DNA of 62,330 nucleotides from a bacterium (GTDB lineage Bacteria; Vulcanimicrobiota; Vulcanimicrobiia; Vulcanimicrobiales; SCRA01), in the NCBI GenBank assembly GCA_004297985.1, contig SCRA01000081.1:1-62330 (forward strand). Reading direction: 5' to 3'. The notes beneath the pieces are model-generated. The model was not told the DNA's origin, made no database searches, and worked only from the letters and a program-made list of their open reading frames with translations. Both the position numbers and the translations under genes were made by a program. This document shows positions 1-62,330 of the stretch, in pieces. The number at the start of each line of letters is the position of its first letter. Position 1 is the first letter of the stretch.

Positions 1-119
1 ACTGCGCTCGAGCCGGCCACCGCCGGCGCCGGCGCGCAGCGCGACGTCATCTCCAGCTCTCCACCACACCGGAACGCCTAGCTTACCACACCCACGATAA
101 CCATCACCGCGCAAGACTC

Positions 120-148
120 TTGCACGCTATACTTATTCGTGCTATACT
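120..148 (+). promoter_or_regulatory. Sigma-70-like promoter for the telomere-resolvase operon
   Basis: TTGCAC (120-125) and TATACT (143-148) are separated by exactly 17 nt. A second GCTATACT lies at 126-133, inside the spacer. The first gene downstream starts at 198 and has its own AAGGAG site, so this is an ordinary leadered transcript. Activity is inferred from sequence only. Confidence 0.6.
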
Positions 149-197
149 CCTGCACGGATTACCGACCTCTAAGGCACACACCACAAGGAGAGCGACG

Positions 198-722
198 ATG
201 GCCACCACCTCCAAGCACACGAAACGCACGACGACCGCCGCCAAGAAGAAAGTCAAAGCCAAGGCTACGCCGGCGCCGCGGCCGCGCCGCCCCGCCCTCC
301 CCACCTCGATCACTCTCTCCCTCGACACCAACGCCAAGCAGCGCTGGTTCGCATCGTCCGCTAACGAGCAGATCCGCGATTGGGCCGGCTCCGAAGCCGA
401 GCTCGTCGCCAAAGCCTGCCAGCTCCATCCCGGCTACACTCCCGAGATCCTCGCCCGCCAAGGCCTGCGCATGCTCGCCCAACGCGTCATCGCCACCGCC
501 ACCTCCAAACGTGCCCTTGAGGCCGGCAAGGGCGTCGCCGGCGCCGCCGACGAGCGCCTCGCCGAAACCTACAAGCAGCTTCTCAGCGAAGGCGCCAAAG
601 ACATCACCCCCTGGATCCTCGGACACCGCGCTGATCCTATCGTCTCCTATCGCACCGCCAGACGCTGGATGCTGCTCCACGGACTCCTCGCACCTACTAC
701 TGCCGAAGAAGGCACGGCGTAA
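198..722 (+). CDS. Basic-tailed hypothetical protein upstream of telomere resolvase
   Basis: This 174-residue protein has an N-terminal tail (about residues 1-37) rich in Lys, Ala, Pro and Arg that resembles a histone-H1-like or DNA-coating tail. A compact domain follows that contains the stretch SEAELVAKACQLHPGYTPEI and several amphipathic helices. The ATG at 198 is chosen because AAGGAG sits 7-8 nt before it; the open frame continues upstream to 120 but that part covers the promoter. It ends 6 nt before the telomere resolvase gene, so the two are almost certainly co-transcribed. I do not recognise the family. A DNA-binding partner of the resolvase is a reasonable guess from the tail and position, nothing more. 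Confidence 0.75.
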   Translation: MATTSKHTKRTTTAAKKKVKAKATPAPRPRRPALPTSITLSLDTNAKQRWFASSANEQIRDWAGSEAELVAKACQLHPGYTPEILARQGLRMLAQRVIATATSKRALEAGKGVAGAADERLAETYKQLLSEGAKDITPWILGHRADPIVSYRTARRWMLLHGLLAPTTAEEGTA

Positions 723-728
723 CCAGCC

Positions 729-1811
729 ATGTCCGCTCCACGCGTTGTCCACCGCAAACTTGAGCGCATCGACATGTTCATCTCGCGCCTGCATAAGGTT
801 AAACGCTCAGAGCACGAGAGTATCTGGGGCCTTTGTCTGGCAGAAATCAAGCATCTCAAGACGGCTCCGTGGTACCGCCATGGGGCTCGCGAGCCATCCT
901 ATGGATACTCCACGACTACGCTGCGGAGCGTCCTCACACGCTATCGCAATGCTGTCCGCACGCATCTTGGGAAGACACATCCGGCACTACACTACCTCAA
1001 GCCGTCTCATGCCGACCAGGACACGGTCAAGGTCGCTTACACCGAGAGCATCGTCGAGCAGCATACGAACCTCCGCCCGATCGATCCCGACGACCTTGTC
1101 GCACGAGCTCTCAACGTACTCCGCAACGCCGACAGCTCCAATCCGTTCGCCCTCGCCGCCGCTCTCATCGCAGTCACCGGACGCCGCGCCTATGAGATCG
1201 GCTGCATTGGCACGCTTGCGAAACGCCGGCGTGGTCGGATCTCCAAACTGCTCACGCCGGCAACCGGCAACACCTTGGTTTTCTCCGGCCAAGCAAAGAC
1301 GAGAGGCGCTGATACCGCTCAGACTACACCGTATGAGATCCCCGTGCTCGCTGATCCTGGTCTTGTACTCCGCGCCTTCGAACGCTTGCGTAAGGCGTAC
1401 TCCCTCGAGGCCGACATTGGCTATATCGCGTTCAACCGCGGCGCCGGAAAGCGGATCTCTGAATACAGCCGGCGACTCTTCGCCGATGCATCTCCCTTTC
1501 GTAAGCCTCTGAACGCCAAGGATCTCCGTGCCGCGTATGCCACGATCGCCTTTTCGTGGTATGCCCCGAAGGACGTTTCTCTCAATGTCTACGTTGCTCG
1601 CATCCTCGGGCACTCGCACCTCGACGTGAAAACCTCAATCAGCTATATCGACTTCTATCCTATCGGGCACAAGCATGAATTTGTAACCGACTACAACCGT
1701 GCGGCACGAGACGCGGTGACCGAACTTCACGCAGAGGCGATTCGCGAACACGATGCACACCGCCGCGCTCAGCTTGAAGAACGCATCGCAATATTACGAT
1801 CCACTATCTAG
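729..1811 (+). CDS. Telomere resolvase (protelomerase)-like tyrosine recombinase
   Basis: A 360-residue protein of the tyrosine-recombinase fold whose motifs match protelomerases better than XerC/D. It has GRRAYEIG (Arg152/153), VFSGQAKTRG (Lys190), YEIPVL, KDLRAAYA (Arg267), ARILGHSHLD (His295 or His297) and SISYIDFY (Tyr306, the presumed nucleophile). Members of this family cut a replicated palindromic telomere and reseal it as two hairpins, maintaining linear replicons with closed ends. Length is shorter than phage TelN/TelK (500-600 residues) and closer to the compact bacterial forms. It follows gene 198-722 with a 6-nt gap. A homologous but tyrosine-less domain occurs inside the protein at 41592-45449. 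The family call is from motifs; whether this replicon is linear cannot be seen here. Confidence 0.78.
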   Translation: MSAPRVVHRKLERIDMFISRLHKVKRSEHESIWGLCLAEIKHLKTAPWYRHGAREPSYGYSTTTLRSVLTRYRNAVRTHLGKTHPALHYLKPSHADQDTVKVAYTESIVEQHTNLRPIDPDDLVARALNVLRNADSSNPFALAAALIAVTGRRAYEIGCIGTLAKRRRGRISKLLTPATGNTLVFSGQAKTRGADTAQTTPYEIPVLADPGLVLRAFERLRKAYSLEADIGYIAFNRGAGKRISEYSRRLFADASPFRKPLNAKDLRAAYATIAFSWYAPKDVSLNVYVARILGHSHLDVKTSISYIDFYPIGHKHEFVTDYNRAARDAVTELHAEAIREHDAHRRAQLEERIAILRSTI

Positions 1812-1831
1812 TTCACGGCTCCTCCACATGC

Positions 1832-1837
1832 TATACT
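1832..1837 (+). promoter_or_regulatory. Probable -10 box for gene 1894-2355
   Basis: GCTATACT recurs here in the 82-nt gap after the resolvase gene, the same octamer as at 126 and 141. No convincing -35 element lies at the expected spacing. AGAGGAGA lies just before the ATG at 1894. Confidence 0.4.
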
Positions 1838-1893
1838 ACAATAGGATCGCCCGGCCAGACCGCCGAGCGACATAAACAGAGGAGACTCCGCCA

Positions 1894-2355
1894 ATGCTTG
1901 TACTCGCCTTCATGGCACTGCTGGCGCTCCTGGTGGCCTTCAGCATCGGCCGAACGTTATTTGGCCTGATGAAGCTTTTCATCGCGATTCTTACCATCTT
2001 CTACAGCATTCAGATTGGCTTCGCTGCATACCGTTTCGCCTCGCTCTCGCTTCATCGCGCGGCAGCAGCCTTCAGTAGCCACACGTGGGCCTTTGCTGGC
2101 GGCGCGCTTGCAGTGGCCGTTGCTACAGCACTATCAACCATCGGTGCCACCGTGCTCATCGCGCGGCTCCGACTCTTCCTAGAGCCACTAGCATTCGACA
2201 CCCGTATGCGGCGAGCGTACTACAGCATCCGGCTCGCAAAGCGCCCAGTGACTGCCTCAACGCTAGCAGCTACAGCCGACGTAGATCGTGAACGTGCGAT
2301 CACATGGTTAACTAACCATCCCCACTTCATGCCGTCCCCAGCGGCGTCTAGATAA
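1894..2355 (+). CDS. Hypothetical membrane protein with C-terminal helix-turn-helix-like segment
   Basis: This 153-residue protein has hydrophobic segments at about residues 1-25, 26-50 and 65-90, then a soluble tail. The tail (about 115-145, including RPVTASTLAATADVDRERA) reads like a small winged-helix or HTH, an arrangement that would tether a DNA-binding tail to the inner membrane. The ATG at 1894 has a good AGAGGAGA site about 9 nt before it. It is followed 13 nt later by gene 2369-3079. I do not recognise the family; the HTH suggestion is weak. Confidence 0.7.
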   Translation: MLVLAFMALLALLVAFSIGRTLFGLMKLFIAILTIFYSIQIGFAAYRFASLSLHRAAAAFSSHTWAFAGGALAVAVATALSTIGATVLIARLRLFLEPLAFDTRMRRAYYSIRLAKRPVTASTLAATADVDRERAITWLTNHPHFMPSPAASR

Positions 2356-2368
2356 GGGAGCGATCATC

Positions 2369-3079
2369 ATGCGTCGTGAGACTCGATTGATCGTGAAAAC
2401 CCCACGAGGCGTTACGCTTAGCGTCGCGGCTGATGGCATCGAGCCACACTCAGCGGACCGCCTCTTTGGTATCGGAATCGCTGGCGCTACCGTCGCTGGG
2501 CGGCTAAACGTAGCGACCGACAGCGGCTCAGCTAGCATTTCTCTCAACGTTGAGGACGTAACGATCGTCCCAGATGGTCACTCCCTCAACGACTACGAAG
2601 GCCTTCTCGTCCGCTGGCCATCGGACTCTGAGATCCTCGAAACCCTCGATGTGCCGACCGACATTGCAGATGCCTCACGTGAGGATCTCGAGAAACTCGA
2701 GCGATCGCTCTTACCAGCTTTCCGTCGTTTCGACAGTGCTGCTTCCTCCTGCGGACTTCCACTAGCACGGAATGCAGCAGCGGCTCTTCACCTTCGGGAC
2801 CTCCTCGAGGCCGCCTCTGATACCCTATATTGGACTCGCTGGAAGCGTGGCATCGAGCATGCTGTGTACGATGTCGTCTTTGGCGGCCAACAGCTGTTCG
2901 GCAATGAGGGAGCTCTGCTCCGGCTCGACGAGATCGAGAGGCTGCGAATGTTGTACGAGCTGGCTGGTGGCTGGTGGGCCTGGTCTCCACAGCTCGGCCA
3001 CCCCGTGTTTACTCCGGCAGACCAATGGCAGCGCGACCACACCTCACTAGACGATGACGAGAAGCAATCTCTTGGCTAG
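2369..3079 (+). CDS. Hypothetical protein
   Basis: A 236-residue soluble protein with no signal peptide or membrane segment. The N-terminal part (about 1-85) is beta-rich. The middle (105-200) is helical with a run of acidic and aromatic residues. It is preceded by AAGGGAG at a workable distance from the ATG at 2369. The downstream gene overlaps its 3' end by 26 nt, so the three genes 1894-3362 form one operon. I cannot assign a function. Confidence 0.7.
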   Translation: MRRETRLIVKTPRGVTLSVAADGIEPHSADRLFGIGIAGATVAGRLNVATDSGSASISLNVEDVTIVPDGHSLNDYEGLLVRWPSDSEILETLDVPTDIADASREDLEKLERSLLPAFRRFDSAASSCGLPLARNAAAALHLRDLLEAASDTLYWTRWKRGIEHAVYDVVFGGQQLFGNEGALLRLDEIERLRMLYELAGGWWAWSPQLGHPVFTPADQWQRDHTSLDDDEKQSLG

Positions 3080-3362
3080 CTATCTCGACACGCGCCTCGC
3101 GTTCGATCGGGTCGTACAGCTCGCCCGCGCCAAAGGGAGACTTCTAGACGTCGTCCCTTTCACAGACGCCGCTCGAATTGAACGGGGCCGCGGATCCAGT
3201 GGTCGCCTAGAGGTCGTTGGGACCGATCCCGACGGCTATCGCATCTTCTGGACATGGGCTCGCGCGGGTCTCGGCCCGGATCCCGCCGAGTTCGGACGGC
3301 CAATCGACCTCACGACAGCCGACGATGCAACCATCTTGCATCACGTATTCGACGAACCCTAA
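3054..3362 (+). CDS. Small hypothetical protein
   Basis: A 102-residue soluble protein that starts inside the 3' end of the preceding gene (26-nt overlap), which indicates translational coupling. It contains an N-terminal helix and a beta-rich part ending in YRIFWTWAR. It is the last gene of the 1894-3362 unit; only 14 nt separate its stop from the stop of the convergent minus-strand gene. No family recognised. Confidence 0.6.
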   Translation: MTRSNLLASYLDTRLAFDRVVQLARAKGRLLDVVPFTDAARIERGRGSSGRLEVVGTDPDGYRIFWTWARAGLGPDPAEFGRPIDLTTADDATILHHVFDEP

Positions 3363-3376
3363 ATTAACAAACCAAC

Positions 3377-3688
3377 TCAGGACTTACGCCAGACATCAAC
3401 CGCTTTCTCAAGGCTCTCCCACAGTGTTTCGTCGACATCGCCATTGGCCGAGCTGCGATCGGCCTCTACTAGCGCTACGGCAGCGCGCCCGACCCGATCC
3501 AGATCCACCATCGCAGCAACGCGCTCTCTCAAGCGGCGAATGACGGCCACCGCTGCATCTTGGCGCAACACCATGAGGATGTTCTCCATCTCAACGGCGC
3601 TCCGTAAGAGCGGCGTTAGTTGATCCACAGCCGAGCTGATTGCAAGGTTATCTCCCCGGTCCTGATTCTGACGAGATCCCACCGCCAA
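3377..3688 (-). CDS. Hypothetical protein, last gene of pilin-like operon
   Basis: A 103-residue helical, soluble protein rich in Ala, Val, Arg and Asp, without a signal peptide. The likely start is a TTG at 3688 that directly follows the TAA of the upstream gene (TAATTG), suggesting coupling. It is the 3'-most of five minus-strand genes (5541 to 3377). Its function is unknown. The start is uncertain because no clear ribosome site precedes it. Confidence 0.5.
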   Translation of the reverse strand: MAVGSRQNQDRGDNLAISSAVDQLTPLLRSAVEMENILMVLRQDAAVAVIRRLRERVAAMVDLDRVGRAAVALVEADRSSANGDVDETLWESLEKAVDVWRKS

Positions 3689-3877
3689 TTACCGACGAGC
3701 GCCATGCTTCTCCGCAGCAACTTTAAGTGCCGCCGCGGCTCCACAACTCACCACAGCGACCATAGCAACGTCGAGCATCCTTGTCATGAGTGAGAGCCCA
3801 GGCTCGAACACAGGAAGCACTTGCCACGTGAGCACGACGGCCAGCACAAGCGCAATCGGAATCTCATGGGTGAACAT
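3689..3877 (-). CDS. Small two-helix membrane protein
   Basis: A 62-residue protein with two hydrophobic segments (about residues 6-20 and 32-50) and a short basic tail. A longer open frame reaches 4030, but it runs into the upstream gene. The ATG at 3877 is preceded by a strong AAGGAG site at 3885-3890, so the short form is preferred. It lies between a pilin-like gene and gene 3377-3688 in the same operon. No family recognised; a pilus-assembly accessory role is only positional. Confidence 0.6.
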   Translation of the reverse strand: MFTHEIPIALVLAVVLTWQVLPVFEPGLSLMTRMLDVAMVAVVSCGAAAALKVAAEKHGARR

Positions 3878-3897
3878 TAGCACTCTCCTTATCGAGG

Positions 3898-4383
3898 TCA
3901 TTGGAGCTGGTTCGGGGCGTTGCACGCGATCGTGTGTGTCTCGCTCGACATCGAGCTCGTCACAATCACCTGCAACGATCCCGTAGGGCAGGTTCCATCC
4001 GCGCTGAGCGTCGGCCCACCGGGCGTCCACGACGTCGCACTCGCGAGCCCGCCGCTCGAGATTAGGATCGCCGGCGCCGCGCTCACGCCGGAGACCGAAA
4101 TGCTAGCAGCCGCAACGAACGTCGACCGCGGCGTGGACTCCATCACAGAACCTGGGATCGGTCGATGCGCCCACAAGGCCACTCTCGTTTGATCGTTCGC
4201 TTCCGCGGTGAAAGTAATGGTCGCACCGTCGTCAGTTGTACGCGCGAGATCAACTGCTGGCCCCAGCATAGCACTCAACTCTAGCGCAGCTTGCGGTGCG
4301 CTATACGCATTCGCGCTGCGGCCGACCGCGTAGAGCACCACCGCTGCAATCACGGCTATAATGACGATCGCTCGCAGAATCAT
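3898..4383 (-). CDS. Exported single-helix protein, pseudopilin-like
   Basis: A 161-residue protein starting MILRAIVIIAVIAAVVLYAVG, a single N-terminal membrane helix, followed by a Ser/Thr/Ala-rich extracytoplasmic domain with two late cysteines (in TCPTG and IACNA) that could form a disulfide. The ATG at 4383 overlaps the TGA of the upstream gene (ATGA), so I prefer it to the longer frame from 4422. The architecture resembles minor pseudopilins or TadE/TadF-type proteins, but a clear prepilin cleavage motif is missing. It is co-transcribed with 4380-5120 and 5122-5541. Confidence 0.65.
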   Translation of the reverse strand: MILRAIVIIAVIAAVVLYAVGRSANAYSAPQAALELSAMLGPAVDLARTTDDGATITFTAEANDQTRVALWAHRPIPGSVMESTPRSTFVAAASISVSGVSAAPAILISSGGLASATSWTPGGPTLSADGTCPTGSLQVIVTSSMSSETHTIACNAPNQLQ

Positions 4384-5120
4384 CGAGCGAAGCCATCCCC
4401 AGCTGCACCACCATCCTGCCATGTAGGCTGGACGAACTGATCATCCGGCCGCGGGGTAGCGCCATTGCAGTGGGCATACGTCGCGGGGTCATCCACACAC
4501 GTTAAGATCGCATGGGTTCTTGTGTCCGATCCTGCCTGCGCCGCATCGCTGTTGCACGACTGCCCGTACGTCTGCATGGAAGAGGCGTCGCATCCACCGA
4601 GCCCCTGCGCTGCCAGAGCGGTCCTAGAGCTCGCCGCGTCGTCAAAGCGTGCGACGACTTCAGCGGCCATCTTCGACACGCGAACCGTCAGGCGCCGCGA
4701 TCGCGCAGCAACCGTCGCCCCCTGGGGTGATGTCACCTTAGCAGTCTCGTGGACACCGACCAGCTGCTCATCGATCGACGGCTGCTCTTCGAGCTCGCCT
4801 CCTATCTCGTCGGTCGTTCCGGATCCGCTGGTCGTTGCGCCGTCGACCACGTAAGACACCTGCACCATGTACGGGCATGCCGTGCTGGTAATGCAGCCCG
4901 GCACCGGCGCGCTAGCCGGAACACTCCATGCGGTCTGCCCAGCCTGCGCCTCTGCAGCCAGGGCGGTCACCGCCGGCCCCTCACCCTGGTCCAGCGTCCG
5001 GTCCGCGATGACTTGGGCATCCCGAGCTCCTGCATCCAGGATGACGTTCCCCATCGCTGACAGACCGGCAGCCACGAACGACACCGCAACAAGGAACAGC
5101 CAGAAGGCACCCACCTGCAT
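4380..5120 (-). CDS. Exported single-helix protein, TadE/TadG-like
   Basis: A 246-residue protein. The ATG at 5120 directly follows the upstream stop (TAAGATG), which fixes the start; the frame extending to 5195 is an overlap artefact. It begins MQVGAFWLFLVAVSFVAAGL (membrane helix) and continues as a long extracytoplasmic region with several cysteines (CITSTAC, GGCDAS, QSCNS, TCVDD, HCNG). The architecture is like TadE/TadG pseudopilins: one N-terminal helix and a Cys-containing outer domain. It sits in the middle of the five-gene operon. The family is uncertain. Confidence 0.65.
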   Translation of the reverse strand: MQVGAFWLFLVAVSFVAAGLSAMGNVILDAGARDAQVIADRTLDQGEGPAVTALAAEAQAGQTAWSVPASAPVPGCITSTACPYMVQVSYVVDGATTSGSGTTDEIGGELEEQPSIDEQLVGVHETAKVTSPQGATVAARSRRLTVRVSKMAAEVVARFDDAASSRTALAAQGLGGCDASSMQTYGQSCNSDAAQAGSDTRTHAILTCVDDPATYAHCNGATPRPDDQFVQPTWQDGGAAGDGFAR

Positions 5121-5121
5121 C

Positions 5122-5541
5122 TTACGGGACCACCACCGTCGATCCATACGCTGGCCGTGGCGTCGGAACCGGACAGACCGCTTGCTGCGTCGCACCGCTA
5201 GCGTGCATCGTCAGGGCAATCGCTCCATTCTGTGCTGCTGCGAGCTGCACGCTCACAGGAATTGGCGTACCCAACGCGCTGGGCGCCTGCACGGTAACTG
5301 AACCCCCGCCGTACGTCCGCAGCGAAGCATTTGCGCTAGGATCGATGCCCGCAACATATACCTGTGTGCATACCTCCTGCGCCACCCGTGCCACGACACT
5401 CTCTTCTTCGGACGCTTGCGCACTGGTCATCAGAGCATGCCCTGCCACCACGAAGATGAGCGACACGACTGCGGCCAACGCCGCTGCCATGATGAACCCA
5501 CTCGTCGCCATACCTCGCTCGTCGGCAACCACGCCTCGCAT
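5122..5541 (-). CDS. Pilin-like exported protein, first gene of operon
   Basis: A 139-residue protein starting MRGVVADERGMATSGF followed by a hydrophobic helix (about residues 14-38). The ERG-M-A pattern before the helix resembles the cleavage region of Flp/TadE pseudopilins, although position +5 after the cleavage Gly is Gly, not Glu. The frame can be extended to 5577, but that would cover the promoter boxes. The ATG at 5541 lies 7 nt after a TATAAT, which implies a leaderless mRNA. It heads the operon 5541-3377. Confidence 0.7.
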   Translation of the reverse strand: MRGVVADERGMATSGFIMAAALAAVVSLIFVVAGHALMTSAQASEEESVVARVAQEVCTQVYVAGIDPSANASLRTYGGGSVTVQAPSALGTPIPVSVQLAAAQNGAIALTMHASGATQQAVCPVPTPRPAYGSTVVVP

Positions 5542-5548
5542 GACAGTT

Positions 5549-5577
5549 ATTATACTCTCCGCACATAAGAGTGGCAA
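5549..5577 (-). promoter_or_regulatory. Leaderless-type promoter of the pilin-like operon
   Basis: On the minus strand TTGCCA (5577-5572), a 17-nt spacer and TATAAT (5554-5549) are followed by 7 nt and the ATG at 5541. Transcription would start at or one base before the ATG. A CTTATGTGCG stretch in the spacer resembles one half of the plasmid's palindromic operator (see 29466-29505). Confidence 0.6.
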
Positions 5578-5612
5578 CGGGGTGGCGGCCAGCGATCCGC
5601 CTCTACTAGACC

Positions 5613-5927
5613 CTAGACGTCCGAGATGCAGGGATCGAACCGGCCACGGAGCGCATCCTCCCGCTCAAATCCAGCCTGGACCAACTCACCCTTGGCGGCG
5701 AGAGGCCAACCCCACCAGCTCCGGAAAGCGTGGTATGCCGGCGACGACGCCAGTGGAAAGCGATCGAAGACCTCGCGCCAGCCCCCAAAGAGCTGAAAGG
5801 TTTCGCGCGTCGGCACGATCCCGAAATCCCACGCACCACAGATCCGCGCCACGTAGTCGGCCCGCTCCTCGTCATCGACGAGATCGGGAAGCCGATCAAG
5901 ATCGGGGTATACCGAGTAGTCGATCAC
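5613..5927 (-). CDS. Hypothetical protein of toxin-antitoxin operon
   Basis: A 104-residue acidic, aromatic-rich soluble protein (several Trp and Tyr). It starts at a GTG that overlaps the stop of the AbiEii gene (GTGA), so it is the fourth gene of the 7825-5613 unit. No family recognised. It could be a small adaptor or an immunity protein for the nucleotidyltransferase, but AbiEii partners are usually winged-helix AbiEi proteins and this does not look like one. Confidence 0.65.
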   Translation of the reverse strand: MIDYSVYPDLDRLPDLVDDEERADYVARICGAWDFGIVPTRETFQLFGGWREVFDRFPLASSPAYHAFRSWWGWPLAAKGELVQAGFEREDALRGRFDPCISDV

Positions 5928-6694
5928 CGCTCGAGCTCCTCCCCGCGATCGCTCTTGCCGCGACGTCGCCGTTCACGGTCGACGGACTGCTCGCGCTCCG
6001 GCGATCGCGTGAGCTCTTCCCGTACCCACCCCCGGAACGTTGCGAGGCGCTCCCGATCCGCCTCGGGCATGCGCTCGAGCGGCCGGCGCATCTCGATCTC
6101 CTCGAGGTGTCGCAGGACCGCCGCCTTCGCTAGCTCGACGTCGGCGCCGGGGTTCTTCCGCTGCCAAAGCTGCCAGACGTCGTCGATCGAGGCCAGCCCT
6201 CTCATCGCCACCATATAGACATCGGTGAAGTCGCGCGGGGCGCCCCGCACGACGAGGGCGCTCATCTTCGCGGCTACGTTGTCGCGCAGGGTCTCCAGTA
6301 GGATCGGCGGCCACGGGCTCTCCCGCGGCGGATCTAGCTCCACGTCGCGATCCGCGATTTGGAACGAGCACACCGTCTTGCCCTCTCGGGCAAGCTCGAT
6401 CGAGACCACAGATCCCCACGTCCTCTCGCCGATCGCGAGATTATGCGAGTCGCCGATCGCGCGCACGCTATCGCGCACCAACTCCAACGCCGCCCTCTTC
6501 TCGTCAGGCATCGCCCCACGGCGCCACCACGCATCGACGTCGTGGGTCGGGCGGTAGTCGAGATAATGCTTCATCGCGATACCGCCGCCGAGAATGATAC
6601 ATGCCGCCTCGCTGCGCTGTTCAAGGGCGTCGAGCAGCTCCGCCGCTAGAGGATCTAGGTTCGTGGGCTTCCGCGCCGGCAGTTCATCACTCAC
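5924..6694 (-). CDS. AbiEii/AbiGii-family nucleotidyltransferase toxin
   Basis: A 256-residue protein with the nucleotidyltransferase signature of the AbiEii family: ILGGGIAMKHYLDYRPTHDVD (GG and Asp-x-Asp), then LRDNVAAKMSALVVRGAPRDFTDVY (Lys and Arg-Asp-x-x-Asp motifs). Family members add nucleotides to tRNA 3' ends (MenT) or act as type IV toxins in phage abortive infection. The start chosen is the GTG at 6694, which overlaps the RES stop codon (GTGA); the frame reaching 6784 is only a shadow of the RES 3' end. The usual AbiEi antitoxin is not adjacent; instead the gene is coupled to an Xre-RES pair. Confidence 0.82.
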   Translation of the reverse strand: MSDELPARKPTNLDPLAAELLDALEQRSEAACIILGGGIAMKHYLDYRPTHDVDAWWRRGAMPDEKRAALELVRDSVRAIGDSHNLAIGERTWGSVVSIELAREGKTVCSFQIADRDVELDPPRESPWPPILLETLRDNVAAKMSALVVRGAPRDFTDVYMVAMRGLASIDDVWQLWQRKNPGADVELAKAAVLRHLEEIEMRRPLERMPEADRERLATFRGWVREELTRSPEREQSVDRERRRRGKSDRGEELER

Positions 6695-7299
6695 GCGCTC
6701 CGGCCTCGCTGAGGTGCATTCTGACTTGAGCGGCTCTTTCTTGGCCGCCCCTTCTTCGTCGCTGCGCTTCGGTCCGCGCGCCACTGCGCGAACGTACGTC
6801 GTTTGCCCTGCATCCGCGCAAGCTCGCTCACATGCAAATCGAAGATTGCGAGCTCTTCGCCGCTATGATGCACGGCAGAAGCGCTCACAATCCCATTCTC
6901 ATCGTCATCATACGCTGTACGCCCGATCGCGCGCGCCTGGCCGTAATTCTCTCCCTTTACGTCCCGCTCGGGGAGATGCAGCTCCGCTCGCCCTTCCAGC
7001 GTAACCGCATCAACGAAGTCGCTCCGCTTAACGGCGAACTCTTGGACTTCAAAGTACGACTCGGGATCGTTCAAGTCTTCGATCATCGCAACAGGCTCGA
7101 TGATGCTCTTCACGATTGCGAGACCGTTCGCATACGCCACTTCAGCGTCGCCGCTCAGATAGAGCACGCCGAACGCTCCGGGAGGATTCCAGCGCCCGCC
7201 TCTGATTTTCGAGTGGCTCGTGTCATCCGGGCTATCCGGCCACAGGTACGCTGGCCCCAACGACCGCAGATACGTACTCCCGCGCTTAACGTGCCGCAA
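6691..7299 (-). CDS. RES-domain toxin (NAD-consuming)
   Basis: A 202-residue protein with the RES domain. Characteristic stretches are GGRWNPPGAFGVLYLSGD near residues 35-52, then YFEVQEF and a C-terminal helical part with a Lys/Arg-rich tail. RES toxins have an ADP-ribosyltransferase fold; known members deplete NAD or modify Prs. It probably starts at the TTG at 7299, overlapping the antitoxin's 3' end by 14 nt. The toxin follows its Xre antitoxin, the standard order for this family. Confidence 0.85.
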   Translation of the reverse strand: MRHVKRGSTYLRSLGPAYLWPDSPDDTSHSKIRGGRWNPPGAFGVLYLSGDAEVAYANGLAIVKSIIEPVAMIEDLNDPESYFEVQEFAVKRSDFVDAVTLEGRAELHLPERDVKGENYGQARAIGRTAYDDDENGIVSASAVHHSGEELAIFDLHVSELARMQGKRRTFAQWRADRSAATKKGRPRKSRSSQNAPQRGRSA

Positions 7300-7825
7300 T
7301 CGTCAGCGCATCCTTGCGCTCAAAAGATTCTCCCGCTCGAATCGGCTCCGCACCGGGCACGAGCGCACCGAGCATATGGAACAACCCTTGAATCGGCCGC
7401 ACGCCCTCAGTTTTCAGCACGTCATAGATGCTGCGATTATCTAGGCCGCGCATCGGCCCTCTAACAATCGCTGGCAGCCGCTGCCTCTTGAAGATTTTCT
7501 CGAGCGTCGTTGCCACTTGCGCAACGCGGTCTACATCGACAACCCGGTCTGTCGGCACGCCCCTCTCGATCCATTTATCGATAGCCTGGCGCGACACGCC
7601 GAACAACTGACCAAGTTCCGGCGCGCTGAGCTGGAACGAGCTCCTCACTTTGAGCAATTCGCGAGAGCCCCGAACGCGAAACGTCCGCTCCAGCGCCTCT
7701 GCGACCCTGCGAGTAGAGAGCTTTACCCTCACGTGGTGGTGCGGCGGCATGACAAGCGCCGACACTCTGCGCGCCCTCGCCTTGCCACCTTTCGCTGACT
7801 TTTTCCCAGCACTCTTCGCTGCCAT
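7286..7825 (-). CDS. Xre/MbcA-type antitoxin of the RES system
   Basis: A 179-residue protein with a basic N-terminus (Lys/Ala/Gly-rich, about 1-22). A helix-turn-helix (LSAPELGQLFGVSRQAIDKW) lies near residues 67-86, and the C-terminal antitoxin region contains PAIVRGPMRGLDNRSIYDVL. It neutralises the RES toxin encoded next and probably represses the operon. ATG 7825 lies 6 nt after a TATAAT, so the transcript should be leaderless. The basic N-terminal extension is longer than in most Xre antitoxins. Confidence 0.82.
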   Translation of the reverse strand: MAAKSAGKKSAKGGKARARRVSALVMPPHHHVRVKLSTRRVAEALERTFRVRGSRELLKVRSSFQLSAPELGQLFGVSRQAIDKWIERGVPTDRVVDVDRVAQVATTLEKIFKRQRLPAIVRGPMRGLDNRSIYDVLKTEGVRPIQGLFHMLGALVPGAEPIRAGESFERKDALTIAAR

Positions 7826-7831
7826 ACGTTG

Positions 7832-7860
7832 ATTATACAGGATTGGAGTCCCGGACGCAA
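7832..7860 (-). promoter_or_regulatory. Leaderless-type promoter of the Xre-RES-AbiEii operon
   Basis: Minus strand: TTGCGT (7860-7855), 17-nt spacer, TATAAT (7837-7832), then 6 nt to the ATG at 7825. No ribosome-binding site can fit. The layout matches those at 9783-9812 and 5549-5577. Confidence 0.65.
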
Positions 7861-7939
7861 CCTTCCCGCAACCTTACCGCTACTCACCCGCAACCGCTTG
7901 GCTTGAGCCTGGCGCTGCGCTGTTGGCTCGCCTGTGCGG

Positions 7940-8122
7940 CTAGCCGGTCGGTCGACTCGATCTCCGCCCACGCCGTGCTACGCGGTATTCATCGCGCGCG
8001 CCCACGATGTCCGCCGCCAGCTCATTCCCGGTTGGGTGGACGGGCATGCGCGCAGCGGCCGCCTCTTGGATCTCGACGAGTAGAGAGGCGAGGAAGGCGC
8101 GGCGGCCATAGTCATTCACCAT
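7940..8122 (-). CDS. Small hypothetical protein coupled to DUF2442 gene
   Basis: A 60-residue basic protein starting at an ATG that overlaps the 3' end of the DUF2442 gene by 7 nt. It has an N-terminal helix (RRAFLASLLVEIQEAAAARM) and an Arg-rich tail. Its short length and overlap fit the second partner of a toxin-antitoxin-like pair, but DUF2442 proteins normally pair with DUF4160, which this is not. Real expression is plausible, not proven. Confidence 0.4.
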   Translation of the reverse strand: MVNDYGRRAFLASLLVEIQEAAAARMPVHPTGNELAADIVGARDEYRVARRGRRSSRPTG

Positions 8123-8451
8123 CGATTTCGTCCTCCCAAGCTGGGGAAAAGGCCGTGGATGAGACCGGGCACGTAGATCGCTTCACCGTACTCGCGAAAG
8201 ACAAGCCCATCATCGAGCGGTGACGCTGCAACGTCGCGAAGTTGTGCGAGGGGCGCATCCGCGACTTCCTCGATGGCCGCTATCGGAACCTCGAGCTGCA
8301 CGCCAGCGCGAAAACGCAAGCGTAGCGTTCTATCCGCTTCGTCCAGCACAACAGATACGAGCGCAGTCGGTCGATTGGCCTTTGCGGCGCCGCGCTTTTT
8401 TGCTGCCGCTAGATCTGCGTCGCTTACGTCGTTGAGGGGCCTCGTCGTCAT
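8116..8451 (-). CDS. DUF2442 family protein
   Basis: A 111-residue protein whose C-terminal half (LRLRFRAGVQLEVPIAAIEE and DGLVFREYGEAIYVPGLIHG) matches the DUF2442 pattern seen in small stand-alone antitoxin-like proteins. The ATG at 8451 is preceded by a GAGG. The frame continues upstream to 8562, but the extra residues do not look like the family. Known family members sit beside DUF4160 toxins. Here no such gene is adjacent, so the function is unclear. Confidence 0.65.
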   Translation of the reverse strand: MTTRPLNDVSDADLAAAKKRGAAKANRPTALVSVVLDEADRTLRLRFRAGVQLEVPIAAIEEVADAPLAQLRDVAASPLDDGLVFREYGEAIYVPGLIHGLFPSLGGRNRW

Positions 8452-8569
8452 GGTACTGCCTCTGGAATTCGAGTAGACCAACAACAGGCCCCTCCAGCAG
8501 CTCGTTAGTGAGCCCGCAATGGGCACGGTCGCAGGCCATGATCTAGGCTGCAGCCTTCCCACGCGGTTC

Positions 8570-8676
8570 CTGTCACCGCCTCGTGCACGCCGACGCCGCT
8601 GCGAGGCTAGATTCTCGGCCGGAAGGCCGATGACGCCAGGCTGTCACCGCCTCGTGCACGCCGCCGCCGCTGCGAG
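8570..8676. repeat. Two-copy 36-bp direct repeat with 35-bp spacer
   Basis: Positions 8570-8605 and 8641-8676 are identical except for one base (A/C at the 24th position). The 35-nt spacer contains a small inverted repeat, TCGGCC-GGAA-GGCCGA. The pair lies at the truncated end of the TnpB-like pseudogene. There is no third copy and there are no cas genes, so I treat it as a duplication scar rather than a CRISPR array. Confidence 0.6.
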
Positions 8677-8698
8677 CTGGTGGGACTCACGACGCTCG

Positions 8699-9305
8699 TC
8701 AGCGGACGCGCGCGCGAGTATCGGCGCGGCCGGCACCCTTGCCGTACAGGTGGCGCTCGATGACCTCCTCGGCGCGGCGCTGAAGCGTGTGACGCAGGAG
8801 CGCAGACCCGAGACTCCCCTCGCCGCGTTCTGCGGCTTGACGCGCGAGAAGCCTTGCGATCCATGCCTTGTCGCGCTCATAGGCCTCCGCACCGGCGGTC
8901 GTCTTCGGCCGATGGCCGAGCCGCAGACCGTAGGCTTCCTGGAGGGCCGTCCACGCGGTCGCGCGCTCCTCGTTCGAAGCGAAAGTCAGGATGCGCGGGT
9001 TCGGCGAGGGCTGGTAGGCGGACCGACGGCGCCTCTTGCCGCTAGGCGCCAGGCATCCCTCGGCGATCGCCGTCCTGCGCTCGGCCGCGAGCCGCTGGTA
9101 CTGGCGCGACTCGCGCATCACCGCGAGGCGCCGCAGGTACTCCGAGAATCTCGTTGTACACCCATTGACCGGTCCGCAGGCGCGCTTCAAAGACACGCTC
9201 GATCCGCCGAGGTACGCGCAGTGGGAGTTCTAGTACCCAGCGTCCAGTCGGGAGCACCGTCGCGTTCTTGCCCACACCAGCGATCCTATGCTCTCGGTGT
9301 GCCAT
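8699..9305 (-). pseudogene. Frameshifted, truncated TnpB/IS605 OrfB-like transposase
   Basis: In one frame from 9305 there is VLELPLRVPRRIERVFEARL followed by RTGQWVYNEIL, a typical OrfB/TnpB N-terminus (normally ...ARQLYNAVLGE...). The sequence then shifts frame at about 9140-9146 and continues as SEYLRRLAVMRESRQYQRLA, the next expected segment. It stays open to 8699 and then stops. About 200 of about 400 residues remain and the RuvC-like half with the DDE/Cys4 motifs is absent. This is therefore a dead remnant of an IS200/IS605-type element. A hairpin at 9297-9318 may be its old terminus. Confidence 0.65.
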
Positions 9306-9318
9306 ATGTCTGGCACAC
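9297..9318. repeat. 8-bp inverted repeat beside transposase remnant
   Basis: GTGTGCCA (9297-9304), 6 nt, then TGGCACAC (9311-9318). It lies over the 5' end of the TnpB-like remnant and 20 nt from the stop of the antitoxin gene. It could be an IS605-like end hairpin or a weak terminator for the antitoxin gene; no T-run follows. Confidence 0.5.
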
Positions 9319-9338
9319 TTGACCGGCGCGACCCGCTT

Positions 9339-9776
9339 TCACGCCGCTGGGCCCTTGCGCTCGATGCGCTCAAGAGCCTGCTCCACCATCCGCGTGCCCA
9401 CGTCCGTCGAGAGTAGCGTCAGCGGCACTCGCCCTCCGAATGCGCGGTTCGGCTGGTGTAGCCAGCCAGCCCCCGCCTCCAGACCCAGCACATCCATCGC
9501 CCGGGCCGCAATCCATGCAACACGAACCACGCGGTCCGACTCGTCTGCCTTCAGCCGCGCGCCGCCGGCAATCCGGCGCTCAAAGGTGCGGCGATCAATA
9601 GCCGTCGCCTCGGTGAGCGCGGCAATGGTCGCGTTCAGGCGCTTGGCGAGCTCAAGAGCTGCCTGTGCGGAAAGTCCCTCAAGAACAGCCTCACGCAGAC
9701 CTTCGTCGCTCACAATCCGCCGACGTAGCACTCGATGGCCCCCAAGGATCTCTACGATGCGCACTAAGTTTGCCAT
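9339..9776 (-). CDS. Orphan Xre/ParS-type antitoxin (COG5642-like)
   Basis: A 145-residue protein with an N-terminal helical HTH-like region. The MbcA/ParS/Xre C-terminus reads GWLHQPNRAFGGRVPLTLL followed by STDVGTRMVEQALERIE. These antitoxins bind RES toxins and autoregulate. The expected RES gene should follow directly downstream, but only the broken transposase gene is found there, so the toxin has been lost or displaced. The frame extends to 9812, but ATG 9776 is chosen because TATAAT ends 6 nt before it. Confidence 0.78.
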   Translation of the reverse strand: MANLVRIVEILGGHRVLRRRIVSDEGLREAVLEGLSAQAALELAKRLNATIAALTEATAIDRRTFERRIAGGARLKADESDRVVRVAWIAARAMDVLGLEAGAGWLHQPNRAFGGRVPLTLLSTDVGTRMVEQALERIERKGPAA

Positions 9777-9782
9777 GTGCTG

Positions 9783-9812
9783 ATTATATGCGACACTTGA
9801 CGTACTACGCAA
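9783..9812 (-). promoter_or_regulatory. Leaderless-type promoter of orphan antitoxin
   Basis: Minus strand: TTGCGT (9812-9807), 18-nt spacer, TATAAT (9788-9783), 6 nt, ATG 9776. It overlaps the divergent lipoprotein promoter at 9797-9825, so antitoxin binding here could affect both genes. Confidence 0.6.
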
Positions 9813-9825
9813 GAGGCGCTATCAT
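9797..9825 (+). promoter_or_regulatory. Promoter of the CAP-domain lipoprotein gene
   Basis: TTGACG (9797-9802), 17-nt spacer, TATCAT (9820-9825). AGGGAG lies at 9873-9878 ahead of the ATG at 9889. It overlaps the divergent antitoxin promoter. Confidence 0.6.
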
Positions 9826-9888
9826 ATCTGTAGACGGGCCTCACGACCGAGAGCCCGCAGCCGATACAGATTAGGGAGTGTGGGCATC

Positions 9889-10782
9889 ATGGAGTTTCAG
9901 ATGAGGCAGTCGGTTCTCGCGGTCGCGTTCCTCGCGGCTACGGCCGCGCTCACGGCGTGCGGCGGGGGCGGAGGTGGCGGCTCGACGCTGCCGCCTGCGA
10001 TCGGCGCCCCAGGCGGTGGCACCGGTGCCAGCCCGACGCCGACCCCGACGGCGGCGCCGACTGCGACGCCACGCCCGGTCACGCAGTCGGTCATGCGCGG
10101 GCAGGTAGTCGACTCGAGCGGCGCTCCAGTATCCGGCGCGACGGTCCTCGTCGTGCCGCTGGAGAACCTCGGCGTGAATACCACGCCGCAGGCCATCGCC
10201 TCTACGACCACGGCCTCCGACGGCTCGTTTACCACGCCAACCTTCAGCACGGCTGGTCACACGACCGTAGGGCAGAGCGGCGTCCTGGAGACGATGGGGC
10301 TCGTCGTCGTGACGCAGGGCTACGCCTCGCTCCACGCCTACTTCCCGGTCGGCGCGGGGACGTACACGATCACGCAGCCGCTGCCGATCACGCAGCCGAC
10401 TTCGACCGAGCAGCAGTGGCTGACCCAGGTCAACGCCGACCGCGCAACGGTGGGCGCGCAGCCGCTGATCTTTGACGACTACGCTCTGTTGGCGGCGCGT
10501 TGGAAGGCGCAGGATATGGCGACCCATGCCTATTGCAGCCATACCACGGACCCGACCGGAGCGTACTACATCACGTTCCCGGGCGCCATCGCTGGCACCA
10601 ACGAAAACCTAGGGTGCCTCTCGACCTGGCAACTCGCGGAACAGGCGTTCATGGCTGAAGCCCCGTCGGGCGGTCACTATCTGAACCTTACCAACACGGC
10701 GAATATCTGGGTCGGGCTGGGCGTCGTCATCAACCCGGACTACGTGACTCAGGAATTCATGACTTCGGCTAACGTCATCTAG
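9889..10782 (+). CDS. CAP (SCP-like) domain lipoprotein
   Basis: A 297-residue protein with a lipoprotein signal peptide ending in the lipobox ALTAC. A Gly/Pro/Thr-rich linker (TPTPTAAPTATPRP) follows, then a carboxypeptidase-regulatory/Ig-like domain (about 65-165; VMRGQVVDSSGAPVSGATVL). A C-terminal CAP domain spans about 175-290 (LTQVNADRATVGAQPLIFDD, HAYCSHTTDPTG, GGHYLNLTN). The CAP domain lacks the full His/Glu metal site pattern of enzymatic members. ATG 9889 is preferred for its spacing to AGGGAG. The protein would be anchored in an outer layer facing outwards. It is a single-gene unit ending at a terminator. Confidence 0.82.
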   Translation: MEFQMRQSVLAVAFLAATAALTACGGGGGGGSTLPPAIGAPGGGTGASPTPTPTAAPTATPRPVTQSVMRGQVVDSSGAPVSGATVLVVPLENLGVNTTPQAIASTTTASDGSFTTPTFSTAGHTTVGQSGVLETMGLVVVTQGYASLHAYFPVGAGTYTITQPLPITQPTSTEQQWLTQVNADRATVGAQPLIFDDYALLAARWKAQDMATHAYCSHTTDPTGAYYITFPGAIAGTNENLGCLSTWQLAEQAFMAEAPSGGHYLNLTNTANIWVGLGVVINPDYVTQEFMTSANVI

Positions 10783-10795
10783 TTCACGCCGCCTC

Positions 10796-10837
10796 ATCGA
10801 GAGGGCTCAGGCTCCGGCCTAGGCCCTCTCGATTTTC
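10796..10837 (+). terminator. Rho-independent terminator
   Basis: ATCGAGAGGGC (10796-10806) pairs with GCCCTCTCGAT (10823-10833), an 11-bp stem, followed by TTTTC. It ends the lipoprotein transcript. It also lies just past the stop of the convergent 18-kb pilus operon, but has no T-run in that direction. Confidence 0.8.
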
Positions 10838-10842
10838 GCGTG

Positions 10843-12507
10843 CTACGGCGCCGCTAGATCCTGGCAATCGTGATAAATATAGTAGTCGAACGTCGCCGTA
10901 TCGCTTGGATTGTCGCCTTTGTTGATCAGCGTCTGCGCCGTCGTCTTTACGTCGCCGACCCACAGCGGGCTATATGGTGAATAGGCGATCGGCACCGATC
11001 CTGATGCTACCTGGGACAAAGTGCCCGTCGCTGCCGTCATGTAGCTATAGTAGTACTCGCTCATTCGGCAGGGGGTGTACTGGTTCGTGTACCACGTCTC
11101 GCTCACGTAGACGGTGCCTAAGTTCGCCACCGCCGCCTGAATCGTAACGCTGATGGTGGCCTGCTGATTGCTGTTTGGGTTGTTGTCCTGCACGACGAAT
11201 GAACACGTGCCGGGTGCGGAGCCACTCACGCCGATGCTCCCCGACATGGTGCCCATCATTGAGGCCGAGCCTCCGATGCTCGTCGGCGAGATCGCTGCGA
11301 TTCCGCCGCACGTGCTGCTCGCGACCGTCGCCGGCGACGTATCGTCCTGCTCCGAGACGCTGATGCTCGCGCCTTGCCCGACGGTCTCTGTGATGCTCGT
11401 CGGACTCACCTGCAGCACGCACGGTTTTCCTGACGAGATCTCCTCGTAGCCGTTACTCGGATCCGTCCCGAGGAGCGCGTCGTATGGCTGGTTCGAGCAC
11501 ACTAGCTCCTGCGGCTGGAAGCCGGCCTGTACGGTGATCGTCTCCGTTGCGGTCTGCCCGTTGGAGTCGCTCACGACCTCCGAACACGTGCCTGGCGCCT
11601 GCGGTGCGACGGAGAACGGACCCGTACTCGACGTACCGCTGAGCGTCGCAATCAACGTACCACCCTGCATGCACGACGTCGACGGCACGCTGAAGGCGCC
11701 GCTGTAGCCCTGCTCGCTGGCAGTGAACGTCTGCGCGCCGCTGCTGCTGAACGTCAGTGGGTTAGGGTTGAGGACGATGGGGTACTTGCAGCTCGGCGGC
11801 GTGCCAGTCACCCCACTCGGACACGGGCCTGGCGTAGGCGTGAAGGTCCCCACCACATAGTTGACCTGCGTGGCGTAGTTGCCCTGGACAAGATCGTCCG
11901 TCTCCGCCGTTGCCGCGTTGGCGATCGCGATGTGGACCTCGCGGTTGCCGGCGTCGACGCCGGGATAGCCCATGTTGAGCAACGCGACGTCCTGCGGATT
12001 CACCGACGCCAGGAACGCCGCCTCAGATAGCTTCGCCGGCGCTTGGCTGATCGGCACATACTCCGCCGAGAACGAGGTCGCCGACACCGCGAATCCCGAC
12101 GTCTGCGTCGGCGTATTGCCGGGATGGTGGAGATAGGTCCAGCGCTGCAGGGTCTTGCTCGCCGCGTCCCAGCGGTATGCGATGAACTGCGCGTGGTTCG
12201 ATTTCGTCGCGGCGTCGACCACGACGAGCAAGACGTCGAACTCATGGCCATCGGCGTTAGATTGCCCAAGCACATCGGTTGGCGGAATGAAGATCGCATT
12301 AGCCGACGCCGCCTCCTCGTCCATCTGGGCGAGCGCCGAGTGCACCGGCATAGCCTGTTGCTCGAAGCCCAGGTACACCCGAAGAGTCTGACCGAACTGA
12401 GAGATCTGCGAGATCATGAAGACGAGGATCAGCGCAGCAAAGGCCCCGGAGATCAGCTCCACGACCTCTAGGCCTCCGCGCTCCGCCCTCCAGGCTCTGG
12501 CCCTCAT
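10843..12507 (-). CDS. Large type IV prepilin-like protein with Ig-like repeats
   Basis: A 554-residue protein. The ATG at 12507 has GAGGAG before it; the longer frame to 12603 overlaps the upstream gene. Residues 9-18 read AERGGLEVVE. Cleavage after Gly-Gly gives Leu+1 and Glu+5, the class III prepilin signal, followed by a hydrophobic helix (ISGAFAALILVFMISQIS). The rest is extracytoplasmic, with two Ig-like, cysteine-containing repeats (about 280-450) and a Tyr-rich C-terminus (SEYYYSYMT). It is the last gene of the pilus operon and far larger than ordinary pilins, so a tip or adhesin-type minor pilin is likely. Confidence 0.75.
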   Translation of the reverse strand: MRARAWRAERGGLEVVELISGAFAALILVFMISQISQFGQTLRVYLGFEQQAMPVHSALAQMDEEAASANAIFIPPTDVLGQSNADGHEFDVLLVVVDAATKSNHAQFIAYRWDAASKTLQRWTYLHHPGNTPTQTSGFAVSATSFSAEYVPISQAPAKLSEAAFLASVNPQDVALLNMGYPGVDAGNREVHIAIANAATAETDDLVQGNYATQVNYVVGTFTPTPGPCPSGVTGTPPSCKYPIVLNPNPLTFSSSGAQTFTASEQGYSGAFSVPSTSCMQGGTLIATLSGTSSTGPFSVAPQAPGTCSEVVSDSNGQTATETITVQAGFQPQELVCSNQPYDALLGTDPSNGYEEISSGKPCVLQVSPTSITETVGQGASISVSEQDDTSPATVASSTCGGIAAISPTSIGGSASMMGTMSGSIGVSGSAPGTCSFVVQDNNPNSNQQATISVTIQAAVANLGTVYVSETWYTNQYTPCRMSEYYYSYMTAATGTLSQVASGSVPIAYSPYSPLWVGDVKTTAQTLINKGDNPSDTATFDYYIYHDCQDLAAP

Positions 12508-12577
12508 AGCCCGCTCCTCAGCTCGATAGCGATCATCCCGATAGTGGTCTCGCGTAGTGTGACGATCCCTGAAACTC

Positions 12578-13240
12578 CTACGACCCCGACGGTGTCCGCT
12601 CAAGCACGGCCTGAATCACGTTGAGCACCCGCGGGTCCTGCTCCAGCTCAAGCGCCCGGTGGAGCGCCTTCAGCGACCACGACTCCCCGATGACCCCGAG
12701 GACGTTGGCCATGCGTACGCGCTCGTCGGCCGAGGGCTGAACCCCGGCCTCCAGGAGGCCGTCCCACCACGCCAGCATGGGCTGCACCGCCACCGGCGGC
12801 TCCAGCGCTTCGGCCAGCGCCGCCTCGGCCGTTACCGGCTCGACGCTCGGACCCTCCGCCGGCCCATCGGCCGCGGCCGCGACCGTTTCTGGCCGCACTG
12901 GTGGTGCCACAGATACTGCGGCGCTGGCCACCGCCGGCGCCGCAGTGGCCGTCAGCGCCAGCCGTGACCGTCGGCGACGACGCGCGCGCGCCGGCGGCGC
13001 CGAAGGCGCGCCCTGCCGTCGCAAGCGTAGGGCCTCCGTGATTCGGCGCCACGCCGAGCCGATCGACACGTGCGGCATCCGGGCCACCTCCTTCTTCCGC
13101 GCATCGGCGTCGCCCGTCGACCGCGGCCTCGCCCCGCGACCGTGCATGCGTCGATCTCCATCCAGCGGCGGAGCCACCGCGGCCCATACGACCAGCGCGG
13201 CCGCAACAGCAACCAGTAACCACCCGAGTACGCTACTCAC
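12578..13240 (-). CDS. Membrane-anchored protein with C-terminal helical repeat
   Basis: A 220-residue protein with an N-terminal membrane helix (residues 5-25), a long Arg/Ala/Pro-rich low-complexity region, and a C-terminal helical domain (about 150-215; VQPSADERVRMANVLGVIGE and DPRVLNVIQAVLE) that looks like a single HEAT-type repeat. It starts within the stop region of the giant Ig-like gene (8-nt overlap). An alternative start lies at the internal Met near residue 55. The function is not recognised; its position suggests a cytoplasmic or inner-membrane pilus-assembly accessory. Confidence 0.6.
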   Translation of the reverse strand: MSSVLGWLLVAVAAALVVWAAVAPPLDGDRRMHGRGARPRSTGDADARKKEVARMPHVSIGSAWRRITEALRLRRQGAPSAPPARARRRRRSRLALTATAAPAVASAAVSVAPPVRPETVAAAADGPAEGPSVEPVTAEAALAEALEPPVAVQPMLAWWDGLLEAGVQPSADERVRMANVLGVIGESWSLKALHRALELEQDPRVLNVIQAVLERTPSGS

Positions 13241-16200
13241 GTCCCACCTGGTACGCGTCGTCGACCGCGTCGCGCACGCGCTCCAGCTGCGCGTCTAGCT
13301 CAGCCGAGCTCGCTGCGGCATACCACTCTTGCCCATCGGCCTGCTCGAGCTCGTCGAGCAGCGTCGCGCGGTAGAGGCGCAACGCCTCGGCCAACTCTTC
13401 ATCGCCGGCAGAGGTTGGTATCCAGCGCGCGAGCGCCCGCACCGCATGTCGGCTACCCAGCGGCGCATGCTGCAGATACGCGAGATCCTCGGCGATCTCG
13501 CGGCGCGTCACGGAAGCCGCGAGTGCGCTGCCGTCCTGGGCGTCAACACGCCCTTGGGCCGCGTCAGCCGCCTCAAGGAAGGCCACCAGCTGCGCCCGAG
13601 AGCCCGCACTCTCGATGCTCGCCGGATCCGGAGTGCCACTCAACTGGATCCGCACCAGCAGCTGATCGAGCTGCCGCTGAACGTCGCCAAGCTCGGGCTC
13701 TCCGCCTCCTACGACCTCGTCAGGCAGGAACGCCCGCAGTGCGCAGATATGCGTCAGCAGACCATGACCGCGCCCCAGCATGAGCAAGCGGTGCACCTGG
13801 CGCAGACGAGCCGCAGTCGCAAACACACGTCCGTAGACACCGTTCCACTCTTGCGAGAGCGACTCCAGCCAGTGCACGGCATCTCCACCCAACTGTGCCT
13901 CGCCGAGCGCCCCTCGCGTCTCGCTCTTGTCCTCATCCTGCTCGGCGCCGGCGGCAGCCGCACTGCTCTCGACCTCCGCGTACGGTGGGTGGCTCCCTTC
14001 GCTGATTTCTGCCGGTGCCGGCGCCACGTCGGGATCCGCTGATGCCTCGCCCTCCTCGGCGCCGACGACCGCCGCATCGCTCTCAGCCTCTGCGTACGGC
14101 GGGAGGCTCCCATCGGTGCACCCTGCCTGCTCGGCGCCGGCAACCGCTGCAACGCTTTCGGCCTCCGCGTACGGAGGGTGACTCCCATCGGTGCACTCTG
14201 CCTGCTCGGCGCCGGCGGCAGCCGCACTGCTCTCGATCACCTCCGCGAACGGCGGGAGGCTCCCTTCGTTGGCGACGCCCACCGGCGTCGGCGTCGGGGA
14301 GAGCGGCTCAGCCGCAGCCTCATCCTCCCTCCCGCGCACGGCCTTCTGCTCCGGCGGAGACGCCGCCACCGACGTCACCTCAACAGCGGCTACCGCGGCT
14401 GCTGTCGACGCAGCGGCGGCCGTCGCGACGAATCCGAATGGATCCGCCGCCACGTAGCGCACAGGCACCGCACTCAAGCGCTGCGTCTCCTCGCCGGTAC
14501 GGATCTCCACACCGGCGGCGATCGATGCACCGTCATCGGTGCCTGGCTCCACGGCCCACGCCCACTGCAGGACAACCTCCGCTCCGGCGTCCAGGCGCTG
14601 TACCACGATTCCGCGCGCGAACGCAAAGGGATCGCGCACCGCCTGGCCGCCGATCGAGATCGATCCCGCCACTGGAGTGAAGCGCGCGTCCTCGAGCGGC
14701 CGCACGACGACGTGCGGCGCCACACCATCGCCAGCATTCCACACGCGTGCCCGAACGTCAACGCGGTCGCCGTCGATCGACGCCTCCACCTCGCCTTTCA
14801 CCTGCGGCACGAACGCGACAGTAACCGGAACGTCGAGCTCGCGCGCCGAGCCATTCGCACAGCTCGCCGCTACGCGCACAACGAAGCTCGGCCGCTCTCC
14901 GTCCACAACGAGCGGGAGTGTCACGATCGCATCCGCCCCGGGCGCTAGGTTCCCGATCGTGTTCGCCGGCGGCACCTGCACACCGTCGGGCGCGCTTGCG
15001 CGCACCTCGACGTCGCGTGCGATGCACCGCCCCGCGTTGGCGATCTGCACGCGGAGCTCTCGCGTCAATTGCGTTTCCGCAGCCGGCAACGCTGTCGCCG
15101 TGAGCTCCGGCCGCCCATGAACGACGATCGTCGTTGGCGCGGAGCGCACCACCTCGCCGCTAAGCTCCGCCTCAGCTCGCGCCTCGATCGGCGTCGTCTC
15201 GTCCACGGTCCCGGGAAGGCGCAGCACCCCCGTAACGGTAGCGCTACCTCCCGGCGCGACGGACTCGATAGTCATTGCGTCGGCCTCCCATGCCCCATGT
15301 GTGGCCGAGAGACGCACCGTTACCGCCTCCGCCGGCGCAGCGCCGACATTGGCGACCCGGATCGCTACCCGGACGGTCTCGCCAGCATCCGCCGCAAGTG
15401 GTAGATCGATGATCTCGGGGGCCTCGAGCCTCGCACTCGCCGCAACCGTCACGCGAGCCTCCGCTCGAATCGCCTGGTCGCCCACGGTTATCACCGCCGC
15501 CGCCAGCGTCTCGAGGTTCCGCTCCGCGCGGAGAAGTACGCGGCCTCGTACGATCGCTGTCCGCCCGGGCGCAATGCGATCGAGCTGCGTGGTCCGTCTA
15601 CGCCGCGTTAGCTGCGCGCCTTCGGCGCGGAGCGTCCCTGGCACGAGCACGATCTCCTTCGGTAGCTCGAGGAGAACGCCAACGCCCAGAGCGGGCCCCG
15701 TGCCGGTGTTGGGAATGACAAGCTGCATGTCCACGACGCCGCCGGCGGCTCCGCTCTCGATCCCCAACGTCGCATCCTGTACGAGCGGCACCCCAAGCGG
15801 CGCCGCTCGTACACCTCGCGCCACGAACGCGCACAACGCGCGTGCCGCATCGCCCGCGCCGGCGCCGCGCGCGCGGAGTACTGCGCTGACAACACGCACG
15901 GTGCCGGCGTCGCACCGACTGTCGACTCCGAGCGTAACCCGCTCCTGGACCGTCCCGCCCGGTGGCACCGACCCCAGCTCGACGCATAGGCGACCTCCGA
16001 GCCACCGCGCCGGCGCGCACGCCGGCGTCACCTCTTCTCCTGCGATGACCTGCTCGGCGCCAAGGACGCGCAGCGGAGCGTCGAACCCGACGTCGACCGC
16101 GACGCCAGCCACCGCATCCGTGCCAGCGTTCCGCATACCAAGGAGCAGCTCCACGCTCTCAGGGGACCGCGCCCGCAACTCCAAGGTCGGCTGGTCAAGC

Positions 16201-16565
16201 AGTCCGCCGCTCATGACGTGACGGCGCACCACGTTAGAGCCGATCTTTCGATTGCCGGCGATCAGCTGGGCCTGCACCGCAACTTCTGCGCCACACGCGG
16301 CGGTCGGCGCCACTTCGAATGTTGCGCTGACTCGTAGATCAGCTCCCCACTCGAGCACCGGCAAGGCCCCACCTTTCGGCAGCGCGTTCGCACCACATCG
16401 CACATCCACCACTCGTAGAAGTGGCGTCGTCTCCCAGCGCAGGATCAGTCCGCGTTGGTTCCGTACTGACCGATTCTCCACCGAGAACGCAGCAGTGAAC
16501 CGGCTTCCCGGTTCTGCGAACTCTGGCGCATCCGACGTCAGTGTATATATTGACTCAGCGATCAT
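13233..16565 (-). CDS. Giant CARDB/DUF11-like Ig-repeat protein without signal peptide
   Basis: An 1110-residue protein built of about six or seven beta-sandwich repeats of the CARDB/DUF11 kind (recurrent VANVGAAPAEAVTVRL, IANAGRCIARDVEVR, VWNAGDGVAPHVVVR) up to about residue 730. A low-complexity Ala/Glu segment with four copies of a PPYAEAES-type repeat (about 765-880) follows, and then a helical C-terminus. Such repeats are normally outside the cell, yet no signal peptide or membrane helix is visible at the start MIAESIYTLTSDAPEF. It overlaps the HD-GYP gene by 4 nt. The role is unknown. Confidence 0.65.
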   Translation of the reverse strand: MIAESIYTLTSDAPEFAEPGSRFTAAFSVENRSVRNQRGLILRWETTPLLRVVDVRCGANALPKGGALPVLEWGADLRVSATFEVAPTAACGAEVAVQAQLIAGNRKIGSNVVRRHVMSGGLLDQPTLELRARSPESVELLLGMRNAGTDAVAGVAVDVGFDAPLRVLGAEQVIAGEEVTPACAPARWLGGRLCVELGSVPPGGTVQERVTLGVDSRCDAGTVRVVSAVLRARGAGAGDAARALCAFVARGVRAAPLGVPLVQDATLGIESGAAGGVVDMQLVIPNTGTGPALGVGVLLELPKEIVLVPGTLRAEGAQLTRRRRTTQLDRIAPGRTAIVRGRVLLRAERNLETLAAAVITVGDQAIRAEARVTVAASARLEAPEIIDLPLAADAGETVRVAIRVANVGAAPAEAVTVRLSATHGAWEADAMTIESVAPGGSATVTGVLRLPGTVDETTPIEARAEAELSGEVVRSAPTTIVVHGRPELTATALPAAETQLTRELRVQIANAGRCIARDVEVRASAPDGVQVPPANTIGNLAPGADAIVTLPLVVDGERPSFVVRVAASCANGSARELDVPVTVAFVPQVKGEVEASIDGDRVDVRARVWNAGDGVAPHVVVRPLEDARFTPVAGSISIGGQAVRDPFAFARGIVVQRLDAGAEVVLQWAWAVEPGTDDGASIAAGVEIRTGEETQRLSAVPVRYVAADPFGFVATAAAASTAAAVAAVEVTSVAASPPEQKAVRGREDEAAAEPLSPTPTPVGVANEGSLPPFAEVIESSAAAAGAEQAECTDGSHPPYAEAESVAAVAGAEQAGCTDGSLPPYAEAESDAAVVGAEEGEASADPDVAPAPAEISEGSHPPYAEVESSAAAAGAEQDEDKSETRGALGEAQLGGDAVHWLESLSQEWNGVYGRVFATAARLRQVHRLLMLGRGHGLLTHICALRAFLPDEVVGGGEPELGDVQRQLDQLLVRIQLSGTPDPASIESAGSRAQLVAFLEAADAAQGRVDAQDGSALAASVTRREIAEDLAYLQHAPLGSRHAVRALARWIPTSAGDEELAEALRLYRATLLDELEQADGQEWYAAASSAELDAQLERVRDAVDDAYQVGRE
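13979..14270 (-). repeat. Four imperfect tandem coding repeats
   Basis: The motif GCGTACGGNGGGNGGCTCCC (plus strand) recurs at about 13979, 14094, 14169 and, as GCGAACGG, at 14247. It encodes four copies of a 25- to 38-residue unit containing PPYAEAES...GAEQ. Spacing is irregular (115, 75 and 78 nt), so the copies have diverged. Confidence 0.7.
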
Positions 16566-17266
16566 GGGCGCTCCAACTCTCTCAGGTGCTTACAAAAACT
16601 CTTGACATAGACCGGGTCAAATTGCGTTCCCGCGCATCGCGTCAGCTCTACGAGCGCGTCCTCCCGCGACACTCCACGGTGGTACGACCGATCCAGTGTC
16701 ATCGCACTGAACGCATCAGCCACGCTAAGCGCCCGCGCGAGCGGGTTGATTGACTCTCCGGACAGGCCTGCGGGATACCCGTTGCCGTCGAACCACTCGT
16801 GGTGCTGCGCTACGATCTCGCGCGTGCGCTGCAGCCGCGGGTACGGCAAGAGGAGTCGCACGCCGTACTCCACGTGCTTGCGCACGACCTCGTGCTCTTC
16901 CGGCGTTAGCTCGCGTTCGGCGAGAATCAGCCGCTCATCAACGATGATCTTCCCGGCATCATGGAGGAGCGCCGCCTGGATAAACACACGCTCCTCTTCC
17001 GATGTGAAGCCCAGGTGCGGCAGCCATCCAGCGGCGAGCCTATTGACGTGTACGAGATGCATCCGCGTGAAGGCGTCGTGCTGCAGGACCGTGATCACCA
17101 GGCCATCGAGATCCGCGACGTCGCCAAGGCAGGTGATCTCGAGCGGAGTTTCATCGTCCGCCTTCGGTGCGATCCGCAGCGTTGTAGTCGGATAGGTCCG
17201 CACGACGCGCCGGTCCACGCCACGCGGCATCCGGCGCTCGATCCCCAAATGCAACGATGCCGTCAC
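16562..17266 (-). CDS. HD-GYP cyclic-di-GMP phosphodiesterase
   Basis: A 234-residue protein with a short N-terminal region and an HD-GYP domain. ALLHDAGKI carries the HD pair, AQHHEWFDGNGYPAGLSGE carries the His-His and GYP motifs, and ALSVADAFSAMTLDRSYH carries the downstream metal and helix motifs. All signature residues look intact, so hydrolysis of cyclic-di-GMP is expected. It overlaps both neighbours by 4 nt (GGDEF gene upstream, Ig-repeat gene downstream) and will be made together with them. Confidence 0.85.
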   Translation of the reverse strand: MTASLHLGIERRMPRGVDRRVVRTYPTTTLRIAPKADDETPLEITCLGDVADLDGLVITVLQHDAFTRMHLVHVNRLAAGWLPHLGFTSEEERVFIQAALLHDAGKIIVDERLILAERELTPEEHEVVRKHVEYGVRLLLPYPRLQRTREIVAQHHEWFDGNGYPAGLSGESINPLARALSVADAFSAMTLDRSYHRGVSREDALVELTRCAGTQFDPVYVKSFCKHLRELERP

Positions 17267-18324
17267 CGAGATCCCTCTATCTCGTAGCTCAGCACCCGCC
17301 GTTCCTCGTCACTCACGTGTACGAAGCGGCCACGCTCGATGTAGGTCACGCAGTCTCTCCCGTGTGCCTTAGATTGATACGTCGCCTCGTCGGCCCTCGC
17401 TAGTAGCTCTGAGTCATCCGAGGCATCCTCTCCCAGCATAGCCACCCCGATGCTCGCGGTGATCTGGATCGCCGCCTGCTCATCGGTCATCGTAAGATCC
17501 GAGATATTCGCGGCCGCTAAGGCGAGGCAGATCCGCACAGCCTGCCGGACCGCGTCGGCCTTCGACGCGTCGACGAAGGCGATGCCGAACTCGTCTCCAC
17601 CCATTCGGCCCACGAGATCCGCCGGCCCGAGTCGGTGACGCTCTATAGTCTTCGCAAGGTGTTGGATGGCGAGATTGCCAGAGGCATGGCCATAACGATC
17701 GTTCCACGCTTTGAAGTGGTCGCCGTCGCAGAAAGCAAAGACGACATCTCGTCCGCTATTCGCCAACTGACGGAGACGTGCGCGCATCGTGCTCGCTCGC
17801 AGCACACCCGTGAGGCCGTCGTAGTTGGCGGTGACTTGGTCTTGTTCACGCGCGCGGCACAGCGCGTAGACCGGGCTCACGACGGACACGAACTCTCGCA
17901 CATCCTCGAGGATCTCGACCCGAAGCTCACACCTCCCCGACGCCAGATAGACGCCCGCTGTCCCAACGCCGGCGATCTCCTCATCGAGGCCGAGGAGCAC
18001 CGCGCCCAGATCGCTCGGATGCAGGCGCTCATCCGGGCTCAGTTCGCGTTCTTCGCCGGCGGCCACGCCAAGATTCACGCTCACATCGCCGTAACGCTCG
18101 AAGCGATGGCCCCACGCTTCGAGGGAACGAGATTTCCCTTGTGCGTGCTCAACAAAGAGCACGCCGTCGACTTCGGGAACGTGCGTGCCGATCGCCTCGA
18201 CGATCGTTCGGCGCATCGACGCCGGATCGGCCAGCCCAGCTTTCGCGGCCACGCGCGCCGCCTCGAGTACCCAGTCATCGACGACCTCCGCCTCCACACG
18301 CGGCGTGGTCCTCCGAAACAGCAT
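17263..18324 (-). CDS. GGDEF-domain diguanylate cyclase
   Basis: A 353-residue protein. Residues about 20-170 form a GAF-like sensory region without a membrane helix. The C-terminal half is a GGDEF domain with an intact active site (GRMGGDEFGIAFVD) and the usual lead motif NYDGLTGVLRAST. It should make cyclic-di-GMP. It is adjacent to the secretin stop and overlaps the HD-GYP gene by 4 nt, so synthesis and breakdown enzymes are translated as a pair inside the pilus operon. Confidence 0.86.
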   Translation of the reverse strand: MLFRRTTPRVEAEVVDDWVLEAARVAAKAGLADPASMRRTIVEAIGTHVPEVDGVLFVEHAQGKSRSLEAWGHRFERYGDVSVNLGVAAGEERELSPDERLHPSDLGAVLLGLDEEIAGVGTAGVYLASGRCELRVEILEDVREFVSVVSPVYALCRAREQDQVTANYDGLTGVLRASTMRARLRQLANSGRDVVFAFCDGDHFKAWNDRYGHASGNLAIQHLAKTIERHRLGPADLVGRMGGDEFGIAFVDASKADAVRQAVRICLALAAANISDLTMTDEQAAIQITASIGVAMLGEDASDDSELLARADEATYQSKAHGRDCVTYIERGRFVHVSDEERRVLSYEIEGSR

Positions 18325-19764
18325 CTACCGGCCCTCGCCTTGGTCTCGCGCCGACATCGCCGGCGGCGGGCCCGCCCGGTACTCGGTATCTAAAACGGGC
18401 GCCGTGATCGTCGGCTCGATCACGAAGACGAGCTGGTTGCGCACGTGCTGGCGCTGCCGATCGCGGAAAAACGGCCCGAGGATCGGCAGATCAGCCAGAA
18501 ACGGGATCTTTGAGACGGTTTCGGAGTCGGTGTCCTTCATGAGGCCGCCGATGACCATGGCGTCACCACTTCTCACCCGCACCGTCTCTTGGACCATCTC
18601 CTTATGCACGGTGGGGATCCCGTCGATAGGCGCCCCCAGGTCAGAGACCTCCAGGTGCGTCTTAAGCGTCATGAACCCGCCGCCGATGTCCGGCGTGACG
18701 TCACCGATCACGCCCGTCTCTTCTTGCGTTACCTGCTGTGCACCGGTACGTAGATCAATCGACGTCAGATAGAAACTCGTGCCGACTTGCAGCTTCTCAG
18801 GCTGACCGTCCAGCCCCGACAGGTTCGGGCGCGAGATGATCGACGCTCGCCCGCTCGATACGAGCGCATTCAACGTCGCGTTGATCCGCACGGCGTTACC
18901 GATGAGGATCTGCGAGGTGCCACTCGAGCTCCCCTGGCCAATAGTCGCGCCGCCGAACTCGATTCCGACGTCACTCTGGTCGTTGACTGGCGTGTAGTCG
19001 TATACGGTGACGCGCAGCGAGCAGGAGCGCAGCGGCACATCCGTCCGTGCGATCAGCGTCCGCAGGGCCGCCACCTCTCCAGGCGTCCCGCGCAGGATGA
19101 TGCTATGCGACTCGTCGTCCGGCGTCACCAGCAATGTGGACGGGATTTGCGCGCCGAACGTCTTGATCAAATTGCTGGGCGTACGGTAATGCACCGGCAC
19201 GAAGGCCGTCGCCGTGTTCGCATCGGCGTCTACCTGTCGTAGGAGCGCATCAGCCGCCTGCGTCTCATCGGCGCTGGCGACCACCGTCACCGCATTGTTC
19301 GTTGCAGCAACGACCGTCCCACCCGGTAACGCCTGACGCAAGATACGCTCGGCATCGTCAGGCTTCATATTTCGGAGCACATACGTGCGTTGCGCCACCC
19401 CGAATGGCAGCGTGCCAGAGGCACCGTAGCGCTCCTCCATGGTGGCCGCCGGCCCTAATACGAGGATGCCATCCGGCGTCAGATGGCCTAGCCACCCAAA
19501 ACGCTGGCAGAGCGCGCTGAGCGCGACGCTGAGCGGTACTCGGCCCAGTGCGAGCCCCGACCATTGCGGCTCGACCGAATGGTCGATCACGATCGGGATA
19601 CCGGCCTGCTCGCTGAGGTCGCCTGCGAGGTCGTAGACGTCCTCTTTGGTCGCATTGATCGATACCATCGTGCGTAGCGCCGCTTGTAAGTCGCGGTGCT
19701 GCACCGGCGCGGGCGCCGCCCCGAAAAGCACGACCGCGGCGAACAGCGCAAAGATTCGTCTCAT
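18325..19764 (-). CDS. pilQ: Secretin (PilQ/GspD family)
   Basis: A 479-residue protein with an N-terminal signal peptide (RRIFALFAAVVLFGAAPAPV), short N domains (about 30-240, including an STN-like part near 45-105) and a C-terminal secretin domain with VGIEFGG, ASIISRPNLSGLDGQPEKLQ, and SGDAMVIGGLMKDTDSETVSKIP. It forms the outer-membrane gate for the pilus. It is shorter than many PilQ proteins. It overlaps the PilP-like gene by 4 nt. GspD-type is an alternative name; the surrounding PilM/N/O set favours PilQ. Confidence 0.88.
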   Translation of the reverse strand: MRRIFALFAAVVLFGAAPAPVQHRDLQAALRTMVSINATKEDVYDLAGDLSEQAGIPIVIDHSVEPQWSGLALGRVPLSVALSALCQRFGWLGHLTPDGILVLGPAATMEERYGASGTLPFGVAQRTYVLRNMKPDDAERILRQALPGGTVVAATNNAVTVVASADETQAADALLRQVDADANTATAFVPVHYRTPSNLIKTFGAQIPSTLLVTPDDESHSIILRGTPGEVAALRTLIARTDVPLRSCSLRVTVYDYTPVNDQSDVGIEFGGATIGQGSSSGTSQILIGNAVRINATLNALVSSGRASIISRPNLSGLDGQPEKLQVGTSFYLTSIDLRTGAQQVTQEETGVIGDVTPDIGGGFMTLKTHLEVSDLGAPIDGIPTVHKEMVQETVRVRSGDAMVIGGLMKDTDSETVSKIPFLADLPILGPFFRDRQRQHVRNQLVFVIEPTITAPVLDTEYRAGPPPAMSARDQGEGR

Positions 19765-20453
19765 GAGCCACTCCGAGTAGGGAGAGATAGAGGTGGCGCC
19801 GGCGATCCCGCCGGCACAACAACGAATGGTGGTGGACTCGGCACCTCTGGGGCTGGGGCTAACGACGTCGCAGCCGACGGCTGTGGCGTCGCCCCCGTGC
19901 TCATCACCCCAGGCGTTGCAGCTGCTCCAGGCGCAGCCGTCGCTCCGCGAGTCCCGTAGGCCTGCGTGCCATGCACGACGCCGTAGTGGTGATCACCAAC
20001 CGTGATCCCATCGAACCCGATCCCGGTCACGACGTCGCCGCACAAGAAATCGCCGACACTCACGCGTTGTGCCGGCTTCTCGTTCACACTCACGTGCGCA
20101 ATGAGGAGCGGCTTGCCAGTGCGGGCATCGGTGCCCTGATAGGTCCCCTCGACCTCGAGCTTACATGCGCTCGTTTCGATCCCCGGCACGAACGCCCCGT
20201 CGCTGCCGAGCATTAGCGCGGCTTGCGTGGTTCCTTGCGCAACAGCCTTACCGCTGAGGAAAGGATCCCGCACCAGCTGAGGGATCGGTGCAAGCGTAAC
20301 CCGCGACGCCGGCGGCGGCGTCACGGCCGGACCCGGTAGATACACTCCTGCAGCTCGCGACGAATGCGGTAGCATCACCCAAGTGCCAGCCCCATAGCAC
20401 AGCATAGCCGCCGCCACCAGCACCATTCGCCGGCGCTCCGATAGCGGCGTCAC
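19761..20453 (-). CDS. PilP/GspC-like inner-membrane protein
   Basis: A 230-residue protein with one N-terminal membrane helix (RRRMVLVAAAMLCYGAGTWVM), a Pro-rich linker with RDPFLSG (the motif seen in GspC/PilP linkers), a small beta domain (about 85-160; EVEGTYQGTDARTGKPLLI, VSVGDFLCGDVVTGI), and a long Pro/Ala tail. PilP and GspC link the inner-membrane platform to the secretin. The position between PilO-like and secretin genes supports the call. Overlaps of 4 nt on both sides. Confidence 0.65.
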   Translation of the reverse strand: MTPLSERRRMVLVAAAMLCYGAGTWVMLPHSSRAAGVYLPGPAVTPPPASRVTLAPIPQLVRDPFLSGKAVAQGTTQAALMLGSDGAFVPGIETSACKLEVEGTYQGTDARTGKPLLIAHVSVNEKPAQRVSVGDFLCGDVVTGIGFDGITVGDHHYGVVHGTQAYGTRGATAAPGAAATPGVMSTGATPQPSAATSLAPAPEVPSPPPFVVVPAGSPAPPLSLPTRSGS

Positions 20454-21364
20454 TGTCCTCGCCCTCCAGCACTCAATGCCGCCTGCGGCGACGGCGACGC
20501 CGGCGCTACGGTCGGCACCGCAGTCGGAAGCACGACGTGGTAGAGAACCAGAGTCGCCTTCGCGTCTGGCACTTGCGTCGCCGACAGCTTGCCTTTGTCG
20601 ACGAGATCCGTGGTCTGGAACGTCAGATCGTCAGTCTCGAGCGCGATCGGGATCCGAGCGAACTCCGCGGTCATCGCCAGGGTGTCCCGCACTCGCCCAG
20701 CCACCTCAAACTCGAAAGTCTCTCCTTCGAGCGCTTTGACCTCGCGCGCCGTCGCGATCGGCGGCGCCGCAGCCACAGACGATGCCACTGGCATCGGATG
20801 CGAGACGGTCTCAAGGCCCTGGACGCAGTCTGCGGCTTTCACGACCGCCTGCGCCACAATACCCGCTTGCGCCGACGTTCCTCCGGCAGCCGATGACTCC
20901 GCGCTCCCGGCGGCATTGATAGGCTGCTTACGCGGCGGCTCGACATGCACGAACGTCACACCGGGATGCTCTCTGCGCAGCTCTTCTTCTTCCGTGAGGA
21001 AGAGGGCCTCCGCGTTTCCGCTCCTGTAGGGCTGCAGAGCTCGCTCAAGCGCCGTCTGACGCAATTCGAAGGCGCCCAGTTCGTTTAGGCGTCCGTCCAA
21101 GCACGCCTTAGCCTGTTGCAGTTGCCCTTCGCGTGCATACACTTCACGAATCCGCTGACTGGTCGGCCAGATGTCAAACGCGGTGGTCGCCACGAGCACC
21201 GCGGCTGCCGTCGCATAGAACCACGTTGCTCGCGTGTTCCCGGTTACCCGGAACAGTGACCTAACGTCACGCGAAAACACGTCCTTGAAGGCCAACCGCG
21301 CGACAGCATAGCTCACCCACACCCCGACTAGTAACAGCAGCGGCACCAGCACGGCGTGAGTCAT
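20450..21364 (-). CDS. PilO/GspM-like inner-membrane assembly protein
   Basis: A 304-residue protein with two hydrophobic segments (about 5-25 and 48-65), a coiled-coil-like stretch (about 68-125; REGQLQQAKACLDGRLNELG), and a periplasmic ferredoxin-like C-terminus containing FEFEVAGRVRDTLAMTAEFA, which matches the pattern of PilO/GspM platforms. It sits between the PilM-PilN and PilP-like genes. It has an extra N-terminal helix compared with usual PilO. Confidence 0.62.
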   Translation of the reverse strand: MTHAVLVPLLLLVGVWVSYAVARLAFKDVFSRDVRSLFRVTGNTRATWFYATAAAVLVATTAFDIWPTSQRIREVYAREGQLQQAKACLDGRLNELGAFELRQTALERALQPYRSGNAEALFLTEEEELRREHPGVTFVHVEPPRKQPINAAGSAESSAAGGTSAQAGIVAQAVVKAADCVQGLETVSHPMPVASSVAAAPPIATAREVKALEGETFEFEVAGRVRDTLAMTAEFARIPIALETDDLTFQTTDLVDKGKLSATQVPDAKATLVLYHVVLPTAVPTVAPASPSPQAALSAGGRGQ

Positions 21365-22794
21365 CGCAGCACCATCCTCACTGCGAACTCGACGACGCCT
21401 CCGCGCTCTTCGACCCCGCGCTCAGTGACGCTGGAGACACCGTCGACCGTGCGCAGACGGCTCATGAGCGTTCCGACATGTCCCTCGTCGGGTGCGTAGC
21501 CCCTGATCGTCCAGCCGTCATCAGTGTACCGGAGCTCGCTGAGCGACGCCCATGACGGCAGTGCGTTCAGCACAATGGTTGCGACCCGCGCTCGCCGATA
21601 CGCGCTCGTTCGCACATCATCGACCCGCTGGACGATCGCTGCCAGCGCTGAGACTCGCTCCTCAACGGCATCGGCATAGGCAGCTACCTGCTGCTCTCGG
21701 CCGATCGCACTCTGGATCGCCGGCAGACCACTCTGCGCCCGCGCGAGCTGCGCGTGCGCGGCGCTCGAGGTCGCTATGGCGATCACGATCGACGCTGCTA
21801 CCGCAACTACGCCATTACGCAAGTGCGGTGTCTCGCGTATAACCGCCAACGACTGCGAGGAGTCCGCACGGAGGAGATTCACCGACGGCACGCCGGCGTC
21901 TACGCCTTCTACTGATACGGTATCGCTCAGTGCGGCCCCAACCGCAGCTGTTATCTCCGGGCTGTACCGCGCAACGATGTCCGCCGGAAACGCGGACGCC
22001 ATGTTCCGCAAGTCGGCAATCGATACGTCGAGTACTGGCTCATGCAGCTCTCGACGCAATGCCCCCACGAACGACTCCAGCCCCTCGTGGCGACCAACGG
22101 CGGTCAATCTCTCGAGGCGATACCCGCCGCTCCGCATCTCGCTGACCCGCGTGGCTATACGGGCTGCGAGACGTCGTACGACCGAGAACGCCCCTTCGCC
22201 CTCGATAACCTCTTCGACTGAAATGCGTTCGTAGTGCGGTGCCGGCTGGGACAACACGATAAGCACCGCCCGATCACCGTAGTACGCGATTGCCGCATCT
22301 GCCAGCGGCAACGCCATCTTGTATGCGAAGCCGCCATGTACAGCCCTGATCGGCCTCAAGCCGACTTGGCGCGCCACCCGGAGCGCGCGTGCCAGCTGAT
22401 CCACCTGCACCAACGACAGCCACGCCGCAGCCCTATTCGACTGATCGAGATCGACCAGCACCACCGAATGCTCCGAGAGTAGCGTCCGGAAGGCCCGTCG
22501 TGCCGCGTGATAGCCCGCCTGCGAGACGCGATTCGCCTCCATGGCCAGGTTGCTCTCGTCCTCCCACCGCTCGACTACGGCTACGCTTTCGTCGCATGCA
22601 AGGACGCAACGACGCTGGTACCCTCCGAGGCGATTGCGTACCTCAGACAGCGCTTGCCGAAGCTCGGCCGCGCTACCGTCGCACGCCTCTACCACAACAT
22701 TTTCCAAACGATACTCGCCGTCGGTCACGCTCACGGCTACACCGGCGACTCGTCCACCTGCAATCGAAATGCCTAGAGGCACCATTTCGCTCAT
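21361..22794 (-). CDS. PilM-PilN fusion (GspL-like) platform protein
   Basis: A 477-residue protein. Residues 1-320 form an actin-like PilM fold (VPLGISIAGGRVAGVAV; VLVDLDQSNRAAAWL). After a membrane helix (NGVVAVAASIVIAIATSSAA, about 325-345) comes a coiled-coil and a PilN-like periplasmic domain (about 350-477; LSELRYTDDGWTIRGYAPDE). PilM and PilN are usually separate proteins that interact; here they are one chain, as in GspL. The ATG at 22794 overlaps the TGA of the peptidase gene; the frame to 22938 is an overlap artefact. Confidence 0.75.
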   Translation of the reverse strand: MSEMVPLGISIAGGRVAGVAVSVTDGEYRLENVVVEACDGSAAELRQALSEVRNRLGGYQRRCVLACDESVAVVERWEDESNLAMEANRVSQAGYHAARRAFRTLLSEHSVVLVDLDQSNRAAAWLSLVQVDQLARALRVARQVGLRPIRAVHGGFAYKMALPLADAAIAYYGDRAVLIVLSQPAPHYERISVEEVIEGEGAFSVVRRLAARIATRVSEMRSGGYRLERLTAVGRHEGLESFVGALRRELHEPVLDVSIADLRNMASAFPADIVARYSPEITAAVGAALSDTVSVEGVDAGVPSVNLLRADSSQSLAVIRETPHLRNGVVAVAASIVIAIATSSAAHAQLARAQSGLPAIQSAIGREQQVAAYADAVEERVSALAAIVQRVDDVRTSAYRRARVATIVLNALPSWASLSELRYTDDGWTIRGYAPDEGHVGTLMSRLRTVDGVSSVTERGVEERGGVVEFAVRMVLR

Positions 22795-23408
22795 CCGACG
22801 ACTCGATGAACGACGAGAACCCAGAGCAGCATGCCTGAAGCAGCGAATGGCGCCCAGGGCACGACGAAGCGCTCGCGCGCGGCGATCCGACGCGCATACC
22901 ACGCGAAGGCCACGCATGCGCCTAAGAGGAACGCCCACGCGACTCCCTCAACCCCCAGCACGAGTCCGAGGAGCCCCATGAGCTTGACGTCGCCTCCAGC
23001 AATGTCGCTGTGATGCACGGCGGCGACGCCGGCGACGACGAGCACCCCCGCGGCGGCACCGACGATCATCGGCAATAAGCTCGCCACTCCAGCGGACAAC
23101 AACTCGATGAAGATGATCATAGCAGCTGCCACGGCCAGCACACCGTTGTAGATCAGGCGATGGCGGAGGTCGGTCACCACACTGACTGCCAGCGCCGAGG
23201 CCGCAACGGCGACGGCAGCGGGACGGCTCCCCGTCGGCAACGCTACGGCGAGCACGCCCGCCACCGCGCTCGCGGTAACGACTCCGGCCGGGACGGGCCC
23301 CAGCTCGCGGCCGTGGCGGCGCGCGCCACGTCGCGCGCCGATCCACAGCACGCCACTGCTCGCCGCCGCCAACGCGCCTACTTCGGCCGCCGCCACCAAC
23401 ATGATCAC
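22791..23408 (-). CDS. Prepilin peptidase (A24 family, CpaA/TadV-like)
   Basis: A 205-residue polytopic protein. The two catalytic aspartates are recognisable: VVTDLRHRLIYN and GGDVKLMGLLG. It lacks the N-terminal methyltransferase/zinc domain of PilD, as in CpaA/TadV. It would cut prepilins such as 10843-12507 after the Gly-Gly. It starts at a GTG overlapping the upstream stop (GTGA) and overlaps PilM-PilN by 4 nt. Confidence 0.85.
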   Translation of the reverse strand: MIMLVAAAEVGALAAASSGVLWIGARRGARRHGRELGPVPAGVVTASAVAGVLAVALPTGSRPAAVAVAASALAVSVVTDLRHRLIYNGVLAVAAAMIIFIELLSAGVASLLPMIVGAAAGVLVVAGVAAVHHSDIAGGDVKLMGLLGLVLGVEGVAWAFLLGACVAFAWYARRIAARERFVVPWAPFAASGMLLWVLVVHRVVG

Positions 23409-24073
23409 GGCTCCGCGACGATTCCTTGGCCAGAGATCATCGCGAGATGCGTCTGCGAACCCGTATAGCCCGACTGAGCCAACGCCTGCACGACCCGCGT
23501 ATCATACTGCCGTGGATCGCTGATCTGATACTGGGTAGGACCACCAGCGACGCTCTGATCGGCCAAGGTGAAATTGGCATTCGTCGCATCGCCCCAGGCA
23601 TGTGGTGCATACGGCAGCACCGGTGACGACGTCGCTCCCGTCGGTGTATACGCGGTCGGGGTCACGCTACACGTACTGCCCGGACAAGGCAACTGGTGAT
23701 ACAGGCCCTCGAATTGGTCCGTGGCATTGGCGGAGTAGCCCAGCATGATCATGCCCTGGATGCCTGCCCCGTACTCCTCCAAGAACTGTAGGTTCATCAC
23801 GCCCAACACGAACAAGCCAGCCAGCAATGCGAAGCCGACGAGATCGCCGATCGTCAGCTGTCCTCGCTCGTTATCGAGTGCATTCGGAGTCAACGCGTGA
23901 ACGATCGCTCGAGTGACAAACGTCACGACCACGCCTACTGCGAGGCATGCCACGAATGCGGTCCTGGCTAGCACTGGCGACCATCGCACCTGCATCGCGA
24001 TCACGGCGCCGACAACTGCCGACGCAATCAGCGCCACGAGGTAGATCCAAACTTCCTTCTTCGTCGTACTCAT
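23405..24073 (-). CDS. Membrane protein with internal pilin-like segment
   Basis: A 222-residue protein with two hydrophobic segments near the N-terminus (about 10-30 and 38-62). Residues 69-80 read DNERGQLTIGDL, followed by a third hydrophobic helix (LVGFALLAGLFVLGVMNL), and then a Pro/Thr/Gly-rich outer domain. The ERGQLTIGD resembles a prepilin leader and start of a mature pilin, but it lies about 70 residues in. If cut there, it would release a pilin whose leader is a two-helix membrane domain. A good AAAGGAG precedes the ATG. The pilin reading is an inference. Confidence 0.6.
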   Translation of the reverse strand: MSTTKKEVWIYLVALIASAVVGAVIAMQVRWSPVLARTAFVACLAVGVVVTFVTRAIVHALTPNALDNERGQLTIGDLVGFALLAGLFVLGVMNLQFLEEYGAGIQGMIMLGYSANATDQFEGLYHQLPCPGSTCSVTPTAYTPTGATSSPVLPYAPHAWGDATNANFTLADQSVAGGPTQYQISDPRQYDTRVVQALAQSGYTGSQTHLAMISGQGIVAEP

Positions 24074-24099
24074 GTGACGGGTCTCCTTTCCTTTGCGCG

Positions 24100-25434
24100 T
24101 CAGCGCGTTATCCCCGGCGCCGTCGAATGCGCCCAGAGCAACTCCAGCATATGTGGTAGCATCAAAAACATCGGTGCAAGCAACGAGAAAATCATGAAGC
24201 CCAGAGGCAGCATGACTGCGGCCGACAGCACGTTGGGCAAAGCCTCCTTAACCGTTTTTTTGAAGGCTGTTGCGTTGGTGCTGAGCAGCACTGCTGCATC
24301 CGCGCAGACATCCTCTGGTCGCGCGAATCCCTCACTCCCTCGGAGTTTCCCCTTTAGGATCGGGTCTAGCAGCTGGTCATCTTGGAAGCAATCGATCCAG
24401 CTCGTCCCTTCCTCACGATAGCGCATCCCCATGCGCTCCAGAGCCTCGGCAAAAAGCACGCTCTTCGACTGCGAAGCCGCGACCTCAAATGCGACCATCC
24501 ACCCCCGCTTCGCACCATGCGCCAAGCTCAGAGCCCAGGCTATCTCCTCTGTCCGCTCCGCACGGTAAAGCCGTCCCAGCTGGCCACCGGCGCTGAGTAG
24601 GATCCACTCCCACACGGCGCGGGCGGGGCGCGTCTGCATCACCGTGAACCGAACCACAATCGCCACTGCAGCCAGCGCCGCCAGCTTCGGCACGATCAAA
24701 CGAGGATCGCCCAGCAGATTCAGGACCCAGATCGCCACCGCGGTGAACCACGGGGCGTGGCCGTGCTCGTACGTCGCGAAGAGCCTCTCAAGCACCGGCA
24801 CAAACACCAACTTAAACCCGAAGGCGAGCGCGAGACCCGAAACGGCCATCAGCACAGGCGTAAACAGCATGAGACCGAGGTCGAGGGCCGTTTCGTGTTT
24901 CTGCCGATACCAGCTCGCGATGCGCTTGCAGACCGCCGCGAGATCGGACTCCTCGCCCCCTGCCAGCATCCGTGCAACCGCCGGATCAAATACGTCGGGA
25001 TAGAGCGCCACGGCGGCGTGCAGCTTCATCGACTCCATGTGCGAGCGCAAGGCTCTCACCGTCGTGCGAAGGGTTTGATCCGCGACGCCATCCGACACTC
25101 GCTCTAGGGCATCGATCGTGCGTCCGGTCTCGACGAATGACGCCAGATTGTCGAAGAACAGATGCATCTCCAGTGGTGGTACCGCAGAACGCATCCACGG
25201 GAAGAGGCGTCCAAACAGCCGGACCACGACTCCAGGAAACGGTACCTGGCGCAGCCGATGCTCGATCGCAGATTCAGCCGTCAGGCTCCACAGTTGTACG
25301 CCGGCGCTCTCGAGGAGCCGTTCGGCTTGTTCAACCGTCTCCGCAGCAATCTCGTTCTTTACGAGCTCGAAGCGGCTATCACCGTGGCGTACCACGCCTT
25401 CATAGCGGTACCGCGCGGGTGCGGCCGTCGCCAT
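24100..25434 (-). CDS. pilC: Type IV pilus/T2SS platform protein (PilC/GspF family)
   Basis: A 444-residue protein with two T2SF domains. The first is about 120-240 (LHLFFDNLASFVETGRTIDA-like start, RTTVRALRSHMESMKLHAAV). The second is about 300-430, after a membrane helix pair around 205-285. A final hydrophobic segment (LSAAVMLPLGFMIFSLLAPM) closes the protein. PilC is the inner-membrane hub on which the motor ATPases act. Its stop is 26 nt ahead of the next gene, and its ATG abuts the PilT-like stop. Confidence 0.85.
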   Translation of the reverse strand: MATAAPARYRYEGVVRHGDSRFELVKNEIAAETVEQAERLLESAGVQLWSLTAESAIEHRLRQVPFPGVVVRLFGRLFPWMRSAVPPLEMHLFFDNLASFVETGRTIDALERVSDGVADQTLRTTVRALRSHMESMKLHAAVALYPDVFDPAVARMLAGGEESDLAAVCKRIASWYRQKHETALDLGLMLFTPVLMAVSGLALAFGFKLVFVPVLERLFATYEHGHAPWFTAVAIWVLNLLGDPRLIVPKLAALAAVAIVVRFTVMQTRPARAVWEWILLSAGGQLGRLYRAERTEEIAWALSLAHGAKRGWMVAFEVAASQSKSVLFAEALERMGMRYREEGTSWIDCFQDDQLLDPILKGKLRGSEGFARPEDVCADAAVLLSTNATAFKKTVKEALPNVLSAAVMLPLGFMIFSLLAPMFLMLPHMLELLWAHSTAPGITR

Positions 25435-26538
25435 CTATGCGGTCCTCCGTCCAACGAGACGATCGCGCAGCAGGTCCGCGGGCTCAGCGAAGATCCGCGT
25501 CTCCTTTGAGATTTGGCCGCGGCGCATCAGCTCTTCCAGGTGGCGCTCGAACGTCTGCATCCCCCACTCCTGGCCCGAATGCATCTCGTCCGCCAGTGAA
25601 TGGATCCGCGTCGGATCGTATATGATCGACCGCACCTTGGGCGTGTTGACGAGAATCTCCACGACGGCGCGGCGCGCGGCCTGGCCGTCGCGCGTATTGA
25701 CCCTCTTGACCAGGCGCGTCGCGATGATTGCCACCAGGGATTGCGCCAGGCGCGCGCACCCATTCTCTCCGTCGGTGCTCGACACTGCCTGGATGAGGCG
25801 AAGCAAGGCTTCTCGACACGTGCTAGCGTGGATCTGGGCGAAGACGGCGTGGTTGGTTTCGGCGAGAGTTACCGCGAGCTCAATCTCTCGTGAGGTGAAC
25901 AGCTCTGGCGGAACGACCACGTGCGCTCGCGCTGAGAGGATCGTCTCCAGAGCCTCCTCCCCAGAAGCAAACTCGCTTCCAATCTCTACATGGTCGATGA
26001 ATGACACCCGTGACGTATGAATGAACTCCACCGGGTCTCCGACGATCATCGCGTGGCCGGGAACCCGCGCCAGCCGAGCATCTGTCATCGCTGCCGTCAT
26101 GGTTGACTTTCCGGCCCCTGTCGCACCGCTTACGACCACCAAACCTCCATCCGGGAGGTACGACAGCTCCTCCACGACAGGCGGGAGGTCCAGCTCGCGC
26201 AACGTCGGGGTGCGCATTGGCAGCAGACGGATAGAGAGCCCACGCCCACCCATCCTCGGATAAACGCGAACGCGTACTCGACCGTAGCTCGCGGTCCGCG
26301 CAAAGCGGCACGTCCCCGTCTCCTGTAGGCGTTGGCGGTTGAACTCGTCGTCGCCGAGCAGCTCCTCAACGAACGCTCTCAGGCCTTCTTCCGTAACAAA
26401 GCGCTCGGGGTCGACCACGACGTCGCCCATGCGCTCGTACGCAAAGCGCTCGCCGGCGGCCAGCCACACGTCATTACAGTCCTGGCTGCGCGCCCACATG
26501 AGGCGATCGACGATCTCTCGCCGGCCGAGCTCGCTCAC
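25435..26538 (-). CDS. PilT-like retraction ATPase with altered Walker B
   Basis: A 367-residue ATPase of the PilT/GspE class. The Walker A motif (VVSGATGAGKSTM) is intact, and a His box (FAQIHASTCREALLRLI) and a relic of the AIRNLIRE motif (NTPKVRSIIYDP) are recognisable. The Walker B/Asp-Glu region, normally GEMRDxET, reads HVVVPPELFTSREIE; the glutamate remains but the Gly and Asp do not. It may therefore be a regulator or a weak motor. It overlaps the PilB gene by 4 nt. Confidence 0.75.
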   Translation of the reverse strand: MSELGRREIVDRLMWARSQDCNDVWLAAGERFAYERMGDVVVDPERFVTEEGLRAFVEELLGDDEFNRQRLQETGTCRFARTASYGRVRVRVYPRMGGRGLSIRLLPMRTPTLRELDLPPVVEELSYLPDGGLVVVSGATGAGKSTMTAAMTDARLARVPGHAMIVGDPVEFIHTSRVSFIDHVEIGSEFASGEEALETILSARAHVVVPPELFTSREIELAVTLAETNHAVFAQIHASTCREALLRLIQAVSSTDGENGCARLAQSLVAIIATRLVKRVNTRDGQAARRAVVEILVNTPKVRSIIYDPTRIHSLADEMHSGQEWGMQTFERHLEELMRRGQISKETRIFAEPADLLRDRLVGRRTA

Positions 26539-28229
26539 CGCAAGTCCTCTTCCAGCGAGTCGTCGCTAGGCGCACCGAAGACGCGCCGGACCTCCTCCAT
26601 ATCTGTAACGCCCTCGGCCACTTTGTCGTACGCGTCTTCGAGCATGCGGCGATAGCCGTACTTTCGCGCGAGGCGCTCCAGCTGCACTGGCCCAACTCCA
26701 CGCTCTACCGCAAGTGCCACCGCGCGATTGAAGCGCAACACCTCGAAGACTCCGATGCGTCCGGAGTAGCCAATCCAGCCACACGCCTCGCATCCAAGCG
26801 TACCGTCACCGAGCCGCCGTACGCGGTACGGCTCTGGGCGTCCGTCAGGCAGTCTCGCTGAAGAGTGCTCGCGACACACAATGCATAGACGCCTCACAAG
26901 TCGCTGCCCTACGATCGCACGCAATATTCCGGCCAAGGTTCCCCGATCGACTCCCTTCGCGAGTCGTCCGACTGCCACGATCGCATCGTCAGCGTGTGCC
27001 GTCAGCGTCACCACACCGCCGACTTGCGCCGCGTCGAAGACCTGCGCCGCGTCCTCCATCACGCGCACCTCGCCGCACAGAAACGCATCTGCTGCCATCC
27101 GCAGGAACCCGCCGAGGATCTTCCTGTAGGGGCGCACTTCGCTGACTGACGTCTGCCACACGCCGGGGACCAGCATTTCTGGCGGATCTCCGATACCAAC
27201 CACCTTCATGGTGTCGAGCGGAAAGGTGCGCAGGATCGCTATCGCCGTCATCGTCTTGCCGGTGTCCCCTGCACCTACGACTGCATAGGCCCCCGTCTTC
27301 CAGGCCAACGCGAGCTCAAGCTGATCCCGCGCCTTCCCGGTTAGGCCGGCCTCGGTGAAGGTCATCGGTTGCGTGTCGAGATCATGGAGGCGAATCACCG
27401 CCTGTTGCCCCAGGAAGTGCTCTTGCACCATCACGACGCGCGCATAGAGGGTCTTCAGGTGCGTGTCGACCTGCCATTGCCCCTCGCCGATCTCCTCAGG
27501 TGATCCCTTGCCGATGGCGCTGTTCCAGAGGGCTGTAACGAGCTGCTCGTACTGATCGCGATCGTAGTCATACCGCACATGCTTGACGCCGTCGATCGAG
27601 AAACGCGCTTGGCCACCCGCCTGCGTGGGCTCCACCAAGAGGTTCTGCCCGCCCTGCTCGTGACACTCAATGATGAGCTCCTCGAGCTGTTGCCGCACCG
27701 GGGCGCGGCGACGACGATGCGAACGCAACGCCACCATCTCGTCTAGGCGATACGCCACGCGCACCGCACGACGCACGACTTCGCGTGGAACTCGCTGCAC
27801 CAGCAGCTCCATCCGTGCGTGTGCGCGGACGATCGTCACCCTCTCGCTATGGTCAGGATCCGCCATCGCCACCACCAGGCGCGGCTCGAGCCCTTCTTCT
27901 ACACGGAGTGGTATGACATCGCATGCCACAGCCACTGACGGCTTGATCCGGGCCAAGGCCCGCCGATCCGCTCCCAGCGTGTAGAGCGATAGCAGCCGCT
28001 CGCGGAAGACGTCGTGCCAGCGAGGATCGACGTTGCGCGAGGGCATCGTCTTACGCCCGACAGCCCCCTCAAACGACGTAAGGTCGCTCTTTGATCCGAC
28101 CTCGACGACGACAATGTCGCCGTCGAGGCCAACGGGGAGCACCGCATAACGCAGCGCCGCCTCGTACGGCACTACCTCGAGTGCGGACCACGCCGGCGAC
28201 GGGTGGCGGCGTAGCGCCTCAGTTACCAT
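26535..28229 (-). CDS. pilB: Pilus assembly ATPase (PilB/GspE family)
   Basis: A 564-residue ATPase with an N-terminal MshEN/N1-like domain. Walker A is in VVGAGDTGKTMTAIA, Walker B in DAFLCGEVRVMEDA, and the His box in LTAHADDA. The tetracysteine zinc element found in PilB/GspE is CIVC...CEACGWIGYSGRIGVFEVL. Walker A has Asp where Pro-Thr is usual, but Gly-Lys-Thr is kept. It powers extension. It overlaps the lytic transglycosylase gene by 11 nt. Confidence 0.85.
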   Translation of the reverse strand: MVTEALRRHPSPAWSALEVVPYEAALRYAVLPVGLDGDIVVVEVGSKSDLTSFEGAVGRKTMPSRNVDPRWHDVFRERLLSLYTLGADRRALARIKPSVAVACDVIPLRVEEGLEPRLVVAMADPDHSERVTIVRAHARMELLVQRVPREVVRRAVRVAYRLDEMVALRSHRRRRAPVRQQLEELIIECHEQGGQNLLVEPTQAGGQARFSIDGVKHVRYDYDRDQYEQLVTALWNSAIGKGSPEEIGEGQWQVDTHLKTLYARVVMVQEHFLGQQAVIRLHDLDTQPMTFTEAGLTGKARDQLELALAWKTGAYAVVGAGDTGKTMTAIAILRTFPLDTMKVVGIGDPPEMLVPGVWQTSVSEVRPYRKILGGFLRMAADAFLCGEVRVMEDAAQVFDAAQVGGVVTLTAHADDAIVAVGRLAKGVDRGTLAGILRAIVGQRLVRRLCIVCREHSSARLPDGRPEPYRVRRLGDGTLGCEACGWIGYSGRIGVFEVLRFNRAVALAVERGVGPVQLERLARKYGYRRMLEDAYDKVAEGVTDMEEVRRVFGAPSDDSLEEDLR

Positions 28230-28869
28230 TGCGCGCCCTCTCCGCGGCCGCTACGACGTCTTCGACGTAGCGCGAGCCGCTCGCGGCGACGACCCGTTCT
28301 ACATACTCCGGGCTGGCAAATGCACTGTTTGAGTTGTAGATGGAAAGGGCGGCGCGCAAGATGACCTGGCTCGCCGTGGGCCCACGGGCATACAGCGCCC
28401 GCTCCTTCGCCCACACTGCCGTATCACGCGACTCGCGTAGGGCTGTCTTCCACGCATCGCCCAGCAGGTTGGCCCCGACTCTGAGATTCGTGCACGAATC
28501 AAAGACGTCCGCAACGCTCAGTCCGTAGTGGGGCAGGTTGCTGGAGTTGATTTGTGCGAGGCCGAGATCCACCGTGCATGAGCGGCCCTTCGCCCGAGCG
28601 TAAATACAGCGCGCCGAAGCCGGCCCATCGTCGACTAGCGTCGACGCCAGTGCCACCGCCTCGCTCCGGGTCAGCCCAACGTACTCGTCGTTGTAGGCGT
28701 TATCGTGAACGGCATAAGGATCGGCGCCAGACTCGGCCATCACCAGCGCCGACATTGTCGCGGGGTGCACACGCGGAGCGCACGTATTGAGCGCCGCTGC
28801 CAGCGCAACGGCGCTCAATACCACTGGTCTCTCCCTCTGAAACGCATCCCGGCCGGCACCCTTCCGCAC
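28219..28869 (-). CDS. Lytic transglycosylase (VirB1/PilT-R64 type)
   Basis: A 216-residue protein with an N-terminal hydrophobic signal (VVLSAVALAAALNTCAP) and a transglycosylase SLT domain. The catalytic Glu lies in LVMAESGADPYAVH, and DLGLAQINSSNLPHYG is the second signature. It opens peptidoglycan for machine assembly. In R64-type conjugative pili and in VirB systems the same enzyme class accompanies the apparatus. No VirB1 gene is seen in the T4SS operon, so this protein may serve both. It is the first gene of the 18-kb operon. Confidence 0.82.
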   Translation of the reverse strand: MRKGAGRDAFQRERPVVLSAVALAAALNTCAPRVHPATMSALVMAESGADPYAVHDNAYNDEYVGLTRSEAVALASTLVDDGPASARCIYARAKGRSCTVDLGLAQINSSNLPHYGLSVADVFDSCTNLRVGANLLGDAWKTALRESRDTAVWAKERALYARGPTASQVILRAALSIYNSNSAFASPEYVERVVAASGSRYVEDVVAAAERARNGN

Positions 28870-28973
28870 GTCTCGATGGGACCCACCGGCGATTCGCCCT
28901 ACGATTGTAAAGCGAACGTAAAATCATGAGTCCCACCATTAGTTATCGGCCGGTTGACTGTGGGAGTTCCCGT

Positions 28974-29438
28974 CTACTTCCCGCGATTGCGGCGCTCGTG
29001 TCCGTCACGACGGTCGTGCTGGACCGGCATAGCGCGCTCTGCGCTACGGCGATCACCGGTTCGCCTGACAAACCACTGCTGCCAGCTCTCTTCGACGAGG
29101 TTGCGTGCCTCTTGAGCGGTGATGCCCAGAGAGCGTATCTCCCGCATCGCCGGTCGTAGCATCTCGCGAGCGACCTCGAGGACTGCCTCTTGCGGCGGCT
29201 CGCAGACCACTGTACCCAAGCTCCGCTGCCCCTCGGCTAAACCCGCTCGCGCTAATTCCGTGTATGCCGCCTGCACTGTCCGTGGCGAGATCCCTAGTCC
29301 CTCACACACCGCCTGGACGGTGGGAAGGCGATCTCCCGCGCGGTAGATCCCCAGCACGATCGCCTTTCGGATCTGCTTAAAGATCTGCACATGCGTGTCG
29401 ACATTCGAGCTGGAATCGAGCGTTATCACGAGCCTCAC
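28974..29438 (-). CDS. GntR-family transcriptional regulator (YtrA-like), candidate plasmid switch
   Basis: A 154-residue protein with a GntR winged helix (IFKQIRKAIVLGIYRAGDRL, TVQAVCEGLGISPRTVQAAY, LARAGLAEGQRSLGTVV) and a short helical C-terminus without an effector domain, as in the YtrA/KorSA-size class. The GTG at 29438 gives a 5' leader of about 30 nt from the promoter at 29477-29505. That promoter is overlapped by a palindrome that recurs at 41354 and 58835, so the protein probably represses itself and those operons. Nothing blocks read-through into the pilus operon, which begins 104 nt downstream. Confidence 0.82.
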   Translation of the reverse strand: MRLVITLDSSSNVDTHVQIFKQIRKAIVLGIYRAGDRLPTVQAVCEGLGISPRTVQAAYTELARAGLAEGQRSLGTVVCEPPQEAVLEVAREMLRPAMREIRSLGITAQEARNLVEESWQQWFVRRTGDRRSAERAMPVQHDRRDGHERRNRGK

Positions 29439-29465
29439 GTGGATGAACTACCACAGCCAAACTGC

Positions 29466-29505
29466 CTTATGCGCGCATAATAGCATAAGGTGGTACATAT
29501 GTCCA
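29466..29505 (-). promoter_or_regulatory. GntR promoter with palindromic operator
   Basis: Minus strand: TGGACA (29505-29500), 17 nt, TATTAT (29482-29477). The plus-strand sequence CTTATGCGCGCATAAT (29466-29481) is a near-perfect 16-bp palindrome covering the -10 and start point. An extra half-site GCATAAG lies at 29483-29489. It is the best candidate for the regulator's own binding site. Confidence 0.6.
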
Positions 29506-29596
29506 TCCTCTCCACGCAGCCTCTCCCTTCCCCGGTAGGTTGGTACACCCAGCTTTCCATTCGCCGTCCGCGCCCGAAGCCCGCCCGCTGTATATT

Positions 29597-29676
29597 CACT
29601 GTTTCCAGTTTATCCGGTTTCCTAGTTATCCTGTTTCCTATTTTCCTGGTGTCACTGTTTCAGTGTTTCACTGTTT
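29597..29676. repeat. Array of about ten 8-bp repeats (candidate centromere)
   Basis: An unbroken 8-nt period: CACTGTTT, CCAGTTTA, TCCGGTTT, CCTAGTTA, TCCTGTTT, CCTATTTT, CCTGGTGT, CACTGTTT, CAGTGTTT, CACTGTTT. It lies in the AT-rich gap before the ParA gene and continues less clearly to 29700. The same unit in the opposite orientation (RTRAAACC) occurs at 30682, 33965 and 37413. The position beside ParA and the phased short repeats suit a parS-like site for a small partition protein. Confidence 0.75.
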
Positions 29677-29718
29677 TCTATAATTCTATGAAACAGTATT
29701 TACGGATTCGTATACTTA

Positions 29719-29766
29719 TGGTATCCTCGTTTCATGGTATCCAAGTTTCATGGATTACCATGAAAC
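29719..29766. repeat. 16-bp direct repeat and 9-bp inverted repeat before parA
   Basis: TGGTATCCNNGTTTCA occurs twice head to tail (29719-29734 and 29735-29750). The last GTTTCATGG (29745-29753) pairs with CCATGAAAC (29758-29766) around ATTA. It lies 26 nt before the parA start and just after a TATACT at 29711-29716, so it is well placed as the parA operator. Confidence 0.65.
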
Positions 29767-29792
29767 CGTGATCGAAAGGCCTACCACTATCA

Positions 29793-30566
29793 ATGCGTGT
29801 GCTACCCATTTGCAACCGAAAAGGAGGTGTGGGCAAGACGGCTACGGCAGCCAACCTTGGCCACGCCCTCGCATTACGCGGCCGGCGCGTCCTAGTCATC
29901 GATTGGGACCCCCAAGCCAACCTCACGACCCACATCGGCCGCGATGATCGACCCGAGGATGCCCCGACGATCGCGGACGTCTTCCTAGCACCATCTCGAA
30001 CCACCGAGGCGGTCAGCCAGAGCGTCGCCAGCGGAGTCGACTTGATCTATGGCTCTACCGCGCTGGCCGAGGCTGAGCGGCAGATTCTCGTGGCCAACCA
30101 CAGTGCCCCGGGTCTCATCCTGACCAGAATCCTCAAACGGCTCGAGCCGCTCGGATACGACTACGTTCTGGTAGACTCGCCCAACGGCGACGGCCAGCTC
30201 GTTCGTAACGCGCTGATCGCTGCTCCCGAGCTTCTGGTCCCCCTCCAGACCGAATATGCGGGGATGGAGGGACTCGGCATTCTCCGTCGCCTCGTGCATG
30301 AACTCGTCGAACAAGACGCCCTGCAAGAGCGGCCTAAAATGCTCGTCTTTGCTGCCATGGTGGACGAGCGCACCCGAAGCGGGCGCAGCCTCAAGGAGCT
30401 GGCGCTCCAAATCCCTGGAACGAGCCCGCTGAGGTCTGTAGTGCACCGCAATGCCCCCATCCACGATGCCTACGGCGCCAAGCAGACGGTCTTCGACTAC
30501 GCCCGCAGTTCCCGAGGGGCGACGGAGTACGCCGCCCTCGCCGAGGAGATCGACCATGACGGCTAA
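29793..30566 (+). CDS. parA: ParA-family partition ATPase
   Basis: A 257-residue protein with the deviant Walker A (CNRKGGVGKTATAANL, residues 7-22), A' (RRVLVIDWDPQANLT) and Walker B (YDYVLVDSPNG) of ParA/Soj. It has no N-terminal HTH, so it is the small ParA type (Ib-like or Soj-like) in which the partner protein does the DNA binding. It moves plasmid copies over the nucleoid. It overlaps the next gene by 11 nt. It is preceded by the 8-bp repeat array and an inverted repeat. Confidence 0.88.
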   Translation: MRVLPICNRKGGVGKTATAANLGHALALRGRRVLVIDWDPQANLTTHIGRDDRPEDAPTIADVFLAPSRTTEAVSQSVASGVDLIYGSTALAEAERQILVANHSAPGLILTRILKRLEPLGYDYVLVDSPNGDGQLVRNALIAAPELLVPLQTEYAGMEGLGILRRLVHELVEQDALQERPKMLVFAAMVDERTRSGRSLKELALQIPGTSPLRSVVHRNAPIHDAYGAKQTVFDYARSSRGATEYAALAEEIDHDG

Positions 30567-31083
30567 AGGGAAGCTCACTCCGGAGCAGATCCAAGCCCGT
30601 GCCAGAGCCCTCACCGGCGCCATCGAGTTCGAGGACCCGCAATTTCCCGAGCTTGGCGGGCAAGCTCAGGGTGAGGAACACTCAAAACCAAAAAATAATG
30701 AAACAGTAAAACCACAAAACCATAAAACCGTCAGTAGCTCGCCACGACGCCGCACAGCCGCCGCACAGCCTGCGGCAGACGCACACCAGGAGGAGAAGTC
30801 CCCGGTGGAGGCTGACCCGCCAGCGCGCCCACGTGGCGAACGTCGGGAACAGTCCGCCCCGCGGATCCCGGCAATCAGCATCTCCTTGACCCAGGCCGAT
30901 CGTCGACGAGCGCGAGCGATCGAGAACGCCATCTATGATCACCGAGATACCCTCGGCCTCAAAGGCAAGATCGGGCCCAGCCTGCTCTTCCGGATGGGCC
31001 TCGAACTCCTTGAGCACCTCGACGAGCAACAACTCCTCGAAGCCGCTCGCCGCAACACGCTCTATCAGGACTCACATGCATAG
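30556..31083 (+). CDS. Probable ParB-like partner with repeat-derived linker
   Basis: A 175-residue protein overlapping parA (ATG at 30556 after GAGGAG). The N-terminal part (1-35) is basic and helical. Residues about 44-58 (PKNNETVKPQNHKTV) are simply the translation of the 8-bp repeats at 30682-30729. The C-terminal region (about 112-160; ISISLTQADRRRARAIENAI) has the look of a ribbon-helix-helix domain. Being the gene after parA, it is the best candidate for the centromere-binding protein. The family is inferred from position and shape, not from a firm match. Confidence 0.6.
   Translation: MTAKGKLTPEQIQARARALTGAIEFEDPQFPELGGQAQGEEHSKPKNNETVKPQNHKTVSSSPRRRTAAAQPAADAHQEEKSPVEADPPARPRGERREQSAPRIPAISISLTQADRRRARAIENAIYDHRDTLGLKGKIGPSLLFRMGLELLEHLDEQQLLEAARRNTLYQDSHA
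30682..30729. repeat. 8-bp repeats inside the ParB-like gene
   Basis: TCAAAACC, AAAAAATA, ATGAAACA, GTAAAACC, ACAAAACC, ATAAAACC in register with an 8-nt period. They are in the orientation opposite to the array at 29597. They are coding, inside a low-complexity linker. Confidence 0.7.
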
Positions 31084-31630
31084 AGGAAAACCCCCCGGAT
31101 CGGGACCGCTCCAGCGCCCTGTGCGCTTCCACTTGGCCCACGCTGGGCTCGGACGAACGTTAGTCGGCCACATGTCCGAACTGGCATCGCGGACCCTCCT
31201 CGCCCTGCTTGAAGGGGTTGGCGAGAACCATCGCGTCCGTATGAGCCGACAGCACCTCGTCCAAAGAACCCTCGTCAGTCTCTATCGCCAAACCGCCGCG
31301 ATGCGCGAACTCATCGATCAGTTGGGCTTTGTCGTCTGTGAGGAGAAGGGCAATGGTGGGCATGGCGACTCCCTGTACCGGCTGCTCGTCACCCGCCGTA
31401 AGGGCCCCGGTCTTCGCTTAGCCTACCTCCCGGACGCCGAGCCGCCCGAGGTTCCTTGGGCTGAGACCCGTTATCGGGCAACGATCACGCTCGATGTGCC
31501 GGCAAATTCCCAGGCTGACGCTGCCACCAGGGTACGAACCGTTTTGGGCCTGGTTAGGCCCCAGCTCCAGGGAGCACGCCTCCTGAAGCTCGAGCAGCTC
31601 GGCGTAGACGTCGAGAGTACTCTAGCCTAG
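31076..31630 (+). CDS. Hypothetical third gene of the par operon
   Basis: A 184-residue protein starting at an ATG that overlaps the previous stop by 8 nt. The centre (about 20-110) is helical with VRMSRQHLVQRTLVSLYRQ, possibly a winged-helix. The C-terminal half is beta-rich. A longer frame to 30935 is a shadow of the ParB-like gene. I do not recognise it. Its constant coupling with parA suggests replication or partition control. Confidence 0.6.
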   Translation: MHRGKPPGSGPLQRPVRFHLAHAGLGRTLVGHMSELASRTLLALLEGVGENHRVRMSRQHLVQRTLVSLYRQTAAMRELIDQLGFVVCEEKGNGGHGDSLYRLLVTRRKGPGLRLAYLPDAEPPEVPWAETRYRATITLDVPANSQADAATRVRTVLGLVRPQLQGARLLKLEQLGVDVESTLA

Positions 31631-31690
31631 CCGGCTCGTCCAAGCACGGCCGCGTCGTTTCCGTCGCGTCGTCCCCATTCTCGCGTGGTC

Positions 31691-31725
31691 TTCAAAGAGA
31701 CAGCAGCCCCTACTGTCTCTTTGAA
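31691..31725. repeat. Perfect 13-bp inverted repeat
   Basis: TTCAAAGAGACAG (31691-31703), 9-nt loop, CTGTCTCTTTGAA (31713-31725). It lies between the converging par operon and rep-like gene. No T-run follows on either side, so a bidirectional hairpin terminator or a protein-binding site are both possible. Confidence 0.6.
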
Positions 31726-31765
31726 GAATTCTCTCTAGCCAATCTATCTCTATCCTGCGGGTTCA

Positions 31766-31823
31766 TTCCGCGCGGAACGTGCGGAAAACGGCGGTATCGA
31801 GCATGCGGAGATATTCCGCACGC
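31766..31823. repeat. Palindrome cluster downstream of rep-like gene
   Basis: TTCCGCGCGGAA (31766-31777) is a perfect 12-bp palindrome. GCATGCGGA (31801-31809), 5 nt, TCCGCACGC (31815-31823) matches the palindromes inside the neighbouring gene with one mismatch. The rest of the 31631-31892 gap holds only the inverted repeat at 31691; no gene is seen. Confidence 0.55.
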
Positions 31824-31892
31824 TCTAGGCCGAAAACGTCCGCCAGCTCGCGCAGGCGGACTCTTCTGTAAGCGGACTCTTTGGCCGAGGCC

Positions 31893-33290
31893 TTAGTGCT
31901 CGATGCGCCTCTTCACCATGGCGATCATCCCCGAGCTCGAGACGCCAAGCGCTCGCAGCTTCTCGCGCGGAAGCGCTGCCCCGCGACTATGCTCACGCAG
32001 CAACTCTTCGGCGGCCGCTCGCGCTCCCGCCGGTAGCCGCTGATACGCTCGCTCAAGAGCCCCGGTCCCATCGTCCTGCCAGGCTGGGCGCAACAGCCAG
32101 CCCTCTCGCACCCCCAGTCGTAGGGTCCCAACTGGGTTTGGCGCCCGAGCCACACGGGGGTCTTCCACGAGCTCAAGTGCGAGCGCCTCCGCTGCACGCC
32201 GATCCCCGTCGACATGCCGCATGCACGCCGGGTAGATCTCTGCGGTGTACAGCCGCTCCATGGCCGCGGGGGTCGTCCCCGGCTCCCGACGCCGGGCGAG
32301 AAGAAGAAGGCGGCCAGGGATCCCATCTGGCATGCGGACTTGTTCCGCATGCTCCTCAGCTAGTAGCGCTGCACGGTCGGACCCATGTGAGTCGCCTTCG
32401 CGTCCCTCCGCGTCGCCCGCACCTTCTAGCACACGCTGCGCGAGCTCCACAGTAAGCGGAACTCTCTCGATTGAGGCCGCGCTCAGCACGCGGATAAGAA
32501 GCTGCTCCAACTCGCCGGCATCGAATGCCTCCTGCTCCGCGATCACCTCGAGCATCTCGCCCGGCACCGACACGCCATGCATCTCCTCAGCAACCAGCTG
32601 GAGCATGAGGGCCCGCCGGCTCAGCCCCGCTGAAGCATGCGGACTTTTTCCACGTGCCGCATCGCCCAGCGCGGGCCGAGCGCCGACCTCTTGCCGAGCA
32701 TGCGGAGTTTTTCCGCATGCTTCCTCAGCCGTCGCACTACCCACGCCCAAGCTCAGCTGCGCTTTCGTAGCCCGATCCTGGGGCCTCACCACTGCGCGCT
32801 TGGCACGCGGTACGATCGGAAGCCGCTGGCTGGCTGCCACATCCCGGCACTTCACCAGCCGGTACCCCGTCTTTGCGCCCGGATACGGACGGGACGTGAC
32901 GAGCAGCGCATGGGCGTAGCCGCACCAGGCGCAAGCGTGTGGGTCCTTCAGCCGCTCGCTCCAGCTCTGGATCTCGTCACGCGACGCCCCTAGACGTTGC
33001 GCCAAGTAGCTCTGCGTCGGCTGGATGTACGGCGTCTCCTTGCGAGGGTCTCGGCGACGCCCATCCTCCTCGTCTCCCAATAGCCGCACCAGTAGGGAGT
33101 ACAGTTGCTTCGGGCCCGGACCCAGCGTCTCGATGGCCGCGATGTCGTCATAGACTGGCGTGAAGTACCGTTTGCCCTCGGCCATCGCCGTCGCCTTGGC
33201 ATCAGGAGATCCCGAAACTGCCTCGAGATGGCGGCGACGTGCTACGGGCGCTCCACTACCCTTTGGCGCGCGTTGCAGTACCCCGCTCAC
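31893..33290 (-). CDS. Probable plasmid replication protein (winged-helix)
   Basis: A 465-residue protein. Residues about 38-155 form a winged-helix unit (YFTPVYDDIAAIETLGPGPK, QPTQSYLAQRLGASRDEIQSW) followed by HACAWCGYAHALLV, a Cys/His cluster. A linker contains the short peptides ACGKTPHA and ARGKSPHA that translate the palindromes at 32698 and 32635. The C-terminal region is helical. N-terminal winged helices of this type are common in plasmid and phage initiators, and the palindromes in and after the gene would suit iteron-like sites. It begins at a GTG overlapping the preceding gene's TGA. The initiator role is inferred. Confidence 0.5.
   Translation of the reverse strand: MSGVLQRAPKGSGAPVARRRHLEAVSGSPDAKATAMAEGKRYFTPVYDDIAAIETLGPGPKQLYSLLVRLLGDEEDGRRRDPRKETPYIQPTQSYLAQRLGASRDEIQSWSERLKDPHACAWCGYAHALLVTSRPYPGAKTGYRLVKCRDVAASQRLPIVPRAKRAVVRPQDRATKAQLSLGVGSATAEEACGKTPHARQEVGARPALGDAARGKSPHASAGLSRRALMLQLVAEEMHGVSVPGEMLEVIAEQEAFDAGELEQLLIRVLSAASIERVPLTVELAQRVLEGAGDAEGREGDSHGSDRAALLAEEHAEQVRMPDGIPGRLLLLARRREPGTTPAAMERLYTAEIYPACMRHVDGDRRAAEALALELVEDPRVARAPNPVGTLRLGVREGWLLRPAWQDDGTGALERAYQRLPAGARAAAEELLREHSRGAALPREKLRALGVSSSGMIAMVKRRIEH
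32330..32352. repeat. Palindrome copy 1 in rep-like gene
   Basis: GCATGCGGA, 5 nt (CTTGT), TCCGCATGC: perfect 9-bp arms. It is read in a different codon frame from the copy at 32698, so the DNA rather than the peptide is conserved. Confidence 0.7.
32698..32720. repeat. Palindrome copy 2 in rep-like gene
   Basis: GCATGCGGA, 5 nt (GTTTT), TCCGCATGC: perfect 9-bp arms, 10 bp with flanking A/T. A decayed third copy lies at 32635-32657 (left arm exact, right arm TCCACGTGC). Confidence 0.7.
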
Positions 33291-33610
33291 GCAGCGCTAT
33301 CCCGCTCGACGATCTCGTAGAGATTGGGTAGATTGCGGCCGCGCCTCACTCCCCGTACGAGCCCCGCCTCGCGCAGCTCGCGCAGGCTTGCGCACACGCA
33401 CGAGAGAGCCGTCACGCCGACCTCGGCCGCCAGCTCCCTCAGCCGCACTTCACCGGCGCCACCGCGCCGCTCAAGCGCGGCGAGCACCGCCTGAGCTCTT
33501 CGGCTCACGCGCTCGCGCGGCACTGGGTGTACCACGATGGGCCGCATTTCGTACCGCGAGCGCCGCATCCGAGCGCCTGCTTCCGGACGACCCCGCCTGT
33601 CCTCGCTCAA
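33287..33610 (-). CDS. Small winged-helix DNA-binding protein
   Basis: A 107-residue basic protein with a winged-helix pattern (about 35-100): RAQAVLAALERRGGAGEVRL, RELAAEVGVTALSCVCASLR, EAGLVRGVRRGRNLPNLYEI. The first codon is probably the TTG at 33610 or the Met 14 codons in. Its TGA overlaps the GTG of the rep-like gene, so it is likely a regulator or helper of replication. Confidence 0.65.
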   Translation of the reverse strand: MSEDRRGRPEAGARMRRSRYEMRPIVVHPVPRERVSRRAQAVLAALERRGGAGEVRLRELAAEVGVTALSCVCASLRELREAGLVRGVRRGRNLPNLYEIVERDSAA

Positions 33611-33717
33611 CTCTCATCCATCTCTGGCTATCACCCGCTAGCCGACTTCAAGAGGACCCGAGCTGCCCGCGGCGAACAGACATAACATGCTCGCCGCGCA
33701 CCCCGCGCGCGTCCATA

Positions 33718-33740
33718 CGCAACAGCACCGTGCTGTTGCG
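33718..33740. repeat. 23-bp palindrome (11-1-11)
   Basis: CGCAACAGCAC, C, GTGCTGTTGCG. Every base of the arms pairs. It is not followed by a T-run and is remote from any stop codon. Confidence 0.65.
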
Positions 33741-33838
33741 ATCCTCCGGCCCCCTCGCGGGACCAACCCCAGTCTCGATATCGCTCAGTGTTTGCCGACC
33801 GGAACGAACCGAGAACTGTGAGTGGGCCGAGTCCTTTC

Positions 33839-33878
33839 CGATAGCGTCCTACCTAGGTGGGGCGCTATCGTTGCTTTT
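33839..33878 (+). terminator. Terminator-like stem-loop
   Basis: CGATAGCG (33839-33846) pairs with CGCTATCG (33863-33870), 16-nt loop, followed by TTGCTTTT. No plus-strand gene ends nearby, so it may stop antisense or origin transcripts. Confidence 0.35.
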
Positions 33879-33964
33879 CGTTCGCATCTATTCCGCGAAA
33901 TCCCCCTACATCCTGCGCTTGATTCAAGGACCTTCCCCAAGCCCTTGGGTTCAATGCGGACACT

Positions 33965-33988
33965 ATAAAACCGTGAAACCATAAATAT
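33965..33988. repeat. Small cluster of the 8-bp repeat
   Basis: ATAAAACC, GTGAAACC, ATAAATAT in register. Same orientation as the clusters at 30682 and 37413. Confidence 0.6.
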
Positions 33989-34146
33989 ACACGCCTCTCC
34001 CCAGAGCAGGACCCACGCCTCCCGTTGCGCTATGAACCCACCGGGTTCGCGCCTTGAGGCTTTTCGGCGCGAGCCCGCTACTTTGGTACGCGGCTCCGCA
34101 CGTTGCTGGAGGCCGCGCACCCGAGGCTCGCGCCGCGTGCGCCGAT

Positions 34147-34785
34147 TCACTCTGGCCGCCGCCTCGCTGCCTGTTCCTCGATAGCCCGTACAAGCGCTTG
34201 GTGGTACAGCGGCGTTCCACGACGTCGCACCACCGGATTCGCCGGCAGCAGATCCAGAGCCCGAGCCTCAACCGTCCGGCGCGCCTCCTCTGGGAGAGAT
34301 GCGTACGTTGCCTCGGCTGCTGCTCTCCGCACCTCCCACGAAGCCCGCTGTGCCGCCAGGCGTTGCTCGCGCTCCAACCGGTCGACCCCTTCGCGCCGAC
34401 AGGAGCGGCAGAGCCAGACCACATCCAGCGGGCGCGATGAGTCCGGCTGGTAGCCAGTGACGTCCCGCTCCCCGCACTCCTGACAGCGGCCCTTAGCGAT
34501 CTTGCCACGCCGGACTGCCATCGCCAGCTTCGCTCGTGCGGAGTCCTTCGTGCGCTGCTCGGCTGGTCGGTCGCCGGCCTGGTCGCGCCGCCGCGCGTTG
34601 ATAATCTGACGGTTGGTCTCGCGCCAGCGCCGCGTCGCCTTCCGGTAGTGCTCCGCACAGTAACGTCCACGTGGTCGGCACGGCTGCCGGCAGCCCGGCC
34701 GACCACAGAAGCGGATCAGGGCCGGGGAAGCCTCAGGAAGGTCGTCCAGTGGGTCAAGCGAACGTTGCAAGGCGGGCCGTTTCAC
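34147..34785 (-). CDS. Double zinc-finger hypothetical protein
   Basis: A 212-residue very basic protein with two Cys clusters. The first, at about residues 27-44, is CGRPGCRQPCRPRGRYCAEH. The second, at about 101-128, has CQECGERDVT...WLCRSCRR, the pattern of HNH-type zinc-binding cores seen in phage and plasmid proteins. The HNH catalytic His-Asn-His is not visible. The rest is helical and Arg-rich. It appears to start at a GTG at 34785. DNA binding is likely; the role is unknown. Confidence 0.65.
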   Translation of the reverse strand: MKRPALQRSLDPLDDLPEASPALIRFCGRPGCRQPCRPRGRYCAEHYRKATRRWRETNRQIINARRRDQAGDRPAEQRTKDSARAKLAMAVRRGKIAKGRCQECGERDVTGYQPDSSRPLDVVWLCRSCRREGVDRLEREQRLAAQRASWEVRRAAAEATYASLPEEARRTVEARALDLLPANPVVRRRGTPLYHQALVRAIEEQAARRRPE

Positions 34786-35092
34786 ACGTTAACCACTTCA
34801 CGCCACGGCCGACGAGAGCCTTGTGGCCCCGCCGGCCGCGCCACTGCCCACGCTCTCTCAGCGCAAAGGGAGACAATCGATGCGTCTCGACCACGCCATA
34901 CCAGCCGGAACGCCTGTGCTGATCGTTTCAACCAAGCAGCAAGGTACGGTCAAGAACGACTATCCCGCCGGCTAGGACGGTCCCCTACTCATCCACGTCG
35001 GCGGCGGGATAGTGGCAGCGGCGCAAGATGACGTCAACTTCACGGCGTAATGGGGTCAACGGGAACGCACCTCGCGCGACTCACGCCCCACC
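34786..35092. other. 307-nt gap with long-loop inverted repeat
   Basis: No credible gene. ACTATCCCGCCG (34959-34970) and CGGCGGGATAGT (35002-35013) form a 12-bp inverted repeat with a 31-nt loop, just past the helicase stop. It could end the helicase transcript or bind a protein. Confidence 0.45.
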
Positions 35093-36565
35093 CTACCCGC
35101 CCTTTGCCAAAGGCGGCATTTTCGCGCGGCACTCCAGCGCTGAGACTAGCGCATCCGCGTAGCTCCCAAGCTCGAGGATCTGCTCCGCCCGAGTGACCGC
35201 CACGTATTGCACGTTCGCTTCATCCTCGTCGATGCACGGTTTGCCGGTCCTTCTATCCCGATAGCAGAACGGACGGAAATCGCCGGCCAGGCGCACGTGC
35301 GCAGACTCCTTCCCCTTGAACTTGTGCACCGTGCTTAGTACGAGGTCCGCCTCTTTCACGTCCACGCAGGCCTGCCGGACTCGCCCACACAGCTCCGGCA
35401 ACGCCGACCCGTACCTCTTGACGATCTGCACGAACGGCCCGTATTCGCTGCCCTGCGGCCCCTTTGTGGTCTCTTCCAGCTGTGCCCACGAGCGGAAGAA
35501 GCGGAACGCCGGGTGCGACGACCTCCCGGTATGCCGCAGCTCGTGCGCGCCGAGCACCATGCGCAGCAACTCCTCCGCTCCCCCCACCACCCCGATCCTC
35601 GGCGCAGCCTCCCGCCCGATTGCCTCGAGCGCTTCATCGAACAGCCCTGCGTTCGTTCGCGCCACCACCGCCGTCGGCGGCCGTCCCGACCTCCGCACCA
35701 CCACGTCATGCCGGGCCGGAGCGCCCTTAACTTCTAGCCGCTCCCCCTTCGCCTCCAGGATGAAGTTGGCCACTTTGGCAATCGCCGATCCGAATCGCCA
35801 CGACTGCGTCAGCGGGAACGCCGGCAGCGCGATCGATTGCATCGCATTCACTGCCCCCCGAAAGCGATAGAGCTGCTGATGAGCGTCACCCACGAAGATC
35901 CGTTGGTGCCCGCGCGCCGACTCTAGGACTGCGAGCATCGCCCCGCTGGCGTCCTGCGCTTCGTCAAAGAAGATCGTCTGCCACGCTCCCAAGTCTGCAC
36001 CAGCCACTTGCCACGCCTTGAAGTACGTGTCGTGCGACACCGGTAGATCGCTATCTGGCTCGACCATCGCCCGCCAGATCCTTTCCGCCGCCTCCGCGAT
36101 CGTCTCTGCGGCGACACGCGCACGGTGATCTTCCACGACGTGCTCTGGCAAGATCCTGGCGGCCCCAGATGCCTCGAACTTTTGAATGGTGCCCAGCGCA
36201 ATCTGCGCGCCACCGTCGGTGGTCTCAGCGAGCCGGGACAGCTCACCCGTAAAGCGGGCCGCGATGGCCCGCGAGATCGCCCACGCGCGCGGCTCCAGCC
36301 GCTGCGCGAACACATGCCCAACTTGCCGAAACGCCAACGCATGCGCCGTCAGCACGCTCACATGCCGCCGCCCTGCAAAGCGCGTCCGCGCCTCGCGCGC
36401 CATTGCTGTGTTGAAGGCCAGGTACAGCGTCGGCCGCGGCGCGATCGCGTCCGCCACTGCCACAAGCGTCGCCGTCTTTCCCGTCCCGGCGAATGCCGGC
36501 ACCTTAAAGCTCGCCCCTGACCGCGCCTCGGCAACGATCGCTCGTTGCTCCTGCGTCAGCTCCAC
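35093..36565 (-). CDS. UvrD/Rep-like superfamily I helicase
   Basis: A 490-residue helicase. Motifs in order: Q-motif ELTQEQRAI (start), Walker A FAGTGKTATL (about 25-34), Ia FNTAMAREARTRF, Walker B TIFFDEAQDA, III FVGDAHQQLYRFRGA, IV VVARTNAG, V VLSTVHKFKGKES, VI YVAVTRAEQILEL. The start chosen is the GTG at 36565, directly before ELTQEQ; the Arg-rich residues encoded upstream are a shadow of the relaxase fragment. It follows that fragment with a 10-nt overlap. It is small for UvrD and lacks a nuclease domain. A role in unwinding during transfer or replication is likely. Confidence 0.85.
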   Translation of the reverse strand: MELTQEQRAIVAEARSGASFKVPAFAGTGKTATLVAVADAIAPRPTLYLAFNTAMAREARTRFAGRRHVSVLTAHALAFRQVGHVFAQRLEPRAWAISRAIAARFTGELSRLAETTDGGAQIALGTIQKFEASGAARILPEHVVEDHRARVAAETIAEAAERIWRAMVEPDSDLPVSHDTYFKAWQVAGADLGAWQTIFFDEAQDASGAMLAVLESARGHQRIFVGDAHQQLYRFRGAVNAMQSIALPAFPLTQSWRFGSAIAKVANFILEAKGERLEVKGAPARHDVVVRRSGRPPTAVVARTNAGLFDEALEAIGREAAPRIGVVGGAEELLRMVLGAHELRHTGRSSHPAFRFFRSWAQLEETTKGPQGSEYGPFVQIVKRYGSALPELCGRVRQACVDVKEADLVLSTVHKFKGKESAHVRLAGDFRPFCYRDRRTGKPCIDEDEANVQYVAVTRAEQILELGSYADALVSALECRAKMPPLAKGG

Positions 36566-36963
36566 CCCGGCCCCCGCCCGGCCCCGCGCTGGCCGCCGCG
36601 AGCGACCACCATGCCTTGCGCGACGAGCTGCTCCGCCCAAGAGCGTACCAAGTCGATGCCGGCGCGACCGGCACCTAGCTCGCGCGGGATGGCGACGACG
36701 AACTCGCGGGCGAGCTGGGCGTCGCGTCGCTTCTCCGCGCGCTCCACCTCGTTCCACAGGCGGGCGCGATCGTGGACCCAGGCCGGAGCCCCTTCCGGGG
36801 CGAGGATCTCACGGTGCGCGACGACGCCGCGACGGGTGTAGTCGTACTCGCGGGCGAGCCGCTCGTCGACGAGACGCTCGCCAGAACGGCACGCTGCGGC
36901 CGCCACGACGGAACGCCCAGCAGACCGGCCGATTACCTTATGGCGCTGGAAATAGATCACCAC
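36556..36963 (-). CDS. Truncated MOBQ relaxase-like protein, catalytic Tyr replaced
   Basis: A 135-residue protein equal to the first part of a TraA/MobA relaxase (KVIGRSAGRSVVAAAACRSG). It matches the full relaxase at 37590 almost position for position up to residue 28. The position of the nucleophile Tyr25 is Cys25 here, and the protein ends before the HUH His triad. It therefore cannot nick oriT. It begins at a GTG 11 nt after the accessory gene and overlaps the helicase start. It could be a decaying duplicate or an oriT-binding regulator. Confidence 0.75.
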   Translation of the reverse strand: MVIYFQRHKVIGRSAGRSVVAAAACRSGERLVDERLAREYDYTRRGVVAHREILAPEGAPAWVHDRARLWNEVERAEKRRDAQLAREFVVAIPRELGAGRAGIDLVRSWAEQLVAQGMVVARGGQRGAGRGPGWS

Positions 36964-36974
36964 TCTTCAGGCCA

Positions 36975-37364
36975 CTACGCGGCCGAGCGCCCGCGCTTCT
37001 CCGCCGGTTGAGTCGGCGTCGACTCTACCACCTCTGGGAGGCCAAACCGCTTCCGTAGCCCAGCCCGACGCGGCCCCTGTAAGAACTCATCGAACTCCGG
37101 CGACTCTACGATCGCCTTGTACAACTGGTCCTCGCTACCGTTTCGCAACACGAACTCGCCGATCACCCACGCCCGCTTCGCATCTTCCTTGCGCCGCTCG
37201 CGGCGCTCTGCGGCTTCCAGCAGCGCCAGCTCCCTCTCGATCTCCCGCACTTCCTCCGCGGCATCCGCTGCGATCCGACGACGGGCCTCGTCCCGCTCCG
37301 CCACGACCTTTTGCTTACGTGAGAGCAGCGCCGTCCGTCGTTGCTCCATACTTCCTTTCGCCAT
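36975..37364 (-). CDS. TraD/MobC-like relaxosome accessory protein
   Basis: A 129-residue highly charged protein with a long coiled-coil (about 10-70; RDEARRRIAADAAEEVREIE, RELALLEAAERRERRKEDAK) followed by RAWVIGEFVL and a compact C-terminus. This matches the small TraD/TraC-like mobilisation proteins encoded next to TraA relaxases. These help the relaxase find oriT. It is the first gene of the leftward unit and lies across the oriT region from the relaxase gene. Confidence 0.6.
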   Translation of the reverse strand: MAKGSMEQRRTALLSRKQKVVAERDEARRRIAADAAEEVREIERELALLEAAERRERRKEDAKRAWVIGEFVLRNGSEDQLYKAIVESPEFDEFLQGPRRAGLRKRFGLPEVVESTPTQPAEKRGRSAA

Positions 37365-37412
37365 ACCTCACGCGCTAGCGCGATGCTCTCGCTGCTTCCT
37401 GCTGACTACCCT

Positions 37413-37460
37413 ACGAAACCGCATAACAGTGAAACCATAAAACCATGAAACTGCAACACT
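37413..37460. repeat. 8-bp repeat cluster next to oriT
   Basis: ACGAAACC, GCATAACA, GTGAAACC, ATAAAACC, ATGAAACT, GCAACACT in an unbroken 8-nt register. It lies between the accessory gene and the proposed nic site. Confidence 0.7.
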
Positions 37461-37479
37461 GCTCTTCCACGTAACCGTT

Positions 37480-37509
37480 CTTATACTCACCGACGTATAA
37501 CCGCGCCCT
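37480..37509. other. oriT: Probable origin of transfer (oriT, MOBQ type)
   Basis: TTATAC (37481-37486) and GTATAA (37495-37500) form an inverted repeat directly followed by CCGCGCCCT. The core TAACCGCGCCCT (37498-37509) matches the RSF1010-type nic core TAAGTGCG/CCCT at 10 of 12 positions. By analogy the nick is between 37505 and 37506. Inverted repeat immediately 5' to nic, the accessory gene on one side and the relaxase on the other, is the normal MOBQ arrangement. Confidence 0.65.
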
Positions 37510-37516
37510 TGTTCAG

Positions 37517-37533
37517 CCGGGAGGACCTCCCGG
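37517..37533. repeat. 17-bp palindrome in relaxase leader
   Basis: CCGGGAGG, A, CCTCCCGG. It lies 12 nt past the proposed nic and 57 nt before the relaxase GTG; it could be a terminator-like stem formed in transfer or a translation control hairpin. Confidence 0.6.
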
Positions 37534-37589
37534 GGGCCGTTGCAATACGGCCTCCGCCATCGTGGAGATCTCGGCGCAAGGGGACTGCG

Positions 37590-40500
37590 GTGGCAACGTA
37601 CCGCCTCGAAGCGAAGATCATCGGGCGCGCTGCTGGGCGCAGCGTCGTCGCGGCCGCAGCGTACCGCTCCGGCGAGCAGCTCGTCGATCATGCTACTGGT
37701 CGCAGCTTCGATTACACCAGGCGCCATGGCGTGGACGCCTCCGAGATCCTAACTCCCGAAGGGGCAGCCTTCGCATCCCGCGAGCAGCTGTGGAACATCG
37801 TCGAGCAAACGGAGCGCCGTTGCGATGCGCAGCTCGCCCGCGAGTTCATCGTCAGCCTACCCCACGAACTCGAGAGCAGCGAGCGCCGGGAGCTCGTGCG
37901 GAGTTTCGTCCGCGAGGAGTTTCTCTCGCTCGGCCTCGTGGCCGATGTCTCGATACATCGGCCCGACAGCCGTGGCGACGAACGAAACCATCACGCCCAT
38001 ATCTTGGTCACCACCAGGCCCCTCACGCCCGCAGGCTTTGGTCCCAAGCTGCGCACCATCAATACTCGGGCCCAGCTCCGCTTGTGGCGCGAGCGCTGGG
38101 AGGCCCATGTCAATCGCGCGCTCGAGCGTGCGAACGTCCGTGCACGCGTCGATCACCGGTCGCTGCGAGCACAAGGGCTCGATTCCGAGCCGGAGCCCAA
38201 GCAAGGCCCTTTTGCTACCGAGCTCGAGCGCCGCGGCCGGCGCACTTTCGCCGGCGACGAGCGGCGCACAGTGCGCGCGCGCAACGAGGCACGCGAGCAG
38301 CGCCGGCGCGCCGAGCGCGCGCGCTCGCTGCGGCCCGCAGCCCTCAACCAAATCATCGACGCAGCACTCGAAGCTCTGAGCCCTCTCATCGACAGCTTCA
38401 CCGCTGCGTCAGTGGGCCGCGGGCGCGGCAGAAGAAGCGAGGCGCCGTCGCTCGAGCACCCTGGACACGACCGGGCCAAAGAATGGCAGGCGCAGCTGCT
38501 GTCACAGCACTATGGACGGGAGATTCTCTCGAGCACACTGGCACAGCGCTGGTCGGTTCAGCGCACGGAGAACGGCATCGTGTTTCGTAATGGAGCCTCG
38601 CGCCTCGCCGACGCCGGCAGCCGCATCTCTATCAACGGTGAGGCCGCGAAGGATGTGGCTGCGATGCTTGATCTTGCTGAGCGCAAGGGGTGGACGGCGA
38701 TCAAGGTCGAGCGCGGGTCAGCGACCTTCAAGGTGGCCGTCATGGCTGCCGCTCTGCAGCGCGGCCTAGACGTCGTTGCCCGCGGCGACGATCGCCAGAT
38801 CTTAGCAGAACTCCGTCGCCTTCATGCGCAGTCTGAGCGCGCTCGTACCGCTCACCCTCTCGATCACGATCCCGCCATGCCCGCAGCCGGCGCCCACCAT
38901 GCGGAGAGCTCTGATGTCGCTCCCGACGTACCTCCCGCAGCCGCGCCTCGGACGCAGGACGTCGTCGTCTCCGAGACGCTGCAGCTGCTCACGCAGCAGA
39001 ACTCGACGTTCACCCGGAAGGATCTTGAGAAGACTCTTGAGCGATTCTGTGCCTCTCCGGAGCATCTTGCCGAGCTCCTCGTTGCGGCACAGACCCATCC
39101 CGACGTCATCCACGCCGGCGTCGACGACCGTGGGGTCGAGCGCTTCACGACGGCGAGCCTCTATGCGACCGAAGAACGTCTCCTCTCCCAATCACTCGAG
39201 ATGGCCACCTCCGCCGGCTTCGCTGTGCCCGATCGTATCGCGCAGAAGATCCTTCGGGATCGGGGACTGACGCCGCAACAAGCCGAGGCGCTTCAGAAGT
39301 GTGCTGCGCCTAATCGTTTCGTGGCGATTGTCGGCCTCGCGGGCACCGGCAAATCGTTCCTCATGAAGGCGTACGTCGATGCCCTTAAAGAGGCTGGCTA
39401 CGACGTCGTGTGCGGGGCACTGGCCGGTGTCCCGACCGATTCCCTCGCTCGCGATGCCGGCATCGCCGATGCTCGCACGATCGCCGGCTGGCGCGTCTGG
39501 CTCGACAGCGGCAATGCCTTCAGCGCTAAGACGGTCTTCATCGGGGATGAGTGGGGGATGGTCGGCAGCGAGGACGCTGCCGCCATCACCCGTGCCCTCT
39601 GCGACGTCGGGGCCAAGCAGATCGCCATCGGCGACTTCCTGCAGCTGCAGCCCATCGCCGCCGGCGCTCCATTTCGCGCCGTGGTTGAGCGTCTGCCGGC
39701 TGAGAATGTCGCACGCCTCGACGATGTTCGCCGACAGGAAGCCGAGTGGATGCGCGAGGCCACGAAGCTCTTTGGCAACGGGCAACCGCGCGAAGCTCTC
39801 CAGCTTTACGAGCAGCATGGCCGTTTCGTGGGTCACGAGACCCGGGAGGACGCCAAGCGAGAGATCGCCGCCGCCTGGCTCGAGACCCACCTCGAGCACC
39901 CAGACAAGTCGCAGCTGATCCTCACGTACACGCGGGCGGACACGCTTGATGTGAACGTTCAACTGCGAGCGCTCAAGCGCGAGCACGGGGAGCTGCAGGG
40001 GCCGGACGTCACCTATAAGACTTCCGATGGCGAGCGAGCCTTCGCGGTCAACGACCGCGTGTTTTTCACTCACCCAGAGAATCGCACGCTAGGAGTCCGC
40101 AATGGGACGCGTGCGATCGTGACGGCCGTCGATCCCGAAGCCAAGACGTTGACGCTGCGGATCCCCGAGCAGGAAGACCGCTCACTCACCGTCACCATGA
40201 GCGAGTACAACGCAATCGACTATTCAGACTGCTGCACGACGCACAAGGCGCAAGGGCAAACGGTCGACGTCTCACACTTTCTCGCAAGCTCGCACCGCGG
40301 CTTGGCGATGTATCTCACATACGTCGCCATGTCGCGGCATCGTCAGGACGCCCACCTCCACTGGAGCAAGGACCAATTCAAGGGTGTTAGCCAGGTCTAC
40401 CGTGTGCTCTCCCGTGTCCAGCCTAAGGACTACACGCTAGACTACTCCGCGCAGGGAGCGCCCAATGGCTTCGGGCAAGGCATCCCGCACCAAGGGCCAG

Positions 40501-41330
40501 CGTCGATCGCGATGCGTGCTACGCATCAGATCCGTGCCGAGCTGCGCCATGTACTCTACACGGCGGCGCACTTACGCGATACCGCAGCTCAGGAGCTGCG
40601 AGCCCAGGCCCAGCGCGCCTACGGTGCGGTGACCTCATGGTATAGCCGGATCGATGAGCAACTGCGCGAGCTCGAGAGCCGCGGCATCCGCGGCGTCGTG
40701 GTCACCGGCACGGCGAACACCTTCCATGATCGGCTGACTCTACTCGAACAATCGGTCGCCACGGCCCTCGAGCGTGCCCTGGGGGCCGTTCGCGAGCCGG
40801 TACGAAACGTCGCTCGCGAGGACGTTCAGCGCAGGCTGGCCACCGTATGCGAGACACTCCGTGCGCGCCTTGACGAAATACGCGCCGCGCTTGATAACCG
40901 GGTCGCTCCGCTCCCGGCGCCCGATGCTGTGGTCGCGAGTGAGTTGCATCGCCTCGAACAGGTGGCCCACTCAGCGGGCAATGCTGCAGCCCGGCAATCC
41001 GCCGAGGCTGATCTGGAAGCTGCACGTGCACGGTTCGCTCGTCCCGATGTTCTCGATGCGATGTGGGCGGCGCACCGCGAGCGAGCGGCGCTCGTTGTGG
41101 AGCATGTAGAGATTGAGCAGGAGCTGCGCGCTGAACGCGACGAGCTCCGTATGACTCTCCAGCGCGCTGCAAGCCTGGAACGCCGCCTCCAGCAGGGCGT
41201 TGACCGTGACTTCCCTGATCCTGCGATCCTCGAGCTCGACGGCGTGGATCTCGTGCGAAGTGTCGAGGCCAATCTACCGGCGGATGCGGCCGCTGGTCCG
41301 AGCCGCGACGAGCCGGACCGCACCCGGTAA
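37590..41330 (+). CDS. traA: MOBQ conjugative relaxase-helicase TraA
   Basis: A 1246-residue protein. The GTG at 37590 follows AAGGGG and gives the canonical start ATYRLEAKIIGRAAGRSVVA with Tyr25 in AAAAYRSGE, the MobA/TraA nucleophile position. The HUH motif is in IHRPDSRGDERNHHAHILVT (about 130-150). A RecD2/TraI-like helicase domain follows: Walker A GLAGTGKSF (near 582), Walker B VFIGDEWGM, then SF1 motifs to about 950. The C-terminus is helical. It nicks oriT, then unwinds the transferred strand. The frame extends to 37509 but the extra part overlaps nic. Walker B has Trp where Ala is usual. Confidence 0.88.
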   Translation: MATYRLEAKIIGRAAGRSVVAAAAYRSGEQLVDHATGRSFDYTRRHGVDASEILTPEGAAFASREQLWNIVEQTERRCDAQLAREFIVSLPHELESSERRELVRSFVREEFLSLGLVADVSIHRPDSRGDERNHHAHILVTTRPLTPAGFGPKLRTINTRAQLRLWRERWEAHVNRALERANVRARVDHRSLRAQGLDSEPEPKQGPFATELERRGRRTFAGDERRTVRARNEAREQRRRAERARSLRPAALNQIIDAALEALSPLIDSFTAASVGRGRGRRSEAPSLEHPGHDRAKEWQAQLLSQHYGREILSSTLAQRWSVQRTENGIVFRNGASRLADAGSRISINGEAAKDVAAMLDLAERKGWTAIKVERGSATFKVAVMAAALQRGLDVVARGDDRQILAELRRLHAQSERARTAHPLDHDPAMPAAGAHHAESSDVAPDVPPAAAPRTQDVVVSETLQLLTQQNSTFTRKDLEKTLERFCASPEHLAELLVAAQTHPDVIHAGVDDRGVERFTTASLYATEERLLSQSLEMATSAGFAVPDRIAQKILRDRGLTPQQAEALQKCAAPNRFVAIVGLAGTGKSFLMKAYVDALKEAGYDVVCGALAGVPTDSLARDAGIADARTIAGWRVWLDSGNAFSAKTVFIGDEWGMVGSEDAAAITRALCDVGAKQIAIGDFLQLQPIAAGAPFRAVVERLPAENVARLDDVRRQEAEWMREATKLFGNGQPREALQLYEQHGRFVGHETREDAKREIAAAWLETHLEHPDKSQLILTYTRADTLDVNVQLRALKREHGELQGPDVTYKTSDGERAFAVNDRVFFTHPENRTLGVRNGTRAIVTAVDPEAKTLTLRIPEQEDRSLTVTMSEYNAIDYSDCCTTHKAQGQTVDVSHFLASSHRGLAMYLTYVAMSRHRQDAHLHWSKDQFKGVSQVYRVLSRVQPKDYTLDYSAQGAPNGFGQGIPHQGPASIAMRATHQIRAELRHVLYTAAHLRDTAAQELRAQAQRAYGAVTSWYSRIDEQLRELESRGIRGVVVTGTANTFHDRLTLLEQSVATALERALGAVREPVRNVAREDVQRRLATVCETLRARLDEIRAALDNRVAPLPAPDAVVASELHRLEQVAHSAGNAAARQSAEADLEAARARFARPDVLDAMWAAHRERAALVVEHVEIEQELRAERDELRMTLQRAASLERRLQQGVDRDFPDPAILELDGVDLVRSVEANLPADAAAGPSRDEPDRTR

Positions 41331-41347
41331 GCGTTGGGGAGTCTAGT

Positions 41348-41369
41348 TATACTCTTATACGCGCATAAG
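41348..41369 (+). promoter_or_regulatory. Conjugation operon promoter with palindromic operator
   Basis: TATACT (41348-41353) is directly followed by CTTATACGCGCATAAG (41354-41369), which is symmetric except for one base pair. The operator would cover the start point. No good -35 is seen, which could fit a regulated promoter. AAGGA at 41370-41374 serves the ATG at 41380. Confidence 0.6.
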
Positions 41370-41379
41370 AAGGAATGAT

Positions 41380-41589
41380 ATGGTTAACAGTCGTACGAGC
41401 CGCCCCATGACGAAGCTCGATGCCGACACCGCCACGGATCTCCAGCATCTTGCCCTCTCTGGGTTTGCTGGCGAGCCGGAGTATCAACCGCTCGATGCCG
41501 ACGCCTATGTGCAGCTGGAGCGGCCGCCGGCGCCGGCCGTTAGCATGCGCTGCCCCGAGGTCCCCGCTGACGTCGAGGAGTCCGACTAG
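41380..41589 (+). CDS. Small hypothetical protein, first gene of tra operon
   Basis: A 69-residue acidic, soluble protein (KLDADTATDLQHLALSGFAG, then a Pro-rich and acidic tail). AAGGA lies 5 nt before the ATG and the gene stops 2 nt before the next start. It resembles no family I know. As the first cistron behind the regulated promoter it could be a modulator or just a leader protein. Confidence 0.6.
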   Translation: MVNSRTSRPMTKLDADTATDLQHLALSGFAGEPEYQPLDADAYVQLERPPAPAVSMRCPEVPADVEESD

Positions 41590-41591
41590 CA

Positions 41592-44500
41592 ATGGCCGGT
41601 GAGCGCAGCGCCTATAGCCTCGTCGAGCAGATGATCGTTGACTCGGCGTCGGCCACGGCGAGGGCGGCGATCCACCACGCCCTCGACCGGGTACCGCTGC
41701 GAGCGCTCGAGCTCTGTGCTCAGAACGGGACGCGGATCTATCCGCTCAGCCGCGGTGAGCACTATACCAAGGCCTCTCCAAAGCTCATGGATCTGGCCCC
41801 GCGCATCGACTCCACGCCGCATCCGCCGGCTGGACTGTTCGTTATCGAAGAGCGAACGCTTTACCTCAAGTCGCGTTCTCCGCTCACGATCGTCCACGAG
41901 TTTGGTCATGCCGTCGATTGTGCGCTCGGCGGCGGAACGTACGTCACGTATGCGGATCAGCATCTCCAAGAAGCGTTCCAGCAACAGGAGAAGTGGGTAA
42001 CGCCGTACCAGGCGATGGCGCCAGACGAGTGGTTTGCCGAAGGCTTTCGGGCGTGGCTTGAGGTCAACGATCATCGGTGTCCATGGCCGGCAGTAAGCCG
42101 CGAGCGCCTTCAATCGACCTCGCCAGCGCTCGCCCGCTTCTTCGACGAGACCTTCTCCGATCGTCAGTTGGCCCTTGTCCCGGCGCGCGAGGCTGTTGAG
42201 AGTCTCGCCCCAGAGCCGGCGCTGGCGGCGTCAACGCCCGAGGTTGCCGTTGCCGAGCGCGCACCAAGCCGCAACGAGCGCCGGAACGATTTTTACCGCG
42301 AGATCACGCAGGATCTCATCGCCGTCCTCGAGAGTGGTAGCGCGTCACGCGTCTCCAATGAGCTCTGGCAGACCGTGAGTCATGGCCTGCCCTATAACCC
42401 TACGACTGAGCAGCCGTATCGCGGTATCAACGTCCTGCGTCTCGCCCTCATCGCGCGTGCACGTGCCTTCGGCGATCCGCGCTGGATGACGCTCCGCCAG
42501 GCCAACCGGCGTGGATGGACGGTCCGTGCCGGCGAACGTGGTACCGGCATCGAGGTGTGGCAGTTTCATGACCACTACACCGACGCCCACGGCAACCCCC
42601 TAGCAGGCAAGGCTCTCGCCGAGGCTCTCAACGACAAAAGCCAAACCGTCGAGAAAGAGCGCTACGGCTTCTGCAAGTTCTACGCGGTCTTCAACGCGGC
42701 CCAGGTCGACGTCAAGGAGCAACTGCCCGATGGCAGTGTTGTTTCGCGCCCGCTCGTAGAGGCCGTCCCTCTGATCCGAGCGGAGCAGAAGTGGGATCCG
42801 CACGAGCGTGCGGAGCGCCTAGTCGGAGCCCTCGGCGTACCCGTCACGCACGACGGCGGAAATGAGGCCTACTATCTCCCCGCGAGCGACACCATCCATC
42901 TTCCGCAACGCGCGCAATTCCCGTCGGCGAGCAACTACTACGACACCCTGCTGCACGAAGCTGGCCACGCCACTGGACACGAGTCGCGGTTGAACCGCGA
43001 TACGCTCAAAGCGTATAGCCATGACGATCGGGAACGCGCACGAGAAGAGTTGCGGGCTGAGCTTACGAGCTTGTTCGTGGCAGCAGAGCTCGGTCTTCCT
43101 CATAACCTCGAACGGCATGCCGACTATATTGGCAGCTGGGCCCGGTTGCTGCGCGAGAATCACATGGAGATTTTCGACGCCTCGCGCGACGCGCAGGCGG
43201 CGAAAGACTTTCTGCTGGAGCGCGAACGCGAGCTCGAGCAGAACCTCGAGCGGTCCCCCGATCACACGCTCGAGGCCCCCCAGCTCTCTGCGTTGGTCCC
43301 CGGAGAGGCACTCACGGGAGATCAGCGCAGAGAGCGCTTCTTGGCGAAGATTGCGGACCTTCACGATCGCAGCCATGCATGGTCCGCATGCATGAACGAG
43401 ATCCGCGCGCTCAAGGCATCCTATGAAATATCGACGGTTCGTCGGCTGTTGACGGCGTATCGTACGGAGCTGCGTGCGCGCGACCCGGAGCATCCGGCGC
43501 TGGAATTTCTGCGTGCGTCGGCTGCAGATCAGCGGGAGGTCGCTGCGGATGTTCGCGCGCGGATCGCAGAGCGTCTCAAGGATCTTCGTGCGATTGATCC
43601 AGAGCGCGTGGGCGACGCCGCCACGCAGCTCCTCTCTGGCGAGACCTTCCATGAGCTGGTCGCCGGCGTCATGTTGGCGACTGGCCGGCGGCTCCCAGAG
43701 GTTGCGCACGGCGCATTCGGTAAGCTCAACGATACCTATCTCGATTTCAGCGGCGCGGTCAAGGGCTCGCAGCGCGACCTTACCATCCCGTCACTCGTCG
43801 ATCCGGATCTCGTCCTCGGCGCGGTTGGACGGTTGCGCGCGCTCCGTCCTGTGGCGGAGATGGACGTCAAGCAGCTCAACGGCAGCTATAGCAAGACGGT
43901 ACGCGCGGCCATGGTCCGCGCCCTTGGCGATGGATATGGGGATCTCAAGCTCGACGACGCACGTGCGCTATATGCAACGGTTGCGTACGAGTGGTACGGG
44001 TCGCCGACGCTGTCGATTGCCGCCTACCACGCTGAAGTCCTAGGTCACCGCCCTGACGAGGCAACCAGCGTCCTGGCGAAACTCAAGTTTTTCCCGGTCG
44101 GCAAGGAACTCGAGACGTGTGAACGGCTGGAGCACACACGTCTCGAGCTCATCTCACGGCTCAGCTATCGTCTGAATGATACGGAGCTGAATGACACCGC
44201 GCGCGCGAGCATTCAGCAACAGCTCGCCGAGCTGCGATCACTCACCTTCGATGTCCGCGGATCGGTCACGCAACAGGTTGGTAGGCCCTCGAGAGATGGA
44301 GCGGTCTTGAGGGAGCCTCACGCGCCGTCGCAGGCGCCATCGCTCCAGAACGAGGTACACACCATGCCAGTCAATCGCGGCATGCTCATTGGGTATCCGG
44401 GGAAGTCTGTGGTTTTCGATAACGAGCGCGGGCGACTCGTGAAACTAGGACTCAAGCAGACGTTCGGTCGCGGCGAGGAGCGTACGGACAAGTGGTTTGA

Positions 44501-45449
44501 CTTGACGGCGAGAGAGGACGTCGCGGCAAGGCTCCAAGAGGCACTGCAAGGCCTGGCGAAAGGCCAGATGCTCAAGGTCGACGTGGAGCTGCAACGCGGC
44601 TCCTACAAAGGCCGCGACGACCAGCAGTGGCATGATACGGTCGAGCTGCCCGTCACAGCCTTCGAGGTCGTCGACAAAATTCAAAAGGGGCAAACGATCA
44701 ACCGCTTCGAGCTCGCTGGGAAGGTGCTCGACGAGCCGAAACTCGAGACGTTGCGCTCCGGCGAAGTCGCGACCAACGTGCGGCTCGAAGTGCCCGGGCT
44801 CAAACGGGGCAGGGATGACCAGATGCGCGTTCGCCTCTTTGGTGAGGAGGCGCGAAAGTTCGTCGCTGAGGTCAAGCAGGGGCAGGAGGTCTCCGTCGGC
44901 GGCAGGCTTCAGATTAGTCAATTTGAGGATCGGCAGAAGGTCGCACAACGGCGGCCCGAGCTCGTCGTCAATACGTTCGGCATGGACGTCGCGCAACAAC
45001 GTGCTCCCGTGGCGCAAGAGCGTTCCGACAGCCCAGTGGTTGCCCAGCCCGGTCCGAGCGCGTTCCAAAAGCAGCCATATCGGGTGATTCCGGAGCAGAA
45101 CCTCGTCGTCGAGTTTTCGCGCGAGACTGGCGAGGTCGTTGCCTCACGTGAGGCCACAATCGTCAAACGTGAGAATCTTCCCTACAACCTGACGGGACAG
45201 ATCGTCGCCGAGTCCTTGGACGGGCAGCAGATCTATCAGGAATTAGGCAAGGCCGACGTGCTCGAACTCGACAAGGCCGCCTTTGATGGTCGTGTTCCGG
45301 AGGTCGGCGATCGCGTCGAGCTGCATCGCGGCCAGGACGGTCGCGAGAAGGCAATCTTCAAGGACGAGCGTCAGCAGCAGCGTACGCAGCAGCGTCACCG
45401 GCAACGCGAGGCCGAGCGTGACGAAGGGCGTGAGGTCGGCGTCGGCTAG
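41592..45449 (+). CDS. Polyvalent protein: zincin + ArdC + inactive telomere resolvase + SSB-like domains
   Basis: A 1285-residue fusion. Residues 1-170: anthrax-lethal-factor-like zincin (TIVHEFGHAVD, His102/His106, then EWFAEGFRAWL). About 225-545: ArdC ssDNA-binding domain (RGWTVRAGERGTGIEVWQF) and its metallopeptidase (LLHEAGHATGHESRLNRD, His455/His459). About 580-840: telomere-resolvase fold aligning with the protein at 729-1811 (GRRLPEV Arg700, Lys724, DDARALYATVAYEWY Arg791, VLGH His819), but Lys830 stands where the Tyr should be. About 925-1140: two OB-fold SSB-like units; then a further beta domain. Such polyvalent proteins enter recipients with the transferred DNA in conjugative elements and phages. 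It follows the small first gene by 2 nt. Confidence 0.8.
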   Translation: MAGERSAYSLVEQMIVDSASATARAAIHHALDRVPLRALELCAQNGTRIYPLSRGEHYTKASPKLMDLAPRIDSTPHPPAGLFVIEERTLYLKSRSPLTIVHEFGHAVDCALGGGTYVTYADQHLQEAFQQQEKWVTPYQAMAPDEWFAEGFRAWLEVNDHRCPWPAVSRERLQSTSPALARFFDETFSDRQLALVPAREAVESLAPEPALAASTPEVAVAERAPSRNERRNDFYREITQDLIAVLESGSASRVSNELWQTVSHGLPYNPTTEQPYRGINVLRLALIARARAFGDPRWMTLRQANRRGWTVRAGERGTGIEVWQFHDHYTDAHGNPLAGKALAEALNDKSQTVEKERYGFCKFYAVFNAAQVDVKEQLPDGSVVSRPLVEAVPLIRAEQKWDPHERAERLVGALGVPVTHDGGNEAYYLPASDTIHLPQRAQFPSASNYYDTLLHEAGHATGHESRLNRDTLKAYSHDDRERAREELRAELTSLFVAAELGLPHNLERHADYIGSWARLLRENHMEIFDASRDAQAAKDFLLERERELEQNLERSPDHTLEAPQLSALVPGEALTGDQRRERFLAKIADLHDRSHAWSACMNEIRALKASYEISTVRRLLTAYRTELRARDPEHPALEFLRASAADQREVAADVRARIAERLKDLRAIDPERVGDAATQLLSGETFHELVAGVMLATGRRLPEVAHGAFGKLNDTYLDFSGAVKGSQRDLTIPSLVDPDLVLGAVGRLRALRPVAEMDVKQLNGSYSKTVRAAMVRALGDGYGDLKLDDARALYATVAYEWYGSPTLSIAAYHAEVLGHRPDEATSVLAKLKFFPVGKELETCERLEHTRLELISRLSYRLNDTELNDTARASIQQQLAELRSLTFDVRGSVTQQVGRPSRDGAVLREPHAPSQAPSLQNEVHTMPVNRGMLIGYPGKSVVFDNERGRLVKLGLKQTFGRGEERTDKWFDLTAREDVAARLQEALQGLAKGQMLKVDVELQRGSYKGRDDQQWHDTVELPVTAFEVVDKIQKGQTINRFELAGKVLDEPKLETLRSGEVATNVRLEVPGLKRGRDDQMRVRLFGEEARKFVAEVKQGQEVSVGGRLQISQFEDRQKVAQRRPELVVNTFGMDVAQQRAPVAQERSDSPVVAQPGPSAFQKQPYRVIPEQNLVVEFSRETGEVVASREATIVKRENLPYNLTGQIVAESLDGQQIYQELGKADVLELDKAAFDGRVPEVGDRVELHRGQDGREKAIFKDERQQQRTQQRHRQREAERDEGREVGVG

Positions 45450-46019
45450 ATGCAGGCGCCCAACCCCGGGCTTGTCCAGCGAGGAAGGGACCCGCTATCG
45501 CACCTGGGCTTGCCGATCCTGGCCCTCGTGGCGATACTGGCCCTTACCTCGCTCGTCGCATCCAGCCGCGGCGCAGGCGCGCTCGAGTGCTGGCGTCTCG
45601 ACCGAGGCGTAGCTCTCACAGCGCCAGCACGCTTATGCTTGACGACGCCGCCAGTGCTGCGCGCCGGAGTGGTCGCGGTCTACTCCCCACTGGCGCCCGT
45701 GACGTGGCTGCGGGCCTGGTTTCCGAACGCGCGCGTTTCCATCCACGATATGAATGCCCCGGATCGCAAGCGCGTCCAGCGTGCTATGGACATGGTGCTC
45801 CAGGCGTGGACGATCGGTGGGAGCATCGCCGTCGCACTGTTCATTCTGTCGGCAATGCTGATGGCCACGACCCGTAAGTCGCAGCGGGTACAGATCTACG
45901 GGACACGTTTCTGGGCCCAACCAGACGAGATCTACGCCTCCGGTCTGCTTGTCGGTTATCAGCCGCCACGCGTGGAGCGTATTCGGGCGGCGCTACGACG
46001 CTGGACCGGTGAGAGATGA
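45450..46019 (+). CDS. N-terminal membrane subunit of a split VirD4 coupling protein
   Basis: A 189-residue protein with two membrane helices (about 18-38 and 120-142) and, after the second, IYGTRFWAQPDEIYASGLLV, which matches the GSARWAT...AGLL segment that in VirD4/TraG follows the membrane domain. The ATPase itself is on the gene at 46177-48267. Between the helices is a periplasmic part with SIHDMNAPDRKRV. It starts directly at the previous stop. It is therefore probably the membrane half of the coupling protein. Confidence 0.6.
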   Translation: MQAPNPGLVQRGRDPLSHLGLPILALVAILALTSLVASSRGAGALECWRLDRGVALTAPARLCLTTPPVLRAGVVAVYSPLAPVTWLRAWFPNARVSIHDMNAPDRKRVQRAMDMVLQAWTIGGSIAVALFILSAMLMATTRKSQRVQIYGTRFWAQPDEIYASGLLVGYQPPRVERIRAALRRWTGER

Positions 46020-46180
46020 GGGCGCGACTCCGCGGCGTTCGTGGAGAGCTTCGCGAGCTCAGGTACTATCGGCCGCACTGGCGTAAGCGACGCGCCCACA
46101 CGGTCAGCGGGTGCGTGCGCCGGCCACATCGTGTGCTGCGGGTAGCGGGTGTGGCGTCCCCTCGTCGAGTACTGGCGTGA
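46016..46180 (+). CDS. 54-residue basic linker ORF inside the coupling-protein split
   Basis: An ORF that overlaps the upstream stop by 4 nt (ATGA) and the downstream GTG by 4 nt (GTGA). It encodes an Arg-rich peptide beginning MRARLRGVRGELRELRYYRP. The double 4-nt overlap is typical of coupled genes, so it may be genuinely translated. The peptide resembles no family. The alternative is that it is the trace of a frameshift in an ancestral single VirD4 gene. Confidence 0.4.
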   Translation: MRARLRGVRGELRELRYYRPHWRKRRAHTVSGCVRRPHRVLRVAGVASPRRVLA

Positions 46181-48267
46181 GCGCTGTTCTCGAGCGTCCG
46201 CGATCGGCGCAAATCGCCAACCTACCGGACCATACGAGTGTCCGATTTTCCGGCTCCAAGAAGAAGATTGGAGTCTATCTCGGCACCTGGCCGGATCCCA
46301 AGACCGGCCGGGTCTGGCATCTGCGCACCGATGACGTCCAGCCGCGCGGGATCTTGGTCATGGGGCCGCCAGGCAGCGGGAAGTCCGCATGCATCTTCAT
46401 CCCGAGTCTCCTGACATTTCCTGAGAGCGCGTTCGTCTACGACCCGAAGTTTGAGCTATTCAACTACACCGCCGGCTATCGTGCACAGCGTATGGGGCAG
46501 AAGATTCTGCTTTTTGCCCCGACGCGGCCGGACATCAGCTGCTCATTCAATGTCTTCGACGAGATCCGTTGGTACACGGTCCATGAGCTCGACGACGTCC
46601 AGGGCCAAGTAAAGCTCATTCTGGACCCGTCAGATAAGGCGGCGGAAGGCGCGGAGGCGCACTGGATCGTCTGCGGGAGCATCCTGCTCGAGTGCACGAT
46701 GATGTTCTTGCGCTACTACGATCCCAGCAAGTGTCATCTCGCGGGTTGCTACGACTTCCTCACTGACCCGCGCTGGCAGGACCCCGCCGATGAGAACGCG
46801 CCCACGGGTGTGGAAGCCGCGCTCGATTTCATGGCGAATACACCGCTCGATCCGCAGCTGAAATACGGCTGGAGAGACGCAGACGGCAACCCGTCGCCTT
46901 TCCACCCGTACATCGTGCACTCGGCGCTCGAAGTCAAGACCAAGGCGACCAACGAGCGCAGTGGCGTCGTGTCCACCACGACACGTTTCTTGCAGCCGTT
47001 CCGGACCGATACACTGCGGCAGCTTACCTCGAGCTCAGACTTCCGGCTCGACGACCTCATGAACTATGAGCGTCCGGTGACGCTCTATTTCTGCATCCCG
47101 CCGGCGGAGATCCAGCGCTTGCGCCCGGTGGTCAGACTGCTGCTAAACTTGCTCGTACGCGCCCACACCGGTGATGAGGCGCTAATCTATAAAAATGGGG
47201 AGCCGCACTACCGGTACAAGTGGCGCTGCCTACTCGCCGTTGACGAATTTCCGCAGCTGGGCAAACAGGAGCAGTTTGCGCTCGCCCTCAGCATCATGCG
47301 GTCGTATGGGTTGTGGCCAATGTTGGGAGTCCAGGCGCCCAATCAGATCTATGACGCATTTGGGCGGTATCAAGCGGTGACGGGGATGCTCTACTATAAG
47401 ATCTTCTACAGGCCTAACGATCCGGAAGCCGCGGAATGGATCTCCAAGTATCTCGGCGACACGACCGTTCCACAGGTGTCGCAGGCCTACTCCGGCAGCC
47501 GCTTCGGAATCAAGTCCCAGATGAGCGAGACGATTAGCTGGCACAAGGAACCGCTCATGTCCGCCGGCGCGCTCCTCGGCATGCCCGAAGAGAGCGCGAT
47601 CATCATGTACGGCAGTGACGACCCCAGACGCTGGACGAACCCCGTTTTCGGCGGCAAGCTCTACTTCAAGGCCAACTCGGAATTGCTCCGTAGATCGCGT
47701 TTCCGGCCCCCAGATCGTTCGGATGTTACCGTCGAACGCCGCCCGGATCCACCGGCGCGCGGTTCCGAAGAGTTGCTTGAGATCGCGCGGCGCGCGGTTG
47801 CGAGTGCCGGCCCAAGCGTGCTGACGCCAACGAGCGCGTCAGCGGTGGGAGATGAGGCCCAGGAGCCACCAGTGCAGGCCGGCAATGCGGCGAGTCAGCA
47901 GTCGGGTCCGGATCTAACGGGGACCACCGAGCGGCGAGCTACTGAGGTTCTCCCGCCCGGAAGCACCATGCAGGGACTTACGCCGGCGGACGCAGTCGCC
48001 GGCGCTGAGGCGGTGCTCGCGGCCACCAGCGAGGCGGCCAACACGATCGCTGCTCCGGAGGAGAGCGAGACGGGTGAGACGCGCGAGAGCAGAACCGACG
48101 TCGCCGCCGACGCCGGTGATGCTCCGCCGGATCGAGCTGCACAGTTGCGCGCCTTCCTCGCGCTGGCGGACGACTTCGACAGCGGGGAGCCACCGCCGCA
48201 CGAGCGGCCAGTGGACGACGCAGACGGTGAAGAGCCGTTCGATGAGGAGGATGAGGATGTGGGGTAG
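46177..48267 (+). CDS. traG: VirD4/TraG-type coupling protein ATPase
   Basis: A 696-residue protein. It lacks the two N-terminal membrane helices of VirD4/TraG. Walker A ILVMGPPGSGKSACIF lies near residue 60, Walker B is CLLAVDEFPQLGKQEQFALA, and QAPNQIYDAFG and the TraG-specific GKLYFK follow. The C-terminal 180 residues are Pro/Ala/Glu-rich and disordered-looking. It hands the relaxase-DNA complex to the type IV channel. The GTG at 46177 overlaps the small ORF stop; the upstream frame to 46111 is not needed. Confidence 0.85.
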   Translation: MSAVLERPRSAQIANLPDHTSVRFSGSKKKIGVYLGTWPDPKTGRVWHLRTDDVQPRGILVMGPPGSGKSACIFIPSLLTFPESAFVYDPKFELFNYTAGYRAQRMGQKILLFAPTRPDISCSFNVFDEIRWYTVHELDDVQGQVKLILDPSDKAAEGAEAHWIVCGSILLECTMMFLRYYDPSKCHLAGCYDFLTDPRWQDPADENAPTGVEAALDFMANTPLDPQLKYGWRDADGNPSPFHPYIVHSALEVKTKATNERSGVVSTTTRFLQPFRTDTLRQLTSSSDFRLDDLMNYERPVTLYFCIPPAEIQRLRPVVRLLLNLLVRAHTGDEALIYKNGEPHYRYKWRCLLAVDEFPQLGKQEQFALALSIMRSYGLWPMLGVQAPNQIYDAFGRYQAVTGMLYYKIFYRPNDPEAAEWISKYLGDTTVPQVSQAYSGSRFGIKSQMSETISWHKEPLMSAGALLGMPEESAIIMYGSDDPRRWTNPVFGGKLYFKANSELLRRSRFRPPDRSDVTVERRPDPPARGSEELLEIARRAVASAGPSVLTPTSASAVGDEAQEPPVQAGNAASQQSGPDLTGTTERRATEVLPPGSTMQGLTPADAVAGAEAVLAATSEAANTIAAPEESETGETRESRTDVAADAGDAPPDRAAQLRAFLALADDFDSGEPPPHERPVDDADGEEPFDEEDEDVG

Positions 48268-48799
48268 GGGCCGCATAGCCGTCGTCTTGTGCCTCATGCT
48301 GGCCCTCCTGGTACCGATTGTGCTTTTCGCTACGGGGCGCTTGACACTCAACGTAACCGCTAGCGTGCCGGTGGGCTTGTATTGGCTCGATCGGTTCGAT
48401 TCGCGCACTGCACTTGGGAACGGGCGGCTCGTCCTTACCTGCGTGCCGCCGGCCGCCGGTCGTGTAGCTCTTGCACGTCACTACGTCGAGTCGGGGAGTT
48501 GTCAGGCTGGCGAAACGCCGTTTCTGAAGTATGTCGTCGCCGGCCCTGGCGACCAAGTCGTGGTAAGCGCAGCCGGCGTTGCTGTGAATGGTGAACGTTT
48601 AAGGATCTCTGCCCCACTCACGCGCGATTCAGTGGGGCGGTCGCTCTACGCGGAGGCGCGCATGTATCGGCTCGCTGCCGGCAACTTTTGGCTGTATGCA
48701 CCTGAGGTGCGCAGTTATGACTCGCGCTACTTTGGGCCGGTTGCGCAAGTAGACATTCTGGCTGTCGCGAGACCGCTTTTTACGGAGCACCAGCGATGA
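48257..48799 (+). CDS. traF: TraF-like signal peptidase (S26) for conjugative pilin
   Basis: A 180-residue protein with an N-terminal helix (RIAVVLCLMLALLVPIVLFA) and the TraF/S26C pattern: Ser36 in ASVPVGLYWL, Lys91 in FLKYVVAGPGDQ, Asp155 in RSYDSRYFGP. These sit near the known Ser37, Lys89 and Asp155 of RP4 TraF. TraF matures and circularises the TrbC pilin. ATG 48257 lies after GAGGAGG in the end of the traG gene. The next gene starts 4 nt before its end. Confidence 0.82.
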   Translation: MWGRGRIAVVLCLMLALLVPIVLFATGRLTLNVTASVPVGLYWLDRFDSRTALGNGRLVLTCVPPAAGRVALARHYVESGSCQAGETPFLKYVVAGPGDQVVVSAAGVAVNGERLRISAPLTRDSVGRSLYAEARMYRLAAGNFWLYAPEVRSYDSRYFGPVAQVDILAVARPLFTEHQR

Positions 48800-49872
48800 T
48801 CGATGAGCACTACCTCACGACGAAACAAGAGCAGGGCCAGCGCAAGCGCAGCGACCTCGAGGAGGCGCTTGGCGATCGCTTCTGGCCACTCCTCGACGAC
48901 CCGGATGTGCGGGAGGTCAACATTCGCCCGAACGGCGCCGTCTGGTATCAGCGCGTGGGCCGGGATGGCGGGAAATTCCAGGCGGAGTGGGTCGTCGACC
49001 ACGAAGAGTCCGAGAACATCGCGCACGCCATCTTGCAGTGCTTGGACGGGAAGTACGTGCTCAACGAAGAGCAGCACTACGTCAACTGCAAGCTGCAGCT
49101 CTCAAGCCCCGATGAGTTCGCGAGAGTCCATCTTGTTGGAGAGTGGGCAACGGCCGACGGCGGCTACGGTATTCTGCTTCGAAAGCATCACGGGATCGCT
49201 CCGACGGTGGAGGAGTGGGTGAAGAAAGGGCAGATGACGCCTGAGCAGCTCGTCGCCCTGCGGTGGACGGTTACGCACCGCCGGAATACCCTCATTTGCG
49301 GACCGATGTTCGCCGGCAAGAGCACCTTGATAAATTCACGCTACGAGTTGATCCATCGGCTCGATCCAACACGGGCTGTCGGATATATCCAGGATGTGCC
49401 CGAGACCGTATGCCCGCTCTCTGACCGCATGGCCCTCATGGTGAACAAGTATACGTCGTACCGGAAGCACTGCGAGGAGGGGTTCCGCCAGTCGGTTGAG
49501 GAGGTAACCATCAACGAGCTGCGCGGTGCGGAGGCGTACAACCTCATTCACAATCTCTGGCTGTCCGGCCATAACGGTGGTGCGACGACGCTCCATGCGG
49601 TCGACGAACGCCAGGCTATGTGGCGGCTGGGGACGCTGATTCGCGAGGGTCTCCCGCAGAATGCGGTCCTTCAGCCAGAGGTGATCGCCGCAGCCGTCCA
49701 TGTCATCGTGATCTTGCGTTTCAGTCACCGCATCGGTCGACGAATCGTAAAGGTGCTCAGAGTTAAAGGTGCTCGTGCCGACGGTTCCTACGAGTTTGAG
49801 CCTCTGGCGCCGAGCGTGCCATGGCCGGAGTCCGATTTTCCCGCGGCTGGGCCGCTGCCGGCGGCCGGCTAA
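48796..49872 (+). CDS. virB11: VirB11/TrbB secretion ATPase
   Basis: A 358-residue ATPase: N-terminal domain with FWPLLDDPDVREVNIRPNGA, Walker A LICGPMFAGKSTLIN, ASP box/Walker B EEVTINELRGAEAYNLI, His box SGHNGGATTLHAVDE. These match VirB11/TrbB. It is overlapped with TraF by 4 nt. In most T4SS operons VirB11 is last or first; here it precedes a separate promoter. Confidence 0.88.
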   Translation: MIDEHYLTTKQEQGQRKRSDLEEALGDRFWPLLDDPDVREVNIRPNGAVWYQRVGRDGGKFQAEWVVDHEESENIAHAILQCLDGKYVLNEEQHYVNCKLQLSSPDEFARVHLVGEWATADGGYGILLRKHHGIAPTVEEWVKKGQMTPEQLVALRWTVTHRRNTLICGPMFAGKSTLINSRYELIHRLDPTRAVGYIQDVPETVCPLSDRMALMVNKYTSYRKHCEEGFRQSVEEVTINELRGAEAYNLIHNLWLSGHNGGATTLHAVDERQAMWRLGTLIREGLPQNAVLQPEVIAAAVHVIVILRFSHRIGRRIVKVLRVKGARADGSYEFEPLAPSVPWPESDFPAAGPLPAAG

Positions 49873-49908
49873 GGCACAAACCGCGGGTAGGCGCCTCGTG
49901 CCGGTGGC

Positions 49909-49938
49909 TTCCAGCAGGTTAGGTGCTTGTGGTAGTAT
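49909..49938 (+). promoter_or_regulatory. Internal promoter of the T4SS structural genes
   Basis: TTCCAG (49909-49914), 18 nt, TAGTAT (49933-49938), then AAGGACATAAC. GAGGAGA precedes the ATG at 49993. The gap is 120 nt. CTTAT-like half-sites are only weakly present, so control by the GntR protein is uncertain. Confidence 0.45.
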
Positions 49939-49992
49939 AAGGACATAACGGGCAACTTAGCCTGACCTGCTCCGCCGGCGTCGAGGAGACTT

Positions 49993-50658
49993 ATGGTACT
50001 GCTTCGTTTCATAGCTTCGCTTGTGGCCAGTGCCAGAGCCCTGATCGAGCGCGGTCCGCGCATCGGGCAACTCATGGACGACGACCGCCTTGGATCGTGT
50101 TACATGGTTATCCCGCCCGGTCAGCGGTGGGATCGACGGCTGCGTGACAGCGTCACGCGCAGCCTTCTGAGGGTCCTCGGGGGCCGTGCCCGGGTGGCCC
50201 CGGCGCCGGCGCGGAAGCCCAATGTCGTGCCTGCCCGTAGCGTCGTTATCTACGACCTAAAGGCGGAGTGCTTCGAGTACGCAAAGGCCCAGAGATCCAT
50301 CCCGCGCGTTCCGGGTAAGCAATTCAGAACGCTGTGGCCCTTCCTGAGCATCATCGGCTATATCGGCCTTGCTATGGTGCTGTCCGTACACCCGGCTGCC
50401 GCAGCAACGACGACGGGAAGCGCTGGATTTTTTCAACCGGTCGTAACGTTTGTCACGGACTTCAAGACGACGATCCAGTTGATCCTTGCGCCCCTCTGCT
50501 TCATTTTTTGGGTGGGTACCGTTGGGTCGATCGTGGCGAATGGCGGTCAAATCCACGGGTTGGGGTGGGCGATGCTCGCCGGCGCCCTAGGTACGACGGC
50601 TCTTCTCGTAGCCGACCTCATCATCAGTTCATTTTCGAGCGGCGCTCTCGTCGTCTAG
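49993..50658 (+). CDS. VirB2/TrbC-like pilin with long N-terminal extension
   Basis: A 221-residue protein. The C-terminal 90 residues have the pilin pattern: hydrophobic leader FLSIIGYIGLAMVLSVHPAAA with AAA processing sites, a short polar start (TTTGSAGFFQ), and two membrane helices (TIQLILAPLCFIFWVGTVGS; LGWAMLAGALGTTALLVADLI). The first 110 residues are soluble and basic, which is unusual for VirB2/TrbC. TraF (48257) probably processes it. It is the first structural gene after the promoter. Confidence 0.65.
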   Translation: MVLLRFIASLVASARALIERGPRIGQLMDDDRLGSCYMVIPPGQRWDRRLRDSVTRSLLRVLGGRARVAPAPARKPNVVPARSVVIYDLKAECFEYAKAQRSIPRVPGKQFRTLWPFLSIIGYIGLAMVLSVHPAAAATTTGSAGFFQPVVTFVTDFKTTIQLILAPLCFIFWVGTVGSIVANGGQIHGLGWAMLAGALGTTALLVADLIISSFSSGALVV

Positions 50659-50661
50659 CTA

Positions 50662-51015
50662 ATGCGACGCTTTCACCCGGTCAACGAAGCGTTTGTCTCG
50701 CCGGTGCTCGTCTGGGGGTGTGAGAGGCTGCCGCTCATGGTCGGATGGGGCCTCTGCGCGACGGTCGTCTGCCCTACAGCATTCCAGTTCGTCTGGCTTG
50801 ATGTCGGCGCCCTCACCTTCCTCCCAATGTGGTATCTCGTGTGTCGCACGATGGCTAAGCGTGACCCGCGGATGACGCAGAAAGTTCTTGAGCACATGCA
50901 GTGGGAGGACTACTACCTCACCCACGGGGTCTCAGAGATCGAGCCGGAAAGCGAGCGGCGTCGTATCTGGAAGCGCAAACTCATGGCCCGAGTCGTCGGA
51001 GCTCTGTACTCGTGA
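50662..51015 (+). CDS. VirB3/TrbD-like inner-membrane protein
   Basis: A 117-residue protein with two close hydrophobic segments (about 16-38 and 45-65) and a charged C-terminus (EPESERRRIWKRKLM), the layout of VirB3/TrbD. It sits between the pilin and VirB4 genes, the conserved position. It starts 4 nt after the pilin stop. Confidence 0.75.
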   Translation: MRRFHPVNEAFVSPVLVWGCERLPLMVGWGLCATVVCPTAFQFVWLDVGALTFLPMWYLVCRTMAKRDPRMTQKVLEHMQWEDYYLTHGVSEIEPESERRRIWKRKLMARVVGALYS

Positions 51016-51034
51016 TCGAAAGAGTGCTGGCCGC

Positions 51035-53626
51035 ATGATTGGCATCTCTATCCTCCTGCTGCTCTCGGCGCTCGCTGTCTGTGGTATCGGCATCTACGTC
51101 GTTACCGATGGCCTGCGCGACAAGGCGGAATATCATCTCCCAGGCGTCCTAGAGAAGGTTCCGTACCGGAAGCTGATCGCCGATGGCGTCGTTGAGCTGA
51201 CGGACGGCAAACTTTTGACAGCCTGGGAGGTCAGCGGGCCCGACTCGGAGTCGCTGACCGTCGACGATTATAGGCGCTTCGCGTCAGATCTGAACGACGT
51301 CTACGCCTCGCGAGGCGAGGCATGCCAGGTGAATTACGACGTCTTCCGTGAGGCGGTGACGGGCTACCCGAGCGGACGTTCCGACCATCGCGATCCAACC
51401 ACTGCGGTCATGCATGGATACCGCGAGCAGCAGTTCGAACGAGCCGGCCTCCAGTATGCCAACCGCAACTACTATAGCCTCTCCTGGACACCACCGTCGG
51501 CAATGGCCGAGGCGATCAGCGGGTTGGCGGTGGCGGCTGCCGGCGGTAGCGAGGATCACGAAGAGCGGTTCCGCCGTAGCGTGCGTGCCTTTGAGGAGCA
51601 GTGTAAGGATTTCGAAGCATCCCTTCCATCGAGAGTCACGTTCCGACGGCTCGGCGCGTACGAACATGACGGGGCGCTGTGCGATGAGCTGCTCGAGTTT
51701 CTGCATCGCTGCGTTACCACCGAGACCATGCGGATCCGCCGGCCGGCGATCGCTCTTGTCCAAGGCCTCTTTACCAGGCCGATCTCTGTCGGCACGATCA
51801 TCGCCGATCAAGACGTCGCGCACGCCAATGTTACACGCGTCGGCAGCGTGTATCAGCAGGTTGTCTCCGTCGAGACCTTCCGGCGCGGGGGGACGCTGAC
51901 CGGCGCGTTCGACACGATCGCGGCGTTGAAGTTGCCCCTGCACATCTCGCTGCGAGCCATCCTGCTCGATACCGAATACGCGAAGCGGCAGATGGATAGC
52001 CGCTTCGCCAAGCACATGGGCAACGTGGAGTCGCCGCTCAGTCGACTGCTGCAGTCGCATCAGCGGCGAGACGCCACGGCATTGCGGCGCGCGGAGGCCG
52101 CGGAGCAAGCCGATACGTCAGGAGAGAAGGTTCGCTGGGTCCACTGGAATCTCAAGGTGGTGCTCGCCAGCGAAGATCTAGCCACGCTCCAGCGTGCGGC
52201 GCGATCGGTCAAGAAAGCCTTGGCCATCTCGCAGTTCGGAGCGCGCATCGAAGACGTTGGCAATTCGTCGGCACTTGCAGCGACGTGGCCAGGAGAATCA
52301 ACCAGCGATCGAAGCGGATCGATGGTGGATACCGTCACGATCGCTGATGTAAGCGCGCTTTGCGGGCCGTGGAGAGGGCCAGACCGTCACCCTAACCCGA
52401 GCCTCCCGGCGGATACGCCACCAACGCTGAGGGCTCTGGGCACTGGCAACACGCCGATGGATGTCTACGACGCAGTCGAAGACGTCAGTCATCTCGGCAT
52501 TGTTGGCGAGACTGGCGGCGGAAAGTCGCTGACGATGACTGGTCTAACGTACTGCGACCGAGCGCAAAACGACAACATCGATCACTATATCTTTGACCAA
52601 GGGCGTTCGGCTGAGCGCTACGTTCGCGCTGCTGGCGGTGTATTCGCAACCGCGGATCCCGCCGACGCGGAGAGTGGGCTCAATCCATTCTACCGTGTCG
52701 AAGACGAGCTGGAGCGCCACCGTCTGGAATTATGGCTTACACCCATGTTTCATCTTCAGGGGCAGGAGGTGTCGCCTGCACGCCAAGAGATGATGCAAAA
52801 AGCACTCCGACTGCTCGCAAAATCCAGCCGCCGCTCGATGAGCCTGTATCAGGCCAAACTGGCGACCATGGATCCTGATCTCGCAGGTGCGCTTACCTTC
52901 TGGACGATCCGCGGGCCGATGGGCTACCTCTTGGATTCCGAGGATGACCATTTCCGTGACGCGAGCTTGCAATGTTTCGAACTCGAGCGCCTCATGCGGT
53001 TTGACGATGAGCGGGCTACCGCGCCGTACATCTCGCTGCTGTTCGACCGGATTCGCGATCGCGCCGATCGGCCGGGGCGTCGCGTTCGCGTGGTGTTGGA
53101 TGAGCCTCAGGACTACTTCAAGCATCCGATTTTCGCCGGCGTCATTGCGGCGGGCTATGATCGGGGGCGTAAGTCTGATTGGGGGATGCGCATGGCCACG
53201 CAGCGCCCCGAGCAGTTCATGAAGTCGGTGGTCGCGGGCCCAATTATCGACGCGACAAAAACCTGGCTCTTCACGCCGAGCGATCAGGCGAACAAAGAAT
53301 TCAAGCCAGTGTTTAAGGAGCGATTTGGGCTGACGGACGAGGCGTGCGACATGATCGCGACCTCGAAGAAGAAGCGCCACGTGATCTTGTGGCAAGACAA
53401 GCATCTGGCGCAGCTCAACATGCGGTGGACGCCCGAGGAGCTGCTTATGCTCGGTGGTGCGAGCAAAGACGAGAAGCGGGAGACGGCAGATCTTCGGTCG
53501 CGTTTTCCTTCCCACTGGCCGGCGGAGCTCTATCGCCGGCATGGCTTCTCGGAGGCCGCAGCACGCTGGGTTGCGCGCGCTAAGGAACTCGGGCTGCTCA
53601 GTCCGGGTTTCGAGCTCGCGGCATAG
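51035..53626 (+). CDS. virB4: VirB4/TrbE secretion ATPase
   Basis: An 863-residue ATPase. The N-terminus has a hydrophobic segment (ISILLLLSALAVCGIGIYVV) as in TrbE/VirB4 types that fuse a membrane helix. A long N domain follows. Walker A IVGETGGGKSLTMTG lies near residue 490, and Walker B RRVRVVLDEPQDYFK (Asp-Glu) follows. It then has SDWGMRMATQRPEQF and KHLAQLN. The frame begins at 50888, but ATG 51035 has the correct length and follows the VirB3 gene. Confidence 0.88.
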   Translation: MIGISILLLLSALAVCGIGIYVVTDGLRDKAEYHLPGVLEKVPYRKLIADGVVELTDGKLLTAWEVSGPDSESLTVDDYRRFASDLNDVYASRGEACQVNYDVFREAVTGYPSGRSDHRDPTTAVMHGYREQQFERAGLQYANRNYYSLSWTPPSAMAEAISGLAVAAAGGSEDHEERFRRSVRAFEEQCKDFEASLPSRVTFRRLGAYEHDGALCDELLEFLHRCVTTETMRIRRPAIALVQGLFTRPISVGTIIADQDVAHANVTRVGSVYQQVVSVETFRRGGTLTGAFDTIAALKLPLHISLRAILLDTEYAKRQMDSRFAKHMGNVESPLSRLLQSHQRRDATALRRAEAAEQADTSGEKVRWVHWNLKVVLASEDLATLQRAARSVKKALAISQFGARIEDVGNSSALAATWPGESTSDRSGSMVDTVTIADVSALCGPWRGPDRHPNPSLPADTPPTLRALGTGNTPMDVYDAVEDVSHLGIVGETGGGKSLTMTGLTYCDRAQNDNIDHYIFDQGRSAERYVRAAGGVFATADPADAESGLNPFYRVEDELERHRLELWLTPMFHLQGQEVSPARQEMMQKALRLLAKSSRRSMSLYQAKLATMDPDLAGALTFWTIRGPMGYLLDSEDDHFRDASLQCFELERLMRFDDERATAPYISLLFDRIRDRADRPGRRVRVVLDEPQDYFKHPIFAGVIAAGYDRGRKSDWGMRMATQRPEQFMKSVVAGPIIDATKTWLFTPSDQANKEFKPVFKERFGLTDEACDMIATSKKKRHVILWQDKHLAQLNMRWTPEELLMLGGASKDEKRETADLRSRFPSHWPAELYRRHGFSEAAARWVARAKELGLLSPGFELAA

Positions 53627-53644
53627 GAGGCTACGCGATACATC

Positions 53645-54343
53645 ATGGCTCTCAATAGGTCTGTACGAGAGGAGCGCCGCTCGGATGCAGCGGCGATCCG
53701 CGAAGCGGTGTTCTACGACTCGAATGATCGCAAGCGACTCTGGTCCCTGACAAAAGGGCTGCTGGTGCTCTGCATCTCGCTCTTCGCTGGGCTCATCATT
53801 GCTGTGTGTGGGATCTTCTGGTTGCTCCCGAAGACGTGGCATGCCGATACGTTTGGCTATATCGTGCACGACAATGGTGACACCACACCGCTCGGGCCGC
53901 TGCGTCCTGGGCAACCCGCGAGCGTCCAAGAAAAGCGCCAAGTCGCGGGCCACTTCGTCGCTGACCTCTTCACGGTAACGGATCCCGCTGACGATGAGGA
54001 CCGCAAGGCAAAGGTTCTGGCGCATGTTGCCGTTGGCTCGCCGGCGGCCACCTTCGTCGATCAGCGTTACAGTAACGCTAAGACGAATCCGTTCGTGACC
54101 TATCGGCAAGGGTATCGGCAGGTCAGCATCACGGACGTCGACTCCGATAGTGACGGCTCTCGGTGCACGGTCTTCTACACAGTGACTCCGACGGACCAGT
54201 ATGCACAACCGACGGGGCCGGTGCAAAAGTATGTGGCGCACCTGCAGATCGTGCAGCACCGCACTGGTGACGAGCACGTTCTCTGGCGCAACCCCGACGA
54301 GGTCTATACCACCTACATCGACGCTGAGGCCAGTGATGAGTAG
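53645..54343 (+). CDS. virB8: VirB8/TrbF-like inner-membrane protein
   Basis: A 232-residue protein with a short cytoplasmic part, one membrane helix (KGLLVLCISLFAGLIIAVCG, about 37-56) and a periplasmic NTF2-like domain (YIVHDNGDTTPLG; PFVTYRQGYRQVS). This fits VirB8/TrbF. It lies between VirB4 and VirB10 genes and overlaps the latter by 8 nt. Confidence 0.78.
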   Translation: MALNRSVREERRSDAAAIREAVFYDSNDRKRLWSLTKGLLVLCISLFAGLIIAVCGIFWLLPKTWHADTFGYIVHDNGDTTPLGPLRPGQPASVQEKRQVAGHFVADLFTVTDPADDEDRKAKVLAHVAVGSPAATFVDQRYSNAKTNPFVTYRQGYRQVSITDVDSDSDGSRCTVFYTVTPTDQYAQPTGPVQKYVAHLQIVQHRTGDEHVLWRNPDEVYTTYIDAEASDE

Positions 54344-55661
54344 CGTGATCGACGACGAGAACGCGGAACACCTGAACAGCGATCCGGATCCGAGTAGCGA
54401 GGCGCAGCCTATCTGGCGCGTACGACGTTCGGCGGTGATGGCTGGATTTATGGCGCTGGCCATCCTTGGAGGGCTCGCGGTCTTTGGGTTGCTGGCGGCA
54501 AAGGCGCGTACGGACGGCGAGCGCGCGCAGGTTGCGCGGGCGGCCACGCAGGCGTCAGGGTTCGGGGGAGTGACGGCGCCTGATACGTATACACGGGCAC
54601 AGCAGGCGGAAGACGCCCAGACGAGCCGGGATTCGGGATCAGCGTCACCGCTGCCGACCATGGTCCCGAAGGCCGCTGCTGAAGAGGCCTCGCAGAGCGC
54701 CGGCACCGACGCAAACGGGGCGGCCAGCGCTGGAGCCTCGACGGCCGGAGCGGATCCGCCCACGGCGACGCAGACGGGGGCGCAAAACGAGGTGCAGGAG
54801 CGCCAGCGCCTAGCCTTCGCGGCGGAGCTTGATCGCCAGCGCGTCCAGCAGATGGCCATGCAGTCTGATCTGGAGGTCCCGGTAAGGGATGGAGTGCCGA
54901 CCGCTCCAGTGGCCAGTACGACGGCGAGCAGTGAGCCGGCTCCGAGCGGCACCGCGACACCGACATCCTCCGCTGCGCCAGCGTCGACGTCGCGGCCGGG
55001 AGGCGCGGTGCGTCCGAGCGGGCGCTTCAAGCTGCGGGCAGGAGACTGGATCGACGGAGTGGTTCAGCCCGATGTGAACGCCGAGGCTGCCGGCGTTGTG
55101 TCGATCTACGTTGATCGTAATATCTACGACTCAGGTACTGGGTCGCTCATCCTCATCCCTCGCGGTGCAATAGTGCTGGGGATACCGATGGCTCCAGTAG
55201 CCGGTCAGTCGCGCATCCAGCTGCGCGCTCCGTCGTTGGCGTTTCCCGGACCGCACGGAAAGACAGTCGACCTATCTGCGATCGCCGCGGACTCCGACGG
55301 GACGACGGGCATTGGAGCGCACGTCGATGACCACCACTGGCAGGTTCTATCGATCGCGGGTATCGGAGGAGCTCTTTCTGGTCTGGCGACCGCGGTCCAA
55401 CCAACGACGATCTCGAGTAGTGGAATCACGGTTGCGGTTCCGAGTGCTCAGCAGCAAGTCGTGAGTGGTGCCGGCGCCTCGATTCTGCAGACTGCGGGAA
55501 ATCTTGCGACGGCGAAGATGAACCGTCCACCGACGTTGACCACCTCGCAAGCTCGTCATGTGATCCTCTATCTCGAGAAGGACCTCTACCTCGACCCCTA
55601 CTGTGACCAAGACCGACCGGCCTCTCCGGAGTGCGCGGCCAAGGAGGCTCTCGTTCGATGA
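54336..55661 (+). CDS. virB10: VirB10/TrbI core-complex protein
   Basis: A 441-residue protein: membrane helix (MAGFMALAILGGLAVFGLLA), long Pro/Ala/Ser-rich periplasmic region (about 60-225), and a C-terminal TrbI domain with LRAGDWIDGVVQPDVNAEAA, IYDSGTGSLILIPRGAIVLG and RIQLRAPSLAFPGPHGKTVD. ATG 54336 overlaps the VirB8 stop; the frame from 54201 is an artefact. VirB10 bridges inner and outer membranes. Confidence 0.85.
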   Translation: MSSVIDDENAEHLNSDPDPSSEAQPIWRVRRSAVMAGFMALAILGGLAVFGLLAAKARTDGERAQVARAATQASGFGGVTAPDTYTRAQQAEDAQTSRDSGSASPLPTMVPKAAAEEASQSAGTDANGAASAGASTAGADPPTATQTGAQNEVQERQRLAFAAELDRQRVQQMAMQSDLEVPVRDGVPTAPVASTTASSEPAPSGTATPTSSAAPASTSRPGGAVRPSGRFKLRAGDWIDGVVQPDVNAEAAGVVSIYVDRNIYDSGTGSLILIPRGAIVLGIPMAPVAGQSRIQLRAPSLAFPGPHGKTVDLSAIAADSDGTTGIGAHVDDHHWQVLSIAGIGGALSGLATAVQPTTISSSGITVAVPSAQQQVVSGAGASILQTAGNLATAKMNRPPTLTTSQARHVILYLEKDLYLDPYCDQDRPASPECAAKEALVR

Positions 55662-56200
55662 ATCGCCTGATCGCCATCGTATCCGCTACGCTGCTTGCCA
55701 TCTCGTTATGCAGCAGCTCAGCGCACGCGCAGGTGCTTGTGTCTGAGCCGGTGCTCGACCGCCAAGCGTGGGCGCAATATCTCAAGATCGCACAGCAGGT
55801 GCAAACGCAACTCAAGCAATGGCAACTCGAGTACCAGAACAGCCTGCGCTTCGGCGCCGGTGGGTGGACCGACCTCCGCGGCCAACTGCAAGCGATTGAG
55901 CAACAGGTGAACTCGCAACTCAGCTCGCTGAACGGCGACCCAGTCGGAGCCGATGCGCAAGTGCAGGAGTCTCTGCTCGGTCAGGATCTCTCCATGCTCA
56001 AGCAGATCGAAGCGATGAATGACGGTGCAGCGGGGTCGAATCAGGTTCGCCAAGCGACCAACTATTTTCTCCAGGCGTTGGTGTCGGAGTCTTTGAAGGG
56101 GCGCAAACTCGCGATCGACCAAGCCCTTGAGCAGAAGCTTGGAGAGCAGAACTACGCGACCATGATGCAGCATGATGCGACCGTGAACATTCGGCCGTGA
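55658..56200 (+). CDS. VirB5/TrbJ-like periplasmic protein
   Basis: A 180-residue protein with a signal peptide (NRLIAIVSATLLAISLCSSSAHA) and a helical body of the TrbJ/VirB5 type (QYLKIAQQVQTQLKQWQLEY, then QLQAIEQQVNSQLSSLNGDP). VirB5 lies at the pilus tip. ATG 55658 overlaps the VirB10 stop by 4 nt. It is shorter than most TrbJ proteins. Confidence 0.75.
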   Translation: MNRLIAIVSATLLAISLCSSSAHAQVLVSEPVLDRQAWAQYLKIAQQVQTQLKQWQLEYQNSLRFGAGGWTDLRGQLQAIEQQVNSQLSSLNGDPVGADAQVQESLLGQDLSMLKQIEAMNDGAAGSNQVRQATNYFLQALVSESLKGRKLAIDQALEQKLGEQNYATMMQHDATVNIRP

Positions 56201-56210
56201 GGCGTTGGTG

Positions 56211-57452
56211 ATGGACGCAGTTGTTTGGGCCCGACGGGTAAAGGGAGCGGCACACCGCATGGCCGCCCTCGAGACGCGCGTCTTTCTATGGCTGGCGCGT
56301 GCTATCGAGCGGCAGACGGCGACGCCAAGGTCGCGTCTACGGTTCTCGCTTGGCGTGATTGCGCTCGGCGTGGTCATCTGTAGCGTGGCTATAGGCGGTA
56401 CGGCTGTTGGACAGCAGCAGCAGCTTGCGGTCTGCCATAGTAATGGCGGGCCGCCCGGGCCGGTTGATAACGTCGTAAATGCGTACAGCCAGTCGATGAC
56501 TGCGTGGCCGCAGGCTATCATCAACGCGCTGAATGGTACGTTTTTCCTGATTTGGGGCGCTACGTTTCTCTTTGCATACGTTGACGCGGTGATCGGTAGC
56601 GGCGGCCACGTTGTGGGACTCGGCTGGGGCGTGCTGCGAACCGCGCTGCGCTTCGCAGTCGCTGCTGCCGCCTTTCTTCAGGCGCCAGTCTGGGGCCCCG
56701 GCATCATCAACGGGATATTGCAGACGGTGGATTCCGTCACGGGCGGTACGGGGATTCACGCCGCAGCCTGGCAGTCGTTGTCGCCCGGTAGCGTGTTCAT
56801 GAACGGCGCGTGCATCGCTGGGACGATTCTTCACGGAGGAGTTGGCTATAACATTATCACCGACACATACCATGCGATCGTTGCAGGCTTTACGTCCGCG
56901 ATCACCGCGGTCGGCATCATCATCTTCTACGCGATCGTTATGCTCTCAATCGTTCTAGTGCGGCTCGAGGTCCCGATCGTTCTAGCGATCGGTTCGATCC
57001 TGTGCCTTGGATTGGCAGCGCCCGACCTATTTCTCGGCCTACCGATGCAGTACATCGGTGCGCTGGTGGGCCTCGCTGCGAAGATTGCTGCACTCGTGCT
57101 CTTAGTGTCCAAAGTGCAGGATAGCTCGACCTCGTGGCTAGCGGCTATTCAGTCCTCTGCGCTCGACCCAACAGCCGGCCTGATCATTATGGCGTCGATT
57201 TTCGCTCTGTCTCTCGCGGCATTCTTCGTGCCCATGGTCGTCGGCACACTCGGTGGGTCACCTGCAATGACGCTTGGGAATGTTGTTGGAGCCTTCACGT
57301 CACTCAACTCCTTTGCGCAGAATTTTACGCCTGGTAGCGGAGGCGGCGGTGGAGGCGGCGGCCGCAGCGGCGGCGGAGGCGGTGAGACCGGCGGCGAAAT
57401 TAGTGCTGGGGCCGAGAGCAGCGCTAGCGAAGCCGCAATGGTTGCACCGTGA
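56211..57452 (+). CDS. VirB6/TrbL polytopic channel protein
   Basis: A 414-residue protein with at least six hydrophobic helices from residue about 45 to 355, in the TrbL layout. The Ala/Gly-rich C-terminus contains the poly-Gly run GGGGGGGGRSGGGGG, a low-complexity tail not present in typical members. ATG 56211 follows GAGG; the frame reaches 56205 by a TTG. The stop overlaps the ATG of the VirB9-like gene. Confidence 0.8.
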   Translation: MDAVVWARRVKGAAHRMAALETRVFLWLARAIERQTATPRSRLRFSLGVIALGVVICSVAIGGTAVGQQQQLAVCHSNGGPPGPVDNVVNAYSQSMTAWPQAIINALNGTFFLIWGATFLFAYVDAVIGSGGHVVGLGWGVLRTALRFAVAAAAFLQAPVWGPGIINGILQTVDSVTGGTGIHAAAWQSLSPGSVFMNGACIAGTILHGGVGYNIITDTYHAIVAGFTSAITAVGIIIFYAIVMLSIVLVRLEVPIVLAIGSILCLGLAAPDLFLGLPMQYIGALVGLAAKIAALVLLVSKVQDSSTSWLAAIQSSALDPTAGLIIMASIFALSLAAFFVPMVVGTLGGSPAMTLGNVVGAFTSLNSFAQNFTPGSGGGGGGGGRSGGGGGETGGEISAGAESSASEAAMVAP

Positions 57453-58288
57453 TGGCTAGGCATATGGTAGCTATGCTCGTTGCCGCGGTCGTGCTGCTCG
57501 GAATCGGGGTGGTGTCGGCGCCGGCGCAAGCAGCTGGTGGACGGGATGGTATCGTCAACGTGGCTCCAGGGATGCGCGCTGCGACTCTGCGATGCCGTAC
57601 GCCGAACCCGCTGGTCATCGAGGTCTGCGCGATTTTCCTGCCTCATGGAGAACGACTGCGTCCTGATGCCGATGCCTTTCTGGGCGATTCGGTGCGCTGG
57701 GCTCTGAAGGGCACGTCGTACGGTGTTGGCGACGTCGCGATCTTCGTGAAGGAGAAGACGAACGTTCCCGGCATCACCACGACGCTCTACGTGCCTGCAA
57801 GCGGAGGGATGTATCGCATCCTCGTCGTCTCGGATCCAACAGCTGTCGTGCCGTCTGAGTTGCATTTCTCCGCAGCCAGGGAAAGCGCGACCGCGAGGCG
57901 TGAGGCGGCGCGCGCCGCGGCCGCGGCTGCGCAGACGCGGGCTGAGGCCACGCGTGCCGCGCTGGTCGAGGCGGAGCATCGCGCGCAGCAGCGTGCGCTG
58001 GTCGAGGAGATTGAACGCTCGCCATGCGAGCGTCGTGTGGACGCGGACTATGTATCGCCGCGTGGTAGCGATCCCGCGCAGTTTGCGCCGACCGATGTGT
58101 ACAACGACGGCGTACACACCTGTCTGGAGCTGCCGAAGGCCTACGCCGGCCTCGCGATACCGTATGCGGGACACGATCTGCTGCACTTCCGATGGGACGA
58201 GGCGCGACGCATGCTTATCGTGGATGGCCTGCCAGCGACGATCACGCTACGAGACGGATCACAGAGCGTGGTCGTCCAGCGCAGGTGA
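57452..58288 (+). CDS. virB9: VirB9/TrbG outer-membrane core protein
   Basis: A 278-residue protein with a signal peptide (MLVAAVVLLGIGVVSAPAQA), an N-terminal beta domain (about 25-130), an Ala/Arg-rich helical linker (about 140-190), and a C-terminal CagX domain (DPAQFAPTDVYNDGVHTCLE; MLIVDGLPATITLRDGSQ). In most systems VirB9 lies between VirB8 and VirB10; here it is at the end. A GTG at 57449 could also start it. Confidence 0.78.
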   Translation: MARHMVAMLVAAVVLLGIGVVSAPAQAAGGRDGIVNVAPGMRAATLRCRTPNPLVIEVCAIFLPHGERLRPDADAFLGDSVRWALKGTSYGVGDVAIFVKEKTNVPGITTTLYVPASGGMYRILVVSDPTAVVPSELHFSAARESATARREAARAAAAAAQTRAEATRAALVEAEHRAQQRALVEEIERSPCERRVDADYVSPRGSDPAQFAPTDVYNDGVHTCLELPKAYAGLAIPYAGHDLLHFRWDEARRMLIVDGLPATITLRDGSQSVVVQRR

Positions 58289-58773
58289 AGGTGAAGCGAG
58301 TTGCGCCAGTGGCCGTCGCCGTAGTGGCGATCGCCGGGATCGCCACGGCGTGGTGGGCTGGCGCCGCGTTCGGGGGGCAGCGCGATGGTGCCGGAGCAGA
58401 ATGGGCTCTCCCTACCATTGCTGCGCCAACCGCCGCCTTCCGCCCCTCGAAAGGGGACTATGCCACCGCTCGCGTGGCATCGAGGCCAGCACGTAGTGGG
58501 TTGGCGAGGCGATTCCTGCAGCCGGCCCTTGAGAAAGCCACGGACGCGGTTCCGGCGATCCTGCCGAACCGAGCGCGGTCGGCACCGGACGCTGGCCGTT
58601 TTGCTTCTGTGGAGGCCGCAGCCGTAGCCCCCGGAGCTCACGACGCGGCCGGCACCCAGACCCTGTACGCTGCCTCGTTCACAGTGCACCTCGCGCTGTC
58701 GACCCCCGCGCCGCTATCGGAAGGCCACATCTTCGTCCCTCCGGCGGACCGAGCCGCGCCGAGGCCGCACTAG
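58285..58773 (+). CDS. Hypothetical anchored periplasmic protein, end of T4SS operon
   Basis: A 162-residue protein starting at a GTG that overlaps the VirB9 stop (GTGA). It has one N-terminal membrane helix (VAPVAVAVVAIAGIATAWWA) and an Ala/Pro-rich rest with a hydrophobic C-terminal strand region. It may play the VirB7 role, but it has no lipobox Cys. No family recognised. Confidence 0.6.
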   Translation: MKVKRVAPVAVAVVAIAGIATAWWAGAAFGGQRDGAGAEWALPTIAAPTAAFRPSKGDYATARVASRPARSGLARRFLQPALEKATDAVPAILPNRARSAPDAGRFASVEAAAVAPGAHDAAGTQTLYAASFTVHLALSTPAPLSEGHIFVPPADRAAPRPH

Positions 58774-58804
58774 CGCCGCACTTCAGGGGAGTCCTAGGGG
58801 GGGC

Positions 58805-58850
58805 TTGCCACCAGTGTCAGGTCTTGGTATAGTCCTTATACGAGCATAAG
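58805..58850 (+). promoter_or_regulatory. Promoter and palindromic operator of the topB-ssb operon
   Basis: TTGCCA (58805-58810), exactly 17 nt, TATAGT (58828-58833), then CTTATACGAGCATAAG (58835-58850). The operator is the same as at 41354 with one base change. A regulator bound there would block the start site. Confidence 0.68.
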
Positions 58851-58882
58851 ATCATAACGAAGGCTCGTAGGGAGAGGACGAG

Positions 58883-58942
58883 GTGTACCAGGCTGTCCCC
58901 CATTCCGCGTCTGCGCAGCTACCCCGGACGCTGCCCTGGTGA
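58883..58942 (+). CDS. 19-residue leader ORF
   Basis: GTG at 58883 after AGGGAGAGGA (58869-58878) opens a 19-codon frame (VYQAVPHSASAQLPRTLPW) that stops at TGA 58940-58942, overlapping the GTG at 58939. It has the only good ribosome site in this leader, so it probably feeds ribosomes to the next gene. Confidence 0.45.
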   Translation: MYQAVPHSASAQLPRTLPW

Positions 58943-59385
58943 TCGCCGAGGCTGTCGTGGTAGCGCCGCGCTCTCCAAAGACCGCTTGTGTGCCGGTCAC
59001 GCTCCCAAGTGAGTTGGCCCGTCACTTGTGGCGAATCTACTGTCGCGTAAACGACGACACTGATCTCGAGACCTCCGCCTCAGGAATCGCTGAAACTGCG
59101 TTTGAGCTGTTCCTTGAGCTCTCGCCGGCAGCGAACGATGCGATCATCGCGCGATGCCTCTCGGTGCCCGGCGCGCAGACCAAACGGAAGGCGTACTCAC
59201 TGCCGGTCGACCTCGTCCGGCGATTCGAACACCGCTGCACCGCCCTCAATGATCGAGAGGACAGGCAGGGGCGGCTCAAGCCATCCGTTGTCGCGCAAGC
59301 GGCATTCGTCAACCTTATCGAACGCGATTTCGCTGAGATCGTGGCGTCCCTTAAGCGATTCCATGTCAGAAAGCGGCGGAAGTGA
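58939..59385 (+). CDS. Tandem ribbon-helix-helix-like regulator
   Basis: A 148-residue protein made of two similar halves. Residues 19-62 (VTLPSELARHLWRIYCRVND...SGIAETAFELFLEL) and 85-130 (YSLPVDLVRRFEHRCTALND...SVVAQAAFVNLIER) each look like a ribbon-helix-helix arm plus two helices. A basic tail follows. The GTG at 58939 overlaps the leader ORF. It begins the DNA-metabolism operon and probably regulates plasmid genes. The duplication is visible; the DNA-binding role is inferred. Confidence 0.6.
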   Translation: MIAEAVVVAPRSPKTACVPVTLPSELARHLWRIYCRVNDDTDLETSASGIAETAFELFLELSPAANDAIIARCLSVPGAQTKRKAYSLPVDLVRRFEHRCTALNDREDRQGRLKPSVVAQAAFVNLIERDFAEIVASLKRFHVRKRRK

Positions 59386-59630
59386 ATAGCGTAACGTCGG
59401 TGAGACTCACCCCTCAACAGTCAGCGATTCTCGCTCACCTGCGCCTTGCGCCGGGGACGACTATTCGCGACCTTCACGCCGAGCTCGAGATCCCGTACGA
59501 AAGCGCGCGCACGGCCGTGTATCGACTGATGAAGTACGGGCTCGTCCGTAAGCGTGGCACACGGCCGCTCTATCGGTCCGGGCTCTACGTGACGGATACG
59601 CCTGCGTGTTCAGTGAGGGTATCGGCATGA
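59382..59630 (+). CDS. Small winged-helix protein
   Basis: An 82-residue protein with a clear winged-helix pattern (QQSAILAHLRLAPGTTIRDL, IPYESARTAVYRLMKYGLVR). It starts at a GTG overlapping the previous stop and ends overlapping the topoisomerase start. A regulator of the same operon is likely. Confidence 0.65.
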   Translation: MNSVTSVRLTPQQSAILAHLRLAPGTTIRDLHAELEIPYESARTAVYRLMKYGLVRKRGTRPLYRSGLYVTDTPACSVRVSA

Positions 59631-61591
59631 AGCTCTATATTGCCGAGAAGCCATCGGTCGCGCGCGCCATCGCGCATGTCTTGGCTCCATCGGCGAAGTC
59701 GGAAAACGGTATCTATAGCGCTGGTGATGTCGTTGTTGCACCGCTCAGTGGGCACGTACTGGAGCAGGCCAAGCCGCATGAGTATGCCGAGCGCTTCAAG
59801 GAGTGGCGGCTCGAGGATCTGCCTATTGTTCCGGAGACTTGGAAGAAACTCGTCAAGTCGGAATTTAAGGGGCGGATCTCCGCCGTTGGCAAGCTCCTGA
59901 AACGCGCCTCCGTTGTCGTGCACGCCGGCGACCCTGACCGCGAAGGCCAGTTGATCGTCGATGAGGTGCTTGACCACCTCGGTTATCACGGTCCGGTGCG
60001 CCGTGTCCTGCCAAACGAGATTGAGGAGACGGGCTTACGCGAGATCCTCGCCAACGAGCACGACAACCGCGAGTTTGCCGCGCTCTCGGAATCAGCACGT
60101 GCGCGAGAGCAGAACGATTTCTTGGTGGGCATCAGTGCTACGCGCGCCGTGACCCTCATCGGTCAGCAGCAGGGGTACCGGGGCATGACGTTCACTGTGG
60201 GCCGGGTGCAGACGCCGACCCTCGCGCTGGTTGTGCGGCGGGAGCGTGAGATCGAGTCGTTCGTACCGATCGATCATTACGCAGTGGTGGCCACGATGGC
60301 CCATGAGCGGGGCGCATTCGAGGCGATCTGGCAACCGGATCCGACGCAGGTCGACCTCGATCCAGAGGGGCGTCTTCTTGACCGGTCGACTGCGGAGGCG
60401 ATTGTCGCGCGTGTGCAGGGAAAAAGCGGGCGGGTCGTGTCGTACAAGGACGAACGGAAAAAGGCGAATCCGCCGCCGCCATTCAGCCTCAACGCGTTGC
60501 AGGCGAAGGCGAGTCGCCTGTTTCGCATCCCCGTCGCCCAGGTACTGGAGATCGCTCAAGCGCTCTACGAGAAGCACAAGCTGACGACGTACCCGCGCTC
60601 GGACAGCAAGTATCTGCCGACGAGCCAGCATGCCATCGCCGGCGACGTCTTGCAAGCCGTTGCGGCTACAAGCCGCTCCTTGGCTCCGCTGATCGACGGC
60701 GCAGACGCTAGCCGTCGTTCGCCAGCGTTCAAAGACACGAAGGACCCGCACCACGCGATCGTGCCGACGCGTAGGCACGGAGACATTTCGCAACTCAACG
60801 AGCTCGAGCGCAAAGTCTATGAGCTCATCGCTAAGAGCTACATCGCACAGTTCTATCCACCGTACGAATACCGGACGATCGAGGCCGAGGTCGAGATCGA
60901 CGGCGAGCGTTTCCTCGCGCGCGGCAAGATCCCGCTCAACTTGGGATGGCGAGCTGTACTCGGTACCGATGATAAGGACGAGAGAGGCGACGACGAGGCG
61001 CCGCCCATCCCTCCGCTGGCACAGGGGGATGCAGCTCGCTGCAGCGCCGCCGAGGTGAAGGAGAAGAAGACCGAGCCACCGCCGCGCTTCTCGCAGGCGT
61101 CGCTAGTCGCGGCGATGGAGCGCATCGACAAGTTCGTGCAGAATCCCGAGGTTAAGGCCCGCCTACGCTCAGTCAAGGGGATCGGAACCTCTGCGACACA
61201 AGCGCCGATCGTCGAAGGCCTCTTGACCCGTGGCTATCTCGAGGAACGGGACCACAAGCTGTACGCTACTGCACCGGCAGTAGCACTGATCGAGGTGCTG
61301 GAGCGTGCCGTCTGGCCGCTCACGGATCCCGGCCTTACTGCACTCATGGAACAGACCCTCGAGAGCGTTGCCGAAGGTCGGTTAACGTGTGCGCAGCACA
61401 CTGCCCAAGTCGTGGCGTTCATGAACAAAGTGATCGTCGACCTGAAGGCTGTTAAGTTCCCGGCGCCACCAGCTGGGCTTCCCACCCGTCGCGCTGGCGG
61501 CGCGTCACGCCGGAGCAAAGGTGCCGGCGCGTTCCGCAAGAGGAGAGGCTCATGGAAACCGTCACGCGCGAAGCGCCGCGAGACGTCGTGA
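59627..61591 (+). CDS. topB: Topoisomerase III (TopB/TraE type)
   Basis: A 654-residue type IA topoisomerase: TOPRIM motif near start (KLYIAEKPSVARAIA) with HAGDPDREGQLIVDEVL, and the active Tyr in TTYPRSDSKYLP (near residue 322). PTLALVVRRE and GTSATQAPIVEGLL follow. Its C-terminus is Lys/Arg-rich with no zinc fingers, as in TopB/TraE of conjugative plasmids. It separates replicated or transferred strands. ATG 59627 overlaps the previous stop. Confidence 0.9.
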   Translation: MKLYIAEKPSVARAIAHVLAPSAKSENGIYSAGDVVVAPLSGHVLEQAKPHEYAERFKEWRLEDLPIVPETWKKLVKSEFKGRISAVGKLLKRASVVVHAGDPDREGQLIVDEVLDHLGYHGPVRRVLPNEIEETGLREILANEHDNREFAALSESARAREQNDFLVGISATRAVTLIGQQQGYRGMTFTVGRVQTPTLALVVRREREIESFVPIDHYAVVATMAHERGAFEAIWQPDPTQVDLDPEGRLLDRSTAEAIVARVQGKSGRVVSYKDERKKANPPPPFSLNALQAKASRLFRIPVAQVLEIAQALYEKHKLTTYPRSDSKYLPTSQHAIAGDVLQAVAATSRSLAPLIDGADASRRSPAFKDTKDPHHAIVPTRRHGDISQLNELERKVYELIAKSYIAQFYPPYEYRTIEAEVEIDGERFLARGKIPLNLGWRAVLGTDDKDERGDDEAPPIPPLAQGDAARCSAAEVKEKKTEPPPRFSQASLVAAMERIDKFVQNPEVKARLRSVKGIGTSATQAPIVEGLLTRGYLEERDHKLYATAPAVALIEVLERAVWPLTDPGLTALMEQTLESVAEGRLTCAQHTAQVVAFMNKVIVDLKAVKFPAPPAGLPTRRAGGASRRSKGAGAFRKRRGSWKPSRAKRRETS

Positions 61592-61782
61592 CAATCCACG
61601 CGATCGTCACGCGGAGTGTCGCTGGCGCGCTGCGATACGAGGTCGTGAAAGCGTCTGAGAATCTCGGCGCAGGGGATCGTCTGTGTCTGGTGGTGGCACG
61701 CGGTAGCGATGCCAGACTAACCATCACGAGCGACGTCGTACGTCGAGAATCCCGCATCTGCACGCTACCCGAAATGCATTAA
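61552..61782 (+). CDS. Small hypothetical protein
   Basis: A 76-residue beta-rich protein that starts inside the topB 3' end (40-nt overlap) after AAGAGGAGAGG. It lies 14 nt before the ssb start. No family recognised; its position suggests a DNA-metabolism accessory. Confidence 0.55.
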   Translation: METVTREAPRDVVTIHAIVTRSVAGALRYEVVKASENLGAGDRLCLVVARGSDARLTITSDVVRRESRICTLPEMH

Positions 61783-61796
61783 GGAGAGCTTGTATC

Positions 61797-62225
61797 ATGT
61801 CAGCATCATTCAACAAATTCATCGCTGTTGGGCGCCTGACGCGCGATCCGGAACTTCGCACGCTGCAAAGCGGCTCCCAGGTAGCGAAATTTACGATTGC
61901 CGTCGATCGGCGCCGCAATAGCAACCAGGAGGATCGTCAAACAGACTTCTTCGATGTCACCGCATGGGACCGCCTCGCTGAAACCTGTGCCACGTACCTG
62001 AAAAAGGGCATGCTGGTACTCATCGACGGGCGCGTTGAGCTGCGCAGGTACGAGGACCGTGAAGGCGTCAAGCGCATCGCGGTGGACGTCATCGCCGGCG
62101 GTATGCAGATGCTTAGCCATCCTAATAATGGCGCGTCGGCCGATGGCCGCCGGCCCGACGATGGGCAGGGCACCTCGCGTGAGGACTCCCTTGACGACGC
62201 TATCGACGATGAGATCCCGTTCTGA
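61797..62225 (+). CDS. ssb: Single-stranded DNA-binding protein
   Basis: A 142-residue SSB: OB-fold (NKFIAVGRLTRDPELRTLQS, FFDVTAWDRLAETCATYLKK), a flexible linker and the acidic tip DDAIDDEIPF used to recruit partners. AAGGAGAG precedes the ATG. It protects transferred single strands and probably acts with TopB. Confidence 0.92.
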   Translation: MSASFNKFIAVGRLTRDPELRTLQSGSQVAKFTIAVDRRRNSNQEDRQTDFFDVTAWDRLAETCATYLKKGMLVLIDGRVELRRYEDREGVKRIAVDVIAGGMQMLSHPNNGASADGRRPDDGQGTSREDSLDDAIDDEIPF

Positions 62226-62330
62226 GCGGATTGAAAGCTGCTCAAGGTCTTGCAGGTGAGAGTCCTGCCGCAGTAATCGGTTAGTTGACTGCGTAGCTAT
62301 GGTGTACGCGTGGAAGGTGACTGAAACGCG
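62226..62330 (+). other. Possible 5' part of a group II intron, cut by window end
   Basis: After the ssb stop comes a structured stretch. GCAGGTGAGAGTCCTGC (about 62250-62266) forms a GCAGG/CCTGC stem with a GTGAGAGT loop, then GCAGTAATCGGTTAGTTGAC. A GGTG-N-N-AGTCC core followed by such stems is usual in domain I of bacterial group II introns. The reverse transcriptase would lie beyond the window. Other structured RNAs remain possible. Confidence 0.3.

Follow-up and report, generated by a model that had tools for sequence, protein, structure and literature searches.

A TelA-like telomere resolvase gene on a conjugative, very probably linear and hairpin-ended plasmid of an uncultured Eremiobacterota bacterium

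Gene content of the plasmid contig

The stretch of DNA analyzed here, referred to as the window, is an entire contig (C76) of 62,330 bp from a genome bin of 90 contigs. A relative from the same order has been deposited as Candidatus Eremiobacterota, and the source of the plasmid is an uncultured Eremiobacterota bacterium. The tetranucleotide usage of the window correlates at 0.83-0.94 with that of eight other contigs of the bin, and the plasmid therefore fits its host. The features of the window are collected in Table 1.

Table 1. Features of the 62,330-bp window.
Feature	Position	Strand	Basis and remarks
Inner edge of probable inverted terminal repeat	1..120		Identical to bases 1-120 of contig C60, both inward-reading
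Small conserved gene directly 5′ of the resolvase	198..722	+	Same position in sister plasmid, 34% over 167 aa
Telomere resolvase, TelA-like, 360 aa	729..1811	+	ATG start; Pfam, PDB match, fold, alignment, tree
Type IV pilus / type II secretion-like operon: secretin, prepilin peptidase, T2SSF, two T2SSE ATPases	18325..28229	-	Pfam
ParA-type partition ATPase	29793..30566	+	Pfam
Relaxase-helicase, MobQ / Ti TraA type: MobA_MobL, RecD-like helicase, LPD7	37509..41330	+	Pfam, NCBIfam
Polyvalent protein: ArdC-N, zincin metallopeptidase, second telomere-resolvase domain, SSB domain	41592..45449	+	Pfam
Telomere-resolvase domain in polyvalent protein	43584..44066	+	PF16684; R, K, R and H retained, Lys at the catalytic Tyr position
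Coupling protein VirD4/TraG	46111..48267	+	Pfam, NCBIfam
VirB11/TrbB ATPase	48796..49872	+	Pfam, NCBIfam
VirB4/TrbE ATPase	50888..53626	+	Pfam, NCBIfam
VirB10/TrbI	54201..55661	+	Pfam
VirB9/CagX	57449..58288	+	Pfam
Type IA topoisomerase	59606..61591	+	Pfam
Single-strand binding protein, last gene before the intron	61797..62225	+	Pfam; syntenic with sister plasmid 61255
Group II intron, 5′ part, cut by contig end	62250..62330	+	Rfam; 3′ part on C60, 6062-5978 (-)

The relaxase scores 604 bits against the NCBIfam TraA_Ti profile (cut-off 590) and 249 bits against MobQ (cut-off 200), and it is accompanied by a coupling protein, VirB4 and the core channel genes. Judged by gene content, the plasmid is conjugative, and the corresponding part of the original prediction is borne out by the Ti-type MobQ relaxase, the coupling protein, and the VirB4, VirB9, VirB10 and VirB11 homologs recognized through Pfam and NCBIfam. 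The relaxase region also contains a 92-nt inverted repeat (36677-36768 / 37779-37870) and, upstream of the relaxase, a truncated and inverted second relaxase N-terminal domain (MobA_MobL, 116 bits; 36562-36963, minus strand). Elsewhere, the pilus operon closes with HD-domain and GGDEF genes (16562-18324, minus strand), which point to plasmid-borne cyclic di-GMP signalling, and the gene for a 1,110-aa protein with CARDB/DUF11-like domains (13233-16565, minus strand) includes imperfect 75-nt repeats (13932-14271).

The free-standing enzyme belongs to the telomere resolvase family

The 360-aa product of the gene near the left end matches the PF16684 (ResT-TelK_cat) profile over its full length (92.7 bits, cut-off 27, E 2.7e-26). 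In a phmmer search of the PDB its top matches are TelA entries (E 2.2e-25 to 5e-24), followed by ResT (7e-5), with no Xer or integrase entries among the matches. The NCBIfam TelA profile is matched at E 3e-32 with a score well under the equivalog cut-off, as expected of a distant relative. An AlphaFold model built from four sequences (pLDDT 72) has TelA (E 4e-13), TelK (1.5e-7) and ResT (1.4e-4) as its only significant structural neighbors in Foldseek. The product of the small gene directly upstream has no match in Pfam.

In the alignment to TelA, whose numbering was anchored on R255 and Y405 (PMC3558466, PMC10686437; PDB chain numbers are native plus 20), the catalytic residues correspond as R153=R255, K190=K286, R267=R366, H295=H394 and Y306=Y405. 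The intact five-residue set that had been proposed from the sequence is thereby confirmed, and the two positions given as alternatives, Arg152/153 and His295/297, are resolved to R153 and H295. All five residues are also kept in all 15 other aligned family sequences, with the exception of the second, fused copy in the window, which has Lys in place of Tyr.

A tree was built from TelN, TelA, phage, cyanobacterial and alphaproteobacterial relatives together with Xer and integrase sequences from the same bin. Here the window enzyme groups with its counterpart on a syntenic plasmid described below (support 88) and with the fused domains (80), outside the phage clade; inner branches are moderately supported. 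The Xer and integrase sequences of the bin are separated by a long branch with support 98. This comparison with TelN and TelA was the check that could have placed the enzyme inside the Xer-type recombinases, and such a placement is excluded. There is no PF00589 match in the 360-aa protein, and the bin's own Xer homolog falls outside the resolvase group, so that an Xer-type identity for the gene is ruled out on both profile and tree.

On sequence and predicted structure, the assignment to the telomere resolvase family is firm, as had been claimed, and telomere resolution in the manner of TelA is the plain reading of what the free-standing enzyme would do. No relatives were confirmed in viral contigs. 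A scan of genome contigs with two strict peptide patterns, which reach close relatives only, returned just the one syntenic plasmid, and replicons of this kind were found in 2 of the 149 Eremiobacterota genomes searched.

A syntenic plasmid with a palindromic end

The sister plasmid, DAIDHQ010000011.1, is a 68,410-bp Eremiobacterota replicon that shares with the window the resolvase (~47% identity), the gene upstream of it and the transfer region in the same order. When the short contig C60 (below) is included, the succession of resolvase, relaxase, ArdC protein, coupling protein, VirB genes, topoisomerase, SSB and C60 genes is the same as in the sister plasmid along its whole length.

The first 40 bases of the sister contig, TATAGCAGCCCCCGCTCTCATGAGAGCGGGGGCTGCTATA, form a perfect palindrome with arms of 20, flush with the contig start; the next longest perfect palindrome in this 68-kb contig has arms of 8. 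The palindrome is self-complementary throughout, and its center is TCATGA. This hexamer is the native one for TelA, which formed no hairpin with most altered versions (PMC3558466). The match is supporting rather than decisive, since a palindromic hexamer matches by chance once in 64 cases. The 20-bp arms are shorter than read-through at k=141 would ideally yield. The two ends of the sister plasmid are also related to one another, in that the left end from base 55 inward aligns to the reversed right end with 74.5% identity over 294 bp, the right end stopping ~54 bp short. A large palindrome, which one of the checks attached to the original prediction called for, was looked for at the window's own ends and not found there, the telomere of the window replicon lying outside the assembly; a telomere-like palindrome is seen at the start of the sister plasmid.

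The words TGCAGTA and CTTGCAG recur near both sister ends (45, 82, 122 and 301; 68226, 68332 and 68375), and are perhaps candidate telomere-proximal binding sites. A full-length DnaA gene, possibly that of the plasmid initiator, lies on the left arm of the sister plasmid (bases 6722-8287). On C60, a protein with a DnaA C-terminal domain, likewise a possible plasmid initiator, is encoded beside the intron (bases 5372-5971 of that contig, minus strand). The arms seem to have been exchanged.

Topology of the window replicon

The left end of the window is identical over bases 1-120 to the start of C60, a contig of 6,095 bp in the same bin; both copies read inward, and the two contigs diverge immediately thereafter. 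The shared sequence was found nowhere else in the bin. A length of 120 bp is the common assembler overlap in this bin, as seen from seven contig pairs with a shared 120-bp start and many 120-bp joins in a comparison of contig ends that took contigs longer than 20 kb by their left end only and masked six short contigs, and this coincidence implies that one common sequence precedes both C76 and C60. Six of those pairs owe their shared start to ordinary repeats. By itself, then, the shared start is unspecific, and it carries weight only jointly with a split intron and with gene order.

The right end of the window cuts a group II intron, and each of its halves (5′ on C76, 3′ on C60) occurs once in the bin. 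As the metagenome bin holds a single half of each kind, the right end of C76 and the far end of C60 are probably joined through this intron. Independently of the intron, gene order in the sister plasmid identifies C60 as the right arm of the window replicon: its SSB gene, at 61255, is followed by homologs of the C60 genes at 62792 and 64285-65385, in matching orientation. Taken together, the intron halves, the synteny and the shared start indicate a replicon of ~70 kb consisting of C76, the intron and reversed C60, with the same sequence inverted at both outer ends. A graph signature of terminal inverted repeats has been used to find linear plasmids in short-read assemblies (PMC9453081; PMC13293297), and the same signature is present here, the ends of C76 and C60 both meeting the same end of one repeat.

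Between the window's own two ends, no terminal palindrome, direct overlap or inverted repeat was found in the 62,330 bp. The reason is that the left end of the contig coincides with the inner boundary of the repeat and its right end falls within the intron, with the body of the terminal repeat and the telomere lying outside the assembled contigs. The terminal sequence of the window had no match in a viral collection.

The suggestion that the replicon could be linear with hairpin ends is thus supported by three independent lines of evidence: the inverted-repeat graph signature with the split intron, the synteny of C60, and the palindrome and terminal repeats of the sister plasmid. The linear reading of the window's plasmid is well supported by these sequence comparisons, if not proven. 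The original interpretation, a linear, hairpin-ended conjugative plasmid, is very probably correct, and the gene at 729-1811 is highly likely to be the telomere resolvase gene of such a plasmid of ~70 kb.

It is improbable, by comparison, that the plasmid is circular, with the resolvase-family protein serving as an ordinary recombinase in dimer resolution or DNA inversion and the 120 bp forming part of an insertion sequence or another inverted repeat inside the plasmid. Resolvase relatives are indeed present in records that are labelled circular (Xanthobacter, 51 kb; Paracoccus, 225 kb), ordinary repeats produce 120-bp shared starts elsewhere in the bin, and no hairpin is seen within the window. 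However, the contig of the synteny-matched sister plasmid starts with a telomere-like palindrome and is bounded by inverted repeats, the 120-bp sequence is absent from the rest of the bin, and at least one related record that is labelled circular, Agrobacterium deltaense pEL101-131, holds an inverted duplication of more than 24 kb, the mark of hairpin read-through.

A linear replicon that is capped in another way, by terminal proteins or with mixed ends as in pELF1, and in which the resolvase acts at one end only or elsewhere, is very unlikely. Terminal inverted repeats alone cannot separate hairpins from protein-capped ends (pBSSB1, PMC9453081), and pELF1 does have two unlike ends (PMC6863802). 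An intact TelA-type enzyme is nevertheless conserved in both the window plasmid and its sister, and the terminal palindrome of the latter is self-complementary through its center, which carries the TelA hexamer. Telomere resolvases are typical of N15-like phages, yet a prophage of that kind in place of a conjugative plasmid is scarcely credible given the complete conjugation set and the position of the enzyme outside the phage clade; neither Pfam nor PHROGs revealed a virion family among the scanned proteins, part of the replicon being missing, and among ten proteins compared with PHROGs, including most of the larger uncharacterized ones, the resolvase alone matched.

Three public records bear separately on the labelling of such replicons. 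In the part of NZ_CP143887.1 (A. deltaense pEL101-131) that was examined, the inverted duplication lies around position 103,060, next to protelomerase genes, and extends over 24,480 bp with 99.6% identity; to judge from its sequence, the assembly ran past the hairpin end of a linear replicon, and the circular label is wrong. An imperfect inverted duplication (~71-73%) beside a protelomerase gene in NZ_CP131132.1 (Shinella zoogloeoides p2_Teo12), also labelled circular, is possibly a low-quality hairpin read-through. NZ_CP080277.1 (Phaeobacter piscinae pS26_106), from outside the Rhizobiaceae and labelled linear, carries a protelomerase gene together with Dot/Icm-type T4SS genes.

Resolvase domains fused to transfer proteins

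The most surprising element lies outside the free-standing gene and consists of resolvase domains fused to transfer proteins. In the window, a second PF16684 domain is embedded in the 1,285-aa polyvalent protein together with ArdC-N, zincin metallopeptidase and SSB domains; having Lys where Tyr is required, it is not expected to cut DNA. In the sister plasmid, the relaxase-helicase (an open frame of 1,729 codons) has two C-terminal resolvase domains, the first with all five catalytic residues and the second without the catalytic Lys and His. Matches to the first of these two sister domains in 72,556 plasmid records are named protelomerase, telomere resolvase or hypothetical protein, and none is named relaxase. 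To our knowledge, resolvase domains fused to transfer proteins have not been reported before in the open-access literature. The main text of a survey of polyvalent proteins mentions neither a telomere-resolvase nor an SSB domain (PMC5512222).

The original prediction had regarded linearity as hard to reconcile with single-strand transfer. The two are less at odds than claimed, as conjugative or T4SS-bearing linear plasmids are on record, namely pELF1 (PMC6863802) and hairpin plasmids with dot/icm genes (PMC13293297). Replication, initiated at an internal origin, would run around the hairpins and generate replicated telomere junctions, which are palindromes. As described for TelA, a resolvase dimer would then cut each strand of the central hexamer via Tyr306, refold the strands and seal two hairpins. 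A hairpin-ended duplex would be a single continuous strand; once nicked at oriT and passed to a recipient, this strand would be self-complementary, because both strands of the duplex are contained in it, and could refold to a hairpin-ended duplex after the relaxase rejoins its ends. We infer from this a possible link between telomere resolution and conjugation, in which the fused resolvase domains would accompany the DNA as parts of transfer proteins and bind, protect or resolve telomeres. The fused copy of the window, without its Tyr, could bind or protect and not cut.

Such a role is made plausible by two properties of known enzymes. TelN shields hairpins from Mre11-Rad50 independently of its resolution activity (PMC12624138), which supports a role for a catalytically dead fused copy, and ResT and TelA anneal single strands, including SSB-coated ones (PMC7861564). 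The annealing activity of TelA belongs to its N-terminal domain, which the fused copies largely lack. It is therefore put forward tentatively, with less than even confidence, that, in this plasmid lineage, the transfer machinery has adapted to hairpin telomeres, with resolvase domains (predicted to be active on the sister relaxase and dead in the ArdC-SSB protein of the window) entering the recipient along with the self-complementary strand to recognize, protect or re-form the hairpin ends.

A somewhat doubtful alternative, which concerns the fused domains and leaves the topology untouched, is that they are decayed leftovers with no role in transfer, shuffled by recombination within the plasmid. 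Consistent with decay, the window copy has lost its Tyr and the second sister copy its catalytic Lys and His, and the fusion partner is not the same in the two plasmids, being the relaxase C-terminus in the sister and the ArdC-SSB protein in the window. However, the first sister copy has the five catalytic residues, it scores 110 bits against PF16684, above the free-standing enzymes, and its model (pLDDT 81) is TelA-like in Foldseek (E 5e-10). Moreover, both fusion partners would be expected to pass into the recipient.

Few bacterial groups are known to carry linear plasmids with hairpin ends, and the passage of such plasmids through single-strand conjugation has not been worked out. The replicon described here combines a TelA-like resolvase with a relaxase of the Ti type and a full T4SS, with the terminal structure visible in its sister plasmid, where an intact resolvase domain fused to the relaxase offers a direct handle on how telomere resolution and conjugation meet. 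Hairpin-type conjugative replicons would thereby be extended to the Eremiobacterota, and they appear to be recoverable from short-read metagenome bins.

Comparison with known systems

The best match of the window enzyme in both sequence and fold is TelA of the Agrobacterium linear chromid (PDB 4dwp, 4e0p, 4f41). The five catalytic residues are all kept, D398 of TelA corresponds to D299, and the terminal palindrome of the sister plasmid has the same central hexamer, TCATGA. The two enzymes differ in that identity is ~27% and the window protein has 360 aa, in contrast to 442 in TelA; the refolding residues Y201 and R205 of TelA are Gln and Lys; and the window gene is plasmid-borne, adjoins conjugation genes and resides in a different phylum. 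The polyvalent proteins of conjugative elements (PMC5512222) share the ArdC-N and zincin metallopeptidase architecture of the window's polyvalent protein.

Among plasmids, pLin13.3 of the Rhizobiaceae and its relatives (PMC13293297) resemble the replicons described here in being linear plasmids of ~80 kb with hairpin ends, terminal inverted repeats, a protelomerase, T4SS genes and a topoisomerase I. That group has a Dot/Icm-type T4SS and no identified relaxase, apart from one putative relaxase in a further draft plasmid, whereas the plasmids here have a MobQ relaxase of the Ti TraA type, a Trb/VirB-type T4SS and transfer proteins that carry fused resolvase domains. Rhizobium oryzihabitans p5 (NZ_CP048637, 339 kb, labelled linear) carries a protelomerase-family gene and is typed as conjugative, MOBQ and MPF_T; it differs in having one free-standing protelomerase place only, and its topology is that of the record label. 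The pELF1-type plasmids of Enterococcus (PMC6863802) are likewise linear and self-transmissible and have one hairpin end, but their two ends are unlike one another and they carry an FtsK-like transfer gene.
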